DNA from: Amniculibacterium aquaticum
GTDB taxonomy: Bacteria; Bacteroidota; Bacteroidia; Flavobacteriales; Weeksellaceae
DNA length: 64,000 nt
Assembly: GCF_003852705.1 (NCBI RefSeq)
Contig: NZ_REFA01000001.1
Location: 1-64,000, forward strand
Reading direction: 5' to 3'
Shown here: in pieces, positions 1-64,000 of the stretch
Layout of the letters: each line of letters opens with the position of its first letter
How positions within the stretch are numbered: the first letter of the stretch is position 1
Made by a program: the position numbers and the translations under genes
The notes under the pieces: generated by a model
Seen by the model: the letters and a program-made list of their open reading frames with translations, nothing else
Database searches by the model: none
Told to the model about the DNA's origin: nothing

Positions 1-507
1 CACTTTATTTGTTATCCTAGATTTTAACTTTGGGAAAAAAATATCAATTTTTTCAATCCTTTTTTGTAAACAATGATTACTTATAAATTCAAATCTCTTT
101 ATTTGATAAGTGTGAAATTTTTCTAGTATTAATGAATATATTTTGTGAAGTTCAAAAGAAGAATTAACTACACTATAAAAATCATAATAGGTGGCATAGT
201 AGACAATGCTTTCCTCTAAAGATTCAATAATTTCACAGTTTTGCGAAAGATTATGAAAACTGGCCCAATTTGAACAGAATTGGTTTTCTAATGATATCAA
301 ACGAGTTTTTTCAATTCCATTTTCATCAATATAGTAGGCTCTTAACGCTCCTTTTTCAACATAAAAAACCTTATCACATATTTGAGTACTATTAATTAAA
401 ATTTCATTTTTTTTTAACTTTTGATATGAAAAAATTGAAACAAATTTATTCACGTCTGTTTCATTAATCTTCTTGACAGTTCTAATATGTTCAATAAAAT
501 TTGTCAT
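1..507 (-). CDS. Crp/Fnr-type cyclic-nucleotide-binding-domain regulator, partial
   Basis: The frame reads from an ATG at 507 to the left edge without a stop, giving 169 residues; the C-terminus lies outside the window. The N-terminus starts MTNFIEHIR. The central part has the layout of a cNMP-binding beta-roll as found in Bacteroidota Crp/Fnr proteins, including FYVEKGALRAYY, followed by a long helix and the start of the C-terminal region (HCLQKRIEKI). The expected helix-turn-helix is not visible here. Such proteins are transcription regulators, often of respiration or stress genes, and many Bacteroidota members have lost ligand-binding residues. No target can be assigned. It is more AT-rich than the genes to its right. 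Confidence 0.75.
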   Translation of the reverse strand, partial: MTNFIEHIRTVKKINETDVNKFVSIFSYQKLKKNEILINSTQICDKVFYVEKGALRAYYIDENGIEKTRLISLENQFCSNWASFHNLSQNCEIIESLEESIVYYATYYDFYSVVNSSFELHKIYSLILEKFHTYQIKRFEFISNHCLQKRIEKIDIFFPKLKSRITNKV

Positions 508-566
508 GTCCTTATTTTTTTTCTAAAATACAATTTTTTTAAAAAAGTTGGAGGAAAATTGGATCT

Positions 567-608
567 TCCTGCATTTTTGTTGGAATGTGCACAGGGCAAA
601 ATGCAGGA
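567..608. repeat. Inverted repeat in the intergenic region
   Basis: TCCTGCATTTT at 567-577 is exactly complementary to AAAATGCAGGA at 598-608 across a 20-base loop. It lies in the 240-base gap (508-747) upstream of the Crp-type gene and downstream of the HAD gene. No T-run follows either arm, so a simple terminator is unlikely. The rest of the gap shows nothing else I can name. Confidence 0.4.
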
Positions 609-747
609 TGTGCAATGCGCGCTGGCAAGAAAAGGTGCTGGAAAAAAGAATAAATTTTGCGTGGGGAGTGTAAAAATTATTCATTCAGTTCGGTTTAAGT
701 TTTCACAATCTTTGTTTAGACACGCTTTTTGGTAGCATAGCAGATAA

Positions 748-1443
748 CTATAAAATTTCCTTGAGGTCGGTTAATTTTTTTATGGTCCTCACCTTTTCTT
801 GGTACAGATCGTCGTTGAAAACATCAAAGAAAACCACTTCCATTCCGAAGGAAAGTCCACCCTCGATATCGGCAATCCAATCGTCACCAATCATGATGCT
901 TTCTTCTGTTTTGGCATGGGCTTTATTGATGGCCAATTGGAAAATTTCTGGCTGAGGTTTTCTAATGTTGATCTCGTCTGCAGAAGTTACGGTGTCAAAA
1001 TATTGAGAAATTCCCGATTCGTTTACTTTTCTGTGGGTTACTTCGTGAAAGCCGTTGGATAGAATATGCAAGCGATAGTTTTTAGTTTTCAAATAATCCA
1101 AAACTTCCAAACAGCCTTCTACCAAGTGATTGTAGGCGAGGATTTCGTCTAAGAAATGCGATTCAAAATACTGTGAAAGTTCCATATTGTCGATGCCAAA
1201 AAATAAAAAACTGTCGTAGAAACGGTGTTTTCTCAAATGGATTTTGTCGATTTTGCCATCACGAATTTGTGCCCAAAGGTGTTCGTTAATGGTGAAGTAT
1301 TCTTTATGGAAGTCCTCGAAATTCAAATGGTATTTTTCCTTAATTTTTTCCCTTTCAAAAATGGTTTTCAGGGTGAGGTAAGCATTCTTACGATGATCCC
1401 AAAGGGTGTTGTCGAGGTCAAAAAAAATGTGCCTTATTTTCAT
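748..1443 (-). CDS. HAD-superfamily hydrolase, YjjG-like nucleotidase
   Basis: A 231-residue HAD phosphatase. Motif I is FFDLDNTLWDH near the N-terminus (nucleophile Asp and general acid Asp), motif II is the Ser of HILSNG, and motifs III/IV are the Lys of RKPQPEIF and GDDWIADIEG. The helical cap between motifs I and II and the DNTLWDH signature fit the YjjG group, which in E. coli dephosphorylates non-canonical pyrimidine nucleotides. The substrate here is inferred from similarity only. I chose the ATG at 1443 because the upstream alternative at 1452 is a TTG and would add three residues ahead of the normal MKIRHIFFD start. It stands alone, with non-coding sequence on both sides. Confidence 0.85.
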   Translation of the reverse strand: MKIRHIFFDLDNTLWDHRKNAYLTLKTIFEREKIKEKYHLNFEDFHKEYFTINEHLWAQIRDGKIDKIHLRKHRFYDSFLFFGIDNMELSQYFESHFLDEILAYNHLVEGCLEVLDYLKTKNYRLHILSNGFHEVTHRKVNESGISQYFDTVTSADEINIRKPQPEIFQLAINKAHAKTEESIMIGDDWIADIEGGLSFGMEVVFFDVFNDDLYQEKVRTIKKLTDLKEIL

Positions 1444-1654
1444 AAGACACAAAAGTAATTAATTAATCTTGTTTTAATTCTTGCAAATGCAAAAGGTTTT
1501 TATTGGGGTTTTAACAGCTGCCAAACTTTTAGAAAAATTTAAAATAAATTGTACGGTTTTGGCTTTGGGCATCCGTTTTTTGACGGACAAAGAATCGTTT
1601 TTTTTCATAGGCACAAGCTTATTTTGTATCTAAAACGATTTTTCTGTTAAATTA

Positions 1655-2248
1655 TTATTGTATTGTCAAAATAATTTGATTTTCAACCATTATTTTTCTC
1701 AAATTTATTAAGGCATAACGGACTCTTCCCAAAGTGGTGTTGATGCTGGAATCGGTATGTTCGGCAATTTCTTTGAAGCTAAGATTGTCAATAAAACGAA
1801 GTTTGATGATTTCTTTTTGGTTTTCAGGCAATAAGTCAATCATTTTGTAAAGGTCTGCAACGATTTGATTTTTCACCAAACGATCTTCAATGTTATCAGA
1901 TTGTTCTTGGATGAAATCGAAAATCGAAAATTCATCGGACGGATTGTTGCTGTCGGAGATCATGGTTCTTTTGGATTTGGCTCTAAAATGATCGATAATC
2001 AGGTTATGAGCGATTCTTTTGATCCAAACCACAAATTTTCCTTCGTCGTTGTATTTCCCTTCTTTTATTACGATAATGGCTTTCATGAAGGTATCTTGAA
2101 AGATGTCATTGGCCAAATCGTCATCTAAAATTTTATAATAAATAAAGGAGAATAACTCTTTTTGGTAGCGGATGATCAATTGGGACAAGGCATTCTCGTC
2201 TCCATTTTTATACTGAGAAATCAGTTGGTTGTCGGCAATCTCGTTCAT
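1655..2248 (-). CDS. ECF-type RNA polymerase sigma factor
   Basis: A 197-residue sigma-70 family protein. Region 2 spans roughly residues 12-90 (DIFQDTFMKAI, then FVVWIKRIAHNLIIDHFR) and region 4 the last 70 residues (LLPENQKEIIKLRFIDNLSFKEIA, with the recognition helix in SSINTTLGRVRYALINLRK). There is no region 3 or 1.1, so it belongs to the extracytoplasmic-function class. No anti-sigma gene of the FecR or zinc-binding type adjoins it, so its trigger cannot be read from context. Initiation is placed at the ATG at 2248 rather than the in-frame GTG at 2266. Sigma factors of this kind are common in Bacteroidota and often control envelope or stress regulons. Confidence 0.9.
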   Translation of the reverse strand: MNEIADNQLISQYKNGDENALSQLIIRYQKELFSFIYYKILDDDLANDIFQDTFMKAIIVIKEGKYNDEGKFVVWIKRIAHNLIIDHFRAKSKRTMISDSNNPSDEFSIFDFIQEQSDNIEDRLVKNQIVADLYKMIDLLPENQKEIIKLRFIDNLSFKEIAEHTDSSINTTLGRVRYALINLRKIMVENQIILTIQ

Positions 2249-2436
2249 GTTATTACTTCTTTGCACTCCTTGCGTAACGGCAAACAGCTGGTTGTTTTTT
2301 TATTAATTAAAAGAAGTAAAAGTGTTATCTATAAAAATTGCGTTTTGTTCGGGGTAAAAATATAAATTATTTGCAATGTATTGCATTAAAAATTGAATTT
2401 TAACATATACAATGTTCGATTCTTGATGACTAAGTA

Positions 2437-2913
2437 TTATTTACTAAAGACTGCCAGCGGAATGTTGAGTGTAAAATTGAAATTCAGTCCTTGTAATTTC
2501 TTTCCGTTGATGCCGTTTTTATCCAAGGGAAAAGCATAGCCTGCTGTTAGGTCGATGATGCCAAAAAGCGATGCTCCAATCTTGGGCGAGATGTGTTTTG
2601 TACTGATTTCGGCTCCTGTCAAAAAGTAGTAGGAATGGTGGATGTCCACATTTTTCTCCGTATTGACGAGTATTTCACCTTGAATTTTCGGGATCACAGC
2701 AAATTGACTGTTTACAGAGCCCAAAAGCACACCGCCACCCAATCGGTAGAGAAAGTCGTCGTTCTTCAAAAAAATAAATCGAGCTCCCAATTCTCCAAAA
2801 CTTTGGTTTTGGTATTGGTATCCTGCATAAACGGTGCTGTGTGTTGTTATTTGTGCCTGTGTGGAAATGGAAAATAAAAATATGAATATTGGGGCGATCA
2901 GTTTATGGAACAT
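2437..2913 (-). CDS. Secreted/outer-membrane hypothetical protein
   Basis: A 158-residue protein with a clear signal peptide: hydrophobic core FIFLFSIS and a cleavage-like AQ at about residue 21. The mature part alternates polar and hydrophobic residues with aromatic-rich stretches (YAGYQYQNQSFGELGARFIF) and ends in F-S-K, consistent with a small beta-rich outer-membrane or periplasmic protein. I do not recognise a named family. It lies downstream of no obvious partner and is divergent from the oligopeptidase gene at 3019; the 105 bases between them must hold both promoters. Confidence 0.7.
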   Translation of the reverse strand: MFHKLIAPIFIFLFSISTQAQITTHSTVYAGYQYQNQSFGELGARFIFLKNDDFLYRLGGGVLLGSVNSQFAVIPKIQGEILVNTEKNVDIHHSYYFLTGAEISTKHISPKIGASLFGIIDLTAGYAFPLDKNGINGKKLQGLNFNFTLNIPLAVFSK

Positions 2914-2993
2914 TCTAAATTAATTTAAGGGGTAAAAGTATAAAGTTTTACCGAAACCTAAAGAATCTGAAAAATTTTTATATGGAAATGACC

Positions 2994-3001
2994 TATCTTT
3001 G
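2994..3001 (+). promoter_or_regulatory. Bacteroidota -7 element for ptrB
   Basis: TATCTTTG matches the TANNTTTG consensus and sits 17 bases before the ATG at 3019, predicting a very short 5' leader. No convincing TTTG -33 box is visible at the usual spacing. Confidence 0.5.
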
Positions 3002-3018
3002 CAGACTTAAAATCGAAC

Positions 3019-5073
3019 ATGCAAGCACCTAAGGTTAAGAAAATAGAGAAAATTTTAGAAATTCATAACGACCAAAGAATCGACAATTATTTTTGGCTGA
3101 ACGAAAGAGAAAATCCTGAAGTTTTAGAATATCTGAATAAAGAAAACGACTATTGTGATTTCATGATGAAAGACACCGAAGACTTGCAAAACGATTTGTA
3201 CGAGGAAATGAAAGCCCGATACAAAAAGGACGACGAGTCTTTACCTTACTTTTTCAATGCTTATTGGTATATTGTACGATACGAAGCCGGAAAAGAATAT
3301 CCAATTTTTACCAGGAAATTTCAAAATTTAGAAAACACGGAAGAAATCATCATCAATGCCAATGAATTGGCTGAAGGTAAAGATTTCTATGACCTTGGCA
3401 GTATTGCTGTGAGTCCGAACAATAAAATAGCAGCCTTTTCCGAAGATGTTTTGGGAAGAAGAATTTATACCATTCGTTTCAAAAACTTAGAAACCGGCGA
3501 GTTTTTAACAGATGAAATAAACAATTGTACGGGTAAAGCCGTTTGGACAGCCGACAACCGGTATGTTTTTTACATCGTAAAGGACAAGAGTTTGAGAGCG
3601 TATAAAGTTTTCAGGCATCAATTGGGAACTTCGACCAAAGACGATGTTCTTATCTTTCATGAAAAAGACGATGCCTTTGATGTTAATGTGTACAAAACCA
3701 AGAGTTTAGACTATGTTTTCATCGCAAGTTCCAGCTCTATTTCGGATGAGCATCGTTTTATTTCTGCAGATACACCTTTGGCAGATTTTACCATCATTCA
3801 GTCTCGTGAAGACGATTTAGAATACGCTGTAGAACATTATCAGGACGAGTTTTACATCATCACCAATGCCGATGAAGCCACCAACTTCAAGTTGGTAAAA
3901 ACCAAAGTGGATGCCTGTGGTAAAGAAAATTGGCAAGAAGTTATCCCGCATCGCAAAGAAGTATTGTTGGAAGGATTTGAAATTTTCAAAAACTACTTGG
4001 TTTTGGAAGAGCGAGAGCAAGGTTTGTTGCAAATAAAAATTATAGATTTTGCAAGTGACAATTCCTATTATTTGCCTTTTTCAGATCCAACTTATACCGC
4101 ATACATCGCTTCCAATTTGGAGTTTGATACGGATAAACTTCGTTACGGATACACTTCCATGACCCAGCCTCATGCTACTTTGGAGTACGATATGAAGGTG
4201 AAAACCACAGAGGTATTGAAACAACATGAAGTGTTGGGAGGCAAATTTTTAAAAGAAAATTACATTTCCGAAAGGATTTGGGCGCCGTCCAGAGATGGGA
4301 AAACCAAAGTTCCGATTTCCATAGTTTATCATAAAAACACCACAAAATCTGCTGATACACCACTGTTAATTTACGGATACGGCAGTTACGGACATACGGT
4401 GGACGCAGGTTTTTCCAATGTTAGGTTGTCCTTATTGGATCGAGGTTTTATCTATGCCATTGCGCATATTCGAGGAGGCGAATACTTAGGAAGAGATTGG
4501 TACGAAGACGGAAAAATGCTCAACAAAAAAAATACATTCTACGATTTTATCGATGCCGCAAAATATTTGGTCGGTCAACAGTACACTTCGCCTGGACACC
4601 TCTATGCCATGGGCGGTTCTGCCGGTGGTCTTTTGGTAGGTGCTGTGATGAATATGGAACCCGAACTGTTCAACGGAATTATCGCTCAAGTTCCGTTTGT
4701 GGATGTGGTAACGACCATGTTGGACGAAGAAATCCCGCTTACGACAGGTGAATTTGACGAATGGGGAAATCCCAAAAAGAAAAAATACTACGAGTATATG
4801 AAATCCTATTCGCCGTACGATAATGTGGAAGCGAAAGATTATCCCAATGTATTGATTACGACGGGTTTTCATGATAGTCAGGTGCAGTATTGGGAGCCGG
4901 CAAAATGGACCGCCAAACTGAGAGAGCTAAAAACCGATGATCATTTGTTGATATTTAAAACCGACCTCAGTTCCGGACACGGTGGTGCAAGTGGCCGATT
5001 CGAAAGCCTGAAAGAAGACGCTTTGGAATACGCTTTCTTGTTGAAATTGGAGCAATTAGCCACGAAGTGCTAA
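3019..5073 (+). CDS. ptrB: Oligopeptidase B (S9 family serine peptidase)
   Basis: A 684-residue S9A peptidase, the usual size for oligopeptidase B, which cuts short peptides after Arg or Lys. The N-terminal two thirds form the beta-propeller gate and the C-terminal part an alpha/beta hydrolase. The catalytic triad is visible: Ser534 in GGSAGGLL, Asp619 in GFHDSQVQYWEP and His654 in SGHGGASGR. The start has the typical hallmark DNYFWLNERENPEVLEYLN. No signal peptide is seen, so it is probably cytoplasmic or periplasmic by another route. It begins 17 bases after a good -7 element and is followed 83 bases later by an unrelated unknown gene. Confidence 0.93.
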   Translation: MQAPKVKKIEKILEIHNDQRIDNYFWLNERENPEVLEYLNKENDYCDFMMKDTEDLQNDLYEEMKARYKKDDESLPYFFNAYWYIVRYEAGKEYPIFTRKFQNLENTEEIIINANELAEGKDFYDLGSIAVSPNNKIAAFSEDVLGRRIYTIRFKNLETGEFLTDEINNCTGKAVWTADNRYVFYIVKDKSLRAYKVFRHQLGTSTKDDVLIFHEKDDAFDVNVYKTKSLDYVFIASSSSISDEHRFISADTPLADFTIIQSREDDLEYAVEHYQDEFYIITNADEATNFKLVKTKVDACGKENWQEVIPHRKEVLLEGFEIFKNYLVLEEREQGLLQIKIIDFASDNSYYLPFSDPTYTAYIASNLEFDTDKLRYGYTSMTQPHATLEYDMKVKTTEVLKQHEVLGGKFLKENYISERIWAPSRDGKTKVPISIVYHKNTTKSADTPLLIYGYGSYGHTVDAGFSNVRLSLLDRGFIYAIAHIRGGEYLGRDWYEDGKMLNKKNTFYDFIDAAKYLVGQQYTSPGHLYAMGGSAGGLLVGAVMNMEPELFNGIIAQVPFVDVVTTMLDEEIPLTTGEFDEWGNPKKKKYYEYMKSYSPYDNVEAKDYPNVLITTGFHDSQVQYWEPAKWTAKLRELKTDDHLLIFKTDLSSGHGGASGRFESLKEDALEYAFLLKLEQLATKC

Positions 5074-5156
5074 ACGAACGACCAAGTGTATTACCTTTGA
5101 GCGTGAAAGAAGGGTTTAATATTGAACCCAAATTGTTAAACAATTAAATTGATAAA

Positions 5157-5540
5157 ATGACAGAAGCAATATTATGGTCCAAAGTAGAATTTTTTTTTGA
5201 AGAACATTTTCAAACCGAAAAACATCCTTCGATAGACACTCTTTTGTATCTGATTGGGATACAAGAGTTGGGCAGTGGCATGCAGAAATACAGCAAAGAT
5301 GACAAAATAAACATCTTGCACATTGCGGTTTGCCGTCTGTTAGAGCCTTTTGGTTATTACAAATTCACCCATTATGACGACGATGGCTATCCTCATTTTG
5401 TGGAATTGCAAACCTTACCGGAACTGAAACCCAACGAGCAACAAATCCTCATGAAAAAAGCCATCATTCAGTACTTTATGGACGAAGAATTGTTTGATGA
5501 AGAAACCCAGCGAGAGATTCAAGAAAAGTTGGAGGGGTAA
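5157..5540 (+). CDS. Conserved-looking hypothetical protein, 127 aa
   Basis: An acidic 127-residue cytoplasmic protein with no signal peptide or membrane segment. The central part (IGIQELGSGMQKYSKDDKINILHIAVCRLLEPFGYY) looks like two amphipathic helices, and the C-terminus (FDEETQREIQEKLEG) is a charged helix. I do not recognise a family, though the codon use and strict ATG start argue that it is a real gene. It follows ptrB by 83 bases and ends in a strong hairpin terminator at 5594-5646. It might be cotranscribed with ptrB. Confidence 0.7.
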   Translation: MTEAILWSKVEFFFEEHFQTEKHPSIDTLLYLIGIQELGSGMQKYSKDDKINILHIAVCRLLEPFGYYKFTHYDDDGYPHFVELQTLPELKPNEQQILMKKAIIQYFMDEELFDEETQREIQEKLEG

Positions 5541-5593
5541 TAAAGAGCTTTATTTCATCTGTTTGTATTAAAGACAAAACACTCTCATATCCA

Positions 5594-5646
5594 TTGCGGT
5601 TAAATTCTTAAAATGATGGGTTTTAAGAATCTAACCGTAATTTTTT
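5594..5646 (+). terminator. Long-stem intrinsic terminator
   Basis: The arm at 5594-5613 (TTGCGGTTAAATTCTTAAAA) pairs with 5621-5640 across a 7-base loop, 18 of 20 positions being complementary, and a T6 run follows. It separates the 127-aa gene from the histidine kinase. Confidence 0.75.
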
Positions 5647-5714
5647 GGCTCAATATTTGTTTAATGAATGTTAAAAGTCGTAATTTTAACAAAAATTCAT
5701 TAAATTAAAAGTCC

Positions 5715-7262
5715 ATGAACAATAAATTCATCCCGGTCATCTCTGTATTCATGACGATTTCACTCATAGTTTTCGTTACGCTACAGGTGTATTGGCTCAA
5801 GGGATATTATCGTGCATTGGAAGAGCAGTTCTCCAACAGGGTCAATACCGCCATGGAAAGTGCTGCCGTAAAAATTTCAGAAATTGAAGCCGAAAAATAC
5901 ATGAACCAAGATTTTAAAAATTTTGGAAACACCATTGTCAAAGGCTCCAACCAACCGTCACAAACCTACATACAGCAAAATGCCGATTCGGCGAATCGGA
6001 AAACAATAACTTTTCAATCGAAAATTATTGAAAACCAAAACATTCCTATTTCAACACAAGGCGATAGCCTGAAAACCACAAAAGTCTATACCGATGAGGG
6101 TATTTTGAAATTTAAAAAAAGCAACAACCTCGAATTGCTCACCACCAAGATGAGCCAGGACTTCAAGGACAATACCTATTCCTTAAAAGAATTTGTAAAG
6201 TTGGATGCCAGCAATTTGCCCATAGAAAAAAGGGTGAATAAAAAAGTATTGGATTCTGTTTTGACCTATGAACTGAAGCTCAACGGCATCGACACTCAGT
6301 TTGGGTATGGAGTTTTTGACAAGCATCAAAAACTAACCTCAATGACCGATGAGGTTTATAAAACGGAAAAGGACAAAACCAATTATTCGTATCCGCTGTT
6401 TTCCGACAGCAAAGACAGGATATTATACACCCTTAACTTGGTTTTCCCCAAAAAAGATTATTCCTTAGCCAAAAACAACTTGCCCCAACTTTTGGGGACT
6501 TTTCTTTCGTTGCTCACCATTTTGGGCATCTACATCATCTCCATCAGTTATATGATGAAACAGAAGAAAATTGCGGATATCAAAACGGATTTTATCAACA
6601 ACATGTCCCACGAGTTCAAGACACCGTTGGCAACCATATCCGTAGCGACAGACTCTTTGGCAAACGACAAAATAGCAACCAATCCGGACAAGGTCAGATA
6701 TTACGCTACCCTCATCAAACAAGAAAATCTGAGGATGAAAAAGCAGGTAGAAAATGTTTTGAATATGAGCAAGTTGGAGCGAAATGAAGTGCAACTTCAC
6801 CTGAAAGAAACCAATGTTAGAGACTTAATCAAAAGTGTTTCTGAGTCCGTAGGTCTCATTGTTGCTCAAAGAAACGGATCGCTAACCCAGGATTTTAATA
6901 CGGAAAAATACATTTTTAAAGTAGATGAATTTCACCTGTCCAATGTATTGGTCAATTTGTTGGATAATGCCAATAAATATTCTCCAGAAGCACCAGAAAT
7001 AAAGGTGAAAACGAAAAATGAAGGTCAGTTTTATGTGATAGAAATTTCCGATAAAGGCATGGGAATGGAAACTCAAAATAAACTGAAAATTTTCGAAAAA
7101 TTTTTCAGAGAAGAAACCGGAAATATCCACAATGTGAAAGGACAAGGACTTGGACTTTCGTATGTGAAAAAAATAATAGAATTGCACAAAGGTCAGATTA
7201 TTGTAGAGTCCATTAAGGGCAAAGGATCAACCTTTATTGTGAAAATACCAATGAATTTATAA
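5715..7262 (+). CDS. Sensor histidine kinase
   Basis: A 515-residue membrane sensor. TM1 is about residues 5-28 and TM2 about 256-281, enclosing a periplasmic sensor domain of roughly 225 residues without a recognisable fold. The HisKA box has the phospho-acceptor His299 in NNMSHEFKTPLATI. The HATPase domain shows the N box (LVNLLDNANKYS), DKGMGM and GQGLGLSYVKKI. It autophosphorylates and should pass phosphate to the response regulator 18 bases downstream. This arrangement is common in Bacteroidota, but the signal and regulon cannot be deduced from the sequence. Confidence 0.93.
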   Translation: MNNKFIPVISVFMTISLIVFVTLQVYWLKGYYRALEEQFSNRVNTAMESAAVKISEIEAEKYMNQDFKNFGNTIVKGSNQPSQTYIQQNADSANRKTITFQSKIIENQNIPISTQGDSLKTTKVYTDEGILKFKKSNNLELLTTKMSQDFKDNTYSLKEFVKLDASNLPIEKRVNKKVLDSVLTYELKLNGIDTQFGYGVFDKHQKLTSMTDEVYKTEKDKTNYSYPLFSDSKDRILYTLNLVFPKKDYSLAKNNLPQLLGTFLSLLTILGIYIISISYMMKQKKIADIKTDFINNMSHEFKTPLATISVATDSLANDKIATNPDKVRYYATLIKQENLRMKKQVENVLNMSKLERNEVQLHLKETNVRDLIKSVSESVGLIVAQRNGSLTQDFNTEKYIFKVDEFHLSNVLVNLLDNANKYSPEAPEIKVKTKNEGQFYVIEISDKGMGMETQNKLKIFEKFFREETGNIHNVKGQGLGLSYVKKIIELHKGQIIVESIKGKGSTFIVKIPMNL

Positions 7263-7280
7263 ACACCAAAAAATAACCTT

Positions 7281-7967
7281 ATGAACAGCAGAATATTATT
7301 AGTAGAAGACGACCAAAGTTTTGGAGCCGTACTAAAAGATTACCTGAGCATCAATAATTTTGATGTTACCTTAGCAACCGATGGCGAGCAAGGCCTGAAA
7401 GCCTTTACTGATGGCGAATTCGACATCTGCATTTTCGATGTCATGATGCCTAAGAAAGACGGTTTTTCTTTGGCTGAAGATGTGAAAAAATTAGACAAAG
7501 CCACGCCCATTATTTTCCTTACCGCAAAAAATTTGAGAGAAGACATACTGAGAGGTTACCAAATCGGTGCCGATGACTACATCACCAAGCCGTTTGATAC
7601 CGAATTGTTGTTGTACAAGATAAAAGCAATCTTGCAAAGAAGTACCGCAACCGATGCAGAAGATCAAGAACAATTCAAAATCAGCAACATGCTTTTTGAT
7701 TCCATTTTAAGGCAATTAAAGGTTCAGGATAACGAGTACAAGCTATCGCCAAAAGAAAACGAATTGCTGAAATTGTTGTGCCTGCATAGAAACGATTTTA
7801 TGCCAAGAGATTTGGCACTCAGAAAAATTTGGAAAAAAGAAAATTATTTCACCGCCAGAAGTATGGATGTGTACATTGCAAAATTGCGTAAATACCTTAA
7901 AGACGACGATGGATTGGAGATCATCAATGTCCATGGTGAAGGGTTCCGTTTGCTGGTGAAAAACTAA
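7281..7967 (+). CDS. OmpR/PhoB-type response regulator
   Basis: A 228-residue two-domain regulator. The receiver domain (residues 1-120) has the acidic pair in VEDD, the phospho-acceptor Asp53 in CIFDVMMPKKDG, the switch Thr in FLTAKN and Lys in DDYITKPF. The C-terminal winged helix (about 130-226) ends in SMDVYIAKLRKYLKDDDGLEIINVHGEGFRL, typical of OmpR/PhoB proteins. It lies 18 bases after the histidine kinase, so the two form an operon and a cognate pair. A hairpin terminator follows at 7977-8004. Confidence 0.95.
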   Translation: MNSRILLVEDDQSFGAVLKDYLSINNFDVTLATDGEQGLKAFTDGEFDICIFDVMMPKKDGFSLAEDVKKLDKATPIIFLTAKNLREDILRGYQIGADDYITKPFDTELLLYKIKAILQRSTATDAEDQEQFKISNMLFDSILRQLKVQDNEYKLSPKENELLKLLCLHRNDFMPRDLALRKIWKKENYFTARSMDVYIAKLRKYLKDDDGLEIINVHGEGFRLLVKN

Positions 7968-7976
7968 AATGAATTG

Positions 7977-8004
7977 AAAGACTGATAATTTTCAGTCTTT
8001 TTTT
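7977..8004 (+). terminator. Intrinsic terminator of the two-component operon
   Basis: AAAGACTGA at 7977-7985 pairs with TCAGTCTTT at 7992-8000 over a 6-base loop and runs into a T-tract. It lies just after the response regulator stop. Confidence 0.75.
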
Positions 8005-8026
8005 ATCTGAAAATAAATTTAATCTT

Positions 8027-8034
8027 TACCTTTG
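8027..8034 (+). promoter_or_regulatory. -7 element for the Cys/His-rich gene
   Basis: TACCTTTG matches TANNTTTG and ends 8 bases before the ATG at 8043, directly after the preceding terminator, so the metal locus has its own promoter with a very short leader. Confidence 0.5.
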
Positions 8035-8042
8035 CACCAATT

Positions 8043-8438
8043 ATGGCAAAACATCTGCACATTTGGCTTTTGATTTTATGCTTGGGACTGTTTGTCATTC
8101 CCAAACAATATTTCTTGGGTCAAAATGTAGGCGAGTCTTGCTGTGCGGTATCGATTACCCAGCAAGATCATTGCAAGTCAGATATCAAAGCAGGACACAA
8201 GTCCGATCATAAATCCGACTCTTGTCATAAAGATGGTAAAAACAAAAACCACTGTACAGGAAACTGCAACAATTGTGATATTTGCCATTTTTCAATAGCT
8301 GTTTTCCAAGTTCCAAATCATCAGGAGATGCCTGATCTGGCCGTGGATTTCAAAAACAAAAAGGAGGACTTTTCTTATGTTACTCCAGAATTTTCAAGTA
8401 TTTTTTCAAAAATTTGGCAACCGCCAAAAATAGGTTAA
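8043..8438 (+). CDS. Exported Cys/His-rich protein (possibly HYC_CC_PP-type)
   Basis: A 131-residue protein with an N-terminal membrane/signal segment (LHIWLLILCLGLFVI). The middle is packed with metal ligands: a CC pair (ESCCAVS), a run of Lys/His/Asp (AGHKSDHKSDSCHKDGKNK) and CTGNCNNCDICHF, then a C-terminal WQPPKIG. The CC and PP landmarks resemble small Bacteroidota proteins that databases call HYC_CC_PP family; that match is from memory and uncertain. It lies 169 bases upstream of a TonB-dependent receptor with a heavy-metal-associated domain, so a role in periplasmic copper or zinc binding is likely (inference). Confidence 0.75.
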   Translation: MAKHLHIWLLILCLGLFVIPKQYFLGQNVGESCCAVSITQQDHCKSDIKAGHKSDHKSDSCHKDGKNKNHCTGNCNNCDICHFSIAVFQVPNHQEMPDLAVDFKNKKEDFSYVTPEFSSIFSKIWQPPKIG

Positions 8439-8505
8439 TCTAATAATTTACAGCACAAATTATGCATTTTTCAAATTGAAATTTGAGAGTGTAACGATTT
8501 GGTAT

Positions 8506-8578
8506 TCACAGATTTGTTTTGAAATTTGTGACTTAAAATGAATTTTATTACTATTTTATGTATCAACGAAATGTTGAT
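8506..8578. promoter_or_regulatory. Two dyads upstream of the metal receptor gene
   Basis: TCACAGATTT (8506-8515) pairs with AAATTTGTGA (8522-8531) at 9 of 10 positions, and ATCAAC (8562-8567) pairs with GTTGAT (8573-8578). Both lie in the 169-base gap before the receptor ATG at 8608. They could be operators or leader hairpins; no metal-regulator consensus was recognised. Confidence 0.35.
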
Positions 8579-8607
8579 GAAAAAGTTAACCTATTTATGA
8601 TTTTAAA

Positions 8608-11037
8608 ATGAAAACAATACAAAAAACTTTATATATTTTCGTCTTATTACTTAGCACATTTGCATTTGCACAAAGCACCAAAATCGAAGCTTGGGTGAAT
8701 GGAGACTGTGGGATGTGTAAAGAAAGAATCGAAAAAACCGCCAAAAAAAATGGAGCAACATCCGCAAATTGGAACGACGAAACCAAGATGCTGAATGTGG
8801 AATTCGATGCCGCTAAAACTTCTTTGGATAAAATATTAGAAGACATTGCTGCAGTGGGACACGACAACGAAAAGTACAAAGCCAAGGATGAGGTGTACGA
8901 AAAACTTTCAGGATGTTGTCATTATGAAAGGGTAAGTCCGCCTGTAAAAAACTCAACTGAAAGTCCTAACAATGCAACACCGGTTGAAGTGAAGAAAGAA
9001 GACGACGATCCTCATGCCGGTCACGATCATGCAAAAAAAGAAGAAGTGGATGAACATGCGGAACACGATCATAAAAAAGATCAAATAAGAAATTCTAACA
9101 TAGAAGGCGTAACCGTAACCAAAGCACAAGCAACAACGGCTTTGAGCAGAAAGTCTGCTGATTTAACCTTTAAAATTGATCAAAAAGAATTGCTAAAAGC
9201 GGCTTGTTGTAACCTCTCTGAAAGTTTTGAAACCAATGCCACTGTAGATGTGTCTTTTTCCAATGCGGTGACAGGTGCGAAGCAGTTGAAAATGTTAGGA
9301 CTGGATCAAAAATATACGGCACTAACCAAAGAATTATTGCCAGAAATCAGAGGTTTGGCTTCTGCGTATGGACTTAATTTTATCCCGGGAAGATGGATCG
9401 GAGGCATTCAGTTGACCAAAGGAGGAAGTACCGTAACTAGCGGATACGAAGGGATTACAGGACAGATCAATACCGAATTGTTGAAATTTAACAAAACTCC
9501 CGAAACCAATCTGAATGTTTTTGCCGATTTCCAAGGGAGAACCGAGCTGAATCTCACGCAAACTTCACAAATCAATGAACACTGGGACCAAAGTATTTTG
9601 CTTCATGGAAACGGAACTTTTGGAAACATCGACGATAACAACGATGGTTTTTTGGATAGACCAAAAGGAAATCAGTTGAATGCTGCCTATCTTTTGAATT
9701 TTAACGACTTAGGACATTCAGGATTCGGATCTCATTTCGGGATTACTTTTTTGAAAGACAATAGAAAAGCAGGACAAACCAACTACGATTGGAATTTACC
9801 ACAAAGTCAGCAATCGGCTTATGGAGTAGGGATTGATACGCAAAGATTCCAAGTGTGGAACAAAACAGGTTTCGTATTTCCGGGAAGACCGTATCAGAGT
9901 TTGGGCTGGATGAATCAGTTTACCTATCACCAACAAAATAGCTTTTACGGCCTTAGAAATTATAACGGAAATCAGAAAACTTTTTATTCCAATTTAATTT
10001 ATGAAGACATGATTGTGAATACCAATCATAAGTATAAATTGGGAGCAAGTTTCTTAATGGACCTATTTGATGAAAATTATTTGACTCAATTGTACAAAAG
10101 AACCGAAACCGTTCCTGGTGCATTTGCAGAATATACCATGACTGGGGACAAGTTCACTTTGGTAGCAGGTGCCAGAGTCGATTTTCATAATTTGGCAGGC
10201 ACACAATTTTCGCCTCGATTGAATTTGAAATACGATATTTTACCTAAAACCATTGTGCGATTGTCCGCAGGAAAAGGTTTTAGAACGGCCAATGTGTTTG
10301 CAGAAAATCAACACTACTTTGCATCCAATAGAGTGGTGGACATTCACGCAAACGGAGGTAACATTTACGGATTGAAGCCGGAAGTTGCTTGGAATTACGG
10401 AGCAAGTCTTCAGCAAGAGTTCAAACTGTTCAACAGAAAAGCAACTTTGGTAGCCGATTTCTTCAGAACCGATTTCCAAAATCAAGTTTTGGTCGATTTG
10501 GATAACCCACAAAAATTATCCATTTATAATCTGGACGGAAAATCTTTTGCCAACTCTTTCCAAACACAGTTGGATTTTTCACCCGTTAAAAATTTGGATC
10601 TAAGGGTGGCGTATAAATATTACGATGTACAAGCCGATTACCACAGCGGAAGAAAAGAAGTGCCGTTTATGGCGAAAAACAGAGGTTTTTTTAATGCTGC
10701 TTATGCTACCAACAAAAATGCAAAAGACGCTTTTTGGTCTTTTGATACCACATTGCAATTTGTAGGAAAACAAAGATTACCGGATACGACATCCAATCCT
10801 ACAGCTTTTCAGTTGGCACCTTACTCCAAAGAATATGTTACACTGAATGCACAAGTAGCGTATCAGTTCAATAAAAATATCAGAGCCTATTTTGGTGGCG
10901 AAAACCTTACCGGTTACGAACAGATGAATCCAATTATGGATGTTAAAAATCCATTTGGAAGTTATTTTGATAGCAGTTTGATCTACGCTCCGATCATGCC
11001 GGCAAACTTCTATGTTGGTTTTGATGTGAAATTTTAA
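8608..11037 (+). CDS. TonB-dependent receptor with N-terminal HMA domain
   Basis: An 809-residue outer-membrane receptor. After a signal peptide ending at FAFAQ (residue 22) comes a ferredoxin-like heavy-metal-associated domain (about 24-92) with the metal site C34-G-M-C37, a CCH motif at 103-105, and a His/Asp/Glu-rich linker around 130-155. The plug domain follows (about 165-285, including another CC pair and FIPGRWIGGIQLTKGGSTV) and then a 22-strand-type barrel ending in aromatic DVKF. Usual Bacteroidota receptors start with a carboxypeptidase-regulatory-like domain; here the metal-binding domain takes that place. TonB-driven transport of copper or another soft metal complex is the likely role. 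The upstream Cys/His-rich gene supports this. Intrinsic terminator at 11082-11115. Confidence 0.9.
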   Translation: MKTIQKTLYIFVLLLSTFAFAQSTKIEAWVNGDCGMCKERIEKTAKKNGATSANWNDETKMLNVEFDAAKTSLDKILEDIAAVGHDNEKYKAKDEVYEKLSGCCHYERVSPPVKNSTESPNNATPVEVKKEDDDPHAGHDHAKKEEVDEHAEHDHKKDQIRNSNIEGVTVTKAQATTALSRKSADLTFKIDQKELLKAACCNLSESFETNATVDVSFSNAVTGAKQLKMLGLDQKYTALTKELLPEIRGLASAYGLNFIPGRWIGGIQLTKGGSTVTSGYEGITGQINTELLKFNKTPETNLNVFADFQGRTELNLTQTSQINEHWDQSILLHGNGTFGNIDDNNDGFLDRPKGNQLNAAYLLNFNDLGHSGFGSHFGITFLKDNRKAGQTNYDWNLPQSQQSAYGVGIDTQRFQVWNKTGFVFPGRPYQSLGWMNQFTYHQQNSFYGLRNYNGNQKTFYSNLIYEDMIVNTNHKYKLGASFLMDLFDENYLTQLYKRTETVPGAFAEYTMTGDKFTLVAGARVDFHNLAGTQFSPRLNLKYDILPKTIVRLSAGKGFRTANVFAENQHYFASNRVVDIHANGGNIYGLKPEVAWNYGASLQQEFKLFNRKATLVADFFRTDFQNQVLVDLDNPQKLSIYNLDGKSFANSFQTQLDFSPVKNLDLRVAYKYYDVQADYHSGRKEVPFMAKNRGFFNAAYATNKNAKDAFWSFDTTLQFVGKQRLPDTTSNPTAFQLAPYSKEYVTLNAQVAYQFNKNIRAYFGGENLTGYEQMNPIMDVKNPFGSYFDSSLIYAPIMPANFYVGFDVKF

Positions 11038-11081
11038 GAGCTTCCTGAAGAATTAGTACACTTTTATGAAAGCTTGTTTAG

Positions 11082-11115
11082 AATGTCGTCCTCAAAAAGG
11101 GCGGCATTTGTTTTT
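11082..11115 (+). terminator. Intrinsic terminator after the TonB receptor
   Basis: AATGTCGTCCT (11082-11092) pairs with AGGGCGGCATT (11098-11108) including G-U pairs, with loop CAAAA, then TGTTTTT. It lies in the 331-base gap 11038-11368. That gap also holds a weaker CGAGAT (11235-11240) / ATCTCG (11265-11270) dyad and a promoter element at 11310; nothing else was seen there. Confidence 0.65.
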
Positions 11116-11309
11116 AAATGAATAAAATATTAGCTTTTTTATTGATGATTCTTTAAATGTTAAAAAATCTTAAAGAAGAATTATCATTTTTGACCTATTT
11201 GTCGCAGTTCTCAGCGATTTGAAAAGGTAAAATTCGAGATAAAATGTTAAAAAATGTTAAAACCATCTCGGAGCTAACATAAATCATGACTGTTCTAAAT
11301 GCGAATCGA

Positions 11310-11317
11310 TATCTTTG
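11310..11317 (+). promoter_or_regulatory. -7 element for the NlpC/P60 gene
   Basis: TATCTTTG fits TANNTTTG, 51 bases ahead of the ATG at 11369. No clear -33 box was found. Confidence 0.4.
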
Positions 11318-11368
11318 TTAGGCTTTTGAAAATATAATTATTGTTAATCAATAGATAATCAAGCATAT

Positions 11369-12067
11369 ATGAAGAAAGGGATCGTATTTTATCTTACATT
11401 GGTATTATCTGCATTGTCCATGCAATCTTGCGTAACTGATTATGTGGTTGCAAAACCGTCATTTTATAATAAAGAATACAAAACAGAATCCAATAGTGCC
11501 GATGCCGGCGATAGACAATTGGAAAGAAATAAAAAAGAGCTGATCAGCAGTTTTACCTCGCTCAATCATAAGAATGATTTGGCCAATGAAAGGTCAAAAT
11601 CTAAAAGATCCGTCATTGAAAGGGCCATTCGTCATTCCAAATTAATTGATGGACTTTTAACCGAAGCCGAATCGTATCTAGGCACTCCGTACCGTTTGGG
11701 TGGGACTTCTAGAAGTGGTATCGATTGTTCGGCTTTTGTATTATCTGTTTTTGGAGCCGTTGCCGGGATGAATTTGCCAAGAGTTGCAGCATCTCAATCC
11801 CACGAAGGATATAATGTTAGTAAAGAAGAACTTCAAAAAGGAGATTTGTTGTTTTTCTCCAGAGGAAGCCGCGTTTCTCATGTAGGTATTGTCTATGATG
11901 TTACTTCAGATGGCGATGTTAAATTCATTCATGCTTCTACATCCAAAGGAGTGATGGTGTCCACCTTGAATACCGATTCGTATTGGGGAAATCGTTATCG
12001 TTTTGCAAAAAGAATTCTGGATGAAGACTTTTCCGATAACAAAGAATCTACAGCGAACAATAACTAG
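11369..12067 (+). CDS. NlpC/P60 (C40) cell-wall hydrolase lipoprotein
   Basis: A 232-residue lipoprotein: the signal sequence ends in a lipobox-like SMQSC with Cys at about residue 21. A charged linker (about 30-95) precedes the NlpC/P60 domain, which starts with AESYLGTPYRLGGTSRSG. The catalytic residues are visible: Cys120 in GIDCSAFV, His171 in SHVGIVY and a third polar residue, His, in FIHAS. Such enzymes cut D-Glu-diaminopimelate bonds in peptidoglycan stem peptides and take part in wall turnover. It is a single-gene unit, bounded by its own promoter element and a strong terminator at 12090-12130. Confidence 0.92.
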   Translation: MKKGIVFYLTLVLSALSMQSCVTDYVVAKPSFYNKEYKTESNSADAGDRQLERNKKELISSFTSLNHKNDLANERSKSKRSVIERAIRHSKLIDGLLTEAESYLGTPYRLGGTSRSGIDCSAFVLSVFGAVAGMNLPRVAASQSHEGYNVSKEELQKGDLLFFSRGSRVSHVGIVYDVTSDGDVKFIHASTSKGVMVSTLNTDSYWGNRYRFAKRILDEDFSDNKESTANNN

Positions 12068-12089
12068 AAAAAGTTAACGATATAGAATG

Positions 12090-12130
12090 AAAAAGCCGTC
12101 TCTAAAGAAATTTTCGAGACGGCTTTTTTT
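12090..12130 (+). terminator. Intrinsic terminator, usable in both directions
   Basis: AAAAGCCGTCTC pairs with GAGACGGCTTTT, loop of about 13 bases, followed by a T-tract. It lies between the convergent NlpC/P60 gene and the ABC ATPase gene. Confidence 0.8.
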
Positions 12131-12187
12131 AGTTTTAATACTCTAATACAGCAAGAGTTCACACTTGGGTTGATATAACCTCTTGTT

Positions 12188-12904
12188 TTAAAGAGCTTCA
12201 ATCGCGACTTGCGAAGCGAAATAATCCTCCAGTTCTTTTAAAGTTTCTGGGTTGGTTTGTAAATCTTTTACCACCACCCCTTTGTTAAGGACCACAATTC
12301 TATTGCAAACTTCTGTGGTATGCGAAAGGTCGTGGCTAGAAATCAGGAAGGTTGTTTCGCCCTTCATCGCCCATTTTTTAATTAAGTATTTTAATTTTAT
12401 TTGGGTAGAAGGATCCAGATTCGCAAAAGGCTCGTCCAGTATTACAATTTCAGGACTTCCAATCAGCGCACCAACAATACCCACTTTCTTTTGGTTTCCT
12501 TTGGACAGGTCACGGATGTATTTCCCAGCTTGGATAATTTCGTCATTAAAAAGATCGGTAAAATTGTTTAAAAATGAATCAACTTGCGTTTTGTTCACTC
12601 CTCTCAATTCTCCCAGAAAATAAAAATATTCTTCTGGAGTTAGATAGCCAATCAAAAACGACTCATCGATGAAGGCACCTACTTTGGATTTCCAAGATTC
12701 GTCCACATTCACCTTTAATCCATCAATGCTGATGCTTCCCGTTGTGGGTTCAATCAAATCGAGAAGGAGAGAGAAAAATGTGGTTTTTCCGGCTCCGTTA
12801 TTTCCAACCAAACCAAGCGTTTCCCCTTTGTTTATGGTTAAATTTTCAAGATGAAGGACTGTATTTTGTCCGTATTTTTTACTAATGTTTTCTACTGATA
12901 TCAT
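12188..12904 (-). CDS. ABC transporter ATP-binding protein
   Basis: A 238-residue ABC ATPase. Visible motifs are Walker A GNNGAGKTT, a Q-loop region (VGAFIDESFLIGYLTPEEY), signature LSKGNQKKVG, Walker B IVILDEPFANLDP and the switch His in LISSHDLSHT. Its class resembles the ATPases of drug or lipid exporters (ABC-2 type). It is followed on the same strand by nothing close, and preceded 25 bases upstream by the DUF5687 membrane protein gene, with which it forms an operon and presumably the transporter. Confidence 0.92.
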   Translation of the reverse strand: MISVENISKKYGQNTVLHLENLTINKGETLGLVGNNGAGKTTFFSLLLDLIEPTTGSISIDGLKVNVDESWKSKVGAFIDESFLIGYLTPEEYFYFLGELRGVNKTQVDSFLNNFTDLFNDEIIQAGKYIRDLSKGNQKKVGIVGALIGSPEIVILDEPFANLDPSTQIKLKYLIKKWAMKGETTFLISSHDLSHTTEVCNRIVVLNKGVVVKDLQTNPETLKELEDYFASQVAIEAL

Positions 12905-12929
12905 ACTTTAATTTGGTCTATTTTAAGGG

Positions 12930-14393
12930 TTAATCCTGTTTGAATGCGGCTATGGTCGAATATTTTTCTGTTTTGTAAACTTTAACAATAAGTTCGAAAA
13001 TTTTATCTCTCAACAAAAATCCTATTAATCCCAAAGCTCCAAGAGTAATAACGGCTGGCGTAATGGAGAAAAAATATTTGACACTTGAGAAAACTACCAT
13101 CGGCAACAGCATTTGTGGAATGAGCAACAACATAATTTTTAGGTTGAAATTATTGCTTCCTCCAGCGAATGCTTTCTTGGTCGAGTTAAGGTCTATGGCT
13201 TTTTTATTGTAGGCACCGGCAAAAAGCGTCATGTAAGAATTGACCCCTAAATTGTACAATCCGGCGGCAAAAATGGTGAAAAAAAGCTCCCAACTAACAA
13301 ATGCATAGATCAACGAAAATAGCATTGCAACCCCTATTGCAAAAACCGACAACGACCATTTTGCTTTTAAGTAGCCTTTGTATGGGATGTTTTGCGTCAT
13401 CATAAATGGATAATAGGACGAGTCCCAAGCCGGAACCCTTTGCCCAAAAGTAAACATGAAGCCACCGGTAACAAACAATCCCATAAAAATTTTCATGAAA
13501 TCGTTGTTGTATCCTGGCGAAAACATAAGAAATCCATAAAAAAGGAAGAATAAAGAACCCAAAACTGCTGATCTTGCCATTTTGCTACGCTTGATCATGC
13601 GAATGTCGTTGCCAATGAAAATACCCATCTTCCCAAATCTTTGGAGAAAAGCAATGTTCTCGGTTTTTCCGACTGCTTTTTTCATTTCCAAACCTTTATC
13701 CAGATACAAATTTCTTTTGATTAACTTAAAAACAAATTGTGCATTAAAAATGAATACGACAACAAGCATCGGCAACCAAAACTTTTGATTGTAAATAGCC
13801 ATAAATACAGTTTCTGATGCGCCTAAAAAATCAAAATATCCAAAATATTGAGCCAATGTTGCCAAAGCAATAACCCCCAATACCGAGTACAAAAACAGAT
13901 TGTTTTTGTTAATAACGATGTTGATCAAAACATTGTTGAACACCAATAGAATTGAGGAAACAACAAGACACAATACCCCAACGGTACTGTAATCGGAGTC
14001 GATAACCAACAAAACCGTAAACGGAATAATGAAAAGTAAAAATGCCCAAGAAAGAAATGAGGCAGCAATCTTGAAGATGGTGTGTCCTACAATAGTGTTT
14101 TTTGAAATGTTCTGACACAGTAATGGTTTTATGTTTTGTGTGGGCATTTGTTGCATGAAATATTTTACCAAAAGATCAAACGCCAGATACACAATAAAAT
14201 ACTTTGAAAACAGCTTTACAGGATCTTGCCCTTCTTCGATGGAGGCATAATATAAAGCAAAAGCACCTCCAATTAAGATGAAAGAAAAATAAATCATGAC
14301 AAAACTAATCATGATCTTGGACAATACACTTGCTAAAAATTGTGGAGATCGAAAAAGGCCTTTAAACTCTAACTTGAATAACTTTAAGAACAT
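12930..14393 (-). CDS. DUF5687 family ABC-2-like permease
   Basis: A 487-residue polytopic membrane protein with about 11-12 hydrophobic segments and an N-terminus MFLKLFKLEFKGLFRSPQF typical of the Bacteroidota DUF5687 family. It has the layout of an ABC-2 permease, with an amphipathic N-terminal helix, paired helices and a central cytoplasmic region around residues 225-265. It is read first in an operon with the ATPase 25 bases downstream. The substrate is unknown; export of a lipid, drug or envelope component is the usual guess. An unlinked 102-base gap separates it from recN. Confidence 0.88.
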   Translation of the reverse strand: MFLKLFKLEFKGLFRSPQFLASVLSKIMISFVMIYFSFILIGGAFALYYASIEEGQDPVKLFSKYFIVYLAFDLLVKYFMQQMPTQNIKPLLCQNISKNTIVGHTIFKIAASFLSWAFLLFIIPFTVLLVIDSDYSTVGVLCLVVSSILLVFNNVLINIVINKNNLFLYSVLGVIALATLAQYFGYFDFLGASETVFMAIYNQKFWLPMLVVVFIFNAQFVFKLIKRNLYLDKGLEMKKAVGKTENIAFLQRFGKMGIFIGNDIRMIKRSKMARSAVLGSLFFLFYGFLMFSPGYNNDFMKIFMGLFVTGGFMFTFGQRVPAWDSSYYPFMMTQNIPYKGYLKAKWSLSVFAIGVAMLFSLIYAFVSWELFFTIFAAGLYNLGVNSYMTLFAGAYNKKAIDLNSTKKAFAGGSNNFNLKIMLLLIPQMLLPMVVFSSVKYFFSITPAVITLGALGLIGFLLRDKIFELIVKVYKTEKYSTIAAFKQD

Positions 14394-14495
14394 TTTTGCA
14401 TTTTAACTACAAATATGCAAAAAAAACAGGCGAAAGTCAAATAAAACATAACTGAAAAAGGATTTCAAAAAAGAAATCTTAATCGGTATTACAAA

Positions 14496-16145
14496 CTATT
14501 TCATCAATTCCTCAGCTTGTTTCATTGCAGCATCTGTAATTACAGAACCCGAAAGGAGCTGGGCTATTTCTTTTAGTTTCTCGTCTTTGGTTAGCACCAC
14601 GATGTTGGATCGTGTTTTGCCGTCTATTTCTGATTTTACAACTTTATAATTGTCATTTCCTTTGGCTGCCACTTGTGCCAGATGAGAGATAACAATCAGT
14701 TGCATATCTTGAGACATTTCTTGCATGACCTTTCCGATTTCGTCGGCAACTTTACCGGAAACTCCCGTATCGATTTCATCCAAAATTAGGGTCGGCAAAT
14801 CGGTGTTTTCAGCCATGATTTTTTTCACAGCCAGCATCACACGACTTCTTTCGCCTCCGGAGATTGCCGATTGTATGGGCTTAAGAGCAAAACCCGAATT
14901 GGCCTGAAAAAGAATTTGTATTTTCTCTTTTCCAAACAAATTAAAGTCTTTGGTCGGGGTAAGTTCTACATCCAATTTTGCTTTTTCCAGGCCCAATTTT
15001 TGCAGCAAAGTTTCTATTTTGTTCTTGAAAACAGGGATGTTCTTTTTTCTGATTTCACTAAGAAGTACAGCTTGTTTTTCAAGCCTATCGTCACATTTTT
15101 TCAGTTCTTTTTCAGCATTCTCGATGTTGGATTGCAGATCGTCAAAATTGGATTGTTCGGATTGTATTCTGTCTCGAATCTCGATTAACTCTTCTACAGA
15201 ATTCACTCTGTGTTTCTGCATAAGCCCATTCACCAAGCTTAATCTTTCATTCAATTTTAATAAAACCTCTGGGCTAACTTCAACTTTTTCGGCTTTATTT
15301 TGAAGGTCAAAAATCAGATCTTTAAATTCCAAAAAGAGAGTCTCCATTCGTTCTTGGTTTTCAGAAAACTGATGCGAAAGTTCTGCTGTTTTTGTGAGTT
15401 TATTTTTTATTTCCAACAAGGCATCTATCACACCTACTTCGTCTTGATCGGTTCTGGAGAAGATGTCGTTAAGGTTTTCAACAATGATTTCTGCATTTTC
15501 ATACAGGGACAATTGACTTTCAAGTTCTTCTATATTCAAAGTGTCCAAATCTGCTGAAAGAAGTTCGTCCAATAGAAAATTTTTATAATCGACATCATTC
15601 GTGCCTTCCAACAATAGATTTTTCAGTTGGTCCAATGTCTTTTTAAGTCCTAAAAAATGACTGAATTCCTTTTGATATTCACCTAGATTTTCAAAATTAT
15701 TTCCCAAACCGTCAATAATTTCGAATTGGAATTTTTCTGAAAAAAGATGCGATGTTTCAAATTGAGAATGGATGTCAATGATCTGTTCGGACAGGGATTT
15801 CAAAACATCCAAAGTCGTTGGGACATCGTTGATGAACGCTCTGGATTTCCCATTGACCAAGATCTCTCTTCGGATGATGGTAGAGGATTCAAAATCCAAA
15901 TCGTTTTTTTCGAAAAAAGGGATCAGATTATTTTGCAAACGAAATTCGCCTTCTACAATGCTTTTGGCTTCGGTGTTTTGTATGGCTTTCGCGTCCACCC
16001 TTTCGCCCATCAATAGGCGCAAAGCTCCCAAGATGATGGATTTTCCAGCTCCTGTTTCTCCTGTGATTACCTGAAGCCCGCGGTTCAAGTGGATTTCTAG
16101 GGAGTCGATAAGGGCAAAATTCTGTATAAAAATTCGTGAAAGCAT
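14496..16145 (-). CDS. recN: DNA repair protein RecN
   Basis: A 549-residue SMC-like ATPase, matching the normal RecN length. Walker A is GETGAGKSI near residues 31-39; the ABC signature ISGGERSRVM and Walker B LPTLILDEIDTGVSG are in the C-terminal half. A long central coiled coil (about 150-380) separates the two ATPase halves. RecN gathers DNA ends during double-strand break repair with RecA. It is the last gene of the leftward bamD-omega-coaBC-porD-recN block. Confidence 0.96.
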   Translation of the reverse strand: MLSRIFIQNFALIDSLEIHLNRGLQVITGETGAGKSIILGALRLLMGERVDAKAIQNTEAKSIVEGEFRLQNNLIPFFEKNDLDFESSTIIRREILVNGKSRAFINDVPTTLDVLKSLSEQIIDIHSQFETSHLFSEKFQFEIIDGLGNNFENLGEYQKEFSHFLGLKKTLDQLKNLLLEGTNDVDYKNFLLDELLSADLDTLNIEELESQLSLYENAEIIVENLNDIFSRTDQDEVGVIDALLEIKNKLTKTAELSHQFSENQERMETLFLEFKDLIFDLQNKAEKVEVSPEVLLKLNERLSLVNGLMQKHRVNSVEELIEIRDRIQSEQSNFDDLQSNIENAEKELKKCDDRLEKQAVLLSEIRKKNIPVFKNKIETLLQKLGLEKAKLDVELTPTKDFNLFGKEKIQILFQANSGFALKPIQSAISGGERSRVMLAVKKIMAENTDLPTLILDEIDTGVSGKVADEIGKVMQEMSQDMQLIVISHLAQVAAKGNDNYKVVKSEIDGKTRSNIVVLTKDEKLKEIAQLLSGSVITDAAMKQAEELMK

Positions 16146-16223
16146 AGAGAAAAAATAAAGCTTTAAAATGAAAAGCTTTACAAAAATATTAGGTTTTTAT
16201 AGATTGTACAAATACTGAGCTGC

Positions 16224-17126
16224 TTATTTCCATTTATTCCACTTGGAGTCGATGTATTTTGGTGCAAAGAGCATCATCAGTTGTTTCAGCTCGCCCATAT
16301 TGACCGCTCCGTTGTTATTGGAATCGAAAATGCTAAAAATCTCATCGCTCTTGGCATCAATAAAAAGGTTGATGGGATAACTTTGTTGGAAGTTATTTTC
16401 ATAAAATCGAAGCTTGTTCAGCTGATCAGCGATTATTTTTTTTGCAGGTGCAGGATCTTGGTTGTGTAAATTGTCCAAGCCTGCTCTGTGGTAGGCATAA
16501 AACATCCCACGAAAAGAGTCGTAATTGGGATTTAGAATTTCATTAATCAAAGAACCACGGGATTTTGGTCCGTCCATAGGTGCCCAGTTTTCGTAATTTC
16601 TATTTTGTGAATTTTGAGCAATTTGCTGAGCCTTTAAAAACCATTGGTTTCCACCTTTTTCTTGAAAGGAATCGGCATCGTATCCGATCACCAAATAAAT
16701 GTAAAAGGAAATAACATCAATTAAATTTTTTCCTGAAAACTGTCTTTCGTTGAATATAAGATTTTCATTTTCAATGTATTCAAAACCAAATCGGGTGTCG
16801 TTAAGATTAAGTATGGGCGATTCGTATGTCGATCCAAAAACCGGCCGAACGGACTGTACCACAATGCTGCCTTTGTAGCGATTGCCGTCCCTTTCTGCTA
16901 CAATAATCGAAAAGTTACATTTTATTTTTTCAAAATTCTGCAACTTTTTTCCGGTCCAACTGGTATTGTTGATGAAGTCTTTAAGGCTTTTTTCCAAACT
17001 TTTGTACACCTGCTGATTGCTGCCACCCAAAGTCGGCGCAGTTACTTGTACTTGTGCCATCAATTCCTGGGCAAAAGCCTGAGAACTAAAAAACAAAAGA
17101 CTAAAAACGAAGAGTATTTTTTTCAT
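16224..17126 (-). CDS. porD: PorD (DUF4835), type IX secretion-associated protein
   Basis: A 300-residue protein with a signal peptide (KKILFVFSLLFFSSQAFAQE). The body is the DUF4835 domain, including VTAPTLGGSNQQVYKSLEKSL near the start and GYDADSFQEKGGNQWFLKAQQIAQ in the middle. It ends near DSKWNKW. DUF4835 proteins are named PorD in T9SS work in Porphyromonas; the exact role is less clear than for PorK-N. An EF-hand-like stretch (FDSNNNGAVNMGEL) lies near the C-terminus. It sits in the conserved Bacteroidota context between coaBC and recN. Confidence 0.9.
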   Translation of the reverse strand: MKKILFVFSLLFFSSQAFAQELMAQVQVTAPTLGGSNQQVYKSLEKSLKDFINNTSWTGKKLQNFEKIKCNFSIIVAERDGNRYKGSIVVQSVRPVFGSTYESPILNLNDTRFGFEYIENENLIFNERQFSGKNLIDVISFYIYLVIGYDADSFQEKGGNQWFLKAQQIAQNSQNRNYENWAPMDGPKSRGSLINEILNPNYDSFRGMFYAYHRAGLDNLHNQDPAPAKKIIADQLNKLRFYENNFQQSYPINLFIDAKSDEIFSIFDSNNNGAVNMGELKQLMMLFAPKYIDSKWNKWK

Positions 17127-17156
17127 GATAATATGCTTTATAAACGAAAATCCGGC

Positions 17157-18359
17157 TTATTTATTTTCCATCCTAGCCTCTACAGCATCCAAAATATCTT
17201 TAGCCACCTCAGTTTTGGGTTTCAAATCAAAGGTTACGATTTCGTCTTTGGTAATTAAATTTATTTTATTGGTATCTTTCTTGAAACCTGCGCCTTCGTC
17301 TCTTAGGGAATTTAATACGATCATGTCTAGATTTTTCTTCTCCAATTTTCCTTTGGCATTGGCCATTTCATTCTGAGTTTCTAGAGCAAATCCTACCAGA
17401 ATCTGATGTTTTTTTTGCTGGCCCATGGTTTTCAAAATATCCGGATTCTTCACCAATTCTATGGTAAACGAATCTTCATTTTTCTTAATTTTTTCTTGAG
17501 CAACCACTTTTGGAGTGTAATCCGCAACTGCCGCAGAGGCTATTGCAACATCTACAGAATCAAAAACTTCCATAACCTCCGTCAGCATTTCTTTTGCCGA
17601 AGTCACACGGATAAGTTTTATATTGGGATGTTCAATGGATAATGTTGTGGGCCCGGATACCAAAGTGACCAAAGCACCTCTTTCTGCGGCTTCTTTTGCC
17701 AGAGAAAAACCCATTTTCCCGGAGGAATGATTTCCAATAAATCGCACAGGATCTATCGCCTCATAGGTTGGACCAGCCGTAATGAGGATTTTTTTTCCGC
17801 TTAGTTGCGAGTGTTTAGAATTGAAATATTTTCCGATAACTTCCAATATGGTGTGCGGCTCGGACATTCGTCCTTGGCCAATAAGTCCACTTGCCAATTC
17901 GCCATGCTCAGCAGGGATAATATGGTGTCCAAATTGTTTGGCTTTTTCTAAATTTATATTCGTTGAAGGATGTTGGTACATGTCCAAATCCATTGCAGGA
18001 GCAATAAAAACCGGGCACTTCGCTGAAAGATAGGTTGCCATCACCAAATTGTCGCAGAGTCCATTTACCATTTTGGCCAAAGTATTTGCCGTACATGGAG
18101 CTACCAAAATCAAATCGGCCCACAGTGCCATTTCTACATGAGAATTCCAAGTGCCGTTATCGCCATAAAACTCCGTAAATACTGGTTTTTTGGAGAGGGT
18201 AGACAGGGTTAATGCTGAAACAAATTTTTGTGCATCTGGAGTCATCAAAACCTGAACTTCGGCATTTTCCTTTACAAAATCACGAACCAAAGTGTTGATT
18301 TTATATGCGGCGATACCTCCTGTTACTAAAATGAGAATTTTTTTTCCTGAAAAGCTCAT
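17157..18359 (-). CDS. coaBC: CoaBC: phosphopantothenoylcysteine decarboxylase / phosphopantothenate-cysteine ligase
   Basis: A 400-residue bifunctional coenzyme A enzyme. The N-terminal CoaC flavoprotein (1-185) has the start GKKILILVTGGIAAYK, the active-site His in NSHVEMAL and Cys in NGLCDNLV. The CoaB half (about 190-400) begins GKKILITAGPTYEAIDPVRFIGN and includes SGKMGFSLAKEA and GFALET. Together they convert 4'-phosphopantothenate to 4'-phosphopantetheine. Start at the ATG at 18359 is preferred over TTG at 18365. The window also encodes CoaX (41321), the first enzyme of the same pathway. Confidence 0.96.
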   Translation of the reverse strand: MSFSGKKILILVTGGIAAYKINTLVRDFVKENAEVQVLMTPDAQKFVSALTLSTLSKKPVFTEFYGDNGTWNSHVEMALWADLILVAPCTANTLAKMVNGLCDNLVMATYLSAKCPVFIAPAMDLDMYQHPSTNINLEKAKQFGHHIIPAEHGELASGLIGQGRMSEPHTILEVIGKYFNSKHSQLSGKKILITAGPTYEAIDPVRFIGNHSSGKMGFSLAKEAAERGALVTLVSGPTTLSIEHPNIKLIRVTSAKEMLTEVMEVFDSVDVAIASAAVADYTPKVVAQEKIKKNEDSFTIELVKNPDILKTMGQQKKHQILVGFALETQNEMANAKGKLEKKNLDMIVLNSLRDEGAGFKKDTNKINLITKDEIVTFDLKPKTEVAKDILDAVEARMENK

Positions 18360-18463
18360 AGACAAATTAATTGTACGAATTTACATATTTTTTTTGAATG
18401 CTTTTATGCAAAAAAAAATCCGAACAAGTAAGCCTTGTTCGGAGATATCTTGAGGAAGAAAAA

Positions 18464-18787
18464 TTAGTTTTTCTCTTCTGTTTTTCTGAAGTATACTTCG
18501 TCATCCAGCCATTCTCTAACGGCGATGGATGTTGGTTTTGGAAGTCTTTCGTAATGCTTAGAGATTTCGATTTGTTCTCTGTTTTCAAAAACTTCTTCCA
18601 AAGTAGAATTATGAACCGCAAACTCGTCCAACTTTGCATGAAGTTCCGAACGGATTTCTGCATTGATCTGTTCTGCTCTTTTTCCCATAATCACGATAGC
18701 CTCATAGATGGAGCCTACTTTTTCTTCAATCTTATCTCTATCGTAAGTTATTGTACTTAGTTCTGCTTTAGTGTCCTTTACGCTCAT
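18464..18787 (-). CDS. RNA polymerase omega/Rpb6-like subunit (Bacteroidota type)
   Basis: A 107-residue protein that matches the Bacteroidota-specific omega equivalent: TYDRDKIEEKVGSIYEAIVIMGKRAEQI is the helical segment that packs on the beta' subunit, and a charged tail LDDEVYFRKTEEKN follows. It helps RNA polymerase assembly. Neighbours bamD (32 bases upstream) and coaBC (104 bases downstream) on the same strand are the standard Bacteroidota context. Confidence 0.9.
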   Translation of the reverse strand: MSVKDTKAELSTITYDRDKIEEKVGSIYEAIVIMGKRAEQINAEIRSELHAKLDEFAVHNSTLEEVFENREQIEISKHYERLPKPTSIAVREWLDDEVYFRKTEEKN

Positions 18788-18819
18788 TGTTAAACAATTT
18801 AAGGTTGCAAAGTTAATAA

Positions 18820-19815
18820 TTATTTTTTAATTGGCAAGGTTACATTTGGTGCCGGTGTTGCAATTTTGGCAGAGTCTCTCAAAGTTTGTTGAGCTCTTTT
18901 CTCTGCTGACATCTGATCTCTAAGCTGTTGTTCCGTTTTTAATTTTTCGGCTTCATTGTCGGCTAATTTCTTTTGTTTTTCGGTTAGAGCTGCTCTTCTT
19001 TTCTCAACATCCTTTTGCAACTGGGCAAACTTTTCGCTTTCCTTAGTCAGTTTTTCGGTGGTACTCACTGCTGTTTTTGCAAGATCTGTATTTGGAAATT
19101 CTTTTTCTACGGTTTTAGCAAAAGCAAGGGCGCTTTTCAGTCGTTCTTCTTTTAAATCGTAAATGGAATTGATGGCCAATTCGTATTTTGATTTTAGAAT
19201 ATAATCATAAATCTGAGGTCTTAGTTTGGTGCTTGGAAAATCGTCTAAAACATTTTCAAATGTAACCGACGCAGCTTTGTACTCGCCCATTTTATAATAT
19301 TGTCTGGCGCTTTCATAAGCCTTAAATTCAAGCTTGTATGACAATTCATCAATCAATGAACTGATGTTTTTTGATTTTTCAGAATTGGGATATGTGTTTA
19401 AGAAATCTTGCAACTCGTTGATTGCCGACTTGGTGCTGGATTGGTCCAAATTGTACTCCATGCTGCCTTGGTAATAGCACAAAGCTGACATGTATGCCGT
19501 TTCTTCTTTTCTAGGATCTTTAGGGAAGTTTACGGTAAAACTCTTGAATTGAGCTCCCGCAATTCTATAAGCCTTGTCGTAATAGTTGGCGTACGCTTGG
19601 TTGTACAATACATTCGGATAATCATCGGTTCCAGCTACTAAATTGCTCAATCGGTCATAAAGAGACAACGCATCTCTCCATTTTTTCTTTGCAAATTTTT
19701 CATTAGCCACCTTCAAAATGAAATTTTTATCGGCACTTTTCATCGCTTTTTCCTGATCTCTACTGCATGCTGTAAGAGTGAATGCCGCAAAAATGACCAT
19801 GATGTATTTTTTCAT
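18820..19815 (-). CDS. bamD: Outer-membrane assembly lipoprotein BamD
   Basis: A 331-residue lipoprotein with lipobox LTACS (Cys17). TPR-like repeats run from about residue 25 to 245 (DALSLYDRLSNLVAGTDDYP, then AGAQFKSFTVNFPKDPRKEE and later repeats), the BamD layout. A Bacteroidota-style charged C-terminal coiled coil (about 245-320, rich in K, E, Q) extends beyond the E. coli length. BamD works with BamA in inserting beta-barrels in the outer membrane. It leads the leftward omega-coaBC-porD-recN block. Confidence 0.92.
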   Translation of the reverse strand: MKKYIMVIFAAFTLTACSRDQEKAMKSADKNFILKVANEKFAKKKWRDALSLYDRLSNLVAGTDDYPNVLYNQAYANYYDKAYRIAGAQFKSFTVNFPKDPRKEETAYMSALCYYQGSMEYNLDQSSTKSAINELQDFLNTYPNSEKSKNISSLIDELSYKLEFKAYESARQYYKMGEYKAASVTFENVLDDFPSTKLRPQIYDYILKSKYELAINSIYDLKEERLKSALAFAKTVEKEFPNTDLAKTAVSTTEKLTKESEKFAQLQKDVEKRRAALTEKQKKLADNEAEKLKTEQQLRDQMSAEKRAQQTLRDSAKIATPAPNVTLPIKK

Positions 19816-19924
19816 AATATTTTCCCGAAAGATTTTTTATTTTTAATAGTAATCAATATTGATTTTGCAAAAATATACTTTTTTTTCTCCTAACCTTTTA
19901 TTTTAATGATTTTTAATGAATTTA

Positions 19925-20554
19925 TTAGGATTGATGGTAGCCTAATGATGCAAAAAGAGATAATAAAATGCTGGCACAAACTTTCTTTTCGGCTTCTGCC
20001 AAATACGATTGCTCATTTTTATGAGGAACATATTCTTGGTAAAAATTCTTATTCCTGATAACAAATAATGTCGATCCCAGTATGATGGTGAGCATGTCTT
20101 CTGCCTTAGGAGCATGGGTGAACACACCGGTCGCTACTCCTCTTTGCACCAACTCGTCCAATTTATTAACCGTAACTTTATAAAATTCGGTCAATTCGGA
20201 TTTCAAATCATCTCCAGCACGAAGTTCTTGAGTCACGAAGCCATGAAAATAGCTGTACTTAAACAATTGCTTGGTAACGAATTTTATGATTTCTTTAAAC
20301 TGCATTTCCGGATTCCCGTCCTTGATAATTTCAGAAAATTCTTTAAAATTCTGTCTTGTTTTTTGCACCCGTAATTGATATAGACTTCCCATCATTTTTT
20401 CTTTTGACCCAAAATAATACGAAATCATGGCTACATTGACCTGAGCTTTGGTACAGATCTCTCTTACCGAGGTTCCTTCAAATCCTTTTTGAGCAATTAG
20501 CTCTTCTGCAACTTCCAAAATATGAATTTGTTTTTCTGAAAATCTAGCGTCCAT
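19925..20554 (-). CDS. TetR/AcrR family transcription regulator
   Basis: A 209-residue regulator. The N-terminal TetR helix-turn-helix (about 8-55) reads EKQIHILEVAEELIAQKGF then EGTSVREICTKAQVNVAMISYYFGSKE. The C-terminal region is an all-helical ligand-binding and dimer domain with no clear ligand. It is divergent from the tatD gene, with 84 bases between the start codons; those could hold an operator, though I see no perfect palindrome. No efflux genes adjoin it, so the target is unknown. Confidence 0.9.
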   Translation of the reverse strand: MDARFSEKQIHILEVAEELIAQKGFEGTSVREICTKAQVNVAMISYYFGSKEKMMGSLYQLRVQKTRQNFKEFSEIIKDGNPEMQFKEIIKFVTKQLFKYSYFHGFVTQELRAGDDLKSELTEFYKVTVNKLDELVQRGVATGVFTHAPKAEDMLTIILGSTLFVIRNKNFYQEYVPHKNEQSYLAEAEKKVCASILLSLFASLGYHQS

Positions 20555-20605
20555 TCAAATAGTTTTTGTAAAAGTAATCATTTTCATAGCATATGCAAAT
20601 TTCAA

Positions 20606-20635
20606 TTGAATTATTCTTTCATTTTTGTAAATTTG
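20606..20635 (+). promoter_or_regulatory. Bacteroidota promoter of the tatD-tcdA-rnpA operon
   Basis: TTG (20606-20608), 19 bases, TAAATTTG (20628-20635): good spacing and a perfect -7 match. The -7 box ends only 3 bases before the ATG at 20639, which predicts a nearly leaderless transcript. Confidence 0.55.
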
Positions 20636-20638
20636 ATT

Positions 20639-21262
20639 ATGTTTTTATTCGATTTCCACCATCACCATCCTCAAAAAAAATCAGGACTTTATAACGCAAA
20701 CATTCTTGAAGATGTTTTTACAAATCCTTTTTCTATCGGATTGCATCCAAAGGATATTGATGAAAATTGGAAAAAAAATTTGCAGACCGTAAAAGACATC
20801 AGTGCCGACAAAAACTGTAAAGCCATTGGAGAATGTGGATTGGACCGATTGATTGCTGTCGATTTTGAACTCCAAAAATCGGTGTTCGAAGCACAAATCG
20901 ATTGGGCCAACGAAATACAAAAGCCCATCATCATCCATTGTGTTCGTTCTTTTTCGGAAACCATTGCGTTGGGAAAAAAGAGTAAAGTCCAAATGGTTAT
21001 TCATGGATTTAACAAAAAAAATGCACTTGCCCAAGAACTTTTGTCCCATGGTTTTTCTCTAAGTTTTGGAAAAGCAGTTCTGAACCGTGTATCTTTGCAA
21101 CTTGTTATAAAAGAAGTTCCATTAGAAAAAATATTTTTAGAAACCGATGATTCCGACTTCGAAATCGTTGAACTTTATCAAAAGGTAGCGGATATAAAAT
21201 CAATATCTGTGGAAGAACTTCAAAATCAAATTCAAAAAAATTTAGAAAATACCATCAAATAA
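20639..21262 (+). CDS. TatD-family metal-dependent hydrolase
   Basis: A 207-residue TatD-type TIM-barrel nuclease/hydrolase, shorter than the usual 255-265 residues of TatD but common in Bacteroidota. It starts with FDFHHHHP, giving metal-binding HxH, and has GECGLDR with the bridging Glu, PIIIHCVRSF and HGF with further His ligands, and the late metal Asp in FLETDDSD. These proteins act as DNA 3'-5' exonucleases or D-aminoacyl-type hydrolases. The ATG at 20639 is chosen over an upstream TTG at 20606, which lies in the promoter. It is followed immediately by tcdA. Confidence 0.85.
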   Translation: MFLFDFHHHHPQKKSGLYNANILEDVFTNPFSIGLHPKDIDENWKKNLQTVKDISADKNCKAIGECGLDRLIAVDFELQKSVFEAQIDWANEIQKPIIIHCVRSFSETIALGKKSKVQMVIHGFNKKNALAQELLSHGFSLSFGKAVLNRVSLQLVIKEVPLEKIFLETDDSDFEIVELYQKVADIKSISVEELQNQIQKNLENTIK

Positions 21263-21991
21263 ATGAATACCGATTGGCTGGAAAGAACCGAATTGCTCAT
21301 AAAAAAAGAGGGTTTAGAAAAACTAATCCGTGCACAAATTTTGGTTGTAGGACTGGGCGGAGTAGGAGCCTTTGCAGCAGAATTTCTTGCAAGAGCCGGA
21401 GTGGGCAATCTGACCATTGTGGATGGCGATGTGGTGGACAAAACCAACATCAACAGACAACTTCCTGCTTTGCATTCGACCGTTGGACTGCCAAAAGTGA
21501 ATGTTCTTGAAAACCGGTTGTTGGAAATAAACCCCGAGCTGAATTTAAAAACCATTTTCCAGTTTTTGAATCCAGAAGACATGGAGAAAGTTTTGGACGA
21601 AAAGAAATACGATTATGTTTTGGACTGCATCGACAGTGTTTTGCCCAAACTCACCCTTATCAAAGCATGTAGAAACAGAAAAGTAAAAATTATTTCGGCC
21701 ATGGGAGCCGGTGGGAAAACGGATCCTAGCCAAGTCATGGTTAGAGACATTAGCAAAACGAACAATTGCTATCTTGCCAAGCAAATCCGCAAACGGTTGA
21801 AAAGGGAATACAGCATCACCAAAGGATTCAAATGTGTTTTTTCTACCGAACTGCAACAAGAAGACAGTCTGAAGATGACCGATGGCAGCCAGTTCAAAAA
21901 ATCCTATTACGGCACCGTCAGTTTTATGCCGGCACTTTTTGGGCTTCATGCTGCAGCAGAAGTCATCAATTACATTTCTAAAAAGAAATAA
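21263..21991 (+). CDS. tcdA: tRNA threonylcarbamoyladenosine dehydratase TcdA
   Basis: A 242-residue E1-like ThiF enzyme. Its Rossmann nucleotide site is VVGLGGVGAFAAEFLARAG, followed by the acidic loop DGDVVDKTNINRQ; the catalytic region contains ISAMGAGGKTDPSQV. TcdA uses ATP to cyclise t6A to ct6A at position 37 of tRNAs decoding ANN codons. The ATG directly abuts the TAA of the tatD gene (positions 21260-21262), and rnpA begins 1 base after its own stop, so the three genes are tightly coupled. Confidence 0.92.
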   Translation: MNTDWLERTELLIKKEGLEKLIRAQILVVGLGGVGAFAAEFLARAGVGNLTIVDGDVVDKTNINRQLPALHSTVGLPKVNVLENRLLEINPELNLKTIFQFLNPEDMEKVLDEKKYDYVLDCIDSVLPKLTLIKACRNRKVKIISAMGAGGKTDPSQVMVRDISKTNNCYLAKQIRKRLKREYSITKGFKCVFSTELQQEDSLKMTDGSQFKKSYYGTVSFMPALFGLHAAAEVINYISKKK

Positions 21992-21992
21992 C

Positions 21993-22388
21993 ATGGAAAC
22001 AAGCACGACATATTCCAGAGTAGAAAAGCTCAAGCAAAAAAAAGAATTGGGATTGCTTTTTGAGAAAGGAAAATGGAAAACCCATCATTACCTGAGGGTG
22101 GTTTTTTATGAAAATAAATTGGAAAATCCAGAACAAGGAAAATTTGGAGTCTGTGTATCCAAACGATATTTTAAAAAAGCGGTGGACAGAAACCGCATAA
22201 AAAGGTTATTGCGCGAATGCTACAGGTTGAACAAAGATTTGTACACCGCTTCTTTTGGTGAAACGACTTTGACCATGTTGTTTTGGATTTCTAAAGAACT
22301 TCCCCAAAAACAAGAAGATGTTCTGGTGGAATTTAAAAAAATATGCGAAAAAGTAGCTAAAACCAGAACAGCTTCTACTTCAGTCTAA
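21993..22388 (+). CDS. rnpA: Ribonuclease P protein component
   Basis: A 131-residue basic protein with the RnpA signature: RKVVFYENK-like strand, FGVCVSKRYFKKAVDRNRIKRLLREC (RNR motif) and a helical basic core. It binds RNase P RNA and helps 5' maturation of tRNAs. Start is placed at the ATG at 21993, one base after the tcdA stop; an in-frame upstream extension would overlap tcdA for over 100 bases. It is not next to rpmH, the usual neighbour in many bacteria. Confidence 0.93.
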   Translation: METSTTYSRVEKLKQKKELGLLFEKGKWKTHHYLRVVFYENKLENPEQGKFGVCVSKRYFKKAVDRNRIKRLLRECYRLNKDLYTASFGETTLTMLFWISKELPQKQEDVLVEFKKICEKVAKTRTASTSV

Positions 22389-22497
22389 CAAACCCATTTC
22401 TTGCGTTTCTTCCTAGGTCTTATTTCCCTTTATTGATTGGGAATGACTCGAGTGTTGCATCTTTAGAATGCTCATTTTTTATCATACAGATTCTGGT

Positions 22498-23889
22498 CTA
22501 ATCTTTACCTACCATATCTTCAGGATTTACCCAAAGATCAAATTGTTCTGCAGTCAATAATCCCAGATTAACGGCTTCTTCTTTTAGGGTAGTTCCGTTT
22601 TTATGGGCGGTTTTTGCGATTTTTGCAGCATTTTCATATCCAATATGCGTGTTGAGGGCTGTAACCAACATCAGAGATTTGTCCACCAATTCTTTTATCC
22701 TTTTCCGATTGGCTTCTATTCCTACAGCGCAATGTTCGTTGAAGGAAGTCATGGCATCGCCCAATAATTGTGCAGACTGCAAAAAATTGTAGGCCATCAC
22801 CGGTTTGAAAACATTGAGTTCATAATTTCCTTGGGTGCCTGCGAAAGAAATGGTGGTGTCGTTTCCTAAAACTTGGGCGCAAACCATGGTCAGGGCCTCA
22901 TTTTGTGTGGGATTTACTTTTCCCGGCATGATGGACGATCCCGGTTCGTTTTCCGGAATATAAATTTCTCCAATTCCGGAGCGAGGCCCAGAAGCCAACA
23001 GCCGAATGTCTTGTGCTATTTTAAATAGCGATACCGCCAATTGTTTCAGTGCGCCGTGCGTTTCGACTAAGGCATCGTGTGCCGCCAATGCTTCAAATTT
23101 GTTAGCAGCAGTAACAAAGGGCAAAGCGGTAAATTGAGCAATGTATTCAGCTACTTTTACATCGTAACCTTTCGGCGTGTTCAGTCCGGTACCTACGGCA
23201 GTCCCGCCCAAAGCCAATTCGCTAAGATGTGGAAGTGTGTTTTTAATGGCCTTTTTGGCGTGTTTCAGTTGTGCAACATAGCCTGAAAATTCCTGTCCCA
23301 GAGTTAGAGGAGTGGCGTCCATCAGGTGGGTTCTCCCGATTTTTACAATATCTTGAAAGTCAATGACTTTTTTTTGCAGGGTTTTAGTTAGATTTTCCAA
23401 AGCCGGCAAAGTGGTTTCCACAACTTTTTTATACGCTGCAATGTGCATGGCCGTTGGAAATGTATCGTTGGAAGATTGGGACTTGTTGACATCGTCGTTC
23501 GGGTGGATGTCAGGTTTTTCACCCAACTTACCACCGTTGTTGCAGTGGGATTTGTTGGCAATAACTTCATTTACATTCATATTGCTCTGTGTTCCGGATC
23601 CGGTTTGCCAAACGACCAGTGGAAATTGATCGTTGAGTTTTCCCTCCAAAATTTCGTCACAGACTGCGGATATCCGATCTCTTTTGTCGGGACTTAAAAC
23701 GCCCAAATCGGTGTTGGTGTGTGCGGCTGCTTTTTTTAAAATAGCAAAGGCTTCAATAATTTCGTGTGGCATGGATGCTTCAGGGCCGATTTTAAAGTTG
23801 GTTCTGGATCTTTCGGTTTGTGCACCCCAAAATTTATCGGCAGGGACTTTCACCTCGCCCATTGTATCGTGTTCTGTTCTGTAATTCAT
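22498..23889 (-). CDS. fumC: Class II fumarate hydratase
   Basis: A 463-residue fumarase of the oxygen-stable, iron-free class. The fumarate lyase signature [16 protein letters not shown] is present (Ser is the catalytic base in this family), along with [19 protein letters not shown] and the active-site [22 protein letters not shown]. It interconverts fumarate and malate in the TCA cycle. A class I [4Fe-4S] fumarase lies at 58197-59804, so this genome appears to carry both. No operon partner is seen; it converges on rnpA. Confidence 0.97.
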
Positions 23890-24051
23890 CGTAATATTTT
23901 TTATAAATTTAAGAAGATTTTCATGGATTTGTCATTTTTATTTATTTGTTAAATCAATGCTAAAGTTTTGATTTTTAAATGAGTATTGATTTTAGATAAA
24001 GAGTGAGTTTTCCAAGATTTCTTTGTATTTTTACGGGTTTAAATTGAATTT

Positions 24052-24684
24052 GTGAAATACAAACTGTTTCTATTGATTTTATCGCTGTTGGGGAATTTTG
24101 TTTTTTCTCAGCAGAATGAAGAATTTAAAAAAGCCAAAGGTTATTTTGATTATCAGCGCTATTTGTTGGGGCAATCGTTTAAGAAAAAGTTTGATGAAGA
24201 ACCTGATAATTACAAGAAAGTTGAAATTAAAAAGACTTTTGCCGAATTTATGGTGAAGATGGATAGCGTACAGAATGTCGAATTCGTAAACATCTTGATT
24301 AAGGTGAAAAACAATGAAATTCTGCATCCAAAATCCGAGCAGGATTTGGCTCAAACTTTCGTGAAAGAAGGAGGACGATTGCCTAAAGGCGAAATTCCGG
24401 CTGAATATCCTGGTGGGATGAACGAGCTTAGAAAACAAGTTGCCAGTTTGCTTTATTTTGATAATGTGGACGAAAATCAAAAGTTTGTGCAAACCGAAAT
24501 TGATTTTATTGTGGACAAATCCGGTGAAATTACTCAGGTAAATGCCGTGGGCGACAATTCCATTTTTAACCGACAAGCAGAAATTGCGATGTACCTTTTA
24601 CCCAATAAATTTTCACCGGCCATCATTGATAAAAATCCGGTGAGATACCGATTCAAGATGCCGTTGTCCATGCGATTTGATTAA
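24052..24684 (+). CDS. Exported protein with a TonB C-terminal-like domain
   Basis: A 210-residue protein with a signal peptide (FLLILSLLGNFVFSQQ) and a C-terminal region from about residue 119 (EYPGGMNELRKQVASLLYF, IDFIVDKSGEITQV, KFSPAIIDKNPVRYRFKMPLSMRF) that matches the beta-alpha-beta shape of TonB C-terminal domains in Bacteroidota. It lacks the N-terminal membrane anchor and Pro-rich spacer of a working TonB, so it may be a periplasmic TonB_C-fold protein. The start is a GTG at 24052, chosen because it gives the complete signal peptide. It overlaps no gene and precedes tadA by 10 bases. Confidence 0.75.
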   Translation: MKYKLFLLILSLLGNFVFSQQNEEFKKAKGYFDYQRYLLGQSFKKKFDEEPDNYKKVEIKKTFAEFMVKMDSVQNVEFVNILIKVKNNEILHPKSEQDLAQTFVKEGGRLPKGEIPAEYPGGMNELRKQVASLLYFDNVDENQKFVQTEIDFIVDKSGEITQVNAVGDNSIFNRQAEIAMYLLPNKFSPAIIDKNPVRYRFKMPLSMRFD

Positions 24685-24694
24685 TTTTTTGAAG

Positions 24695-25126
24695 ATGTTT
24701 ACCGACGAATATTTTATGAAACAAGCCTATCAGGAAGCCTTAGTCGCCTTGGAAAAGGGCGAAATTCCAGTGGGTTGTGTGGTGGTTTTTGATAACAGAA
24801 TTATTGCAAGAGGTTATAACCTAACCGAAATGCTGAACGATGTAACTGCCCATGCAGAAATGCAGGCCATAACTTCAGCAGCCCATTTTTTAGGCGGAAA
24901 GTATTTGATTAATTGTACACTTTATGTCACTCTAGAACCTTGTGTGATGTGTGCAGGGGCATTGTCTTGGTCGCAAATATCCAAAGTGGTTATTGGTGCC
25001 AGAGACCAGCATCGTGGTTTCTTGGCAAAAGGACTTTCCCTGCATCCCAAAACAGAAATCGTCTATGGAGTTTTAGAAGATGAATGTTCCGCAATCATCA
25101 AAGATTTTTTTAAAAATAAGCGATAG
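24695..25126 (+). CDS. tadA: tRNA-specific adenosine deaminase
   Basis: A 143-residue zinc-dependent deaminase. The zinc and catalytic residues are in HAEMQAI (His and proton-shuttling Glu) and PCVMCAGAL (two Cys ligands); GEIPVGCVVV is the conserved N-terminal part. TadA converts A34 to inosine in tRNA-Arg(ACG). Start chosen at the ATG at 24695, 10 bases after the preceding stop. Confidence 0.94.
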   Translation: MFTDEYFMKQAYQEALVALEKGEIPVGCVVVFDNRIIARGYNLTEMLNDVTAHAEMQAITSAAHFLGGKYLINCTLYVTLEPCVMCAGALSWSQISKVVIGARDQHRGFLAKGLSLHPKTEIVYGVLEDECSAIIKDFFKNKR

Positions 25127-25211
25127 AAAATTGCTGCTTTTTGATTGCTTTTAGAAAGAAAAAGAAATTGATTTTAAATTTATAAGAGGATCAATGCGTT
25201 ATTTTTAGTGC

Positions 25212-25847
25212 TTAGAACAAGAAATCATGTTTTATTCCGATATTGAATAAACTGTTGTTTGGAGAATTTGGCGTTAATTTAAGCATATTGTTTTCTGTTC
25301 TGTTATTGCCTAAAATAAAAACCTCATAATTCATAAAGACTGCTGTTTTGTCCGAAATAAAATAGTTAAATCCCAATCCTGGATTAAAAGAACCATAAAA
25401 CTTTGAATAATCCGTTTTCTCGTTTGAAGGATAATCGTAATTGCTTTTTATTTCTTGGTTCAATGCAAATCCCAATTTAAAATTTCCGCTAAAGTTTTTT
25501 ATTATCCGATATTTCCAAATTAAATTTAAGGGAAGCGATAGTACTGCTCCTTCAAACTGACCATGTGTAGAATTGTTTTCATGGATCACTCCTGTTTCAA
25601 AATATTTTATTCTACCGTTAACAGACCAATTTTTTGCAAAATAATATTCTGCTAAAAGACCCGCTTGAAAAGAAGTCATTCTGCTCGGATGGACAGAAAT
25701 TATTGCATTCAAACCCATTTCGCCTCCAAAAAACCATTTTCCTTTTGGGTTTATGATTTCGTTTGTTTGTGAGGTGGCTTTATTAGAAAATACACATAAG
25801 GCCATGGTTAAAAATATTTTGAAGTTCAAATTTTTATAGTTTTTCAT
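25212..25847 (-). CDS. Outer-membrane beta-barrel-like hypothetical protein
   Basis: A 211-residue protein with a signal peptide (FKIFLTMALCVFSNKATSQ). The mature part has alternating aromatic/polar strands (WFFGGEMGLNAIISVHPS, FQAGLLAEYYFAKNWSVNGRIKYFETG) and ends in F-L-F, consistent with an eight-stranded outer-membrane barrel. No function can be assigned. It converges on tadA and precedes mutS on the same strand, with 89 bases between mutS and its own 3' end. Confidence 0.75.
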   Translation of the reverse strand: MKNYKNLNFKIFLTMALCVFSNKATSQTNEIINPKGKWFFGGEMGLNAIISVHPSRMTSFQAGLLAEYYFAKNWSVNGRIKYFETGVIHENNSTHGQFEGAVLSLPLNLIWKYRIIKNFSGNFKLGFALNQEIKSNYDYPSNEKTDYSKFYGSFNPGLGFNYFISDKTAVFMNYEVFILGNNRTENNMLKLTPNSPNNSLFNIGIKHDFLF

Positions 25848-25936
25848 GATCCAAATATATTTGATTTTTTTGTTTGAGTGGATAAATCAAATTTAATATT
25901 TTTCTCATTGGAATAAAACTTTTTTGAACGAAGAAA

Positions 25937-28519
25937 CTATTTTCCGATCATTTTTTTTATGGCATTCAATTTCATCAAGGCTTCTATTGGTGTTAGCGTA
26001 TTGATGTCTATTTTGGTCAGTTCTTCTCGAATGTTTTCTAAAACGGGATCGTCCAATTGAAAAAAGGAAAGCTGAAGGTTTTCTTCCGTTACTTTCTTTA
26101 TCTTGTCTTTGCCCTTTTTACTTCGGCTGTTTTCTAAAGTTTTTAAAATTTCTTCGGCTCGGTGTACGACTTTAGAAGGCATGCCGGCTAATTTTGCAAC
26201 ATGGATACCAAAGCTGTGTTCGCTACCACCGGAAACCAATTTTCTTAGGAAAATGATGTTTCCTTTGTTTTCCTGTATGGACACATGAAAATTTTTAATT
26301 CTTTCAAAACTTACCGCCATTTCATTTAGCTCGTGATAATGCGTGGCAAATAGGGTTTTGGGTTGTACCGTTTGTTCGTGTAAATATTCTGCAATGGCCC
26401 AAGCGATGGATACCCCATCGTAGGTGGAGGTTCCACGACCTATTTCGTCCAAAAGAATCAAGCTTCTGTCCGAGATGTTGTTCAGGATGTTTGCGGCCTC
26501 GTTCATTTCCACCATAAAAGTAGATTCGCCAGAAGAGATGTTGTCCGTAGCTCCTACACGGGTGAAAATCTTGTCCAATACACCAATTTCAGCATTTTTT
26601 GCCGGGACAAATGAGCCAACCTGTGCCAATAGACAGACCAATGCCGTTTGTCGCAATATGGCCGATTTACCAGCCATGTTCGGACCGGTAACCATGAGGA
26701 TTTGTTGTGAGTCTTTGTCCAAAAATATATCGTTTGGGATGTATTTTTCGCCAAGCGGAAGTGTGTTTTCTATAATCGGATGTCGGGCTTCTTTTAGGTC
26801 AATGGCAAAACCATCATTCAAAATGGGTTTGGTATAACCTTGGTGTTGGGCAAGCTCAGAAAATCCCAAAGCCACATCCCATTGGGCGATGATTTGCGAA
26901 TTTTGTTGGATAAAGTCGATGTGAATCATGACCTCGGTGCAAATTTTTCTGTACAATTCGCCTTCTAAAACCGAAATTTTTTCTTCGGCACCCAAAATCT
27001 GACTTTCGTATTCTTTAAGTTCTTCGGTAATGTATCGTTCGGCATTGACCAAAGTCTGCTTGCGTATCCATTCGCTTGGGACTTTGTCTTTGTGCGTGTT
27101 TCTAACTTCGATATAATAACCAAAAACATTGTTGAAATCGATCTTCAAGGAAGAAATTCCTGTGTTTTCAATTTCTCTTTGGCACATTTCTTCTAAATAA
27201 TTTTTTCCACTTCCTTGCAGGTTTCTCAGTCGATCCAATTCTTCGTCAACCCCAGGTTTTATAACATTTCCTTTGTTGATGTTGATGGGGAGCTCTTCAT
27301 TCAATCGATTGGACAGATAGTCGATCAGATCCTGAAGTTGGTTCAGCGGTTCTATCCAAGCCATAAGATCGTGGTGAGTGCTGAGCAACTGTCGAATGGA
27401 CTGAATGCTGATGAGCGACTGACGAAGGTAGCCCATTTCTTTTGGATTGATTTTTTCGGCGGCTAATTTTCCCATCAATCGGTCTAGGTCAGAAATGGTC
27501 TTCAGGTGATCTGAAATTTCAAATTTTAAATCTTCATTTTTATTGAAAAACTCTATAAGATTCAGTCTTCGGTTGATTTCGTTTACCGATTTCAGAGGCA
27601 TAACCAATCTTCTTCTCAACAAGCGACCGCCCATCGGAGTTGTGGTCTTGTCAATAATGTCCAACAAAGATTTTCCCTGAGGATTGCTTGGGTAGATGAT
27701 TTCTAAATTTCTGAGTGTGAATTGATCCATCATCAAAAGATCGTCTTGAGGGACAACGGAAATCTTGGTGATGTGTTGCAGCAAAGCGTGGTGTGTGTCT
27801 TCTACCAGATATGCAAAAACCGCTCCTGCAGCCGTTATGGCTAGAAGAAGATTTTCTACACCGAAACCTTTCAGTGACTTGGTCTTGAAGTGCAAGGTCA
27901 GCTTTTCGTAAGCATAGTTGTATTGATAGGCCCAATCTTCGAGCTTAAAGAAATTTTTCGCTTTCAGTTGCTCGGGAAGAGGTGTGCTTCTTTGGTAGAT
28001 GATCTCACTAGGGTCGAAAGTGTGTACCAAGTGCAACAGTTTTTCCAAATTGCCTTCGGAAACTAAAAATTCACCGGTAGAAATATCAACCAAAGCTATT
28101 CCGTATTTTCCTTTTTCATGATGAAGCGAAAGAAGAAAATTATTTTTTTTCGAACTTAACACCTGATCGTTGAAGGTAACTCCAGGGGTAACCAATTCCG
28201 TAACTCCTCGTTTGACAATGCCTTTTACCATTTTCGGATCTTCCAATTGGTCGCAAATGGCAACGCGAAGTCCCGCTCTAACCAGCTTGGGCAAATATGT
28301 ATCCAAAGAATGGTGTGGGAAACCGGCAAGCTCTGTGTTCTCCTCACCAATGCCTCTTTTGGTAAGGGTAATACCCAAAATTTGTGCTGCTCTTACGGCA
28401 TCGGATCCGAAAGTTTCGTAAAAATCGCCCACACGAAACAGCAATACCGCATCGGGATATTTGGCTTTTATGCCATTGTACTGCTTCATAAGTGGGGTTT
28501 CTTTCTTTTCTTTTGCCAT
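25937..28519 (-). CDS. mutS: DNA mismatch repair protein MutS
   Basis: An 860-residue MutS. The N-terminal mismatch-binding domain has the Phe-X-Glu wedge in GDFYETF, and the C-terminal ATPase has Walker A TGPNMAGKSAIL, Walker B LILLDEIGRGTSTYDG and the trailing His in FATHYHEL. MutS recognises base mispairs and starts mismatch repair with MutL. The start at MAKEKKETP is preferred; a longer reading frame up to 28618 would begin with TTG and overlap the divergent methyltransferase gene. Confidence 0.97.
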   Translation of the reverse strand: MAKEKKETPLMKQYNGIKAKYPDAVLLFRVGDFYETFGSDAVRAAQILGITLTKRGIGEENTELAGFPHHSLDTYLPKLVRAGLRVAICDQLEDPKMVKGIVKRGVTELVTPGVTFNDQVLSSKKNNFLLSLHHEKGKYGIALVDISTGEFLVSEGNLEKLLHLVHTFDPSEIIYQRSTPLPEQLKAKNFFKLEDWAYQYNYAYEKLTLHFKTKSLKGFGVENLLLAITAAGAVFAYLVEDTHHALLQHITKISVVPQDDLLMMDQFTLRNLEIIYPSNPQGKSLLDIIDKTTTPMGGRLLRRRLVMPLKSVNEINRRLNLIEFFNKNEDLKFEISDHLKTISDLDRLMGKLAAEKINPKEMGYLRQSLISIQSIRQLLSTHHDLMAWIEPLNQLQDLIDYLSNRLNEELPININKGNVIKPGVDEELDRLRNLQGSGKNYLEEMCQREIENTGISSLKIDFNNVFGYYIEVRNTHKDKVPSEWIRKQTLVNAERYITEELKEYESQILGAEEKISVLEGELYRKICTEVMIHIDFIQQNSQIIAQWDVALGFSELAQHQGYTKPILNDGFAIDLKEARHPIIENTLPLGEKYIPNDIFLDKDSQQILMVTGPNMAGKSAILRQTALVCLLAQVGSFVPAKNAEIGVLDKIFTRVGATDNISSGESTFMVEMNEAANILNNISDRSLILLDEIGRGTSTYDGVSIAWAIAEYLHEQTVQPKTLFATHYHELNEMAVSFERIKNFHVSIQENKGNIIFLRKLVSGGSEHSFGIHVAKLAGMPSKVVHRAEEILKTLENSRSKKGKDKIKKVTEENLQLSFFQLDDPVLENIREELTKIDINTLTPIEALMKLNAIKKMIGK

Positions 28520-28581
28520 AATTTTACATCTCTTTTCAAAAAAACTCTCTATGAATTTTTTTAGGTTGAAGGTTAAAAACT

Positions 28582-28589
28582 TAATTTTG
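28582..28589 (+). promoter_or_regulatory. -7 element for the SpoU methyltransferase gene
   Basis: TAATTTTG (TANNTTTG) lies 16 bases before the ATG at 28606, in the short gap shared with divergent mutS. Confidence 0.45.
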
Positions 28590-28605
28590 CCAAAAATACG
28601 AAAAA

Positions 28606-29142
28606 ATGCAATCGACAAAGAAGCTGAAGTTAGAAGAATTGGGCAGAATAGATGTGGAAGCCTTTAAAAATACCGCCAAAATCCCTTTGGTTATTTTGAT
28701 GGACAACATCCGAAGCATGCACAATGTAGGAGCGGTTTTCAGAACGGCCGATGCTTTTTTGGTGGAAAAAATTATACTTTGTGGCATCACTCCGCAACCG
28801 CCACATCGAGAGATTCATAAAGCAGCATTGGGTGCAACGGAAAGCGTCGATTGGTGTTTTGTTGAAGAAACCAAGGATGCCATCAACGATTTGAAAGCTG
28901 AAGGCTATGAGATACTGGCCATCGAGCAAACCAACAACTCTAAGATGATTGATGAGTTCGGTATCGATAAAACTAAAAAATATGCTGTGGTTTTGGGAAA
29001 TGAAGTGGATGGAGTTTCGGACGAGGCCATTTCTGTTTCCGACTGTTGTTTGGAGATTCCGCAATTAGGAACCAAACATTCTTTAAATGTTTCAGTCTGT
29101 GGGGGAATTGTAATTTGGGAGTTTTTTAAAGGATTGAGATAA
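28606..29142 (+). CDS. SpoU/TrmH-family RNA 2'-O-methyltransferase
   Basis: A 178-residue SPOUT enzyme without an N-terminal substrate domain. The knotted SAM site shows the three family motifs: NIRSMHNVGAVFRTADAF (motif 1), VVLGNEVDGVS (motif 2) and IPQLGTKHSLNVSVCGGI (motif 3). Members methylate ribose 2'-OH in tRNA or rRNA; the target site cannot be named. It is divergent from mutS and convergent, 7 bases away, with the DUF3820 gene. Confidence 0.9.
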   Translation: MQSTKKLKLEELGRIDVEAFKNTAKIPLVILMDNIRSMHNVGAVFRTADAFLVEKIILCGITPQPPHREIHKAALGATESVDWCFVEETKDAINDLKAEGYEILAIEQTNNSKMIDEFGIDKTKKYAVVLGNEVDGVSDEAISVSDCCLEIPQLGTKHSLNVSVCGGIVIWEFFKGLR

Positions 29143-29149
29143 TTGGCGG

Positions 29150-29362
29150 TTATTTTCTAAGCGGTCGTAGCAAGTCTTCTAATCCGTTGAGTTTTATTTC
29201 GTAAACGGTGTGAAGTTGCATGCCCAATTTTCCAGCAGGAAAACCTCCGTTTCTCAGAAACCATTCCAGATAAGATACCGGCAGGTCGGCCAGGATTCGA
29301 CCTTTGTATTTTCCGAAAGGCATTTTTACTTGTACGATTTCTTCTAAAATTTTTGGATCCAT
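29150..29362 (-). CDS. DUF3820 family small protein
   Basis: A 70-residue cytoplasmic protein that fits DUF3820: MPFGKYKGRILADLPVSYLEWFLRNGGFPAGKLG is the defining core, and LHTVYEIKLNGLEDLLRPL the helical tail. Its biochemical role is not established. Start is the ATG at 29362; the longer readings upstream overlap the gdhA terminator region and lack family similarity. It ends 8 bases from the stop of the opposite methyltransferase gene. Confidence 0.85.
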   Translation of the reverse strand: MDPKILEEIVQVKMPFGKYKGRILADLPVSYLEWFLRNGGFPAGKLGMQLHTVYEIKLNGLEDLLRPLRK

Positions 29363-29453
29363 CTGCAGGGAGATATTTTTTTTCTGGGGTAAAAATATAA
29401 AAAATGTGGCCATCTCTTTTGGAGATAACCACAAAAATTATTTTGATGGTGTC

Positions 29454-30812
29454 TTATACAACGCCTTGTGCCAGCATGGCTTCGGCAACTTTTACAAAAC
29501 CAGCAATGTTTGCTCCTTTTACATAATTTACATAGCCATCAGGTTCTTTTCCGTATTCCATACACGCATTGTGAATGCCGACCATAATTTCGTGCAATCT
29601 GTGGTCAACCTCTTCTGAAGACCAGTTTAGACGGATGGAATTTTGGGTCATTTCCAATCCGGAAGTTGCTACGCCACCCGCATTGGAGGCTTTGCCCGGG
29701 CTGAAAAGCACTTTGTTTGAAATGAAATGCTCAATAGCGTCTAAGGTCGATGGCATATTGGCTGCTTCTGTTAAACAGATGCAACCGTTGGCAACCAATT
29801 GTTTGGCATCGTCCAAGTTCAATTCGTTTTGTGTTGCTGAAGGAATGGCGACATCGCATTTTACCTCCCAAGGTCTTTTTCCAGCATGAAATTCAGCCGA
29901 TGGATATTTTTTAACATAATCTTCGGCTCTATTGTTTCCAGAGTCTCTTAGTTCTAGCAAATAATTGATTTTTTCACCAGAAATACCGTCTTTATCATAG
30001 ATGTATCCGTCCGGACCGGAAATGGTAAGGACTTTCCCGCCCAAATCGTTCACTTTTTTTATTACGCCCCAAGCTACATTTCCAAATCCGGAAACGGCGA
30101 AGGTTTTTCCAGCAATTTTTTCGCCTTTGGTTGCTAGCATTTGTTCGCAGAAATAAACAACGCCGTAACCTGTTGCCTCAGGACGGATCAAGGATCCTCC
30201 ATAAGCCAATCCTTTCCCGGTTAGTACTCCGGTAAACTCGTTTCGGATTTTTTTGTACTGACCGAATAAATAACCGATTTCTCTAGCTCCAACTCCAATG
30301 TCACCGGCAGGGACATCGGTTTCTGGGCCAATGTGTTTGCACAATTCTGTCATAAATGCTTGGCAAAAGCGCATCACTTCCATGTCGGATTTCCCTTGTG
30401 GATCAAAATCAGAACCTCCTTTTCCACCGCCCATCGGAAGTGTGGTGAGGGAATTTTTGAAAACTTGTTCGAAGGCTAAAAATTTTAAAACGGATAGATT
30501 TACCGTAGGATGAAATCTCAGTCCTCCTTTGTACGGGCCAATGGCGGAATTCATTTGGATTCTGAACCCTCTGTTGACTTGTATTTCGCCTTTGTCGTCA
30601 ATCCACGGTACACGGAAGATGATGGTTCTTTCGGGTTCTGCCATTCTTTCCAAAAGTTTCATCCCTTTGTATTTGGGATGGGTGTGGATGAAGGGGATAA
30701 CGGTGTGGGCAACTTCTTTTACGGCTTGTAAAAATTCAGGCTCGTTAGGATTTTTTGAAGCAATTCTAGAGATGAAATCTTGGATTTCCTGCTCAATATT
30801 CTGTGTGTTCAT
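29454..30812 (-). CDS. gdhA: NADP-type glutamate dehydrogenase
   Basis: A 452-residue hexameric-type GDH of normal length. The substrate-binding motif LPMGGGKGGSDFDPQGKSD with the catalytic Lys and the GxGNVAxG dinucleotide loop (SGFGNVAWG) are visible; the C-terminus has ATSGLEMTQNSIRL. It assimilates ammonium into 2-oxoglutarate. Glutamine synthetase is at 35256, so two arms of nitrogen assimilation lie near each other but not in one operon. A well-spaced promoter is at 30838-30867. Confidence 0.96.
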   Translation of the reverse strand: MNTQNIEQEIQDFISRIASKNPNEPEFLQAVKEVAHTVIPFIHTHPKYKGMKLLERMAEPERTIIFRVPWIDDKGEIQVNRGFRIQMNSAIGPYKGGLRFHPTVNLSVLKFLAFEQVFKNSLTTLPMGGGKGGSDFDPQGKSDMEVMRFCQAFMTELCKHIGPETDVPAGDIGVGAREIGYLFGQYKKIRNEFTGVLTGKGLAYGGSLIRPEATGYGVVYFCEQMLATKGEKIAGKTFAVSGFGNVAWGVIKKVNDLGGKVLTISGPDGYIYDKDGISGEKINYLLELRDSGNNRAEDYVKKYPSAEFHAGKRPWEVKCDVAIPSATQNELNLDDAKQLVANGCICLTEAANMPSTLDAIEHFISNKVLFSPGKASNAGGVATSGLEMTQNSIRLNWSSEEVDHRLHEIMVGIHNACMEYGKEPDGYVNYVKGANIAGFVKVAEAMLAQGVV

Positions 30813-30837
30813 TATGCTTTAAATAATTTTAATAAAA

Positions 30838-30867
30838 CAAATTTATATTTCTTTTTTGGATGGACAA
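30838..30867 (-). promoter_or_regulatory. Bacteroidota promoter of gdhA
   Basis: On the minus strand: TTG (30867-30865), 19 bases, TAAATTTG (30845-30838), ending 25 bases before the gdhA ATG. Confidence 0.6.
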
Positions 30868-30983
30868 GGAAAATTTGCATTTATCATAATCTAATTTTTG
30901 TCATGTGAAAATTAGGTTAAATGTAAGTAAAGCTTTGGATGGTTTGGGAAAGGGTAATTTATGTAGGAAATATTGGTTTTATG

Positions 30984-32099
30984 TTAATTGTATTTCTTAT
31001 TGATGCGGTATTGTCTGGATGAGGTAGATTTCAAGATGTTCATCAATTCCAACTCTAAGATGCTTCCTAACAATTGATGCCCTGGAATTTGCAGTATTTC
31101 AGACAGTTCATCCAAAGAAATGTCATTTTTTGAAGATACGGCATCAAAGATTTTTTGCTGAGAAGGACTAAGTTCTAAGGTTGTATTTTTAGGAAATAAT
31201 TCACCGACCGACTCTTTGGTGGTTAGGTTTAGGTTCTCGATCAAATTGTTGATGGTGGAGATGGTGCTGGCTTTATTTTGTGCAATAAGTTGGTTGCATC
31301 CTTGACTGTATTTGTCACCAATGCGACCGGGGAGGGCATAGATGTCTCTGTTGTAGTTGTTGGCAAACGAAACGGTACTGATGGAGCCTCCTCCAAAGGC
31401 GGTTTCGACCACGATGGTGGCTTCAGAAAGTCCTGCTACAATGCGGTTTCTTTGTATGAAATTTTGAGGATCCGGTTTCTGGCTCGAGTTGAATTCGGTG
31501 ATGAGCATGCCTCCGTGTTCGAGGATTTTTTCTGCAAGAAATTTATTTTTGGACGGATACAGCGTTTGAAAACCATGTGCTAGAACGGCAATGGTGGGTC
31601 TGTTGTGTTTTATGGATTGTTCATGTACTTCGGTGTCGGCTCCTACGGCCAATCCGCTGACGGTTTTTATGTTGCAATTGGGTAAAGAACTGATGAAGTT
31701 TTCGACAAAATTTTTTCCGTAGGAGGTAACATGTCGCGTCCCTACCATACTAATGCATTTGTAGCTTTCGTCGTAACTTCCTTTGTGGTAAAGTATGGAC
31801 GGAGCGTCGTCGCACTCGTTCAGCAGTTTTGGGAAGTCTTTTTGGTGTCGAAGCCAGATTTTAACAGCGTTTTTCTCGCAAAATGTTAATTCTTTTTCTG
31901 CAAATTTCAGATGTTCGGTATTGCCAATTTCGGCAATGGTTTTCCTGCCTAAACCATTCATTTTGCCTAAGTTGCTGTGTGAGGTTTTCCAAATCTCTTG
32001 TGCACTTCCGAACTTAGAAACCAATTTGTGAAAATTGATATCGCCAATTAATGCACACTTTCGTAAAGCAATGGAATAGAGGTGTTCATCGGTAAACAT
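30984..32099 (-). CDS. dprA: DNA-processing protein DprA
   Basis: A 371-residue DprA. An N-terminal SAM-like helical part precedes the Rossmann-fold core with SMVGTRHVTSYGK, VSGLAVGADTEVHEQSI, PTIAVLAHGF, NRIVAGLSEATIVVETAFGGGS and a C-terminal winged helix (about 315-370). DprA loads RecA on incoming single strands in natural transformation. The ATG at 32099 (MFTDEHLYSI) is preferred over TTG at 32117. No other competence gene is in the window. Confidence 0.94.
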   Translation of the reverse strand: MFTDEHLYSIALRKCALIGDINFHKLVSKFGSAQEIWKTSHSNLGKMNGLGRKTIAEIGNTEHLKFAEKELTFCEKNAVKIWLRHQKDFPKLLNECDDAPSILYHKGSYDESYKCISMVGTRHVTSYGKNFVENFISSLPNCNIKTVSGLAVGADTEVHEQSIKHNRPTIAVLAHGFQTLYPSKNKFLAEKILEHGGMLITEFNSSQKPDPQNFIQRNRIVAGLSEATIVVETAFGGGSISTVSFANNYNRDIYALPGRIGDKYSQGCNQLIAQNKASTISTINNLIENLNLTTKESVGELFPKNTTLELSPSQQKIFDAVSSKNDISLDELSEILQIPGHQLLGSILELELMNILKSTSSRQYRINKKYN

Positions 32100-32139
32100 T
32101 TGCGTATTTTTATTCAAAATTATGAAAAAAAAAGTATCG

Positions 32140-32913
32140 CTAATTTTCTTTTTTTCTTAGATCATCCAATCGGTTCCAGATGTCGTCTTTCTTTTTATGA
32201 GGCAGTTCTGAGAAGTCTTCAGGGTGATTTTCTTTGTATTCTTGCCAAAGCTTGTCGTCTTTTTCGCTATAATAATTGGGGTATTCCCAAATGAATTTCT
32301 TCTTTTTATCACCAATGTTTTTGTACATAAAAGCCATAATGCTTCCGATGATGGCACCAGAAAGATGGGCTTGCCAAGATATTTTGCTGGGTTCGTTCAG
32401 GTTGGAGAAAAACTCTTCTGGAAATATGCCCCAAACCAAACCACCGTAATACAAAACAACCAATAAAGAAATGGTGAGGAGTTTCATGTTCCAACGAAAG
32501 ACGCCACTGAAAAAGAGGAAGAATGCCAAAACATAAACCAAACCGCTGGCACCAACAATACAAATGTATCGGTACTCGCCAGTCATGATGTCTATGGGAG
32601 GCAGGAGCCAGACCAAAAGCCCAACAGCAATCCATCCTGTAAAAAATATTTTGTTGGCAATGCTGGGGTAAAACTGATACAACAAAAACATCAAAATCAC
32701 CATGGGGAGGGAGTTTCCAATGATGTGGTCTAAGCTTCCGTGAAGCAATGGGGAGAACAAGATGCCTTTTAGTCCGTCCGGGTGAAGTGGAATAATGGCG
32801 CCGTTGCAACTTTCAAAAAAACCATGAAGTTGTAAAAAATAAAAAAACCACATGGCAAAAAGCATTGCAAGTGGGTAGAAGATGGCCTTTTTAGAAATGG
32901 TTTTTTTTAACAT
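32140..32913 (-). CDS. Rhomboid-family intramembrane serine protease
   Basis: A 257-residue protein with six hydrophobic helices. The active-site Ser lies in IVGASGLVY (GxSG) and the paired His in WQAHLSGAIIG; the first helix has the family's HPDGLKGILFSPLLHGSLDHIIGN, with His and Asn. The C-terminal 55 residues form a charged cytoplasmic tail (YYSEKDDKLWQEYKENHPED) unusual for short rhomboids. It cuts membrane proteins within the bilayer; substrates unknown. It follows dprA on the same strand with 41 bases between them. Confidence 0.9.
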   Translation of the reverse strand: MLKKTISKKAIFYPLAMLFAMWFFYFLQLHGFFESCNGAIIPLHPDGLKGILFSPLLHGSLDHIIGNSLPMVILMFLLYQFYPSIANKIFFTGWIAVGLLVWLLPPIDIMTGEYRYICIVGASGLVYVLAFFLFFSGVFRWNMKLLTISLLVVLYYGGLVWGIFPEEFFSNLNEPSKISWQAHLSGAIIGSIMAFMYKNIGDKKKKFIWEYPNYYSEKDDKLWQEYKENHPEDFSELPHKKKDDIWNRLDDLRKKEN

Positions 32914-33141
32914 GGATATAACTTATCAAAACGAAAGCCACAATAAATTGTAGGAAATTTTGTCCTTTATTGATAAAAATAGTCAAAAAATGAGACAAAA
33001 TGCATTTTTATTTTTAAATTTTAATTTTCAATGTGTTAATTTTGTCGCTCGTTGTTTTGAAAGTAAGGGTTATCTAAAATAATATTGAAAAACAATTTTG
33101 ATGAGGCCTTTATATTCTCAATTATTACTGATTAATAGATT

Positions 33142-34254
33142 ATGAAAAAAGTAACTTCAATATTTTTAATGTTGATGACGGTCTGTGCTTCTGCTCAAAT
33201 TTCTGAGTATCGAAAGCTGATAGACTCTATTGGGCAAAAAAAATGGTCTGAAACCAATTTGGATTTGGATAGTTTGGCGAATCCTAAAATTGAAGGCTTT
33301 AAAAGAAAATTTGCAGATACCATATACATTCCTAAAAATGCGGTCGTCCCGAACGGGCCAACAGAAATGCCGTTGACGCCTTTTGGATTGGTAAAATATA
33401 AAGATCCGCAACGATGGTACTTTATGGGGCAGAATAATTTGGTGTTTAACCAAGCGTCTTTTTCGAATTGGAATGCCGGAGGGAATAGCAATATCGGTGT
33501 AATTGCAAAAGTGAATTACAACATGAGCTACAAAAAGAACAAGCATTTCTTGGAAAATATTTTCCAATTTGGATTTGGTTTCGTTACTACCAATGGACAA
33601 CCGACCAAAAAAACAGATGACTACATCAATGTGACTTCCAATTATGGCTATGATATCGGTAAAAATTATTACCTGTCGTCGGGTATTCAGTTTGTTACGC
33701 AGTTTGGGCCGGGATATAATTACTCATCAACGCCGGATCCTAAGTTTGAAGATCGGATTTCAAAATTTATGGCTCCAGGGTACCTGAATGTTGGTCTCGG
33801 TATTTCGTATAATCCAAATGAAAATTTGCAGATTATTTTTCGCCCACTCAACGGTCGATTTACTTTCGTGACCGACCCTCTTTTGCAAAAGGCAGGTAAA
33901 TACGGTTTGTTGGAAGATGGACAAAGCCTAAGAACCGAGCTCGGTTTTAGGATGAATTTTATCTATAGACTGAATATTCATAAGGGAATCTATATGGACA
34001 ATCAATTGAATTTATTTTCCAATTATTTGGAGCATATGGAAAGGGTAAATGTCGCTTATAATGCCTCGTTGAATATCAAATTTAATAAATACATCACCAC
34101 GGTGGTTAATTTGGACTTGTTGTACGATCACTATCAAATTCAAAAATTACAAACGAAACAAACGCTGGGTATTGGATTTATTTATAATTTGGGTGGACAA
34201 AATATTGAGAAAGACAATCGTAAAAAGGTGATAAAACCCATTGTGACAAAATAA
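33142..34254 (+). CDS. DUF3078 family outer-membrane protein, first of a tandem pair
   Basis: A 370-residue protein with a signal peptide (TSIFLMLMTVCASAQIS). A family-specific N-terminal extension precedes the DUF3078 core, which starts around residue 80 with WYFMGQNNLVFNQASFSNWN and continues as amphipathic strands (FQFGFGF, NYGYDIGKNYYLSSGIQF, LNIKFNKYITTVVNLDLLYDHYQ). It likely forms an outer-membrane barrel. The role is unknown. It is followed 20 bases later by a paralogue of similar core. Confidence 0.85.
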   Translation: MKKVTSIFLMLMTVCASAQISEYRKLIDSIGQKKWSETNLDLDSLANPKIEGFKRKFADTIYIPKNAVVPNGPTEMPLTPFGLVKYKDPQRWYFMGQNNLVFNQASFSNWNAGGNSNIGVIAKVNYNMSYKKNKHFLENIFQFGFGFVTTNGQPTKKTDDYINVTSNYGYDIGKNYYLSSGIQFVTQFGPGYNYSSTPDPKFEDRISKFMAPGYLNVGLGISYNPNENLQIIFRPLNGRFTFVTDPLLQKAGKYGLLEDGQSLRTELGFRMNFIYRLNIHKGIYMDNQLNLFSNYLEHMERVNVAYNASLNIKFNKYITTVVNLDLLYDHYQIQKLQTKQTLGIGFIYNLGGQNIEKDNRKKVIKPIVTK

Positions 34255-34274
34255 AATTTAAATAAAATAAACAC

Positions 34275-35198
34275 ATGAAGAAAATTTCAGTACTCATTTT
34301 ATCGGCAATCGGGTGCTTTGCTGTGGCTCAGGAAACGAATGTACAAGATTCTGCTACCGTGAAGCATTGGTCGGTTGTAGGGCAAAATACTTTAATGCTC
34401 AATCAGGCGGCGTTTTCCAACTGGGTTGGTGGTGGTGCCAACAATGTAGGTTGGTTGGCCGGAGTGAACTACAACATGACCTATGAAAAAGGTAAAAATC
34501 TTTGGGAAAATATTGTCATTCTTGGTTATGGGCAGAACAATACCCAAGGTTTGGGAAATAGAAAAACCCAAGATGTGATCAACCTTTCCACCAATTACGG
34601 TAGAGAGATTTACAAAAACTGGTATGCTTCTGTTGGTGCTGGTCTGTTAACGCAATTTGCTCCAGGATATGCGGACGGTAACAACCCTGCGGCAGCAAAA
34701 TTATCCAATTTTATGGCTCCCGGCTATCTTAATTTGGGTGCAGGTATCACCTACAAACCGAATGATAATTTTACGATGACGCTTCGTCCTGCCAATGCCA
34801 AGTGGACTTTTGTGTTGGATAAAGATTTGCAAGTTGCAGGTAATTATGGCTTGAAGAACAATGGCGATTCTTCCTTGTTTCAGTTCGGTTTCTTGGGAAC
34901 GGCAATCTATAAAGTGAAGTTGATGGAGAATATTTCTTTGGTCAATTCGGCATCGGTGTTTTCCAATTATTTGGATCATCCGGAGCGATTGGTTTTGGGG
35001 TACAGCGGTGCTTTGAATATGAAAATTAACAAATACATTTCGTCCAACATTACTTTAGATTTACTGTACGATCATAACCAAATCAAAAAAACGCAACTTA
35101 AACAAACTTTAGGTGTTGGTTTGGCTTATACCATTGACAATGGGGTGAAGAGATCCGAAAATAAAAACAACCACTCTTGGAAAGTGGATAAAAAATAG
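34275..35198 (+). CDS. DUF3078 family outer-membrane protein, second of a tandem pair
   Basis: A 307-residue paralogue of the preceding gene: after the signal peptide (ISVLILSAIGCFAVAQE) the same landmarks appear (VVGQNTLMLNQAAFSNWVGGG, NYGREIYKNWYASVGAG, SSNITLDLLYDHNQIKKTQ). The N-terminal extension of the first copy is missing. The 20-base spacing and shared terminator at 35217 show one operon. Function unknown; a tandem duplication is likely. Confidence 0.87.
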   Translation: MKKISVLILSAIGCFAVAQETNVQDSATVKHWSVVGQNTLMLNQAAFSNWVGGGANNVGWLAGVNYNMTYEKGKNLWENIVILGYGQNNTQGLGNRKTQDVINLSTNYGREIYKNWYASVGAGLLTQFAPGYADGNNPAAAKLSNFMAPGYLNLGAGITYKPNDNFTMTLRPANAKWTFVLDKDLQVAGNYGLKNNGDSSLFQFGFLGTAIYKVKLMENISLVNSASVFSNYLDHPERLVLGYSGALNMKINKYISSNITLDLLYDHNQIKKTQLKQTLGVGLAYTIDNGVKRSENKNNHSWKVDKK

Positions 35199-35216
35199 AT
35201 TTTTAAAAATTATTAA

Positions 35217-35248
35217 AAAAAGGCTGCTCAAATCGAGCAGCCTTTATA
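35217..35248. terminator. Bidirectional intrinsic terminator
   Basis: AAAGGCTGCTC (35219-35229) pairs exactly with GAGCAGCCTTT (35235-35245), loop AAATC. It lies between the convergent DUF3078 and glnA genes, with A-run on the left and T-run on the right. Confidence 0.85.
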
Positions 35249-35255
35249 ATTGTTA

Positions 35256-37454
35256 TTATTTGGTGAATAGCAATTCTCTGTATTTGGTCATTGGCCAAAG
35301 TTCGTCATCAACCATCATTTCCAAAGCATCGGATGCGGAACGGATTACGGAAAATAAAGGTCTAACCTTGTTGCAATACGCTTCTGCTTTTTTCTGTCCG
35401 TCTTCGGTGGCATTGGCTTTTTCTTTTGCCGTTAACAATTCATCAACACCTGTTTTAATTTGTGCTACTTGATGAGAGATGTCTCGGATAAGATCCATTT
35501 GTTCTTTAGCTAATGTAAGATATTCTTTGTCTCCAAAAATTTCTTTCAATCCTTTTACATTATCAATCAATCGGTTTTGATAATTAAGGGCAGCCGGTAC
35601 AATGTGGTTTCTGGCAATGTCTGCCAAGACTCTTGCTTCGATATCAACTACCGTTGCGTATTTTTCCAATTTAATTTCCACTCGGGCTTCAAATTCTCTG
35701 TGAGAGTAGATGCCCATTTCTTCATACAAATCCATGAATTTTTTGTCAAGCATTTGTTTTAGAGCTTCAGGAGTTGTTTTGTGGTTGTTCAATCCTCTTT
35801 TCTTGGCTTCTTTGGCCCAATCATCAGAGTATCCATCGCCTTCGAAAATAATGTTTTTACATTTTTTTACATATTCTCTCAGGATGTTGAAGATGGCTTC
35901 GTCTTTCTTCAGTCCGGTTTCTATCAAGGCGTCAACTTCTTGTTTGAAGACGATCAGTTGTTTTGCCATGATGGTGTTCAGGACCGTCATCGGCTCGGCA
36001 CAGTTTGCAGAAGAGCCAACTGCACGGAACTCGAATTTGTTTCCTGTGAATGCGAAAGGCGAAGTTCTGTTTCTGTCGGTATTGTCCAATAGGATTTCAG
36101 GAATTTTTCCTACAACATTCAATTTCAATTCGGTTTTTTCTTCAGGAGAAAGTTTGCCATCGGTTACTTTTTCCAAATCGTCCAAAACGCCGTACAATTG
36201 AGTTCCGATAAATGCTGAAATAATTGCCGGTGGAGCTTCATTGGCACCCAGTCTGTAGTCGTTATTGGCAGATGCAATGCTGGCTCTCAAAAGATCGGCA
36301 TTGTCATGAACGGCCATTAATGAGTTGACAAAGAATGTCAAGAATTGTAAGTTTTTCTTAGGATTTTTTCCCGGACTCAAAAGGTTTTCTCCGGTGTCGG
36401 TTGCTAGCGACCAGTTGTTGTGTTTGCCACTTCCGTTAACGCCTTTGAACGGTTTTTCGTGGAACAGGATATGGAAATGGTGTTTGTGTGCAATTCTTGC
36501 CATAACATCCATTAGCAAAGAGTTGTGGTCTACAGCAACATTGGTTTCTTCAAACATTGGGGCAAGCTCAAACTGGTTTGGTGCCACTTCGTTGTGTCTG
36601 GTCGTTACTGGGATTCCTAGTTTAATACACTCAACTTCCAATTCCTTCATGAAGTTCATGACTCTGGTTGGTATGGATCCGAAGTAGTGATCGTCCAATT
36701 GTTGTCCTTTTGCGGCAGTGTGTCCCAAAAGAGTTTGTCCTGTAATGACCAAATCCGGTCTGGAAAGGTATAGTGCACTGTCAACCAAGAAATATTCTTG
36801 CTCCCAACCTAAAGTAGCAGTTACTTTGGTAACATTTTTATCAAAATACGATTTGCAAACATCGGTTGCGGCTTCGTCAATTGCATGCAATGCTCTTAAT
36901 AGTGGAGTCTTGTAATCCAAAGCTTCTCCAGTGTATGAAATGAAAATAGAAGGGATGCACAAGGTAGTTCCCATGATGAATGCCGGCGAAGTAGGATCCC
37001 AAGCGGTATAGCCTCTGGCTTCGAAGGTGTTTCTAATTCCTCCATTTGGGAATGAAGATGCATCGGGCTCTTGTTGGATCAGCATTCCTCCGTTGAATCG
37101 TTCAATTGCTCTGTCGCTTTCAAAAGGTGTGAAGAAGCTGTCGTGTTTTTCAGCGGTGGTACCTGTCAAAGGCTGAAACCAATGCGTATAGTGCGTAACG
37201 CCTTTGGATAACGCCCAATCCTTCATGGCTACTGCAATTTGATCGGCAATATGTCTTTGGATTTTCGACCCTCTTTTAATGGCGTCTTGTATCGCTTCGA
37301 ATGCTTCTTTCGTAAGGTAAGACCTCATGGCTTCTTCGGAAAAAACATTTTGGCAGAAAAGTTCAGAAAGTTTTGCTGGAACTTCTACTTTGTTCACGGC
37401 TCTGTAATTTTGAAACGGAAGAGTTTCGAGAGCTTTAAATCTTAATTTTGACAT
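35256..37454 (-). CDS. glnA: Type III glutamine synthetase
   Basis: A 732-residue GSIII, the normal length for this class in Bacteroidota. Visible family parts are the N-terminal GSIII domain (FQPLTGTTAEKHDSFFTP), the core motif GSGKHNNWSLATDTGENLLSPG and EAPPAIISAFIGTQL, and the C-terminal helical domain. It makes glutamine from glutamate, ammonium and ATP and forms a dodecamer in known members. It ends at the shared terminator at 35217. A -7 element and a dyad lie upstream. Confidence 0.97.
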   Translation of the reverse strand: MSKLRFKALETLPFQNYRAVNKVEVPAKLSELFCQNVFSEEAMRSYLTKEAFEAIQDAIKRGSKIQRHIADQIAVAMKDWALSKGVTHYTHWFQPLTGTTAEKHDSFFTPFESDRAIERFNGGMLIQQEPDASSFPNGGIRNTFEARGYTAWDPTSPAFIMGTTLCIPSIFISYTGEALDYKTPLLRALHAIDEAATDVCKSYFDKNVTKVTATLGWEQEYFLVDSALYLSRPDLVITGQTLLGHTAAKGQQLDDHYFGSIPTRVMNFMKELEVECIKLGIPVTTRHNEVAPNQFELAPMFEETNVAVDHNSLLMDVMARIAHKHHFHILFHEKPFKGVNGSGKHNNWSLATDTGENLLSPGKNPKKNLQFLTFFVNSLMAVHDNADLLRASIASANNDYRLGANEAPPAIISAFIGTQLYGVLDDLEKVTDGKLSPEEKTELKLNVVGKIPEILLDNTDRNRTSPFAFTGNKFEFRAVGSSANCAEPMTVLNTIMAKQLIVFKQEVDALIETGLKKDEAIFNILREYVKKCKNIIFEGDGYSDDWAKEAKKRGLNNHKTTPEALKQMLDKKFMDLYEEMGIYSHREFEARVEIKLEKYATVVDIEARVLADIARNHIVPAALNYQNRLIDNVKGLKEIFGDKEYLTLAKEQMDLIRDISHQVAQIKTGVDELLTAKEKANATEDGQKKAEAYCNKVRPLFSVIRSASDALEMMVDDELWPMTKYRELLFTK

Positions 37455-37474
37455 AATGCTTTGGTTTTATCTGG

Positions 37475-37482
37475 CAAAATTA
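37475..37482 (-). promoter_or_regulatory. -7 element for glnA
   Basis: TAATTTTG on the minus strand (37482-37475), 20 bases before the glnA ATG at 37454. No convincing -33 box is visible. Confidence 0.5.
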
Positions 37483-37510
37483 CAAAAAAAATGAATAAAA
37501 TTATTTTTGA

Positions 37511-37529
37511 CCCCTATTTTTTTTAGGGG
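37511..37529. promoter_or_regulatory. Palindromic hairpin/operator candidate upstream of glnA
   Basis: CCCCTA (37511-37516) and TAGGGG (37524-37529) flank a T7 loop, about 30 bases upstream of the glnA -7 element. It could be a DNA dyad for a regulator or a small hairpin. Confidence 0.3.
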
Positions 37530-37677
37530 TGTTTGTGTTATTTTGTATTTCATGCTTTGTTTTGATGGTTTCATTATTGCTGTTTGTTATGTTAATTTTC
37601 GTTCATCTACGGGAGTGTGGCTTGGTAAATCCGATAATTATATTGTAACTTGTCTCACTTTTTTAAAAATTAAATTT

Positions 37678-39348
37678 ATGGCAAATTCTAGAGCAAGAGA
37701 AACTACGGAAGCAATTGAACGATTGTATGTGTCTATGAGACACTTGTTTTACAGAGGTTTTTTCAAACCGGCAGGGGTTTCGGGAGGCAGTCTTAGGTCT
37801 TTGTTGATGACCATCAACCCTGAAATCTACGGTTCAATGAATGTGCCCAACAAAATTGAACTCGATGGTTTGCTCTATGTTTTGGATCGTTTACCAGAGG
37901 GTATAGAGGAGACTCCCTTTGTGCACCTGACCTCAGACGAAGGTTTTGAAAAAGGAAGTTTTGACCTGATTGTTCCTAAAAAGAGACGAAGAAATTGTTA
38001 TCGAATAGACGATCACCAAATGAACATTGAGGTGTTGCTTGGTCGTTCGGAAGTTTATGATATCCTCACCCACCTTACCTTTTTATATATAGAGGCCGAT
38101 AAAATCAGGAATTTGGCATTTATAAAAGAAGACGGATGCCGTTCTACAAGAACCTGGAGGATAATTGAAGAAGTCGCGTTAGGTAAAAAGAAAATGAGCC
38201 GCCAAGAGAAGGAGGTTGCTCTCATCCATCTTTCGTCTTTGTTGGGTCGTACTTTTGATGAAACTTTGGAAGCCTACCATAACTTTGGAGACGATAAAAA
38301 TCCGGATCGCTTATTCAAAGTAATTTATCATCTGGGAAGGGTGAGCCTAAGCGACGATCAGGAAGTGAGAGAGCGTGAAATTCATTTTTCAGCCATTCTT
38401 CGAGAAAGAATTGGACACCACTATTTTGGTGAAAAATGGGCCAATAATGTAAAGGCGGTTTTACTGAAAAACAATCTTCATGAAAAACCCCTGCACATCA
38501 TCTCTGCCAATATGCATTCGGTGAAAAATATGCTCTTCGGGCACGATGCATTGGAGAAAAAAGCATCCACAGAAGTCGATTACAAATTCTACGAAGACAT
38601 CAGCAACAACAAATCCCATCAGGATAAAATTTTAAAATTTGCCGAAAACCAAGGACTTATATATATCAATGACGACAGCGGCAGCAATATTGATGTTCAA
38701 ATTATCGATCTTTCAAAAATAAAATTAGAAAATTCTCCTTTTGCACATTTGGATTTTAAAGGAGACGATGTGGTTTTGGTGTTCGATTATGCCTTTGGCG
38801 AACAAGCTTTTGAAGTGATGGACGAGCTCCTAAGGCCCATAGCCCTAGATGGAAATAAAAATTCCATGAATGTGAAATCCATTTCGATTATGGGGAAAGC
38901 AGGAATACTAACGGGTGGAAAAGGCGATATCATGATCCCGACTTCTCATATTTTTGAAGGTACAGCCGACAATTATCCTTTTGAAAACGCTCTGAAATTG
39001 CATGATTTTCAAGATGATGAAATAAAAGCTTTTGAAGGTTCGATGATTACGGTATTGGGAACTTCACTTCAGAATAAAGACATTCTGACCTATTTTATGA
39101 ATACTTCTTGGAAAGCAATTGGTCTAGAAATGGAAGGAGCCCATTACCAAAAAGCAATTCAGGTGGCCTCCAAAATACGACACCATATTTCTCAAGATTT
39201 ATTTGTTATGTATGCCTATTATGCTTCGGACAACCCATTAGAAACGGGAAGTACCCTGTCTTCCGGAGGTCTCGGACTTACCGGTGTCAAGCCAACTTAC
39301 ATGATCACTTACGGAATTCTGAATAAAATTTTCGAAAGCTCAAAATAG
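37678..39348 (+). CDS. DUF6909 family protein with phosphorylase-like C-terminus
   Basis: A 556-residue cytoplasmic protein with the Bacteroidota DUF6909 layout. The N-terminal half is helical (ETTEAIERLYVSMRHLFYRGFFKPAGVSGGS; later LTFLYIEADKIRNLAFI). The C-terminal third resembles a nucleoside phosphorylase/hydrolase fold: VVLVFDYAFG, SISIMGKAGILTGGKGDIMIP and GLEMEGAHYQKAI, the last like the MEG/EMEG sugar-binding motif of that superfamily. Its reaction is not known to me. The ATG at 37678 is chosen because the first 57 upstream codons do not look coding. A terminator follows at 39361. Confidence 0.85.
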   Translation: MANSRARETTEAIERLYVSMRHLFYRGFFKPAGVSGGSLRSLLMTINPEIYGSMNVPNKIELDGLLYVLDRLPEGIEETPFVHLTSDEGFEKGSFDLIVPKKRRRNCYRIDDHQMNIEVLLGRSEVYDILTHLTFLYIEADKIRNLAFIKEDGCRSTRTWRIIEEVALGKKKMSRQEKEVALIHLSSLLGRTFDETLEAYHNFGDDKNPDRLFKVIYHLGRVSLSDDQEVREREIHFSAILRERIGHHYFGEKWANNVKAVLLKNNLHEKPLHIISANMHSVKNMLFGHDALEKKASTEVDYKFYEDISNNKSHQDKILKFAENQGLIYINDDSGSNIDVQIIDLSKIKLENSPFAHLDFKGDDVVLVFDYAFGEQAFEVMDELLRPIALDGNKNSMNVKSISIMGKAGILTGGKGDIMIPTSHIFEGTADNYPFENALKLHDFQDDEIKAFEGSMITVLGTSLQNKDILTYFMNTSWKAIGLEMEGAHYQKAIQVASKIRHHISQDLFVMYAYYASDNPLETGSTLSSGGLGLTGVKPTYMITYGILNKIFESSK

Positions 39349-39360
39349 AGAAATCCACAT

Positions 39361-39390
39361 AAAACCGCCTCTCAAAAGGCGGTTTTTTTA
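39361..39390 (+). terminator. Intrinsic terminator after the DUF6909 gene
   Basis: AAAACCGCCT (39361-39370) pairs with AGGCGGTTTT (39377-39386), loop CTCAAA, followed by T's. Confidence 0.85.
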
Positions 39391-39444
39391 TGTCTTTTTC
39401 AAAAATTGTAAAATTCACTATCTTTCACCCTTTAAATTTTTATT

Positions 39445-41307
39445 ATGATGAAGTTATTTTCGTTGATTCTTACTCTTGCTTTTATGACCTTTTACGCTCA
39501 GCAAGGTCCATATTATCAGCAATTTGCAAATTATAAAATCGATGTAGATGTAGATGCTGCCAACTTTACCTACCAAGGAAAACAGGAACTTACCTATACC
39601 AACAATTCTCCAGACGAGCTGAAAGTGGTGTATTTTAATCTGTATTGGAATGCCTTTAAATCGGGTTCTATGATGGATCAAAGGGTGAGCGGTCAAGGGA
39701 AAAACGGCGACTCTCGTTTGCAGCAAAACGGAATATCTCGTTTGTCAAGCATTCCCAAAGAAGAAGAGGGTGCGCAAAACATTCACTTTATCAAACAAAA
39801 TGGCAAAAACTTAAAATTTGAAATTCAAGAAACCGTAATGAAGGTGGAATTGGCAGAGCCGATAAAGCCCAATTCTAAAACAACTTTCACCATGCAATGG
39901 GATGCCGTGATCCCCATGCAGATCCGTAGAAGCGGAAGAAATAATCGTGAAGGCATCGACATGACCATGACCCAATGGTTTCCGAAAATTGCCGAATACG
40001 ACTACGACGGCTGGGCAACTTTTGACTATGTGGGAAGGGAATTTCACGCACCTTTTGCCAATTTTGATGTGAGCATTTCCATTGATAAAGATTATGTAAT
40101 TGGTGCCGGTGGAACTTTGATGAATCCTGATGAAGTAAAAGGATATCAAACGGATGCCGTGGTGAAAACCAACAGTCAAAATAAAGCAACTTGGAGGTGG
40201 ACGGCTAAAAACATGTTGGATTTTGCTTGGGCTGCCGACAGAGATTATTCAGTGGATGCTTTTACGGTTGTGGACGGTCCAAAAGTCTATTTGGTCTATC
40301 AAAAATCCGAGAAAACCTTGTTTTGGGAACAGTCCAAGCCTTACATCGAAAAATATTTTCAACTGATGAATGCCACATTTGGAAGATATGTCTATCCTTC
40401 ATATTCCTTTATTCAAGCCGGAGATGGAGGTATGGAATACGGAATGTGTACCATGATTTTGGGAGAAGCTAAAAAATTAGAAGACCTCTGTGGATTGATG
40501 TTTCACGAAGGATCTCATTCTTGGTTTCAGCAAATTATTGCTACCAACGAGTCCATGAAACCTTGGATGGACGAAGGTTTTACCAGTTATGCCGAATCGA
40601 TTGCCATGAACCGCTTGTTTCCGCCTCAACAATCAATGCCGAATCCCTTCGTCGGAACTTTGGAAAATTATAGAAAATTTGTAAAATCCGGAAAAGAAGA
40701 GCCGGCCGTTTGGTTGGGCGATCACCACGACGACGGTAGAGCCTATACTTTTTCTACTTATGTAAAAGGAGAGTTGTTTTTGGTGCAGTTGGGATACATC
40801 GTTGGAGAGCCTATGTTGTCCTCAATTATGAAAGAATATTATCAGCAATGGAAGTTGAAACACCCTAGCGATAGGGACTTTTTGCACATCGCTCAGAAAA
40901 TGTCCGGCATGGATCTCAAGTGGTTTCATCATTATTGGATCAATACCACCAAAACCATAGATTACGGAATAAAAGAGGTGAGTTTTGGCGAAAAATCAAC
41001 CACGATAACGCTCGTTAATAAAGGTTCCGTACCGATGCCTATAGATTTTTCTGTACTTACAAAGGATAAAAAAGTGGTGAATTATCAAATCCCACTAAAC
41101 CTTACCCGAGTTTGGAAGAATAAAGACATCAATGGCAATTTTACATCGTTGGATTATTGGTCTTGGACGCAAAAAGAATATACCTTTACAATCCCGTACA
41201 CCAAAGATCAATTGCTGGCTTTAGGTATCGATTTCTCCCAAAGATTGGCAGATGTCAATATGGAAGATAATTTCTACGAAGTAAAGTTGGATAAAGTTTC
41301 TAAATAA
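39445..41307 (+). CDS. M1-family metallopeptidase
   Basis: A 620-residue secreted zinc peptidase. The signal peptide is FSLILTLAFMTFYAQQ. The zinc site is His354-Glu-Gly-Ser-His358 in MFHEGSHSW, with the third ligand Glu377 in PWMDEGFTSYAE. A GxMEN-like motif (DGGMEYGMCTM) lies in front of it, as in aminopeptidase N relatives, though the last Asn is Tyr. It removes N-terminal residues from peptides or acts on proteins at the cell surface. The next gene, coaX, begins 13 bases downstream. Confidence 0.93.
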   Translation: MMKLFSLILTLAFMTFYAQQGPYYQQFANYKIDVDVDAANFTYQGKQELTYTNNSPDELKVVYFNLYWNAFKSGSMMDQRVSGQGKNGDSRLQQNGISRLSSIPKEEEGAQNIHFIKQNGKNLKFEIQETVMKVELAEPIKPNSKTTFTMQWDAVIPMQIRRSGRNNREGIDMTMTQWFPKIAEYDYDGWATFDYVGREFHAPFANFDVSISIDKDYVIGAGGTLMNPDEVKGYQTDAVVKTNSQNKATWRWTAKNMLDFAWAADRDYSVDAFTVVDGPKVYLVYQKSEKTLFWEQSKPYIEKYFQLMNATFGRYVYPSYSFIQAGDGGMEYGMCTMILGEAKKLEDLCGLMFHEGSHSWFQQIIATNESMKPWMDEGFTSYAESIAMNRLFPPQQSMPNPFVGTLENYRKFVKSGKEEPAVWLGDHHDDGRAYTFSTYVKGELFLVQLGYIVGEPMLSSIMKEYYQQWKLKHPSDRDFLHIAQKMSGMDLKWFHHYWINTTKTIDYGIKEVSFGEKSTTITLVNKGSVPMPIDFSVLTKDKKVVNYQIPLNLTRVWKNKDINGNFTSLDYWSWTQKEYTFTIPYTKDQLLALGIDFSQRLADVNMEDNFYEVKLDKVSK

Positions 41308-41320
41308 GAGTAAAACATCT

Positions 41321-42079
41321 ATGAGCATTATTGTCATCAATATCGGGAACACCAACATTCGTTTTGGTTTATTTCAAAAAGACAACTGCGAAATTTCGTG
41401 GATCATCAATACCAAACCGTACAAAACCAGTGACGAACTTTTTGTACAGTTTCTTACACTTTATCAATATTATCAAATAAAAATTGAGGAAATTGAAAAG
41501 GTGATTGTCGGTTCGGTAGTCCCACAATTGACTTACGATATTTCCAGAGCGGTGGAGAAAATACACAATAAAAAACCGATTTTGGTCGATAGAAACACAC
41601 TTTCGGAGGTGGTTCCGAAATCCAAACAAATGGGCACGGATATCTATGCCAATTTGGTGGCAGCGCATCATTTGTATCCTGGGAAGAAAAAAATCATCAT
41701 CGATTTTGGTACAGCGCTCACCGCAAGTTGCATCACCGAAACGGGCGAAACCATTGGTGCAATTATTGCTCCGGGCATCATTACCTCGCTCAATTCCTTG
41801 GTGAGCCAAACGGCACAATTGCCGGAAATTGAACTGAAAAAACCAAAATCTGTTCTTGGTCTAGATACCGTAACCTGTATGCAAAGCGGCATGGTCTATG
41901 GCTATTTGGGTATGGTGGAAGGTTTCATCGACCGGATAAACGATGAGGTGGGGGGCGATTGTTTTGTGGTGGCTACAGGTGGAGTTTCTCATGTATACAA
42001 ACCCTTGACCGACAAGATCCATGTTGCCGATAGGCTGCACACCCTGAAAGGTCTTTATTATTTGGGTAAAGACAAATAA
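41321..42079 (+). CDS. coaX: Type III pantothenate kinase
   Basis: A 252-residue ASKHA-fold kinase: the N-terminal phosphate loop is VINIGNTNIRFGLF, the second Asp-containing motif DFGTALTASCI, and the adenosine-binding VATGGVSHVYKPL is near the end. CoaX phosphorylates pantothenate, the first step of CoA synthesis, and needs a monovalent cation. It follows the M1 peptidase by 13 bases, probably cotranscribed, and ends at the terminator at 42088. Confidence 0.96.
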   Translation: MSIIVINIGNTNIRFGLFQKDNCEISWIINTKPYKTSDELFVQFLTLYQYYQIKIEEIEKVIVGSVVPQLTYDISRAVEKIHNKKPILVDRNTLSEVVPKSKQMGTDIYANLVAAHHLYPGKKKIIIDFGTALTASCITETGETIGAIIAPGIITSLNSLVSQTAQLPEIELKKPKSVLGLDTVTCMQSGMVYGYLGMVEGFIDRINDEVGGDCFVVATGGVSHVYKPLTDKIHVADRLHTLKGLYYLGKDK

Positions 42080-42087
42080 GAAAAATA

Positions 42088-42125
42088 AAAATCCTTCATG
42101 AAAATATTCGTGAAGGATTTTTTTT
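42088..42125. terminator. Intrinsic terminator between coaX and pyrD
   Basis: AAATCCTTCA pairs with TGAAGGATTT over a 12-base loop and is followed by T's; the convergent arrangement suggests use in both directions. Confidence 0.8.
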
Positions 42126-42130
42126 ATCGC

Positions 42131-43168
42131 CTATCTCCCTATTCTCGATGCCCGACTTAGGATTTCAAGATTTATTTCGTTTATGAGTTCCGTGCCTTCG
42201 TAGATGAAACCGGTGTACAGCTGAAGTAGTGTGGCGCCGGCATCCAATTTTTCCATGGCATCTTTTGCAGAATGTATGCCACCAACCCCAATAATTGGGA
42301 AGGTACCACCGCTTTTATCGTGTAAATATTTGATGACTTTTGTGCTTCTTTCTTTTATGGGTTTGCCACTCAAGCCGCCGTTGCCAATTTCGTTGAGCCT
42401 TTCGGTGCTTGTCCTCAGTCCTTCTCTGTTGGTCGATGTATTGGTAGCCACAATGCCGTCGATTTTGGTTTCAGCAACCAGGTCTATAATTTCATCCAAT
42501 TGTCCGGTGTTAAGATCCGGAGCGATTTTTAGCAATATAGGCTTAGGATGGGCCTTGGTATTGTTTATTTTCTGTACTTCCGTGATCAGCTCTTTTAGGT
42601 AGTCGGCGTCTTCCAATTTAGCATGGCTGCTCACATTGGGGCAGCTCACATTCAGTACAAAATAATCTACGAAAGGATGAAGCCCTTCAAAACATTCCAA
42701 ATAATCTTGGGTATAATTTTCTGGGGCGGTAGTGGTGTTTTTTCCAATATTCCCACCGATAATTATTTTTCCTTTATTTTTTTTTAGTTGATGAATGGCA
42801 GCTGCTAAACCCTCATTGTTAAAGCCCATTCTGTTGATGATACCTCCATCTTCAATCAGTCGGAATAATCTTTTCTTGGGATTCCCGTCCTGAGCTTTTG
42901 GCGTAACGGTACCGATCTCTACAAAGCCAAAACCAAGGTCTGCCAATTCGTTGTAGAGCACCGCATTTTTATCAAATCCGGCAGCCAGACCAATCGGATT
43001 TTTAAATTTCAAACCAAAAACTTCCCGCTCCAATTTTTTGCTTTCAACGGGTTTTGGTAAGAAAAGTTTGGCCATAAAACCAAAGTTTTTCAAAAGAGAA
43101 AAGGTTAAATGGTGAGCTTGTTCTGGATCTAATTTAAAAAGTAACGGACGAATAATGCTTTTGTACAT
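42131..43168 (-). CDS. pyrD: Dihydroorotate dehydrogenase (quinone)
   Basis: A 345-residue class 2 DHODH: an N-terminal amphipathic segment ([29 protein letters not shown]) for the membrane and quinone, then the FMN barrel with [26 protein letters not shown] (catalytic Ser region) and [21 protein letters not shown]. It oxidises dihydroorotate in pyrimidine synthesis and feeds electrons to the quinone pool. It lies just outside the repeat that bounds the RiPP locus. Confidence 0.96.
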
Positions 43169-43308
43169 CGAAAAAAAGTTTCACAAAATTAAAGATTTAT
43201 ACAGTCAGCTTCCAACGATTATGATAGAATTTTACAATGATATAATTTATGAACATAGAATAAACGATTTTCAAGGAAAAGATTTAAATTTGATTGGTCG
43301 TTATTCCC

Positions 43309-43426
43309 CCTGCTTGCACGAGCATCTTGCTCGTGTCCAACAAAACACAGTGGTAAAGCTAATAAAATAAGCTCCATCTTTTTCTTTGAATTTATACTTT
43401 CTATTTATTTCTTATTGTTTATGGGT
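43309..43426 (+). repeat. Dispersed repeat copy 1, left boundary of the RiPP locus
   Basis: 118 bases that align without gaps to 52614-52731, differing at about 10 positions by eye. It begins with the hairpin CACGAGCA-TCT-TGCTCGTG (43317-43335). Unlike copy 2 it lacks the right terminal inverted repeat, so it looks truncated or decayed. It is the main content of the 341-base gap 43169-43509; the remaining bases (43427-43509) show no other feature. Confidence 0.8.
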
Positions 43427-43509
43427 GAAATTAAATGCAACAAAACATTAAGCTTTTAAAAATAAGATGATTACATCATTGGGTAAAATATTCCTTAAAA
43501 GAACATAAG

Positions 43510-44844
43510 TTAATTCATGGTTTTGAAATAGACTAGATAATTTAAAATGAAACGACCAAAAATTAAATTATATTTGGATTGTGCCAAGTTTCCTTCAATA
43601 GACATCAGATTATTTTTCGCAGTGTTGAGTTCATAAATGTTGATTTTTCCTGCCAAAAAACTTTTCTCGGCGTAAGAAAACGACAATTGTGTAGCTTCCA
43701 TCGAAGCTAAAATTGCCTTATGATTTTTCAGTTTAGACTCGTAATCCAAATAGCTTTTTTGTACATTCGACCGAAGTTGTTGTTTGGTAATTTCCAAATT
43801 ATTTTCTGCAATTTTTTGATTGATGTATCCTTGTTGTTGCTGTAATTTTGCATTTCCTTTGTTGAAAACAGGTACGCTTACAGAAACCCCAATTTGCTGA
43901 CCAAAATTATTGTTGTACTGTTGCCAAAAAGGTACAGAACTATTGAAATCTTTATTGAAATATTGAAAGAAAAAAGAACCGACACCCGAGGTAAGTGTTA
44001 CGGAAGGAAGATAGTTGGTTTTGCTAATTTCTGTTTGTTGCTTTGCGGATTGTATTTTTTGCTTTGCAGCTTGTACACTTGGATTGTTACGATAGGCTTC
44101 TGCAATAAGTTTTTCTATATCAGTATTTTGCATTGTGTAATCAGATGATTCTAGTAAATCCGAAACATCAAAATCCTGATAATTTTCTAATTGCAACAGT
44201 GAGGTTAGTTGCAACTTAGCTTTGTCTATTTCATTAATAGCGTTTTCCAACAATTGGTTTTTTCGTATCATTTCGGCGTAAGATTCTTGCTCTATAGCTT
44301 TTGAAGTAATACCAGCTTCGGTTGTAAGCCTTGTTTTTTCGTACATTTTTTGAGCGTAGTTTTTGGCTTCCAAATTTATTTTGTAAATCTCTTTTTGTAA
44401 AAGTATTTGTAGAAAATTTTGTATGAGCTGCAAATTTATTTCGTACTTCGTGTTTTCGAAATCGTATTGGGCAACGGAATAATCGGACTTGTTTTTAGCT
44501 ATTGTTTTAGAAATTCTCCCACCGTTGTATAAGTTTATACTTGCATTGGCAGAAAGGTTGTGCGAAAAATTATCGTTTCTCTGTAAAGTTCCCAATAGCA
44601 CATTTTGCCCAAAATTCATGCTACCGTTAGCGGAAATACCGACAGTTGGGAGATAATCTTTTTGCGAAATTTTGAGTATATTTTCTTGTGCTTCTATATT
44701 TATTTTGGATTGCTTTATTCTCAAATTATTGTTTTCCGCATAGCTGATGCAATCCTCAAGCGTCCACAATTTTTGCGATGATATTCGTTTGGAAATCATT
44801 AAAAAAAATAGGATAATACATAATTTTAAATTCATTTTAAACAT
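43510..44844 (-). CDS. TolC-family outer-membrane efflux protein
   Basis: A 444-residue TolC-like protein with an N-terminal hydrophobic signal (LCIILFFLMISKRISSQ). Two OEP domains of long helices run through the sequence (about 25-210 and 220-440), with the repeated form SYAENNNLRIKQSKINIEAQENI and ANLEITKQQLRSNVQKSYLDYESKL. It should supply the outer-membrane channel for the ABC/HlyD exporter. The ATG overlaps the HlyD stop as TGATG, so translation is coupled. It is the last gene of the RiPP operon. Confidence 0.9.
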   Translation of the reverse strand: MFKMNLKLCIILFFLMISKRISSQKLWTLEDCISYAENNNLRIKQSKINIEAQENILKISQKDYLPTVGISANGSMNFGQNVLLGTLQRNDNFSHNLSANASINLYNGGRISKTIAKNKSDYSVAQYDFENTKYEINLQLIQNFLQILLQKEIYKINLEAKNYAQKMYEKTRLTTEAGITSKAIEQESYAEMIRKNQLLENAINEIDKAKLQLTSLLQLENYQDFDVSDLLESSDYTMQNTDIEKLIAEAYRNNPSVQAAKQKIQSAKQQTEISKTNYLPSVTLTSGVGSFFFQYFNKDFNSSVPFWQQYNNNFGQQIGVSVSVPVFNKGNAKLQQQQGYINQKIAENNLEITKQQLRSNVQKSYLDYESKLKNHKAILASMEATQLSFSYAEKSFLAGKINIYELNTAKNNLMSIEGNLAQSKYNLIFGRFILNYLVYFKTMN

Positions 44845-46148
44845 CAAGCTTGGTATCCTAATAATTTTCTGAATTGATAAAAAAGTCTTTGTAATAATCG
44901 CAAATCTTGGGTTACAATTTCGGCATTTCCACTTAGTTCTTTGTCGAAAGTAAGCGTTTTATTATAAGAAGTATGCAAACCTTTGGGCAGGATAACCTCC
45001 ACAAAATAATTTCCTTTTTCGTCCGGAGACAATGCCATATTTTGTACCGTGCCTTGGACAATACCGTATTCTTGGTATCGGAAATTATTTAGTTTTATCA
45101 GTACCTTTTCTCCGTTTACAATTTTTCCGGCATTGGTTGCCGGGACAAACATTCTGCCTACCAATCTTTGGTTTTCACTAGGCAAAATGGTAAATATAGC
45201 ATCTCCGGATTTTACCATTTGGTTTTCGCCCCACATTTGTTGGTAACTAACCTTACCTTTGGTAGATGAGGTGATGAGATAGTTGAGTTCCCATTGTTTC
45301 AAAGATTTCCTAAGTTGCTCCAACGATTGTGTACTTTGTAATTGGTAGTTCAGTACATCTTTTTGTAAAGTATTATGGGTATTGCTTTTGTTTTTATACA
45401 GATTGCTAATGGTTTCCTGTGTTTGTGATACCGACAGTTGTAGGTTTCTAACATTTTGTTCTTCTTGTAGAATTTTTATTTTTTCGTTTTCCATTTCTAG
45501 TGCAGATAGTACACCTTGCTCGAAAAGATGTTGGCTACGGTCATAATTTTTTTTGGACAATTGAAATTTTGTTTGTTCCAACCCCAATTGTTGTTGTAGT
45601 GTTGCCATCCTAGTTTTGGTTTCCGCTTCGTTTTGGGAAATTGCAAGTTGTTCGGGAGAGTAGGGTTGTAGTTTTTGAAAAGATTTTTCTTCTTGCAAGG
45701 CTTTAGCAAAAACATTGTAGTCCATTTGCAATTCTCCTAGTTTTAGGTGCGAGGTTTTGTTCAGAGGAAAATTGGCTACATTGCCAGTTTGCATATCGTC
45801 TAAAATATTTTTCAGCAGGAGTACATCTTGGTAATTAGCCGAAGATTGCAGCACCATCATTATTTGGTTTTTGTCCACCATTTGTTGGTTAGCAATGTAT
45901 ATTTTTTCTATTTTGGCTGTGGTTTTGGCAAGTAGTTTTTCCGGTGCATTTTCGGTGGTGATGATGATGGGTGCAGGTACAAATTCCGGATATTTTATGA
46001 ACCAACTCATCATGATAACCATAACAAGTATTGCTAGAAGTATGGTGTTTCCCCAACGGATAAGCCAATGAGGTGGTTGCGAAAGAATGTCTTGTACTTC
46101 TTCCGAACGAAGTTGGATATTGTCTAGTATATCTCGGTTAGTTTCCAA
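44844..46148 (-). CDS. HlyD-family membrane-fusion (adaptor) protein
   Basis: A 434-residue protein with one membrane helix at about residues 33-50 (ILLAILVMVIMMSWF), a biotinyl-lipoyl-like part (EKLLAKTTAKIEKIYIANQQMVDKNQ) and a long coiled-coil hairpin (about 150-285, Gln/Glu/Lys-rich), then a beta-barrel region with GRMFVPATNAGKIVNGEKVLIKLNNF. It bridges the C39 ABC exporter and the TolC channel. It overlaps the ABC gene by 11 bases and the tolC-like gene by 1 base. Confidence 0.9.
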   Translation of the reverse strand: METNRDILDNIQLRSEEVQDILSQPPHWLIRWGNTILLAILVMVIMMSWFIKYPEFVPAPIIITTENAPEKLLAKTTAKIEKIYIANQQMVDKNQIMMVLQSSANYQDVLLLKNILDDMQTGNVANFPLNKTSHLKLGELQMDYNVFAKALQEEKSFQKLQPYSPEQLAISQNEAETKTRMATLQQQLGLEQTKFQLSKKNYDRSQHLFEQGVLSALEMENEKIKILQEEQNVRNLQLSVSQTQETISNLYKNKSNTHNTLQKDVLNYQLQSTQSLEQLRKSLKQWELNYLITSSTKGKVSYQQMWGENQMVKSGDAIFTILPSENQRLVGRMFVPATNAGKIVNGEKVLIKLNNFRYQEYGIVQGTVQNMALSPDEKGNYFVEVILPKGLHTSYNKTLTFDKELSGNAEIVTQDLRLLQRLFYQFRKLLGYQA

Positions 46149-48408
46149 GTTCTAATTGGTTTTTTATTAATCTATAATATTCGCCTTTTTGTGCGACAAG
46201 TTCTCTGTGGTTACCTTGTTCTACCACTTTTCCTTTGTCCAGCACAATTATATTGTCGGCATTTTTCACGGTTGAAAGTCTATGGGCGATAACAACAGCA
46301 GTTTTGCCAAGAAAAAATTGTTCTAGATTTTGCATAATTACTTTTTCGTTATTGGCATCGAGAGAACTGGTTGCTTCATCAAAGAAAATATTTTCCGGTG
46401 ATTTGTACACTGCTCTTGCAATAAAAAGTCGTTGTTTTTGTCCACCACTTATCCCAATCCCTTCATTTCCAATTTTGGTATTGTAACTTAGCGGGAGTTC
46501 TTCTATAAAATCTTTTATGTTGGCAATTTCTACGGCTTTTTTCAGTTTGTTTTTATCGATATTATCTTCGCCAATGGCTATGTTTTGGGCAATGGTATCA
46601 TTAAAAACATATCCCTCTTGCATTACCACACCACAATGATCTCGCCAAGCTCTGGGAGAAATGTTTTTCAGTTGGGTATTACCTAATTTTATTTCGCCTT
46701 GGTTGGGTTGGTAAAATTTCATTAGAAGTTTTAGCAAGGTAGTTTTTCCGCTACCACTAGCACCAACTATGGCGGTGGTTTTTTGGTAAGGTATAACAAG
46801 GTTTAGGTTTTCGAAAACAAATTGGTCGGCTCCTGTGTATCGAAAAGCGAGATTGGAGATTACAATATCTTTTTTCGGTATTTCGGATAGGTATTGTTCT
46901 TCTGCATTTTCTTCATCGGTTTTATCGTGTATTTCTTTTAGCCTTTCTAGGGATATTTTGGCATCTTGAGTTTGGCGTACAAAATCCACCAATTGCAATA
47001 GAGGACTGTTGAGTTGCCCGATAATGTACTGTACCGAGAGCATCATACCTAGGGTAAGATTACCACTGAGCACCAATTTTGCCGAGAGAAAACTTACCAA
47101 AATATCTTTTATTTGGTTAATAAAATTACCTCCCACCGATTGCCATTGCTCCAAAGAAAGGGATTTTATCCTTAATTTGAAAAGTCGTATTTGCAGAAAC
47201 TCCCAACTCCATCTTTTTTGTTTTTCGGCGTTGTGCATTTTTATTTCCTGCATTCCGTTTATCAGTTCTATTACCTTGCTTTGTTCTTGCGAAACCTGCG
47301 AAAACCGCTTGTAGTCCAACTCTTTTCTTTTACCTAGGAAAAACAAAATCCAAATGGTATAAAGTGTAGCACCTGCAATATAGACCAAAAACAACAAGTA
47401 ATTGTAAAACAACAATATAACGGAATAAATTAACAAATTAACCAAAGAAAACAAAGTATTGAGGGAAGAGCTGGTTAGCAATTGCTCTATCCTGTGGTGG
47501 TCGTTAATCCTTTGCATAATATCGCCAGTCATACGAGTATCGAAAAAGCTGATAGGCAGACGCATGAGTTTGATAAAAAAATCCGAGAGTATGGAAATAT
47601 TAATACGGGTAGATAGATGCAGGAAAATCCAACCACGGATAACTTCCAGACCTGTCCTACCTACAAAAAGCATGAGCTGTGCCAACAATACCAGGTAGAT
47701 AAAATTGAGGTCTTGGTTTTGTATGCCCACATCTACAATACTCTGGGTAAGAAATGGTACGATGAGCGATAGCAAACTCCCTGCCAATAAGCCAATTGCC
47801 AATTGCGACAACAACGATTTGTAACGAAACAAATACCGAAACAGGAAAGAAAAACTAGCTTTGTCCTCAGTATTGTCCAACTCGTTTTTGGAGAAAGCAG
47901 GGGTGGTTTCTAGTAGCAAGGCGATACCTTCTTCGGTATTTTCGTTGGCGTTTTCGCCTATCCATCGTTTCAGAAATTCTTGTTGGGTGTAGGTAATAAG
48001 ACCGTAACTGGGATCGGAAATTTTTATTGTACAATCGGTCGTGTCATATAAATTACCACGCTGTTGTTCTCTTTTTACCTTGTCTTTTTTACTTTTTACT
48101 TTATACTTTTTACTTTGTACAACATCATACACCACTACAAAATGTTGCTTGTCCCAATGTACAATACAAGGCAGGGGTACTTCTTCTACCAAAGTTTTGA
48201 AATCTATCTGCACTCCCAAACTCCTGAAACCCATTTTCTCGGCAGCTTCGCTTAGCCCTAACAAAGAGCTTCCCTCACGAGTAGTTTCTGAAAGATTACG
48301 AATTTCTTGTAAAGGCATGGTTTTGCCGTAATACTTGGCAATAATCCGTAAACAAGTAGGTCCGCAGTCTTTGGTGTCGGGTTGAAGGTAGTTGGGAAAG
48401 GGTTTCAT
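46138..48408 (-). CDS. C39-peptidase-containing ABC exporter
   Basis: A 756-residue exporter. The N-terminal C39 peptidase (1-150) has catalytic Cys15 in DTKDCGPTC, His89 in KQHFVVVYD and Asp132 in IKISDPSYG; it cuts leader peptides after a double Gly. Six membrane helices follow (about 200-480), then the ABC domain with Walker A GASGSGKTT, signature ISGGQKQR, Walker B NIFFDEATSSLD and the His switch IAHRLST. Residues about 98-127 are a Lys-rich insert not expected in the domain (see findings). It overlaps the GwsS stop as TAATG. The start at MKPFPNYLQ is chosen because upstream codons are inside the preceding gene. Confidence 0.93.
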   Translation of the reverse strand: MKPFPNYLQPDTKDCGPTCLRIIAKYYGKTMPLQEIRNLSETTREGSSLLGLSEAAEKMGFRSLGVQIDFKTLVEEVPLPCIVHWDKQHFVVVYDVVQSKKYKVKSKKDKVKREQQRGNLYDTTDCTIKISDPSYGLITYTQQEFLKRWIGENANENTEEGIALLLETTPAFSKNELDNTEDKASFSFLFRYLFRYKSLLSQLAIGLLAGSLLSLIVPFLTQSIVDVGIQNQDLNFIYLVLLAQLMLFVGRTGLEVIRGWIFLHLSTRINISILSDFFIKLMRLPISFFDTRMTGDIMQRINDHHRIEQLLTSSSLNTLFSLVNLLIYSVILLFYNYLLFLVYIAGATLYTIWILFFLGKRKELDYKRFSQVSQEQSKVIELINGMQEIKMHNAEKQKRWSWEFLQIRLFKLRIKSLSLEQWQSVGGNFINQIKDILVSFLSAKLVLSGNLTLGMMLSVQYIIGQLNSPLLQLVDFVRQTQDAKISLERLKEIHDKTDEENAEEQYLSEIPKKDIVISNLAFRYTGADQFVFENLNLVIPYQKTTAIVGASGSGKTTLLKLLMKFYQPNQGEIKLGNTQLKNISPRAWRDHCGVVMQEGYVFNDTIAQNIAIGEDNIDKNKLKKAVEIANIKDFIEELPLSYNTKIGNEGIGISGGQKQRLFIARAVYKSPENIFFDEATSSLDANNEKVIMQNLEQFFLGKTAVVIAHRLSTVKNADNIIVLDKGKVVEQGNHRELVAQKGEYYRLIKNQLELGN

Positions 48409-49499
48409 TATTTTTTTACCAAATCTTGCATACCGTAATATTGTATGGCTTTTTGTTTTAGAGGATTTGTACTCCATTCTTCCCATTCTCCTGTATATGG
48501 ATTGTAACCGCATTTCAATGGTTTAGATGTATCCAAACCATCTTTGTCTGTATGGGTTCTTTCTGTGTAAGCTCTGCAATCTGTACAGATGTAGCGAAAC
48601 TCACAATCTTTACAGACTTCTATTCTATCTTTGGTAAGGTTCCAATATTTTTTGAAATCTTTATGATTAAGTGCTTCTTCTAGTGTAGTATCTTTTATAT
48701 TGCCAAAGCTTTGTGGCATACTTGGACAATTGCGAATATTACCCTCTGCATCTATAGAAATTTTTTTGTGAAGGCAGGAGTTTTTACACATTGATTCAAG
48801 TGAGAATGTACGGTTTAAATTAAAATTTTTGGGTAAGACACTTCCGCAACTTTCTGGAATAAAAATAATATTTTCAATAATATTTATTCTTATACTTGAA
48901 AACTCCTTATGATATTTTTCACTTCCTGAATGAAAGACAATATCCAATAATTTACTTGTGATAATTCCTTTATTTTCTGTGAAGTATCGAAATAATTCGT
49001 CACTATATTTCAAAATGATTGAAATTTCATTAACACAAGAATCGTTCAGAAGTTTTAAATTTTCTAATATTTCACTAATTTCAGTATAGTTTAATTGATT
49101 TGAAAATCTTAGTTGTATATATTTTATTTTCGAAAATATTATTTCGTTTATAAGACTTTTGTTGAAAAAATCACTATTTTTAAAATCAATAATAAAATAT
49201 TCAATATTACTAGGACTCTCAACAAAATACGGCTTGTATACAAATTTATTAAGTTCTTCTTCTGATTCAACAAAAAATCCCAAATTGTTATCGGTTATGA
49301 AATTAATGTATTCTTCAATTATAATGTAATCTTCATCATTTATTTTTTCTTTAAGAACAGAATAATTAGTTTTTTGATTTAATATGATATTTAACATAGT
49401 ATTTGGTATAAATTGCAAAAAACCATTATCAGTATCATATATAAGCGATTTTTTAACGCCTTTTGTAATGTTTACAGAGTCGTGTATTTTCAAAAACAT
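48408..49499 (-). CDS. gwsS: GwsS: SPASM-domain peptide maturase of a grasp-with-spasm system
   Basis: A 363-residue protein. The C-terminal SPASM domain is clear: Cys238/Cys242, Cys258, then C296-x2-C299-x5-C305-x2-C308 and Cys330 with GYNP, residues that bind auxiliary Fe-S clusters in radical SAM maturases. The N-terminal 230 residues have a TIM-barrel-like alternation, but the first Cys is at 155 and no CxxxCxxC motif exists, so no canonical radical SAM cluster. This matches the family called grasp-with-spasm SPASM protein, recognised from memory. It lies next to the ATP-grasp gene and the exporter. Its codon composition is distinctly AT-rich. Confidence 0.88.
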   Translation of the reverse strand: MFLKIHDSVNITKGVKKSLIYDTDNGFLQFIPNTMLNIILNQKTNYSVLKEKINDEDYIIIEEYINFITDNNLGFFVESEEELNKFVYKPYFVESPSNIEYFIIDFKNSDFFNKSLINEIIFSKIKYIQLRFSNQLNYTEISEILENLKLLNDSCVNEISIILKYSDELFRYFTENKGIITSKLLDIVFHSGSEKYHKEFSSIRINIIENIIFIPESCGSVLPKNFNLNRTFSLESMCKNSCLHKKISIDAEGNIRNCPSMPQSFGNIKDTTLEEALNHKDFKKYWNLTKDRIEVCKDCEFRYICTDCRAYTERTHTDKDGLDTSKPLKCGYNPYTGEWEEWSTNPLKQKAIQYYGMQDLVKK

Positions 49500-49502
49500 A
49501 GA

Positions 49503-49664
49503 TTAATATATTAGAGAGTAATATTTGTTTGAACGGAATATTTTAGTATTATTACTCTTAATTACCGTATTTTTAGTATATTTAACTGTGTTAATATTAC
49601 CACAAAGCTTCCATTCTTGTAATGTAAATGAAATTCCTTTAATATCAATATTGTTTTTTTTCAT
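49503..49664 (-). CDS. Possible 53-aa basic small protein between gwsG and gwsS
   Basis: An ATG frame of 53 residues starting MKKNNIDIKGISF and ending YYSLIY; the stop is 3 bases from the gwsS ATG. It is very basic with many Asn, Lys and Thr and only one Glu, one Asp and one Cys. It has no double-Gly leader site and no signal peptide. It may be a leader-like or regulatory small protein, a second modified peptide, a decayed precursor, or chance. A TTG start at 49694 would add 10 residues. The gap between gwsG and gwsS (240 bases) is otherwise unexplained. Confidence 0.35.
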   Translation of the reverse strand: MKKNNIDIKGISFTLQEWKLCGNINTVKYTKNTVIKSNNTKIFRSNKYYSLIY

Positions 49665-49739
49665 AGAAGATACTTTTTTTAAATCTTTGAACAAATCAAA
49701 AATAAATACAAATTTTAGTGTTGCTGTATCGTTTAAGAC

Positions 49740-50702
49740 TTATAACAAATCAGCAATATATTTTTCAATTTGGAAATTTCCAAGAATACTAATGTTGTGA
49801 AATTGACCTAATGGGTTTATTTCTAAAAAATAATATTTATCTTTTGATTTTATAAAGTCCAAAGTACCACACATCAAACCTAATGAATTAGAAAGTTTAT
49901 AAATGTTGTTTTTTATACTTTGAGGTAATTCATAGATAGAATATTTTTTTGTGATTTCTTTCCCTTTTCTATTATCAATTTCTTCGGTAGAATCAAAACA
50001 AGCAACAGACCATATTTTTTTTTGAAAAAAGAAAACTCTAATCTCATATTCTCTATTTATTTTCTCTTGTAAAAGTGTAGGAATTAAGTTTTGATTTTTC
50101 CCTTCTAAATCGCTTAAATACACTTCTTTAGTATAATTAAGATACATGCCAGTTTCGACAAACACTGGTTGTACTTCAGAAATCGATTTAGTTATAATTG
50201 ATTTTTTAGAATTTACGATATTTTCAACTATTGTTAACTCGGTTGTAATAATACTTTCTGGTGTAATAAAGCCTAATTGTTTTGCTTTGTGAAGCACTTC
50301 AAGTTTATTAACTTTTTTTTGGGATAAATTTCCATAAATTTTTACACCTAATTGGGATAAATAATAAAAAATAAAATGTATCGTTTCCTTAATTTCAGAA
50401 TTATAAAACTTTGCTAAATTCAAATCTATGTCTTGATCTATTTTTTTATATGATACCACGCCATTCCTATAATAGACAGATGTTACTTCATTCAGATTTA
50501 GTATTTCATCATCAATTGAAACTAGATAATTATCTTTTTGAAAATCAAAATATAAAGAGTTGATAAGCATGTTTTCACTAAACCTTAAAAACTGCTTATT
50601 TTGATACGATAACCATCTACATATCTCATCTGTAATAGTATCGTTATCTACTGAAATTACTAGTATTATTCTATTTTTATCAGGTATAGTCTTTTCTTCC
50701 AT
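49740..50702 (-). CDS. gwsG: GwsG: ATP-grasp peptide maturase
   Basis: A 320-residue ATP-grasp ligase of the MvdD/MicB-like class. The N-terminal pre-grasp domain has VISVDNDTITDEI, the central part EKINREYEIRVFFF and KSIITKSI (ATP-site Lys), and the C-terminus GTLDFIKSKDKYYFLEINPLGQ with metal-binding Glu294 and Asn296. Relatives make ester or amide crosslinks between Asp/Glu and Ser/Thr/Lys in graspetides (microviridin family). Its coupling here with a SPASM protein is the hallmark of grasp-with-spasm systems. The ATG overlaps the end of the preceding gene by 37 bases. It is AT-rich. Confidence 0.88.
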   Translation of the reverse strand: MEEKTIPDKNRIILVISVDNDTITDEICRWLSYQNKQFLRFSENMLINSLYFDFQKDNYLVSIDDEILNLNEVTSVYYRNGVVSYKKIDQDIDLNLAKFYNSEIKETIHFIFYYLSQLGVKIYGNLSQKKVNKLEVLHKAKQLGFITPESIITTELTIVENIVNSKKSIITKSISEVQPVFVETGMYLNYTKEVYLSDLEGKNQNLIPTLLQEKINREYEIRVFFFQKKIWSVACFDSTEEIDNRKGKEITKKYSIYELPQSIKNNIYKLSNSLGLMCGTLDFIKSKDKYYFLEINPLGQFHNISILGNFQIEKYIADLL

Positions 50703-51742
50703 TCATCTACATCTTCATTTGTTGAAACTGCATGTATTATTGTTTTTTGTGTTGGAAAAATAAAATCATTATTTTTTAATAAAAAAAGGCTTTTTTTACT
50801 TTCAGACATTATATTATTTAGACCAATTTTTTTTCTAGATATATTAGTATGTTCAATTTTTTCATCAATACTTTGGTTTCTATTTTCGGGAAAGTAGTAT
50901 TTTGTAATATAGCAACATTCATCGGTATTTCCTGCTTTTATCATTGTGACAGCATGTGTAACATCACCTATAACAAAACCATGAGGAGCAAAAGCTTCAG
51001 TATGAAAATTATTAGTCCCATCGTTTAAATCTATTAAAAAACCTGCAATATATGGTGTTATTTTTCCATTATTAAGAGCCTTTTCTATTTCTTTTGAAAA
51101 ATTGACTTGCTGTGGGCTATATTTATTTTTTTGTGCTTGATGCCAAATAATATAATAAAACTGGTGGATTAATGGATTATTTTTAAAAGAATTTACTCCA
51201 ATATCATATTCATTTGGGAAACCATTTTTTTGTATAAGTTTCAATAATTTTGTAGCAGCAATACTGTCACTAGTCGTTATTTCTTTTTTATATTTTGTGT
51301 AGTCTCCAATGGATAAATTTCTATAATGCTGGTCGATTACAAATAAAGAATCAAATGACTTTTTCAAAGAAAAATTTATTTTGATTTTACAATCATCTTT
51401 TTTTATTTTTTGTAAATCTTCATTTTGTGCTAAAAATTCATCATCAAAACTATACCCCATACATTTTAGTAATTGGTATTTTTCTTCTACCCATTTATTA
51501 TCTTTTGTTTTTATAGCAACTTTCAGACTGTTGTAAATATCCACCGCATGTGGATTTTTGAAAATACTGAAAGCACTTTTGTAATTTACAAGTGCAGAAT
51601 CTAATTTGTTTTCCAATATAAATTCTTCTGCACTATTAATTTTTTCATAATATTGAAGCAAAATCGGATTTTTTAACTCATAATTTTGTGAGTAAAAGCA
51701 GGAAAAAGAAAAAAAAGTAAATAGTAATATTATTTTTCTCAT
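50666..51742 (-). CDS. Exported DUF6624-like protein in the RiPP operon
   Basis: A 358-residue protein starting MRKIILLFTFFSFSCFYSQN, with a signal peptide ending in SQ. Residues about 28-110 look TPR-like (AEEFILENKLDSALVNYKSA). The middle has a pattern I associate with DUF6624: D-Q-x2-R (VIDQHYRNL), DSIAATKLLKLIQKNGFPNEYDIGV and LIHQFYYIIWHQ. The match is tentative. The C-terminal third (HGFVIGDVTHAVTMIKAGNTDECCY) is unplaced. It may act in the periplasm on the exported peptide, in immunity, or in sensing. It lies between the precursor and gwsG, separated from the precursor by a hairpin. Confidence 0.75.
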   Translation of the reverse strand: MRKIILLFTFFSFSCFYSQNYELKNPILLQYYEKINSAEEFILENKLDSALVNYKSAFSIFKNPHAVDIYNSLKVAIKTKDNKWVEEKYQLLKCMGYSFDDEFLAQNEDLQKIKKDDCKIKINFSLKKSFDSLFVIDQHYRNLSIGDYTKYKKEITTSDSIAATKLLKLIQKNGFPNEYDIGVNSFKNNPLIHQFYYIIWHQAQKNKYSPQQVNFSKEIEKALNNGKITPYIAGFLIDLNDGTNNFHTEAFAPHGFVIGDVTHAVTMIKAGNTDECCYITKYYFPENRNQSIDEKIEHTNISRKKIGLNNIMSESKKSLFLLKNNDFIFPTQKTIIHAVSTNEDVDEWKKRLYLIKIE

Positions 51743-51758
51743 TTTTAAATAAATAAAA

Positions 51759-51778
51759 GAGAGGCATTTCTGCCTCTC
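51759..51778 (-). terminator. Intercistronic hairpin after the precursor gene (attenuator)
   Basis: On the minus strand GAGAGGCA-GAAA-TGCCTCTC, an 8-bp perfect stem with a 4-base loop, followed by a T-rich run. It lies between the precursor stop (51783) and the next start (51742). Such partial terminators are commonly seen after RiPP precursors, where they raise the ratio of precursor mRNA over enzyme mRNA. Confidence 0.7.
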
Positions 51779-51782
51779 ATAA

Positions 51783-52025
51783 TTAATTACAAGGGGTATT
51801 CGTGATTTTATCATTGATGTACACTACATGTCCCTCACTTACTACATCTCCGGTGTATGTATATGTATAGCAATTACCAAAAAAATCCGCATCACATCTT
51901 TCACCTCCACTTGTATAGGTCGGAGCAGCAATAAAGGACGGGGCAGGACCTCCCTCACCACCGATTACACCATTTAGCTTTTCGCTTTGTAGTTTATAGT
52001 TCTCCAACTTTTCTAACTTTTTCAT
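51783..52025 (-). CDS. RiPP precursor peptide with a double-glycine leader
   Basis: An 80-residue peptide. The leader (1-23) is MKKLEKLENYKLQSEKLN plus VIGG, with the hydrophobic LN-x2-I-Gly-Gly pattern cut by C39 peptidases. The core (24-80) begins EGGPAPS and contains Cys44, Cys52 and Cys79, a Thr/Tyr cluster (NCYTYTYTGD) and acidic residues (ERCDADFFGN, VVSEGHVVYINDKI) that could be crosslink partners for the ATP-grasp ligase. It is the first gene of an operon with the maturases and exporter. I do not recognise a named subfamily for the core. Confidence 0.85.
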   Translation of the reverse strand: MKKLEKLENYKLQSEKLNGVIGGEGGPAPSFIAAPTYTSGGERCDADFFGNCYTYTYTGDVVSEGHVVYINDKITNTPCN

Positions 52026-52065
52026 AATAAAAATATTTTGTGTTATTTTGTCATTATTGACAAGA

Positions 52066-52099
52066 CAAATATAAATTGTGAAATAAAATAAAACGACAA
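52066..52099 (-). promoter_or_regulatory. Promoter of the RiPP operon
   Basis: On the minus strand TTG (52099-52097), 23 bases, TATATTTG (52073-52066), ending 40 bases before the precursor ATG. Spacing is at the long end of the accepted range. The -33 box touches operator box 1. Confidence 0.45.
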
Positions 52100-52135
52100 C
52101 TAAAGTTTATTTTTGGGACACTAAAGTTTATTTTT
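52099..52135. promoter_or_regulatory. Two identical 16-base operator boxes
   Basis: ACTAAAGTTTATTTTT occurs at 52099-52114 and again at 52120-52135, exactly 21 bases apart (two DNA turns), in the gap between the divergent XRE and precursor genes. The boxes overlap the -33 region of the XRE promoter and adjoin that of the RiPP promoter. A dimer or tetramer of the XRE protein is the likely ligand (inference). Confidence 0.6.
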
Positions 52136-52144
52136 TTACATTTG
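52112..52144 (+). promoter_or_regulatory. Promoter of the XRE regulator
   Basis: TTTG (52112-52115), 21 bases, TACATTTG (52137-52144), with the ATG at 52158: a full Bacteroidota promoter with a very short leader. Both operator boxes overlap it, suggesting autoregulation. Confidence 0.6.
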
Positions 52145-52157
52145 CTAAAAAAATAAG

Positions 52158-52538
52158 ATGGCACTAGGTAAAAAACTTCATAATCTTCGTATTGCAAAAA
52201 ATCTCACCAAAGAAGGCGTTGCATTGGAATTAGGCGTGTCGAAAACTGCGTATGGTAAATGGGAAAACGATATTGCAAAACCCAATTTCCAAAACATTTC
52301 TACCATTTGCAATTTTTACAACATTAGTAAAGATGAACTCATGGAAGAAGAAAAAAATATCAACCAAAACAACAATACCTTTAACAATAGTCCAAATGTA
52401 ATAAATTCACCAAATCCAACTTTCAATTATACCATCTCGGACGAAATTATACAAAAAATTACGGATAACCAAAACAATATATCAGAATTAGTCCAAAATC
52501 AAAATATCTTATTACAAAAAATACTCCAACAGAAGTAA
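52158..52538 (+). CDS. XRE-family helix-turn-helix regulator
   Basis: A 126-residue protein. The N-terminal HTH (about 5-62) reads KLHNLRIAKNLTKEGVALEL then SKTAYGKWENDIAKPN, with YGKWE a typical XRE recognition end. An Asn-rich linker (about 68-92) leads to a C-terminal helix of coiled-coil character (DEIIQKITDNQNNISELVQNQ) suited to dimerisation. It is divergent from the RiPP operon and faces two repeated boxes, so it probably controls both genes. There is no ligand domain, which suggests control by concentration or by another protein. Confidence 0.9.
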   Translation: MALGKKLHNLRIAKNLTKEGVALELGVSKTAYGKWENDIAKPNFQNISTICNFYNISKDELMEEEKNINQNNNTFNNSPNVINSPNPTFNYTISDEIIQKITDNQNNISELVQNQNILLQKILQQK

Positions 52539-52613
52539 AGTAAAATTTAGCACAATATTCTTTCTCAAGCTCATAGGCTTCATTCTTCACATCCATAAAA
52601 TTCAGGGTATCCT

Positions 52614-52754
52614 CCTGCTGGCGCGAGTATCTTGCTCGTGTCCAACAAAACACAGTGGCAAAGCTAATAAAATAAGCTTCTTCTTTTTCTTTGAATATAT
52701 ACTTTCTACTCATTTCTTATTGTTTATAGGTACGAGTGGGACACTCGCACCAGC
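52614..52754. mobile_element. Short non-autonomous element (MITE/REP-like) with dispersed repeat copy 2
   Basis: 52614-52731 matches copy 1 at 43309-43426. Here the element extends to 52754: GCTGGCGCGAG (52617-52627) and CTCGCACCAGC (52744-52754) are inverted repeats matching at 10 of 11 positions. The left hairpin is kept through G-U pairs (CGCGAGTA-TCT-TGCTCGTG) and a second hairpin CGAGTG-GGA-CACTCG lies near the right end. No transposase is encoded. It lies in the 332-base gap 52539-52870, which otherwise holds only the hemerythrin promoter. Confidence 0.7.
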
Positions 52755-52830
52755 GAGAGGGATCTCTGGAAAATTGAATTATAAGAGAAATTTTCAAAAC
52801 AATTTACACTTCTTTTCTATTAAAAAGTTT

Positions 52831-52838
52831 TACTTTTG
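52831..52838 (+). promoter_or_regulatory. -7 element for the hemerythrin-like gene
   Basis: TACTTTTG fits TANNTTTG, 32 bases before the ATG at 52871. Confidence 0.45.
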
Positions 52839-52870
52839 ATCGGTCGTTATTCACATTTTAAATTGCACAC

Positions 52871-53377
52871 ATGAACCAAGAGCTTCACGATTTTTTTACC
52901 AAAGACCATCGACGGTTAGAAAGCATTCTAGATAGTGCCATTGCAGATCTGTCGAATATCGACATGGATTTGTACAGCCAATTCCGAGTGGGTTTACTTA
53001 CCCATATTAAAATGGAGGAGAAAATATTTTTTCTAGCCGCCCAAAAAGCCAACAACAATGTACCACTACCATTTGCTCCACAGCTAAGGTTGGAGCACGG
53101 TGCCATTACGGCTTTGCTGGTGCCATCGCCAACACCAGAAATTGTTAAGGTCTTAATGCATGTCTTGGATATCCACGATGAGGTCGAAGAAAAGCATGGC
53201 GGCATGTACGAGGCTTGTGAAAAACTGACCCACCACGAAACTCAAGCACTGCTGGATCAGTTGCGTGCCGTAACTCCTGTGCCTGTACATCCTCATAACG
53301 ATGCTCCTATCGCTTTGGAGGCTGCTAAAAGAGCTTTGCTAAGAGCCGGGTACGATTATGACGCATTGGTGAGTTGA
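52871..53377 (+). CDS. Hemerythrin-like HHE-domain protein
   Basis: A 168-residue four-helix-bundle protein. Candidate di-iron ligands are visible in order: HDFFTKDHRRLE, THIKMEEKIFF (HxxxE), LRLEHGAI and DIHDEVEEKHG. The C-terminal 40 residues (PVPVHPHNDAPIALEAAKR) extend beyond the bundle. Such proteins bind oxygen or NO or store iron; the role here is not defined. It stands alone between the RiPP boundary element and glyS, with its own promoter element. Confidence 0.85.
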   Translation: MNQELHDFFTKDHRRLESILDSAIADLSNIDMDLYSQFRVGLLTHIKMEEKIFFLAAQKANNNVPLPFAPQLRLEHGAITALLVPSPTPEIVKVLMHVLDIHDEVEEKHGGMYEACEKLTHHETQALLDQLRAVTPVPVHPHNDAPIALEAAKRALLRAGYDYDALVS

Positions 53378-53429
53378 TGGTTCAGGTTTTTAACCAACAT
53401 TTATCTTAGAAAATTTCTTTAAAATTTCC

Positions 53430-53437
53430 TACTTTTG
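53430..53437 (+). promoter_or_regulatory. -7 element for glyS
   Basis: TACTTTTG (TANNTTTG), 20 bases before the ATG at 53458. Confidence 0.5.
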
Positions 53438-53457
53438 CATACTAAAATCAAGATTTT

Positions 53458-54999
53458 ATGGCTAAGCAGGAAGATGTTTTTAAAAATGTGGTTTCCCACG
53501 CAAAAGAATACGGCTTTATATTTCCAAGTTCCGAAATTTATGACGGACTTTCCGCGGTGTACGACTACGGTCAGAATGGTGCCGAACTAAAAAACAACAT
53601 CAAACAATATTGGTGGAAATCCATGGTGCAAATGAACGAGAATATTGTGGGGATAGACTCTGCAATCTTGATGCATCCAACCACATGGAAAGCCTCCGGA
53701 CATGTCGATGCCTTCAACGATCCTTTGATTGACAATAAAGATTCCAAAAAAAGATTTAGAGCCGATGTTTTGATCGAAGACTATTGTGCAAAATTAGAAG
53801 ATAAGGCTCAAAAAGAAATTGAAAAAGCAGCCAAAAGATTTGGTGACGCTTTTGATAAAGCTCAGTTCGAAAGTACCAACCCTCGTGTGATGGAGTACAG
53901 AGAAAAGCAAAAAAATATACTTTCTAGAATGGCACAGTCTCTTGAAAAAGAAGATCTGGCTGATGTTAAGGCTTTAATCGAAGAATTGGAAATTGCGGAC
54001 CCGGATACAGGCTCTAAGAATTGGACCGAAGTAAGACAGTTTAACCTGATGTTTGGGACCAAATTGGGAGCTTCGGCAGACTCGGCTTCGGACATCTATC
54101 TAAGACCAGAAACGGCACAAGGTATTTTTGTTAATTTCTTAAATGTACAAAAAACATCCAGACATAAATTGCCTTTTGGGATAGCCCAGATTGGTAAAGC
54201 ATTTAGAAATGAGATCGTTGCAAGACAATTTATTTTCAGAATGCGTGAGTTTGAGCAAATGGAAATGCAATTTTTTGTACCTCCAGGAACCGAGCTTGAG
54301 TATTATCAAAACTGGAAAACAAAACGATTAAACTGGCACTTGGCTCTAGGATTGGGTCAGGAAAACTATAAATTCCACGATCACGAAAAATTAGCACATT
54401 ATGCCAATGCGGCCGCCGATATCGAGTTCAAATTCCCATTCGGCTTCAAAGAATTGGAAGGAATACATTCCAGAACCAATTTTGACCTTTCGGCTCATGA
54501 AAAACATTCGGGTAGAAAACTTCAGTATTTTGATCCGGAAAGAAACGAAACCTACACACCTTTCGTTGTAGAAACCTCCATTGGTTTGGACAGGTTGTTT
54601 CTGGCTTTGCTTTCGCATTGTTTGAAAAACGAAGTGTTGGAAGATGGATCAGAAAGAGTTGTCTTGGCATTGCCACCGGCATTGGCTCCAGTAAAAGCGG
54701 CGATTCTTCCTTTGGTGAAAAAAGATGGACTTCCGGAATTGGCTTCAAAAATCTACGACGAATTAAAATTTGATTTTAATGTATATTATGAAGAAAAAGA
54801 TGCCATCGGAAAACGATACAGAAGACAGGATGCCATTGGTACTCCGTTCTGCATTACTGTGGATCACGATTCTTTACAAGACAACACCGTAACTTTAAGA
54901 GAAAGAGACGGCATGACACAAGTGAGAGTGCCAATTTCTGATTTAAGAAGAATTATAGACGAAAAAGTAAACTTTAGAACTTTGTTATCTAAGATTTAA
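53458..54999 (+). CDS. glyS: Glycyl-tRNA synthetase (single-chain type)
   Basis: A 513-residue class II synthetase of the dimeric, eukaryote-like kind used by Bacteroidota. The N-terminal part is YGFIFPSSEIYDGLSAVYDYG; motif 2 region is GIAQIGKAFRNEI and FRMREFEQMEMQFF, motif 3 is SIGLDRLFLALL; the C-terminal anticodon-binding domain begins around residue 400 (LALPPALAPVKAAILPL). It charges tRNA-Gly. A terminator at 55021 follows. Confidence 0.97.
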   Translation: MAKQEDVFKNVVSHAKEYGFIFPSSEIYDGLSAVYDYGQNGAELKNNIKQYWWKSMVQMNENIVGIDSAILMHPTTWKASGHVDAFNDPLIDNKDSKKRFRADVLIEDYCAKLEDKAQKEIEKAAKRFGDAFDKAQFESTNPRVMEYREKQKNILSRMAQSLEKEDLADVKALIEELEIADPDTGSKNWTEVRQFNLMFGTKLGASADSASDIYLRPETAQGIFVNFLNVQKTSRHKLPFGIAQIGKAFRNEIVARQFIFRMREFEQMEMQFFVPPGTELEYYQNWKTKRLNWHLALGLGQENYKFHDHEKLAHYANAAADIEFKFPFGFKELEGIHSRTNFDLSAHEKHSGRKLQYFDPERNETYTPFVVETSIGLDRLFLALLSHCLKNEVLEDGSERVVLALPPALAPVKAAILPLVKKDGLPELASKIYDELKFDFNVYYEEKDAIGKRYRRQDAIGTPFCITVDHDSLQDNTVTLRERDGMTQVRVPISDLRRIIDEKVNFRTLLSKI

Positions 55000-55020
55000 A
55001 TTTATTGATTTCCATAAAAA

Positions 55021-55055
55021 CAACAAAACCTAGAAGCTTTTTCTAGGTTTTGTTG
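55021..55055. terminator. Intrinsic terminator with a 15-bp perfect stem
   Basis: CAACAAAACCTAGAA (55021-55035) pairs exactly with TTCTAGGTTTTGTTG (55041-55055), loop GCTTT. It lies between convergent glyS and the DUF502 gene. Confidence 0.85.
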
Positions 55056-55072
55056 TTTTGTTGATGTTGTAA

Positions 55073-55702
55073 CTAGTTCGTTGTTTCAGAACTTTCGTGG
55101 TGTTCCTTTTCTGCAGCATGGAAACCTGCGACACCTCCAGAAACTGCAAATTTCATGGCCGAAGCGGCAGTCATCCCAACAACGGGCTTGGTGTTTTTGG
55201 CATCGGTAACAATGACCCACCCAGAAATGGCGTACGAATGTGGAAGGTAAACGGCTACAAAATTTTCTTTCTCTACCGCTGACATCTCGGGTTGTGTCAG
55301 AAATCCTATTCTCCAGATCTCTGGATTTTCATTGGTTTTTACCCAAACCGGATGGTTGAATTTCTTTTTATCGCCTACGAAAGAGCTCATCACATCTTTG
55401 GTTGGGGTGTAGATGTGTTTTACACCGGGAGTATTTTCTAAAAGTAAGTCCAATTGTTCGAAAATAAACTTACCAAATACAAATTTATTTGCTAAAAAAC
55501 CTAAAAAGGCGGTTATTAAAATGGCAGATACAAAGACCAGTCCAGGGATTTCCTTAGCCACGGAAGGGATCATGTTGTCGATGGACGAAATGATCGACCA
55601 TATTACAAAAACCGTCAGACCGATAGGCCCAATGATGGCCAATCCGTGTAAAAAGGCTTTGAAAAAGGTGTTAAATAGAGAATCTAAATTATTTTTTTTC
55701 AT
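55073..55702 (-). CDS. DUF502 family membrane protein
   Basis: A 209-residue protein with two N-terminal membrane helices (about 17-40 and 52-75: GLAIIGPIGLTVFVIWSIIS, FVSAILITAFLGFLANKFVF) and a soluble domain with PGVKHIYTPTKDVMSSF and VYLPHSYAISGWVIVTDAKN, the DUF502 landmarks. Function is unknown. It starts at the ATG at 55702, three bases after the miaE stop, so it is the third gene of a thioesterase-miaE-DUF502 operon. Confidence 0.9.
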   Translation of the reverse strand: MKKNNLDSLFNTFFKAFLHGLAIIGPIGLTVFVIWSIISSIDNMIPSVAKEIPGLVFVSAILITAFLGFLANKFVFGKFIFEQLDLLLENTPGVKHIYTPTKDVMSSFVGDKKKFNHPVWVKTNENPEIWRIGFLTQPEMSAVEKENFVAVYLPHSYAISGWVIVTDAKNTKPVVGMTAASAMKFAVSGGVAGFHAAEKEHHESSETTN

Positions 55703-55705
55703 CAA

Positions 55706-56287
55706 TTATCCGTGTATGGTTTCTTTGTTTCCGTAGGATTGTATGACTTTAGCTTCGTATTCCAGCCATTCTTCCCATCGTTTGTTTACTTTTTCAGGAT
55801 CGCCAAGTTGTCTGGCAAAACCAATGAATGTGGTGTAGTGATTGGCTTCAGAAATCATCAATTCTTTGTAAAAAACTTTCAGCTCTTCGTCTTTTATGTT
55901 TTCAGTCAACACCTTGAATCTCTCGCAGCTTCTGGCTTCAATCATCGCAGCAAAAAGCATTTTGTCGATAATCAAATCGTTTCTATTGCCCCCTTTTTGT
56001 ATAAAATTGACCAGTTCGTTTACATAATCGTCCTTTCGGGTTCTGCCAAAGCTGTAACCTCTTTTCAGGATAATCTCATGCACCTGGTTGAAATGGTCCA
56101 ATTCTTCTTGTGCAATGGCAAGGAGTTCGGTTACAATTTCAGGATATTCCGGCAACATGGTAATCAGTCCAATAGCGTTGGTGGCTGCTTTTTGCTCGCA
56201 CCAAGCATGATCGGTCAAGATTTCTTCCAGGTTACCTTCTGCAATGTTGGCCCATCTTGGGTCGGTTGGGAGTTTTAATTTGAACAT
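55706..56287 (-). CDS. miaE: tRNA-(ms2io6A)-hydroxylase
   Basis: A 193-residue di-iron monooxygenase: ferritin-like helices with ligands in QEELDHFNQVHEI (ExxH), MIEARSCERFKVL and MISEANHYTTFIGFA. MiaE hydroxylates the isopentenyl group at A37 of tRNAs. The overlap of 13 bases with the upstream thioesterase gene and the adjoining DUF502 gene show one operon. Confidence 0.92.
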   Translation of the reverse strand: MFKLKLPTDPRWANIAEGNLEEILTDHAWCEQKAATNAIGLITMLPEYPEIVTELLAIAQEELDHFNQVHEIILKRGYSFGRTRKDDYVNELVNFIQKGGNRNDLIIDKMLFAAMIEARSCERFKVLTENIKDEELKVFYKELMISEANHYTTFIGFARQLGDPEKVNKRWEEWLEYEAKVIQSYGNKETIHG

Positions 56288-56790
56288 TTTTCTTGATTTA
56301 AAAGTTGGGAAGGATCGATATTCTCGGGTTTGAAAGGTAAATTTTTCAAATCTTCTTTGGTCAAAACTGAACAGTTTTTGGATTTGAAATTTTCCATTAC
56401 GCTTACAATTTCTTCGTTCGGGACGGTGGATTTTCTAATTTTGGTGTCAATCCAAACTCCGATTGCTTCTGCAGTAGCACGATGCACGCCGTCTTTGGAG
56501 TAGAATTTGTGTTCGAATCTGTAAATGCCTCCGTCTTCTGAGACACCATTGATTTCTACACTCACAAAAATTTCTTGACCAAAGTGTATTTCTTTAAAAA
56601 AAGAAAGTCTTTCGTGTAAAATCACGGGCCCAATTCCCCATTGGCTCAGAGCTTTTAGGCTCAATCCATTTTTTTGCATAAAAGCCATCCGCGCATGTGC
56701 ACAATATTCTACATAAACCGAATTTCCAAGATGGAAATTGGCGTCCAAATCGCTCCAGCGAATGTCAAAAGGATGATAGTAAACCGACAT
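56275..56790 (-). CDS. 4HBT-type acyl-CoA thioesterase
   Basis: A 171-residue hot-dog-fold protein. The strand-loop IRWSDLDANFHLGNSVYVEY has the catalytic Asp of the 4-hydroxybenzoyl-CoA thioesterase class; YRFEHKFYSKDGVHRATAEAIGVWID is the core strand region. The C-terminal tail (about 130-171) is an extension without a clear domain. The substrate is unknown; fatty acyl-CoAs are likely. It begins the operon with miaE and DUF502. Confidence 0.88.
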   Translation of the reverse strand: MSVYYHPFDIRWSDLDANFHLGNSVYVEYCAHARMAFMQKNGLSLKALSQWGIGPVILHERLSFFKEIHFGQEIFVSVEINGVSEDGGIYRFEHKFYSKDGVHRATAEAIGVWIDTKIRKSTVPNEEIVSVMENFKSKNCSVLTKEDLKNLPFKPENIDPSQLLNQEKCSN

Positions 56791-56895
56791 TTTATAGGTT
56801 TTTTTAGGATTGTTTTGAAATCAAAATATAAAGTTCAAATTTAAGAAAATAGAAACGATTGAAAAACTGTAATTTTGCAAACTATACTAAATTTT

Positions 56896-58107
56896 ATGGG
56901 AAAGAAAAGCGTTGTCATTGTTGGAGGTGGAGCATCTGGTTTTTTTTGTGCAGCCAATTTGGATCATTCAAAATTTGAAATTATCATTTTAGAACAACAA
57001 AAAGAAGTTTTACAAAAGGTGAAAATCTCTGGTGGTGGTCGCTGTAATGTGAGTCATGCGTGTTTTGACCCTCGGGATTTGGTTAAATTTTATCCAAGAG
57101 GAAACAAGGAATTGATTTCTGTCTTTTCTAAATTTCAGCCTGGTGATACCATGGAGTGGTTTTCTAATCGAGGTGTCGAATTGAAAATTGAAGACGACAA
57201 TCGTGTCTTTCCGGTCAGCAATTCGTCGCAAACCATTATCAATTGCCTGATGAACGAAGTGGAAAAACGAAAAGTGAGAGTTTTGACCCAAACGACAGTC
57301 AAAGAAATTGTTAAGATTGATTCTCAGTATCGGATTGCAACCAATAACGGAGATTTTACACCTGATTTCGTGGTTTTTGCAACCGGATCGGCACCCAAGT
57401 CTTTAAAAATATTGGAGAATTTGGGATTAAAAATGGTGAATGCCGTACCGTCCTTATTTACTTTTAACATAAAAGACGATTTGCTGAAAGACCTTCCAGG
57501 AACCAGTTTTGAAAATTCAGAAATACGAATTAAAAGTTTAAAAACAGAGGAAGCAGGACCGCTTTTGATCACCCATTGGGGATTGTCGGGACCTGCAATT
57601 TTAAAATTGTCCGCTTGGAAAGCCAGAGAGCTTCATGCGTCTAACTATCAATTTGAAATAGAAGTCAATTTTATTTCAACAAACATCAGCGAAGCTGAAG
57701 AATTGTTAAATGAATATCGAGAAGCACATTCCAAAAAGCAGATTGCACAATGTCGGATTTTTTCGGTTACGCAAAGGTTTTGGTCGAAAATTTTAGAGAT
57801 TTCTAAAGTTAATCCTGAGAAGCAAATCTCACAGTTGAACAAAAAAGAAATGCAGTCCATTTTGGAAAACATTTGTCAAAAGAAATTTAAAGTCAATGGC
57901 AAATCTACCTTCAAGGACGAGTTTGTAACTGCCGGAGGTGTGGATTTGAAGGAAGTTAACTTCAAAAATATGATGTCGAAAAATTTGAATAAATTTTATA
58001 TTTCTGGTGAGGTACTTAATATTGATGCGGTTACCGGAGGGTTTAATTTTCAAGCATGTTGGAGCGAAGCCTGGTTGATTGCACAAGATCTGAACGAAAA
58101 TCATTAA
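56896..58107 (+). CDS. BaiN/HI0933-like flavoprotein
   Basis: A 403-residue FAD-dependent oxidoreductase. The nucleotide site is VVIVGGGASGFFCAANL; KVKISGGGRCNVSHA is the HI0933 family signature, VVFATGSAPKSL the second glycine motif, and DAVTGGFNFQACWSEAW the C-terminal FAD motif. Family members include an NAD(P)/FAD reductase of unclear substrate. The ATG at 56896 is used. It is divergent from the thioesterase operon and precedes the class I fumarase by 89 bases. Confidence 0.9.
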   Translation: MGKKSVVIVGGGASGFFCAANLDHSKFEIIILEQQKEVLQKVKISGGGRCNVSHACFDPRDLVKFYPRGNKELISVFSKFQPGDTMEWFSNRGVELKIEDDNRVFPVSNSSQTIINCLMNEVEKRKVRVLTQTTVKEIVKIDSQYRIATNNGDFTPDFVVFATGSAPKSLKILENLGLKMVNAVPSLFTFNIKDDLLKDLPGTSFENSEIRIKSLKTEEAGPLLITHWGLSGPAILKLSAWKARELHASNYQFEIEVNFISTNISEAEELLNEYREAHSKKQIAQCRIFSVTQRFWSKILEISKVNPEKQISQLNKKEMQSILENICQKKFKVNGKSTFKDEFVTAGGVDLKEVNFKNMMSKNLNKFYISGEVLNIDAVTGGFNFQACWSEAWLIAQDLNENH

Positions 58108-58196
58108 AAATCTAAAGACCAATTAAGACTGGAAAGTATGAGGAACTACTTGCTAAAAAATCATTAAATTTACACCTCAAAAATAAAAAATAAAAA

Positions 58197-59804
58197 ATGG
58201 AATTTTCATACCAGGATCCGTATCCTATTCTAAAAGACGATACCCAATACAAAAAATTAAGTTCGGACTATGTAAAAGTAGAACAAATTGGCAATAGAGA
58301 AATCTTAACCGTTGACCCAAAAGGTTTGGAAATGCTGGCCGAACACGCCATGAAAGATGTTTCCTTTATGCTTCGTTCTGCTCATTTACAAAAATTAAAA
58401 AACATCATCGACGATCCTGAAGCTACGGATAACGATCGTTTTGTGGCGTACAACTTGTTGCAAAACGCAGCGGTAGCCGTCGAGGGTGCTTTGCCATCTT
58501 GTCAAGATACAGGTACGGCAATTTGTATGGCCAAAAAAGGAGAAAATGTGTACACCGGTGTCAATGATGCCGAATGGATCTCAAAAGGAATCTACAATAC
58601 TTATCAAAACGAAAACCTTCGTTATTCTCAAGTCGTGCCATTAACGATGTTTGATGAGAAAAATTCGGGTTCCAATCTTCCTGCTCAAATTGACATTTAT
58701 GCAGAACAAGGCAATGCGTATAAGTTTTTATTTTTAGCAAAAGGCGGTGGCTCTGCCAACAAAACCTTTTTGTACCAGAAAACCAAGTCGTTATTGAACG
58801 ATAAGTCTTTGGAAGAATTTGTAAAAGAGAAAATTATGGATTTGGGAACGGCGGCTTGTCCTCCGTACCACTTGGCTATCGTAATCGGTGGTACTTCTGC
58901 CGAAGCCAATCTTGCTGCCGTGAAGAAAGCAAGTGCCGGATATTTCGACCATTTGCCAACAGAAGGAAATATGGGTGGCCAGGCTTTCCGCGATGTGGAG
59001 TGGGAACAAAGAGTGCAAAAAATTTGTCAAGAAAGTTCCATCGGAGCACAGTTCGGAGGCAAGTACCTGACGCACGATGTTCGAGTGATCCGTTTGCCAA
59101 GACATGCAGCTTCTTGTCCTGTGGGGATGGGAGTATCTTGTTCAGCCGATAGAAATATCAAAGGAAAAATTACCAAAGACGGAATTTTCCTAGAACAATT
59201 AGAAACCGAGCCTAAGAAGTTTTTACCAGCAACAGCACCTCATTTGGAAGAACCGGTAAGCATAGATCTTAATCGACCAATGGCTGAAGTTTTGGCTGAA
59301 CTTTCGAAATACCCAATCAAGACGAGACTGAAGCTGAACGGAACATTGATCGTCGCCAGAGATATAGCCCATGCAAAAATTAAAGAATTGTTGGACAGTG
59401 GCAAACCCATGCCGGAGTATTTTAAAAATCACCCGATTTATTATGCCGGACCAGCAAAAACTCCTCAAGGAATGCCTTCTGGAAGCTTCGGGCCAACCAC
59501 TGCGGGTAGAATGGATGTTTATGTAGATGAATTCCAGGCGAATGGAGGAAGTATGATCATGCTTGCCAAAGGGAATAGGAGCAAAGAGGTGACCGATGCG
59601 TGTAAGAAACACGGTGGTTTCTATTTGGGATCCATCGGTGGACCGGCTGCAATCTTAGCGAAAGAAAATATAAAATCGGTAGAAGTTGTGGACTTTGAAG
59701 AGTTGGGAATGGAAGCCGTAAGAAAGATAGAAATTGTAAATTTCCCGGCATTCATCATCACGGATGACAAAGGAAATGATTTCTTTGCAAGTATTGCACA
59801 TTAA
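58197..59804 (+). CDS. fumA: Class I fumarate hydratase ([4Fe-4S])
   Basis: A 535-residue single-chain fumarase with alpha and beta parts fused, the FumA/FumB layout. Cluster Cys candidates are in [30 protein letters not shown] and [17 protein letters not shown]. The C-terminal domain has GPTTAGRMD and [12 protein letters not shown]. It hydrates fumarate to malate with an oxygen-sensitive cluster. A class II enzyme occurs at 22498, so the two may serve different oxygen or iron states (inference). Confidence 0.95.
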
Positions 59805-59853
59805 AATACGATTGAAAAAATCAATAATTTCGGACAAAAATCACTTTAAAAAG

Positions 59854-59885
59854 TTTGTCCGACAATAAAAAATAATTTACTTTTG
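59854..59885 (+). promoter_or_regulatory. Full promoter with an inverted repeat over the -33 box
   Basis: TTTG (59854-59857), 20 bases, TACTTTTG (59878-59885), ATG at 59903. CGGACAAA at 59831-59838 and TTTGTCCG at 59854-59861 form an 8-bp inverted repeat whose right arm covers the -33 box, an operator-like position. Confidence 0.6.
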
Positions 59886-59902
59886 CCTAAAATAATAAGA
59901 AT

Positions 59903-60169
59903 ATGATGTTGTCAGCATTTTGGCCTTTTTATCAGTTCCTGTGGACTGTATATTTTCTAGTCATGTTTATGGTTGGTTTTTGGTGTATTTTTATGTTCTT
60001 TGGTTGGATTATCCCATTGTGGTTAACCCAAGGTTTGGCAGAATATTTTGGTAAAACTAAAGCATTCGACCCAGAAGAAGTAAGAAGAAAAACTTTGCCA
60101 GAACAAGGTTTGGAAGTTATCTATACCAATCCTAAAGGCGACGGACCTTTTATCCACGGTCATCATTAA
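59903..60169 (+). CDS. Small membrane protein, 88 aa
   Basis: Two hydrophobic segments (about 5-30 and 34-48, FLVMFMVGFWCIFMFFGWIIPLW in part) are followed by a soluble tail (LAEYFGKTKAFDPEEVRRKTLPEQGLEVIYTNPKGDGPF) that ends in HGHH. It is probably an inner-membrane protein with a cytoplasmic C-terminus. I cannot assign a family. A strong promoter with an operator-like dyad precedes it, so it is transcribed on its own. Confidence 0.7.
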   Translation: MMLSAFWPFYQFLWTVYFLVMFMVGFWCIFMFFGWIIPLWLTQGLAEYFGKTKAFDPEEVRRKTLPEQGLEVIYTNPKGDGPFIHGHH

Positions 60170-60285
60170 TTTGGTGTCATCTCTTTTTCACCTTAATTTC
60201 GGAAAAGGGATATCCAAGCAAAACAATATATTTCAAAATCAGTTTCTATTTCTTTAGAAACTGATTTTTCTTTTTTTAAAATCAC

Positions 60286-60293
60286 TATCTTTG
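60286..60293 (+). promoter_or_regulatory. -7 element for prfA
   Basis: TATCTTTG (TANNTTTG), 19 bases before the ATG at 60313. Confidence 0.5.
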
Positions 60294-60312
60294 CAAGCAC
60301 AAAAAATCTACG

Positions 60313-61392
60313 ATGTCTAAGTCATTAATTCCAAAATTAGAAGCCATAAAACAACGCTACAACGAAGTAGCGGATTTAATCATTCAACCCGATGTAATTA
60401 CCGATCAAAAAAGATATTCCCAACTCAATAAAGAATATAGTGATTTGGGGAAAATTGTAAAAGTTTTTGATGAATACATGTCGGCCTTGAACACCATTGA
60501 AGAATCCGACGAAATTATCGCTGATGGTTCGGATAAAGATTTTGTGGATTTGGCAAAAATGGAAAAAAACGAAGCTTTAGAAAAAATTCCGGCTTTGGAA
60601 GAAGAGCTAAAAGTACTTTTGATCCCGAAAGATCCTGCCGATGACAAGAATGTAATTGTCGAATTGCGTGCAGGAACAGGGGGCGATGAAGCAGCAATTT
60701 TTGTGGAAGACATCTACAGAATGTACTCCATGTTTTTCAAAACCAAAGGTTGGAAGCATGAAGTGACCGATAGCAACGAAGCGACAAAAGGCTATAAAGA
60801 ATTGGTGATGAAAGTGGAAGGTGAAGGCGTGTACGGAATTATGAAATTCGAGTCCGGTGTGCACCGTGTACAGAGAGTCCCAGAAACCGAATCTCAAGGT
60901 AGGGTGCATACTTCAGCCATTACCATCGCAGTTTTACCCGAAGCGGAAGAAGTGGATGTAGAAATTAATCCAGCCGACATCGAAATGCAGACTTCCAGAT
61001 CGGGAGGTGCCGGTGGACAGAATGTAAATAAAGTGGAAACCAAAGTACAGCTGACACACAAGCCTTCAGGACTTGTGGTGGTTTGTCAGCAAGCAAGATC
61101 GCAGTTGGCCAACAGAGAATTGGCTATGGAAATGCTTAGAGCAAAATTGTACGATATCAAATTGCAAGAAGTGGTGGGTGATATTGCTGCACAAAGAAAA
61201 ACAATGGTTTCTACAGGAGACCGTTCTGCAAAAATTAAGACCTACAACTATCCGCAAGGTCGTGTGACCGATCACAGAATCAACAAATCCATTTATAACC
61301 TGGATGCGTATATGAATGGTGATATCGGTGAAATGATCGATGCGGTTATCATGGCTGAAAATGCTGAAAAAATGAAGGGAGAAGAAGATTAA
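60313..61392 (+). CDS. prfA: Peptide chain release factor 1
   Basis: A 359-residue RF1. The catalytic GGQ is in [20 protein letters not shown]; the N-terminal helices contain [22 protein letters not shown] and the stop-codon reading region [11 protein letters not shown] precedes it; the C-terminal [13 protein letters not shown] is typical. It ends translation at UAA and UAG. The neighbour expected in many genomes, prmC/hemK, is not present. Confidence 0.97.
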
Positions 61393-61410
61393 TATTCGAC
61401 AAGATACCAT

Positions 61411-61445
61411 AAAAAAAGGATTGCTGTTTTCGGCAATCCTTTTTT
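61411..61445. terminator. Bidirectional intrinsic terminator
   Basis: AAAAAGGATTGC pairs with GCAATCCTTTTT over an 8-base loop; A's on the left and T's on the right suit the convergent prfA and DUF5686 genes. Confidence 0.85.
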
Positions 61446-61446
61446 G

Positions 61447-64000
61447 TTAAAGTCTAATTTGGGCTGAAATTTTCACACTGAATTTATCCGGTGCTTTTCC
61501 ATTGCTCAAATGGTGCAAATGATTCAGTCTGTGGATGAAATCAATTCTTAAAAACCTGAAAATATTGGAGATGCCGTAGCCCAATTCCATGTACGGTTTG
61601 CGGTTCAGGCTTTTAAATTCTTCGTTGTTTTGGTAAGTGTTTTTCACAAACGAGGGATCCAAATCTCCTAAAAGATAGTTGAAGGTAATGTGGTTTCTCC
61701 AATTCAATTTTTTGATCAATGGAAGGCTGTTGGTGATCAGTCCTTCGAGATTTTGGGTGTATTGCAACGATACATATTTGTTGCTGGTGAATTCAAAAAA
61801 ACGCATCATGTTGAAGGCGTATTTGTTGTAAAATGAAAAGCCATTTCCCAAATGATTTTCCAACAAAGGATACGGAACTTTGTTGGGGATCCATCCGGCG
61901 GTTAAAGAATATTCTCCTCTACCCAAAAGTCCCATGGGTACAATTTGCTGAATGTTAAGATGCACTTTGTTGTAGTTGAAATCCCCATTTAAAAAATTTT
62001 TCATCCCACGGGTGTATCGAAGGATTAGCGTAGGTTGGTACACATTGTCTTTTAGGCTTACTTGCTTATTATTTCCGGATTCCAAATGTTGTCTTCCCGG
62101 TTTCCAACTGGTCTCAGCAATAATTTCTGTTGTGTTAAAAGTTTTTATAATTTCAGTATTAGGATTTTCTTGGTAAGAAAAAGGAAATACAGGATCAAAA
62201 GTATCGTGTTTTAGAATGATTTTCCCTGTAATGCTTTTGCTGATGTCTGCTTGAAGGTAACCCTGGTAGCTGTCTTGCCAAAAAGGCTTTCTCAAATTCA
62301 TTCTGCCATTTTTGGTGAAAGCATCGAAAATTGCATTTCTTCTGGATGAAAAATCTTCATACTGAAAAGCAACTTGTCCCAGATCATGACTGTAAGAGAT
62401 GCCTCCTTGTATCCAAGGATCTCTGGAAAAAATGTAATCGACTTTTGCACCGTATTTTATGGCCTGATCCTGAAATCCATAACTGACATAACCTCCCAAA
62501 ATCCATTTTTTACTAAAGAATTTGTTGGTCAGAAAACCCATTCTCAACCGTGTGCCTTCATAATCGTTGTATCCAACGGTGTATAAAAGAGGACCCAGGC
62601 CAACCTTGCCCACTTTGTAATACCCGTTGATAAGGAGGTCGATGACATCCAAATACGACTTTACCGATGGTAGTTTTTTTATTTTGCTTATGGTTGCCAG
62701 CATTGTTTTTTCAGAAACACTCAAAGAATCGGGTCTGTTTTCGTTCCAAAAAACATCACTTTCGGTTTCAGCATCGTTTAGAATGACGATCTTTTCATCA
62801 AAAATTTTAGGTTCTATTTCAATATCGGTTTCAATGTTTTTGGTAGATGCATAGTATTTAAGATAGACGGCCAAGCTTTCTTTTCCCGGTTTTGCAGTTT
62901 CCAGAATAACTCGAGTTTTCCCCGGAAACCATTGGTCGTTGGAGTCCAGTTTGGTCATTTCTTGTTGAATTTTCAAACTGTGGATGAAGTTGATATTTGC
63001 CTTGGGGCTAATTTCAGCATCGATTTTAAACAAGGCATAAGAACCGTGAGCAATGTAGACCGTCCCTTCAAAAGCCAGATCCGATTCTCGAAACGGCTTG
63101 AATTTTAGTACATAGTATTTTTCTCCATCCACGACAGCATGTTTGTCAACCAATTCATAATCGTATTGAATTTTGAAATTGTCGTTGAGCGGTGAGATGA
63201 AGTCTTTTCCTAAAATCCTGATGTAATTGTTGTAAAAATTATACTTGATGAAAGTGGATGACATCAACTGTGAAAATAAGGTCCCGTCGTCGATGCCAAT
63301 GCCGTTGGTTTTTGTTTTTTTGATGATTTCCGATTTGTTTTCCGGTTCTTTTTGGAAGTAGATGTCTGAGATGTTTTCTGAAGCAAAAATGGGAATGGAC
63401 AGTTTGTTTTTTTCAATTTCGTTGGAGTCGATTTGGTTTTCAATTAAATTTTTTATGTCTTTGTAAACCTTTTTTTTCTTGATTTTTTCTCCAAAATCCG
63501 ACATGGAAATTTCCATTCGGCTGTAGTTTTCATAACGATAACTTTTATACTTATCCGGATTGTTATTTACCTTTCTTTCAACAAATTTTTCAAGAATTTC
63601 ATAAGCAGGATTGCTGTATTTTTTTCTTTTCATTTTCAGAGTGATGCCCTCAATATTTTTCTCTCGGTCTATTAACTTTTTTTGTCTTCTTGTTAACTTG
63701 GGGCTGTTTGATTTTGGAATGAGATGCAACTCTAATTTTAAAGCTTGATCATATCCTAAAGCCAATCTTTCAAAACCCGTCTTTTCCACAATTATAGAAT
63801 CTAAATTAATCGTGTTTTCAATTAGGAATTTCCCGTCAACATCGGTTTCTGTAAAATGTAAATTACCGTCTTTCGATTTTAATGCCACTCGGGTGTATGG
63901 CAATAGCTCGCCGGTCTCAGAGTTTGTAGCCCTTCCTTGCGCAATTTTATTTTGTGCAAAAGCCGTTTGAGAAATGAAAAGGAAAATAAAAATAAAGTAA
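61447..64000 (-). CDS. DUF5686 family outer-membrane protein, 5' end cut by the window
   Basis: The frame runs to the right edge with at least 850 codons; the true start lies outside. The visible N-terminus is a signal peptide core (FIFIFLFISQTAFAQ) followed by a carboxypeptidase-regulatory-like domain (GRATNSETGELLPYTRVALK, ETDVDGKFLIE). A charged middle (about 90-200) leads to the DUF5686 region and an outer-membrane barrel whose end is FSVKISAQIRL, with Phe/Arg/Leu terminal pattern. These proteins are widespread in Bacteroidota and often annotated as carboxypeptidase-like or receptor-like. The substrate is unknown. Confidence 0.88.
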   Translation of the reverse strand, partial: YFIFIFLFISQTAFAQNKIAQGRATNSETGELLPYTRVALKSKDGNLHFTETDVDGKFLIENTINLDSIIVEKTGFERLALGYDQALKLELHLIPKSNSPKLTRRQKKLIDREKNIEGITLKMKRKKYSNPAYEILEKFVERKVNNNPDKYKSYRYENYSRMEISMSDFGEKIKKKKVYKDIKNLIENQIDSNEIEKNKLSIPIFASENISDIYFQKEPENKSEIIKKTKTNGIGIDDGTLFSQLMSSTFIKYNFYNNYIRILGKDFISPLNDNFKIQYDYELVDKHAVVDGEKYYVLKFKPFRESDLAFEGTVYIAHGSYALFKIDAEISPKANINFIHSLKIQQEMTKLDSNDQWFPGKTRVILETAKPGKESLAVYLKYYASTKNIETDIEIEPKIFDEKIVILNDAETESDVFWNENRPDSLSVSEKTMLATISKIKKLPSVKSYLDVIDLLINGYYKVGKVGLGPLLYTVGYNDYEGTRLRMGFLTNKFFSKKWILGGYVSYGFQDQAIKYGAKVDYIFSRDPWIQGGISYSHDLGQVAFQYEDFSSRRNAIFDAFTKNGRMNLRKPFWQDSYQGYLQADISKSITGKIILKHDTFDPVFPFSYQENPNTEIIKTFNTTEIIAETSWKPGRQHLESGNNKQVSLKDNVYQPTLILRYTRGMKNFLNGDFNYNKVHLNIQQIVPMGLLGRGEYSLTAGWIPNKVPYPLLENHLGNGFSFYNKYAFNMMRFFEFTSNKYVSLQYTQNLEGLITNSLPLIKKLNWRNHITFNYLLGDLDPSFVKNTYQNNEEFKSLNRKPYMELGYGISNIFRFLRIDFIHRLNHLHHLSNGKAPDKFSVKISAQIRL

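Follow-up and report, generated by a model that had tools for sequence, protein, structure and literature searches.

A predicted grasp-with-spasm graspetide locus of Amniculibacterium aquaticum and its SPASM protein lacking the CX3CX2C motif

Closest described systems

Microviridin and chryseoviridin synthetases (i.e., MdnB/MdnC and CdnC) bind the leader of their precursor themselves. They belong to systems without a SPASM partner, and the ATP-grasp enzyme of the locus described here is homologous to them, with identical catalytic positions. The rSAM-SPASM maturases PqqE, CteB, SuiB and TigE share with the SPASM protein of this locus the same predicted fold, which consists of an RRE (of the CteB, SuiB and TigE type), a barrel and a SPASM domain, but the SPASM protein of this locus has no CX3CX2C motif and its barrel is shortened. 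The group 14 graspetides (PMC13097080) are also counted among the closest known systems. In the actinobacterial rosaritide system (MirA, MirB and MirC), the synthetase MirB needs the partner MirC, which copurifies with it and has a weakly RRE-like N-terminal domain (PMC13097080). This system is alike in its model of a ligase and a partner with an RRE-like N-terminal domain; however, the C-terminal domain of MirC is SurA-like rather than SPASM, and the two partners are, as far as tested, not homologous.

The closest relatives are the grasp-with-spasm loci, in which members of TIGR04192 and TIGR04193 are paired (branch 5; PMC8939145). The locus in the window, that is, in the whole 64,000-nucleotide stretch of A. 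aquaticum DNA analyzed, shares with them the gene content and order, a double-Gly precursor, a small protein encoded before the SPASM protein, a C39 exporter and an exported protein. Unlike the branch 5 loci, it has an ATP-grasp protein that scores below the family cut-off, a small protein without the LPL motif, a linked TolC gene and a precursor core of its own. The papers searched contain no biochemical test of a grasp-with-spasm member, and the remark in the initial annotation that the product structure is not established for this group is consistent with the published accounts (PMC8939145; PMC13097080).

Gene content and setting of the locus

By its reading frames, the locus comprises eight minus-strand genes running from 52025 down to 43510 and a divergent regulator at 52158-52538, and it is the only SPASM locus of the grasp-with-spasm family in the genome. 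Reading frames and profile matches confirm that the precursor, exported protein, ATP-grasp, SPASM, C39, HlyD, TolC and XRE genes named in the initial annotation are all intact and in the claimed order, although a 53-aa gene at 49503-49664, between the ATP-grasp and SPASM genes, had been overlooked in a cluster described as complete. The ATP-grasp and SPASM genes form an adjacent pair accompanied by a double-Gly precursor, both enzyme models match and Thr/Ser and Asp residues are conserved in the core, so that the sequence evidence places the locus among graspetide clusters of the grasp-with-spasm type, as had been proposed. The proposal of one leftward operon with tight overlaps holds at the SPASM/C39 junction (TAATG), the C39/HlyD junction (11 nt), the HlyD/TolC junction (TGATG) and the junction of the exported-protein and ATP-grasp genes (37 nt), but not at the precursor junction, where a hairpin intervenes.

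The precursor (51783-52025) is an 80-aa peptide with the leader MKKLEKLENYKLQSEKLNGVIGG followed by a 57-aa core. Its match to TIGR04139 is weak (21.9 bits, under the cut-off of 40), as is that to Bacteroid_pep, which is likewise below its cut-off. Alignment of 13 subtype precursors revealed that T/S38, T/S58 and D60 are invariant (13/13), while position 42 is Glu in 10 and Gln or Ser in three. The core thus has both the conserved donor residues (Ser/Thr/Lys) and the conserved acceptor residues (Asp/Glu) of a graspetide. The most economical assignment of a link is T38-D60, and a second, inner ring, E42-T58, is possible. Downstream, a pattern search found a terminator-like hairpin, GAGAGGCAGAAATGCCTCTC, with a T-rich tail (51759-51778, minus strand), the sole one of its kind in the region, which may function as a terminator between the precursor gene and the gene for the exported protein.

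The exported protein (358 aa, 50666-51742) has a signal peptide, TPR-like helices and a putative DUF6624-like region. The start implied earlier, 51814, would make its gene overlap that of the precursor. The most likely start is instead the ATG at 51742, because a protein beginning there has a signal peptide resembling that of its homologues, with which it lines up; therefore, the two genes do not overlap, and the hairpin separates them. The protein itself has no direct match to PF20329, whereas one of 49 aligned homologues matches at 2e-14; Asp-Gln, His and Arg positions are shared in the alignment with its homologues. A fold search with the predicted structure found its N-terminal helices to be TPR-like, with solely TPR-type entries at Z < 8 and nothing below an E value of 0.001. 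The protein probably belongs to the family published as "cluster 23" (PMC8939145). In L020 and L021, loci otherwise of the same subtype, no member of the exported family was found, and the protein may therefore be dispensable.

A search with the profiles of both enzyme families had been suggested with the initial annotation. While the SPASM protein scores above the TIGR04193 cut-off (274 bits versus 175), the ATP-grasp protein (320 aa, 49740-50702) matches TIGR04192 at 194.6 bits (E value 2.5e-57) and misses the equivalog cut-off of 230, although TIGR04192 is its best family by 78 bits. All six sampled relatives from its subfamily are also under this cut-off (189-222 bits), from which it appears that the ligase belongs to a divergent branch; among four other ligases tested, those of L041 and L027 are under and those of L085 and L008 over the cut-off. 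A profile of 46 ligases matches the solved graspetide synthetases 5ig9, 7m4s (AMdnB) and 7mgv (CdnC). K172, E220, R222, D243, R245, D282, E294 and N296 are invariant in the alignment, and the DxR motif is found in all 46 ligases, so that the homology, the catalytic residues and the DxR motif of a graspetide synthetase are all present.

The 53-aa protein occupies the slot of the LPL family, whose small protein precedes the SPASM gene in the loci described previously (PMC8939145). The LPL motif is absent from it, and FTLQEW is found in its place. A small open reading frame of 45-79 aa lies between the ATP-grasp and SPASM genes in 84 of 87 related loci, and for the other three (L003, L028 and L055) the script chose a larger exported-family protein for the small-gene slot. 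Close homologues of the 53-aa protein in related loci are always found between the ATP-grasp and SPASM genes.

The export genes encode a C39 peptidase/ABC exporter (46138-48408, starting with the ATG at 48408; Peptidase_C39 E value 8e-31, with a Pfam ABC exporter match), a periplasmic adaptor of the HlyD family (44844-46148; HlyD profile match) and an outer-membrane channel of the TolC type (43510-44844; OEP/TolC E value 6e-54). On the plus strand, the divergent gene (52158-52538) encodes a 126-aa XRE protein (HTH_3 E value 6e-13), a putative RstR-like repressor that matches NF041951 (phage_RstR) at 53 bits, under the cut-off of 80. Many related loci likewise carry a divergent XRE gene. Two direct copies of ACTAAAGTTTATTTTT (52099-52114 and 52120-52135, 21 bp apart) form a candidate operator at 52099-52135, and other short repeats occupy the corresponding intergenic place in several related loci. 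The candidate operator adjoins TACATTTG (52137-52144), a promoter-like sequence for the XRE gene of the TAnnTTTG type, which is the -7 consensus of Bacteroidota promoters. The putative precursor promoter region on the minus strand (52049-52073) contains TATATTTG (52066-52073) followed by the palindrome TGTCAATAATGACA (52049-52062); similar palindromes are also found in L041, L033 and L083.

The cluster lies between pyrD and a hemerythrin-like gene. These two genes are adjacent in both sister species, with gaps of ~100 bp (G001) and ~490 bp (G002), and the cluster is absent from both. Its GC content is 0.32, and 0.27 in the part from precursor to ligase, versus 0.38 in the surroundings. Because of its absence from the sister species and its low GC content, the cluster is likely an acquired island, loss in both sister species being a possible alternative. 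A plasmid origin was considered and rejected, as a plasmid collection holds no near match. The ends given to the cluster in the initial annotation coincide with two copies of a ~122-nt repeat (43305-43426 and 52610-52731), which is not part of the pathway; it is dispersed in six copies in the genome, and was therefore rejected as a specific insertion device.

Sequence and predicted fold of the SPASM protein

The SPASM protein (363 aa, 48408-49499) comprises a predicted RRE (residues 1-85), a shortened barrel without CX3CX2C and a SPASM domain (Pfam SPASM E value 7.7e-7). Species genomes were scanned for SPASM loci, which yielded 79 loci. In all 88 aligned SPASM proteins, including that of the window, CX3CX2C is absent from the N-terminal part, and the single match to this pattern among the 88 lies within the SPASM part. 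The eight SPASM Cys are conserved at 94-100% in the same alignment. In the window their spacing is CX10GX4C followed by CX2CX5CX2C and a last C, C218 lying upstream. For SPASM domains of the anSME type, such spacing is consistent with two auxiliary clusters that are both fully ligated. The sequence thus has the seven to eight conserved Cys by which a SPASM domain is defined, and two auxiliary Fe-S clusters are predicted for this protein. In the closest relatives, the SPASM part is ~73-84% identical to that of the window, versus ~20-49% for the rest of the protein.

In the predicted structure (pLDDT 87.4, pTM 0.82), in which the barrel is shortened, residues 1-85 resemble the RREs of 6jx3_B (Z 9.0, rmsd 2.4, 76 aligned), 8t19_A (Z 8.7, rmsd 2.4, 76 aligned) and 5v1u_A (Z 8.3, rmsd 2.7, 75 aligned), and are thus predicted to be a leader-binding RRE with a winged-helix fold. 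The rest of the model resembles TigE 8vpo (Z 10.9, rmsd 7.4, 306 aligned), PqqE 6c8v (Z 10.6, rmsd 5.9, 214 aligned) and CteB 5wgg_A (Z 10.1, rmsd 6.5, 271 aligned). Foldseek returned E values down to 3.8e-5 with this model, but low whole-chain TM-scores (0.3-0.4) against rSAM-SPASM enzymes, and searching the PDB by sequence with this family's profile gave nothing convincing.

Because CX3CX2C is missing and the barrel is shortened, radical SAM chemistry is not expected, and, judged by its sequence, this protein is no radical SAM enzyme. The assignment to the paired SPASM family in the initial annotation is upheld by the TIGR04193 match, but the protein is not to be taken for a second modifying enzyme of the radical kind. 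The SPASM family has previously been called a radical SAM enzyme, with thioether bonds proposed (PMC8939145); the sequences do not support that mechanism. The retention of all eight cluster-type Cys suggests more than a passive scaffold.

Proposed partner role of the SPASM protein and exchange within its gene

Co-variation was measured as the correlation of pairwise distances across 72 loci. The RRE co-varies with the ligase (rho 0.64) and with the small protein (0.67), as does the ligase with the small protein (0.60), whereas within the SPASM protein the RRE and the SPASM part give a rho of 0.10, and the SPASM part and the ligase one of 0.02. None of 500 permutations reached the partial correlations that control for the SPASM part. 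The ligase tree (delta lnL 289) suits the N-terminal half of the SPASM protein far better than a tree built from the C-terminal half of the protein itself (2953). Every data set rejects the other trees in topology tests with 1000 resamplings, a number that, by the program's own warning, does not suffice for the AU test to be reliable. The co-variation supports, without proving, contact of the RRE and the small protein with the ligase; joint inheritance of a single cassette could also account for it.

We propose, with a probability of about 0.62, that this is a graspetide locus whose SPASM protein is a non-radical partner that presents the precursor to the ligase. By analogy with MirC, such a partner role most likely suits the SPASM protein better than a radical one. 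Points that speak against the proposal are the ATP-grasp score below the family cut-off, the low whole-chain TM-scores of a predicted model, the retention of the eight cluster-type Cys and the alternative of joint cassette inheritance. In the proposed mechanism, the XRE protein would repress the locus and, when the locus is on, the precursor would be made in excess over the enzymes, as the hairpin following its gene suggests. The RRE of the SPASM protein would grip the leader and pass the core to the ligase. With ATP, the ligase would join Thr/Ser to Asp/Glu side chains, one water (18 Da) being lost per link, as in the ester or amide links of graspetides. The two auxiliary Fe-S sites would be kept in the SPASM protein for a structural purpose or to sense redox state, and the 53-aa protein would complete the complex of ligase and SPASM protein. 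The C39 exporter would then cleave after Gly-Gly, and the peptide would leave through HlyD and TolC, while the exported protein, putatively DUF6624-like, would have its role beyond the cytoplasm, perhaps in immunity or in a late processing step.

Three other explanations were weighed. The SPASM protein could, besides binding the leader, use its two auxiliary clusters for SAM-independent chemistry such as Cys redox or electron transfer, in keeping with eight cluster-type Cys that are retained despite the lost radical site and with a SPASM part far more conserved than the rest. We consider this unlikely, since the three core Cys of the precursor are not at conserved positions among its close homologues, one precursor of the related array L024 (near 3457) is entirely free of Cys and the cluster encodes no other redox enzyme. 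It is less probable again that the ATP-grasp ligase acts alone, with the SPASM and small proteins serving a different step, for instance handing the peptide to the exporter. Most characterized graspetide synthetases do not need a partner (PMC13097080), and the SPASM and exporter genes overlap; however, it is the RRE half and the small protein, not the SPASM part, that co-vary with the ligase, and the leader motif of other synthetases is missing in branch 5 precursors (PMC8939145). Finally, it is highly improbable that the SPASM protein works by radical SAM chemistry and adds a second modification, for instance thioethers from the core Cys (PMC8939145). In favor of this reading, maturases of that kind usually have SPASM domains, the precursor core has three Cys and the model resembles CteB and SuiB; against it, the N-terminal CX3CX2C is missing throughout the family alignment, the modelled barrel is shortened and the Cys evidence given above again applies.

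Exchange within the SPASM gene was seen in three same-genome pairs: L041/L044, one pair inside L024 and one inside L045. In these pairs the SPASM-gene DNA is ~45% identical up to about codon 240, and past that point identity is mostly 0.9-1.0 per 20-codon block. L024 and L045 are cassette arrays whose internal copies end in 5' remnants of the C39 gene. The unit repeated in L024 begins at the SPASM end, includes the C39 remnant and the XRE gene, and stops where the next precursor starts; that precursor has an unrelated core. Recent exchange is confined to these three pairs. As a general cause of the C-terminal conservation between species, recombination was rejected: four-fold sites are near background (median identity 0.34), so that the conservation of this part is generally attributed to selection. 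The window's own SPASM gene shows no recent exchange. Its C-terminal part is equally close to its own subtype and to loci with ~20% N-terminal identity, and its N-terminal part has a lower GC content than the rest.

Tentatively, and with somewhat less than even confidence, we suggest that the ligase, the small protein and the RRE-barrel half of the SPASM protein make up an obligate complex for recognition, and that the SPASM gene serves as an exchange hinge at which new cassettes (precursor, ligase, small protein and RRE half) join a resident SPASM 3' end and exporter by homologous recombination. If so, a lineage could swap its peptide and keep one export line. The occurrence of unrelated peptides beside similar ligases in related strains was left unexplained previously (PMC8939145); a hinge within the SPASM gene would give a concrete account of it, and would point to the place where cassettes are joined in nature. 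Should the radical site indeed be lost in this family, experiments should shift from thioether chemistry to leader recognition and the complex of the ligase with its partner.

Repeat and promoter-like sequences at the island

The graspetide island is bordered by a dispersed repeat of approximately 122 nt, with one copy on each side (43305-43426 and 52610-52731 of the window), and these two copies are 91% identical. Genome-wide, the repeat is present in six copies, four of which are located away from the island. In the precursor promoter region, the palindrome TGTCAATAnTGACA (52049-52062) lies immediately 3' of a promoter-like TAnnTTTG, and a similar palindrome recurs upstream of the operon in three related loci (L041, L033 and L083).

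Cassette arrays and SPASM genes of related loci

Two related loci, L024 (2394-7732) and L045 (599-8706), are arrays of cassettes in which the internal units terminate, after the SPASM gene, in 5' remnants of the C39 exporter gene. In L041 and L044, which are two loci in one Chryseobacterium genome, the 3' ends of the SPASM genes (10676-11037 and 10691-11052, respectively) share 98.6% identity across 362 bp, while their front parts share about 47%.

Divergent SPASM relative and slot proteins

L006 encodes a distant SPASM relative (1495-2493) from which several SPASM cysteines are gone; despite this loss, the ligase still adjoins it. Besides the LPL motif at the N-terminus, many slot proteins, the small products encoded between the ATP-grasp and SPASM genes, have in common a C-terminal motif that resembles FYKPISKII or KPLTRLL (e.g., those of L061, L036 and L046).

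Follow-up and report, generated by a model that had tools for sequence, protein, structure and literature searches.

Graspetide clusters that encode a SPASM protein beside an ATP-grasp ligase are already in print as 'branch 5' of Makarova 2022 (PMC8939145), a set of SPASM-associated ATP-grasp loci with accessory proteins. Our statements on that paper, and on Carter 2026 (PMC13097080), refer to the excerpts available of each. Makarova and colleagues counted 174 graspetide precursor families. Besides the 'LPL' family, they found unrelated small proteins upstream of the SPASM gene, and they describe the leaders of other graspetides as carrying a Pro-hydrophobic motif that is absent in branch 5. 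Within the excerpts of Carter 2026, every member of 'group 14' has a SPASM protein, and a peptidase-type transporter often co-occurs; DUF6624 proteins are reported in graspetide groups 18, 20, 23 and 42, and the rosaritide ligase needs a co-encoded partner that is PpiC-like. The cluster analyzed here is of the branch 5 type and apparently matches group 14. In the literature searched, including these excerpts, we found no characterized product for SPASM-associated graspetide clusters.

The window, meaning the whole 64,000-nucleotide stretch that was analyzed, covers positions 1 to 64,000 of contig NZ_REFA01000001.1 of Amniculibacterium aquaticum (GCF_003852705.1). At 51783-52025 an open frame of 80 residues runs on the minus strand, and the plus strand of the same interval contains stops. 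This ORF is quite probably the graspetide precursor of a SPASM-associated ('grasp-with-spasm') operon, a reading based on the operon content and the conservation of Thr38, Thr58 and Asp60. Counted on the translation, a double glycine at residues 22-23 ends the leader (residues 1-23), leaving a predicted core of residues 24-80. A previous sequence-only reading had described three cysteines, the segment NCYTYTYTGD and several Asp and Glu after residue 23, and all are present as described: the cysteines at 44, 52 and 79, the segment at residues 51-60, and the acidic residues E24, E42, D45, D47, D60, E64 and D72. The sole lysine of the core is K73. Around the end of the leader the sequence is GGEGG (residues 22-26, positions 51948-51962), so that cleavage after Gly26 is possible besides cleavage after Gly23. 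On inspection the leader lacks proline and hence a Pro-hydrophobic motif. TAnnTTTG is the Bacteroidota -7 promoter motif, and a candidate box of this pattern, TATATTTG (52066-52073, minus strand), lies 40 nt before the precursor start; 0.09 such matches are expected by chance in a 132-nt stretch. A single precursor of this family is present in the genome. The sequence-only reading had recognized no named subfamily, which holds for the curated precursor families (NCBIfam, Pfam), none of which reaches its cut-off, but not for the system type, which is in print (excerpts of PMC8939145 and PMC13097080). The NCBIfam family TIGR04139 scores 21.9 bits against a cut-off of 40, and Cys44, Cys52 and Cys79 do not match the CxxCx5CxxC pattern in its name; the Pfam family PF14406 gives a weak match under its cut-off.

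Eight closely packed genes on the minus strand form the operon, with the precursor at its head and then, in order, a DUF6624-like protein, an ATP-grasp ligase, a 53-residue protein, a SPASM protein, a C39 ABC transporter, an HlyD-type adaptor and a TolC-type channel. The ligase (49740-50702) is of the GwsG type. It matches TIGR04192 best of six NCBIfam families (E 2.5e-57), with 194.6 bits against an equivalog cut-off of 230; because it falls below that cut-off we file it as a divergent TIGR04192 relative, and the operon type is assigned from the layout and the TIGR04193 partner. Its relatives in the PDB at E<=0.01 are four graspetide-type chains only, 5ig9, 7mgv, 7m4s and 5ig8, of which we take 7mgv to be CdnC and 7m4s to be AMdnB, and its motif FLEINPLGQF aligns with FLEINPVGEF of 5ig9. 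The Peptidase-C39 ABC transporter (46138-48407) exceeds the cut-offs of PF03412 (the C39 domain, 107 bits against 22), PF00664 and PF00005; as listed, its ORF extends to 48513, and translation probably begins at an internal ATG close to where the SPASM gene ends. Its probable role is leader removal and export. The HlyD-type adaptor (44844-46148) and the TolC-type outer membrane channel (43510-44847), both on the minus strand, are over the cut-offs of PF13437 and PF02321, respectively. A divergent XRE-type gene on the plus strand (52158-52538; PF01381, HTH_3, over cut-off) is, from its place, a possible regulator of the operon.

The operon lies in an island that both congeners examined lack. 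Genes at 42131-43168 and 52871-53377 flank it here and are adjacent in both congener genomes examined. Alignable flanks end at 43200 and resume at 52886, so that about 9.7 kb in the window, with the complete operon and the XRE gene inside it, replaces 0.1-0.5 kb in the congeners; the island was either acquired here or lost in the congeners. The G+C content of the operon is 0.32, against 0.385-0.394 in the surroundings, and that of the ligase, X355 (the DUF6624-like protein) and SPASM genes is 0.25-0.27. Within the same operon, the ABC and HlyD genes have values of 0.37-0.38 and the precursor 0.395; the unevenness perhaps reflects a mixed origin of the operon parts.

Precursor matches at E<=0.01 were found in 20 of 320 genomes of the bacterial family, and the 20 stretches around these matches together with the window make up 21 loci. 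The ligase is matched in all 21 (fragmented in L058 and L066), the SPASM protein in 20 (absent in L066), a homologue of the small protein in 16 and X355 in 15. This recurrence, always beside a ligase match, marks the ORF as real rather than a chance frame. The L066 cluster (4104-11018) carries three precursor/X355 pairs beside its fragmented ligase and no SPASM match, an arrangement suggestive of decaying or repeated copies. A precursor alignment was picked by hand from 23 candidates. Left out were L069, L071, L073 and the second precursor of L065, which share leader similarity only, and the near-duplicate L055; the 18 that were kept and one from a separate search (L078, Chryseobacterium gregarium) give 19 rows. 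These precursors come from a single bacterial family, mainly from Chryseobacterium, and column counts refer to the 18 rows that remain after collapse at 90%.

One donor-acceptor set is kept across the cores and the cysteine columns are not. Asp60 and Gly41 are present in all 18 rows, Thr38 in 17 (Ser in one), Thr58 in 16 (Ser in two) and Tyr69 in 17; residue 57 is always aromatic (Tyr 13, Trp 3, Phe 2). The idea of a graspetide precursor with hydroxyl donors, put forward in the sequence-only reading together with a search for homologous cores, is supported by the operon and by Thr38, Thr58 and Asp60: relatives exist, and the Thr and Asp core positions are conserved in them. Its suggestion that several Asp and Glu serve as acceptors stands for Asp60, the sole invariant acidic residue, but weakens for Glu42, which is Glu in 11 rows (Gln in three, Ser in three, Thr in one), and for the other acidic residues, which vary. 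Cys44 is found in four rows, Cys52 in seven and Cys79 in eight, and every core has at least one cysteine. With the core alone (residues 24-80) compared against 300 shuffles of each relative's own core, 14 of the 18 relatives outscore all shuffles or all but one, and for one further relative six of the 300 score as well. The remaining three are barely or not above their shuffles (20, 29 and 141 of 300 as good), and they are included through the multiple alignment rather than pairwise similarity. Searched with the alignment, 31 of the 320 family genomes give matches at E<=0.01; the 20 matches at E<=1.3e-20 are the 19 rows and one near-duplicate, and the other 16 are weak and mainly across the leader, with no clear new member in those genomes. 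Among 395 genomes of the phylum, the same search matched one, the genome of the window itself.

The SPASM protein (48408-49499, minus strand; GwsS type) passes the TIGR04193 cut-off (274 bits against 175) and that of the Pfam SPASM family, and it lacks the radical-SAM motif CX3CX2C. The motif is absent from this protein and 19 relatives (20 of 20) and from another 45 TIGR04193 matches (45 of 45), which include five under cut-off and two, L148 and L166, with an incomplete N-terminus; 65 proteins were scanned in total. PF04055 has ten matches in the genome, none at the SPASM gene. The authors of the TIGR04193 family may have noted the missing motif already. Eight cysteines, all from position 218 on, are invariant in an alignment of 26 SPASM proteins. 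The structural model has a mean pLDDT of 63, with the SPASM part not modelled. The top four structural neighbors of residues 1-79 are RRE domains, namely lasso B1, PbtF and two from TbiB1 (Z 8.1-8.7, rmsd 2.3-3.2, 75-79 of 84-88 residues aligned; block pLDDT 66-88), and the N-terminus thus models as a putative leader-binding, RRE-like domain. It has no sequence match in the PDB. The Foldseek list is headed by MccB and includes TbiB1 and the radical enzyme SuiB, none at E<=0.001. The barrel part resembles one half of a TIM barrel and has no clear relatives, and radical SAM enzymes, enolases and others are mixed among its matches at Z of about 5-7. Taken together, the missing motif, the RRE-like model and the leader without proline suggest leader recognition by the SPASM protein on the ligase's behalf; the role of a leader-presenting Fe-S partner fits it better than that of a radical thioether enzyme. 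A wider proposal, which we make tentatively and hold to be somewhat doubtful, is that a former radical enzyme, dead for radical-SAM chemistry, still Fe-S-binding and RRE-bearing, serves as a scaffold that has taken over leader recognition from the ligase; one ligase type could thus tolerate very varied cores, including those that bear cysteines.

X355, a predicted secreted DUF6624-like protein (50666-51733, minus strand), was assigned by profile-profile comparison. By inspection it has a signal-like N-terminus, and its N-terminal part is helical and TPR-like in a model with a pLDDT of 85. Pfam gives no match for X355 itself, and among 15 relatives DUF6624 appears as a weak match in one and over cut-off in none. 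Against 17 DUF6624 proteins, hhalign returns a probability of 98.5 for the whole protein (E 3e-15) and 97.1 for the C-terminal part, with 0.2 and 0.4 for unrelated pairs; proteins similarly placed in four other clusters give 96.6. In some clusters the small protein is replaced by 306-residue lipoprotein-like proteins that are distant X355 relatives and agree with Makarova's 'cluster 23'; in L007, L015, L016 and L017 they lie directly before the SPASM gene, upstream of position 1470 on the match strand. Foldseek on the X355 model yields no match at E<=0.001, and in a second structural comparison residues 20-109 return TPR-type matches at Z<=7.4, within the noise of helical models; X355 has no sequence match in the PDB. 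In a separate set of 18 loci, X355 occurs without nearby graspetide genes in five, so the protein is not necessarily specific to the pathway. In three of these five, L082, L083 and L088, around 6974-8062, an X355-type protein follows the same 800-residue gene and graspetide genes are absent, which suggests a stand-alone chromosomal form. The orphan copies do not group as one clade, and a check for self-resistance through a duplicated housekeeping copy found one X355 copy in the genome. The signal-like N-terminus places X355 outside the cytoplasm, where action on the uncut precursor is not expected, and a role in self-protection or late processing is more likely than one in crosslinking.

A pathway can be sketched from these parts. 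Through its RRE-like N-terminus, the SPASM protein would bind leader residues 1-23 and present the core to the ATP-grasp ligase, which would phosphorylate a core carboxylate and couple it to a threonine hydroxyl. The likeliest link across the family would join Thr38 to Asp60 and close a ring across 23 residues; members that bear Glu42 could form a second, nested link between Thr58 and Glu42, giving a ring-in-ring hairpin. The C39 domain of the transporter would then cleave after Gly22-Gly23, the peptide would leave through HlyD and TolC, and X355 would act outside the cytoplasm. The three cysteines would be a variable decoration, perhaps a disulfide formed after export.

Other accounts give the cysteines the leading part. 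The operon could make a radical-SAM thioether peptide, in which the SPASM enzyme links core cysteines to alpha carbons and the ligase is a second modifier. Thioethers have been suggested for branch 5 clusters in the excerpted text of PMC8939145, and the invariant cysteines of the SPASM alignment agree with such a role, as does the placement of the core cysteines: by inspection, 16 of the 18 cores have a cysteine no more than eight residues from the Thr-x-Asp turn that holds Asp60, 13 have one 3-7 residues N-terminal of the aromatic residue, and three have one directly after the Asp. Yet CX3CX2C is missing from every protein scanned, the SPASM protein is not among the PF04055 matches of its own genome and the cysteine columns of the core vary, and we regard this account as very unlikely. 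The thiol chemistry that the sequence-only reading had raised, an idea near to this account, is unsupported as a family trait, because no cysteine column is conserved and the adjacent SPASM protein lacks the motif, although it may occur in this particular peptide. We give an equally small chance to a disulfide-stabilized bacteriocin with a double-glycine leader, in which the ligase contributes little or no modification and the cysteines count for most. Weak matches to ComC and bacteriocin families among the 19 aligned precursors fit that leader, and seven of the eight cores with a C-terminal cysteine have two further cysteines, with a single cysteine in eight of the ten others. As a sign of cysteine covariation this last pattern was set aside, since the cores concerned are related to each other. 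Against the bacteriocin, ten of the 18 cores lack the C-terminal cysteine and eight have a single one, yet Thr38 and Asp60 are kept, and a ligase match accompanies the precursor at all 21 loci, though in pieces in two.

A different kind of doubt concerns activity: the cluster could be decayed or silent in its own genome. The low G+C of the ligase, X355 and SPASM genes against about 0.39 around them, and the fragmented relative in L066, could be taken that way. However, the window's frames are open, and the family matches of the ligase and the SPASM protein span their full length; decay or silence seems to us the least probable of these accounts. We retain the graspetide precursor of a SPASM-associated operon as the preferred reading. 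TIGR04193 is over cut-off in 136 of the 320 genomes of the bacterial family, which makes the operon type a common one, yet we found no characterized product for it in the literature searched. The motif-less SPASM partner is in our view more interesting than the precursor: if it is not a radical enzyme, thioether predictions for such clusters are misplaced, and whether the ligase needs its SPASM partner becomes the key question. The aligned core singles out Thr38, Thr58, Asp60 and Glu42; from the same alignment, replacing the cysteines is predicted to be tolerated.

Set beside the described systems, within the excerpts available of the two papers, the locus shares with branch 5 its occurrence in Bacteroidota, the pairing of an ATP-grasp ligase with a TIGR04193 SPASM protein, a small protein immediately upstream of the SPASM gene, and a secreted protein, X355, that looks like Makarova's 'cluster 23'. 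It also shares varied precursors with an MKKL leader, conserved Thr/Ser and Asp/Glu and, often, cysteine. It differs in the small protein, which here has 53 residues (49503-49664, minus strand, between the ligase and SPASM genes) and occupies the position of the LPL proteins but lacks the LPL motif; profile comparison with LPL-bearing proteins is weak and not significant (best E 0.012). With group 14, which was itself drawn from a synthetase network, the locus has in common the SPASM protein and the peptidase-type transporter. The ligase is related by sequence to those of the chryseoviridin and microviridin graspetides, which we take to be CdnC, MdnB, MdnC and AMdnB. The core is unlike theirs, the leader lacks the Pro-hydrophobic motif, and SPASM and DUF6624-like partners are present here. 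Rosaritide (excerpts of PMC13097080) offers a precedent by analogy for a ligase that depends on a partner, and here that partner would be the SPASM protein.
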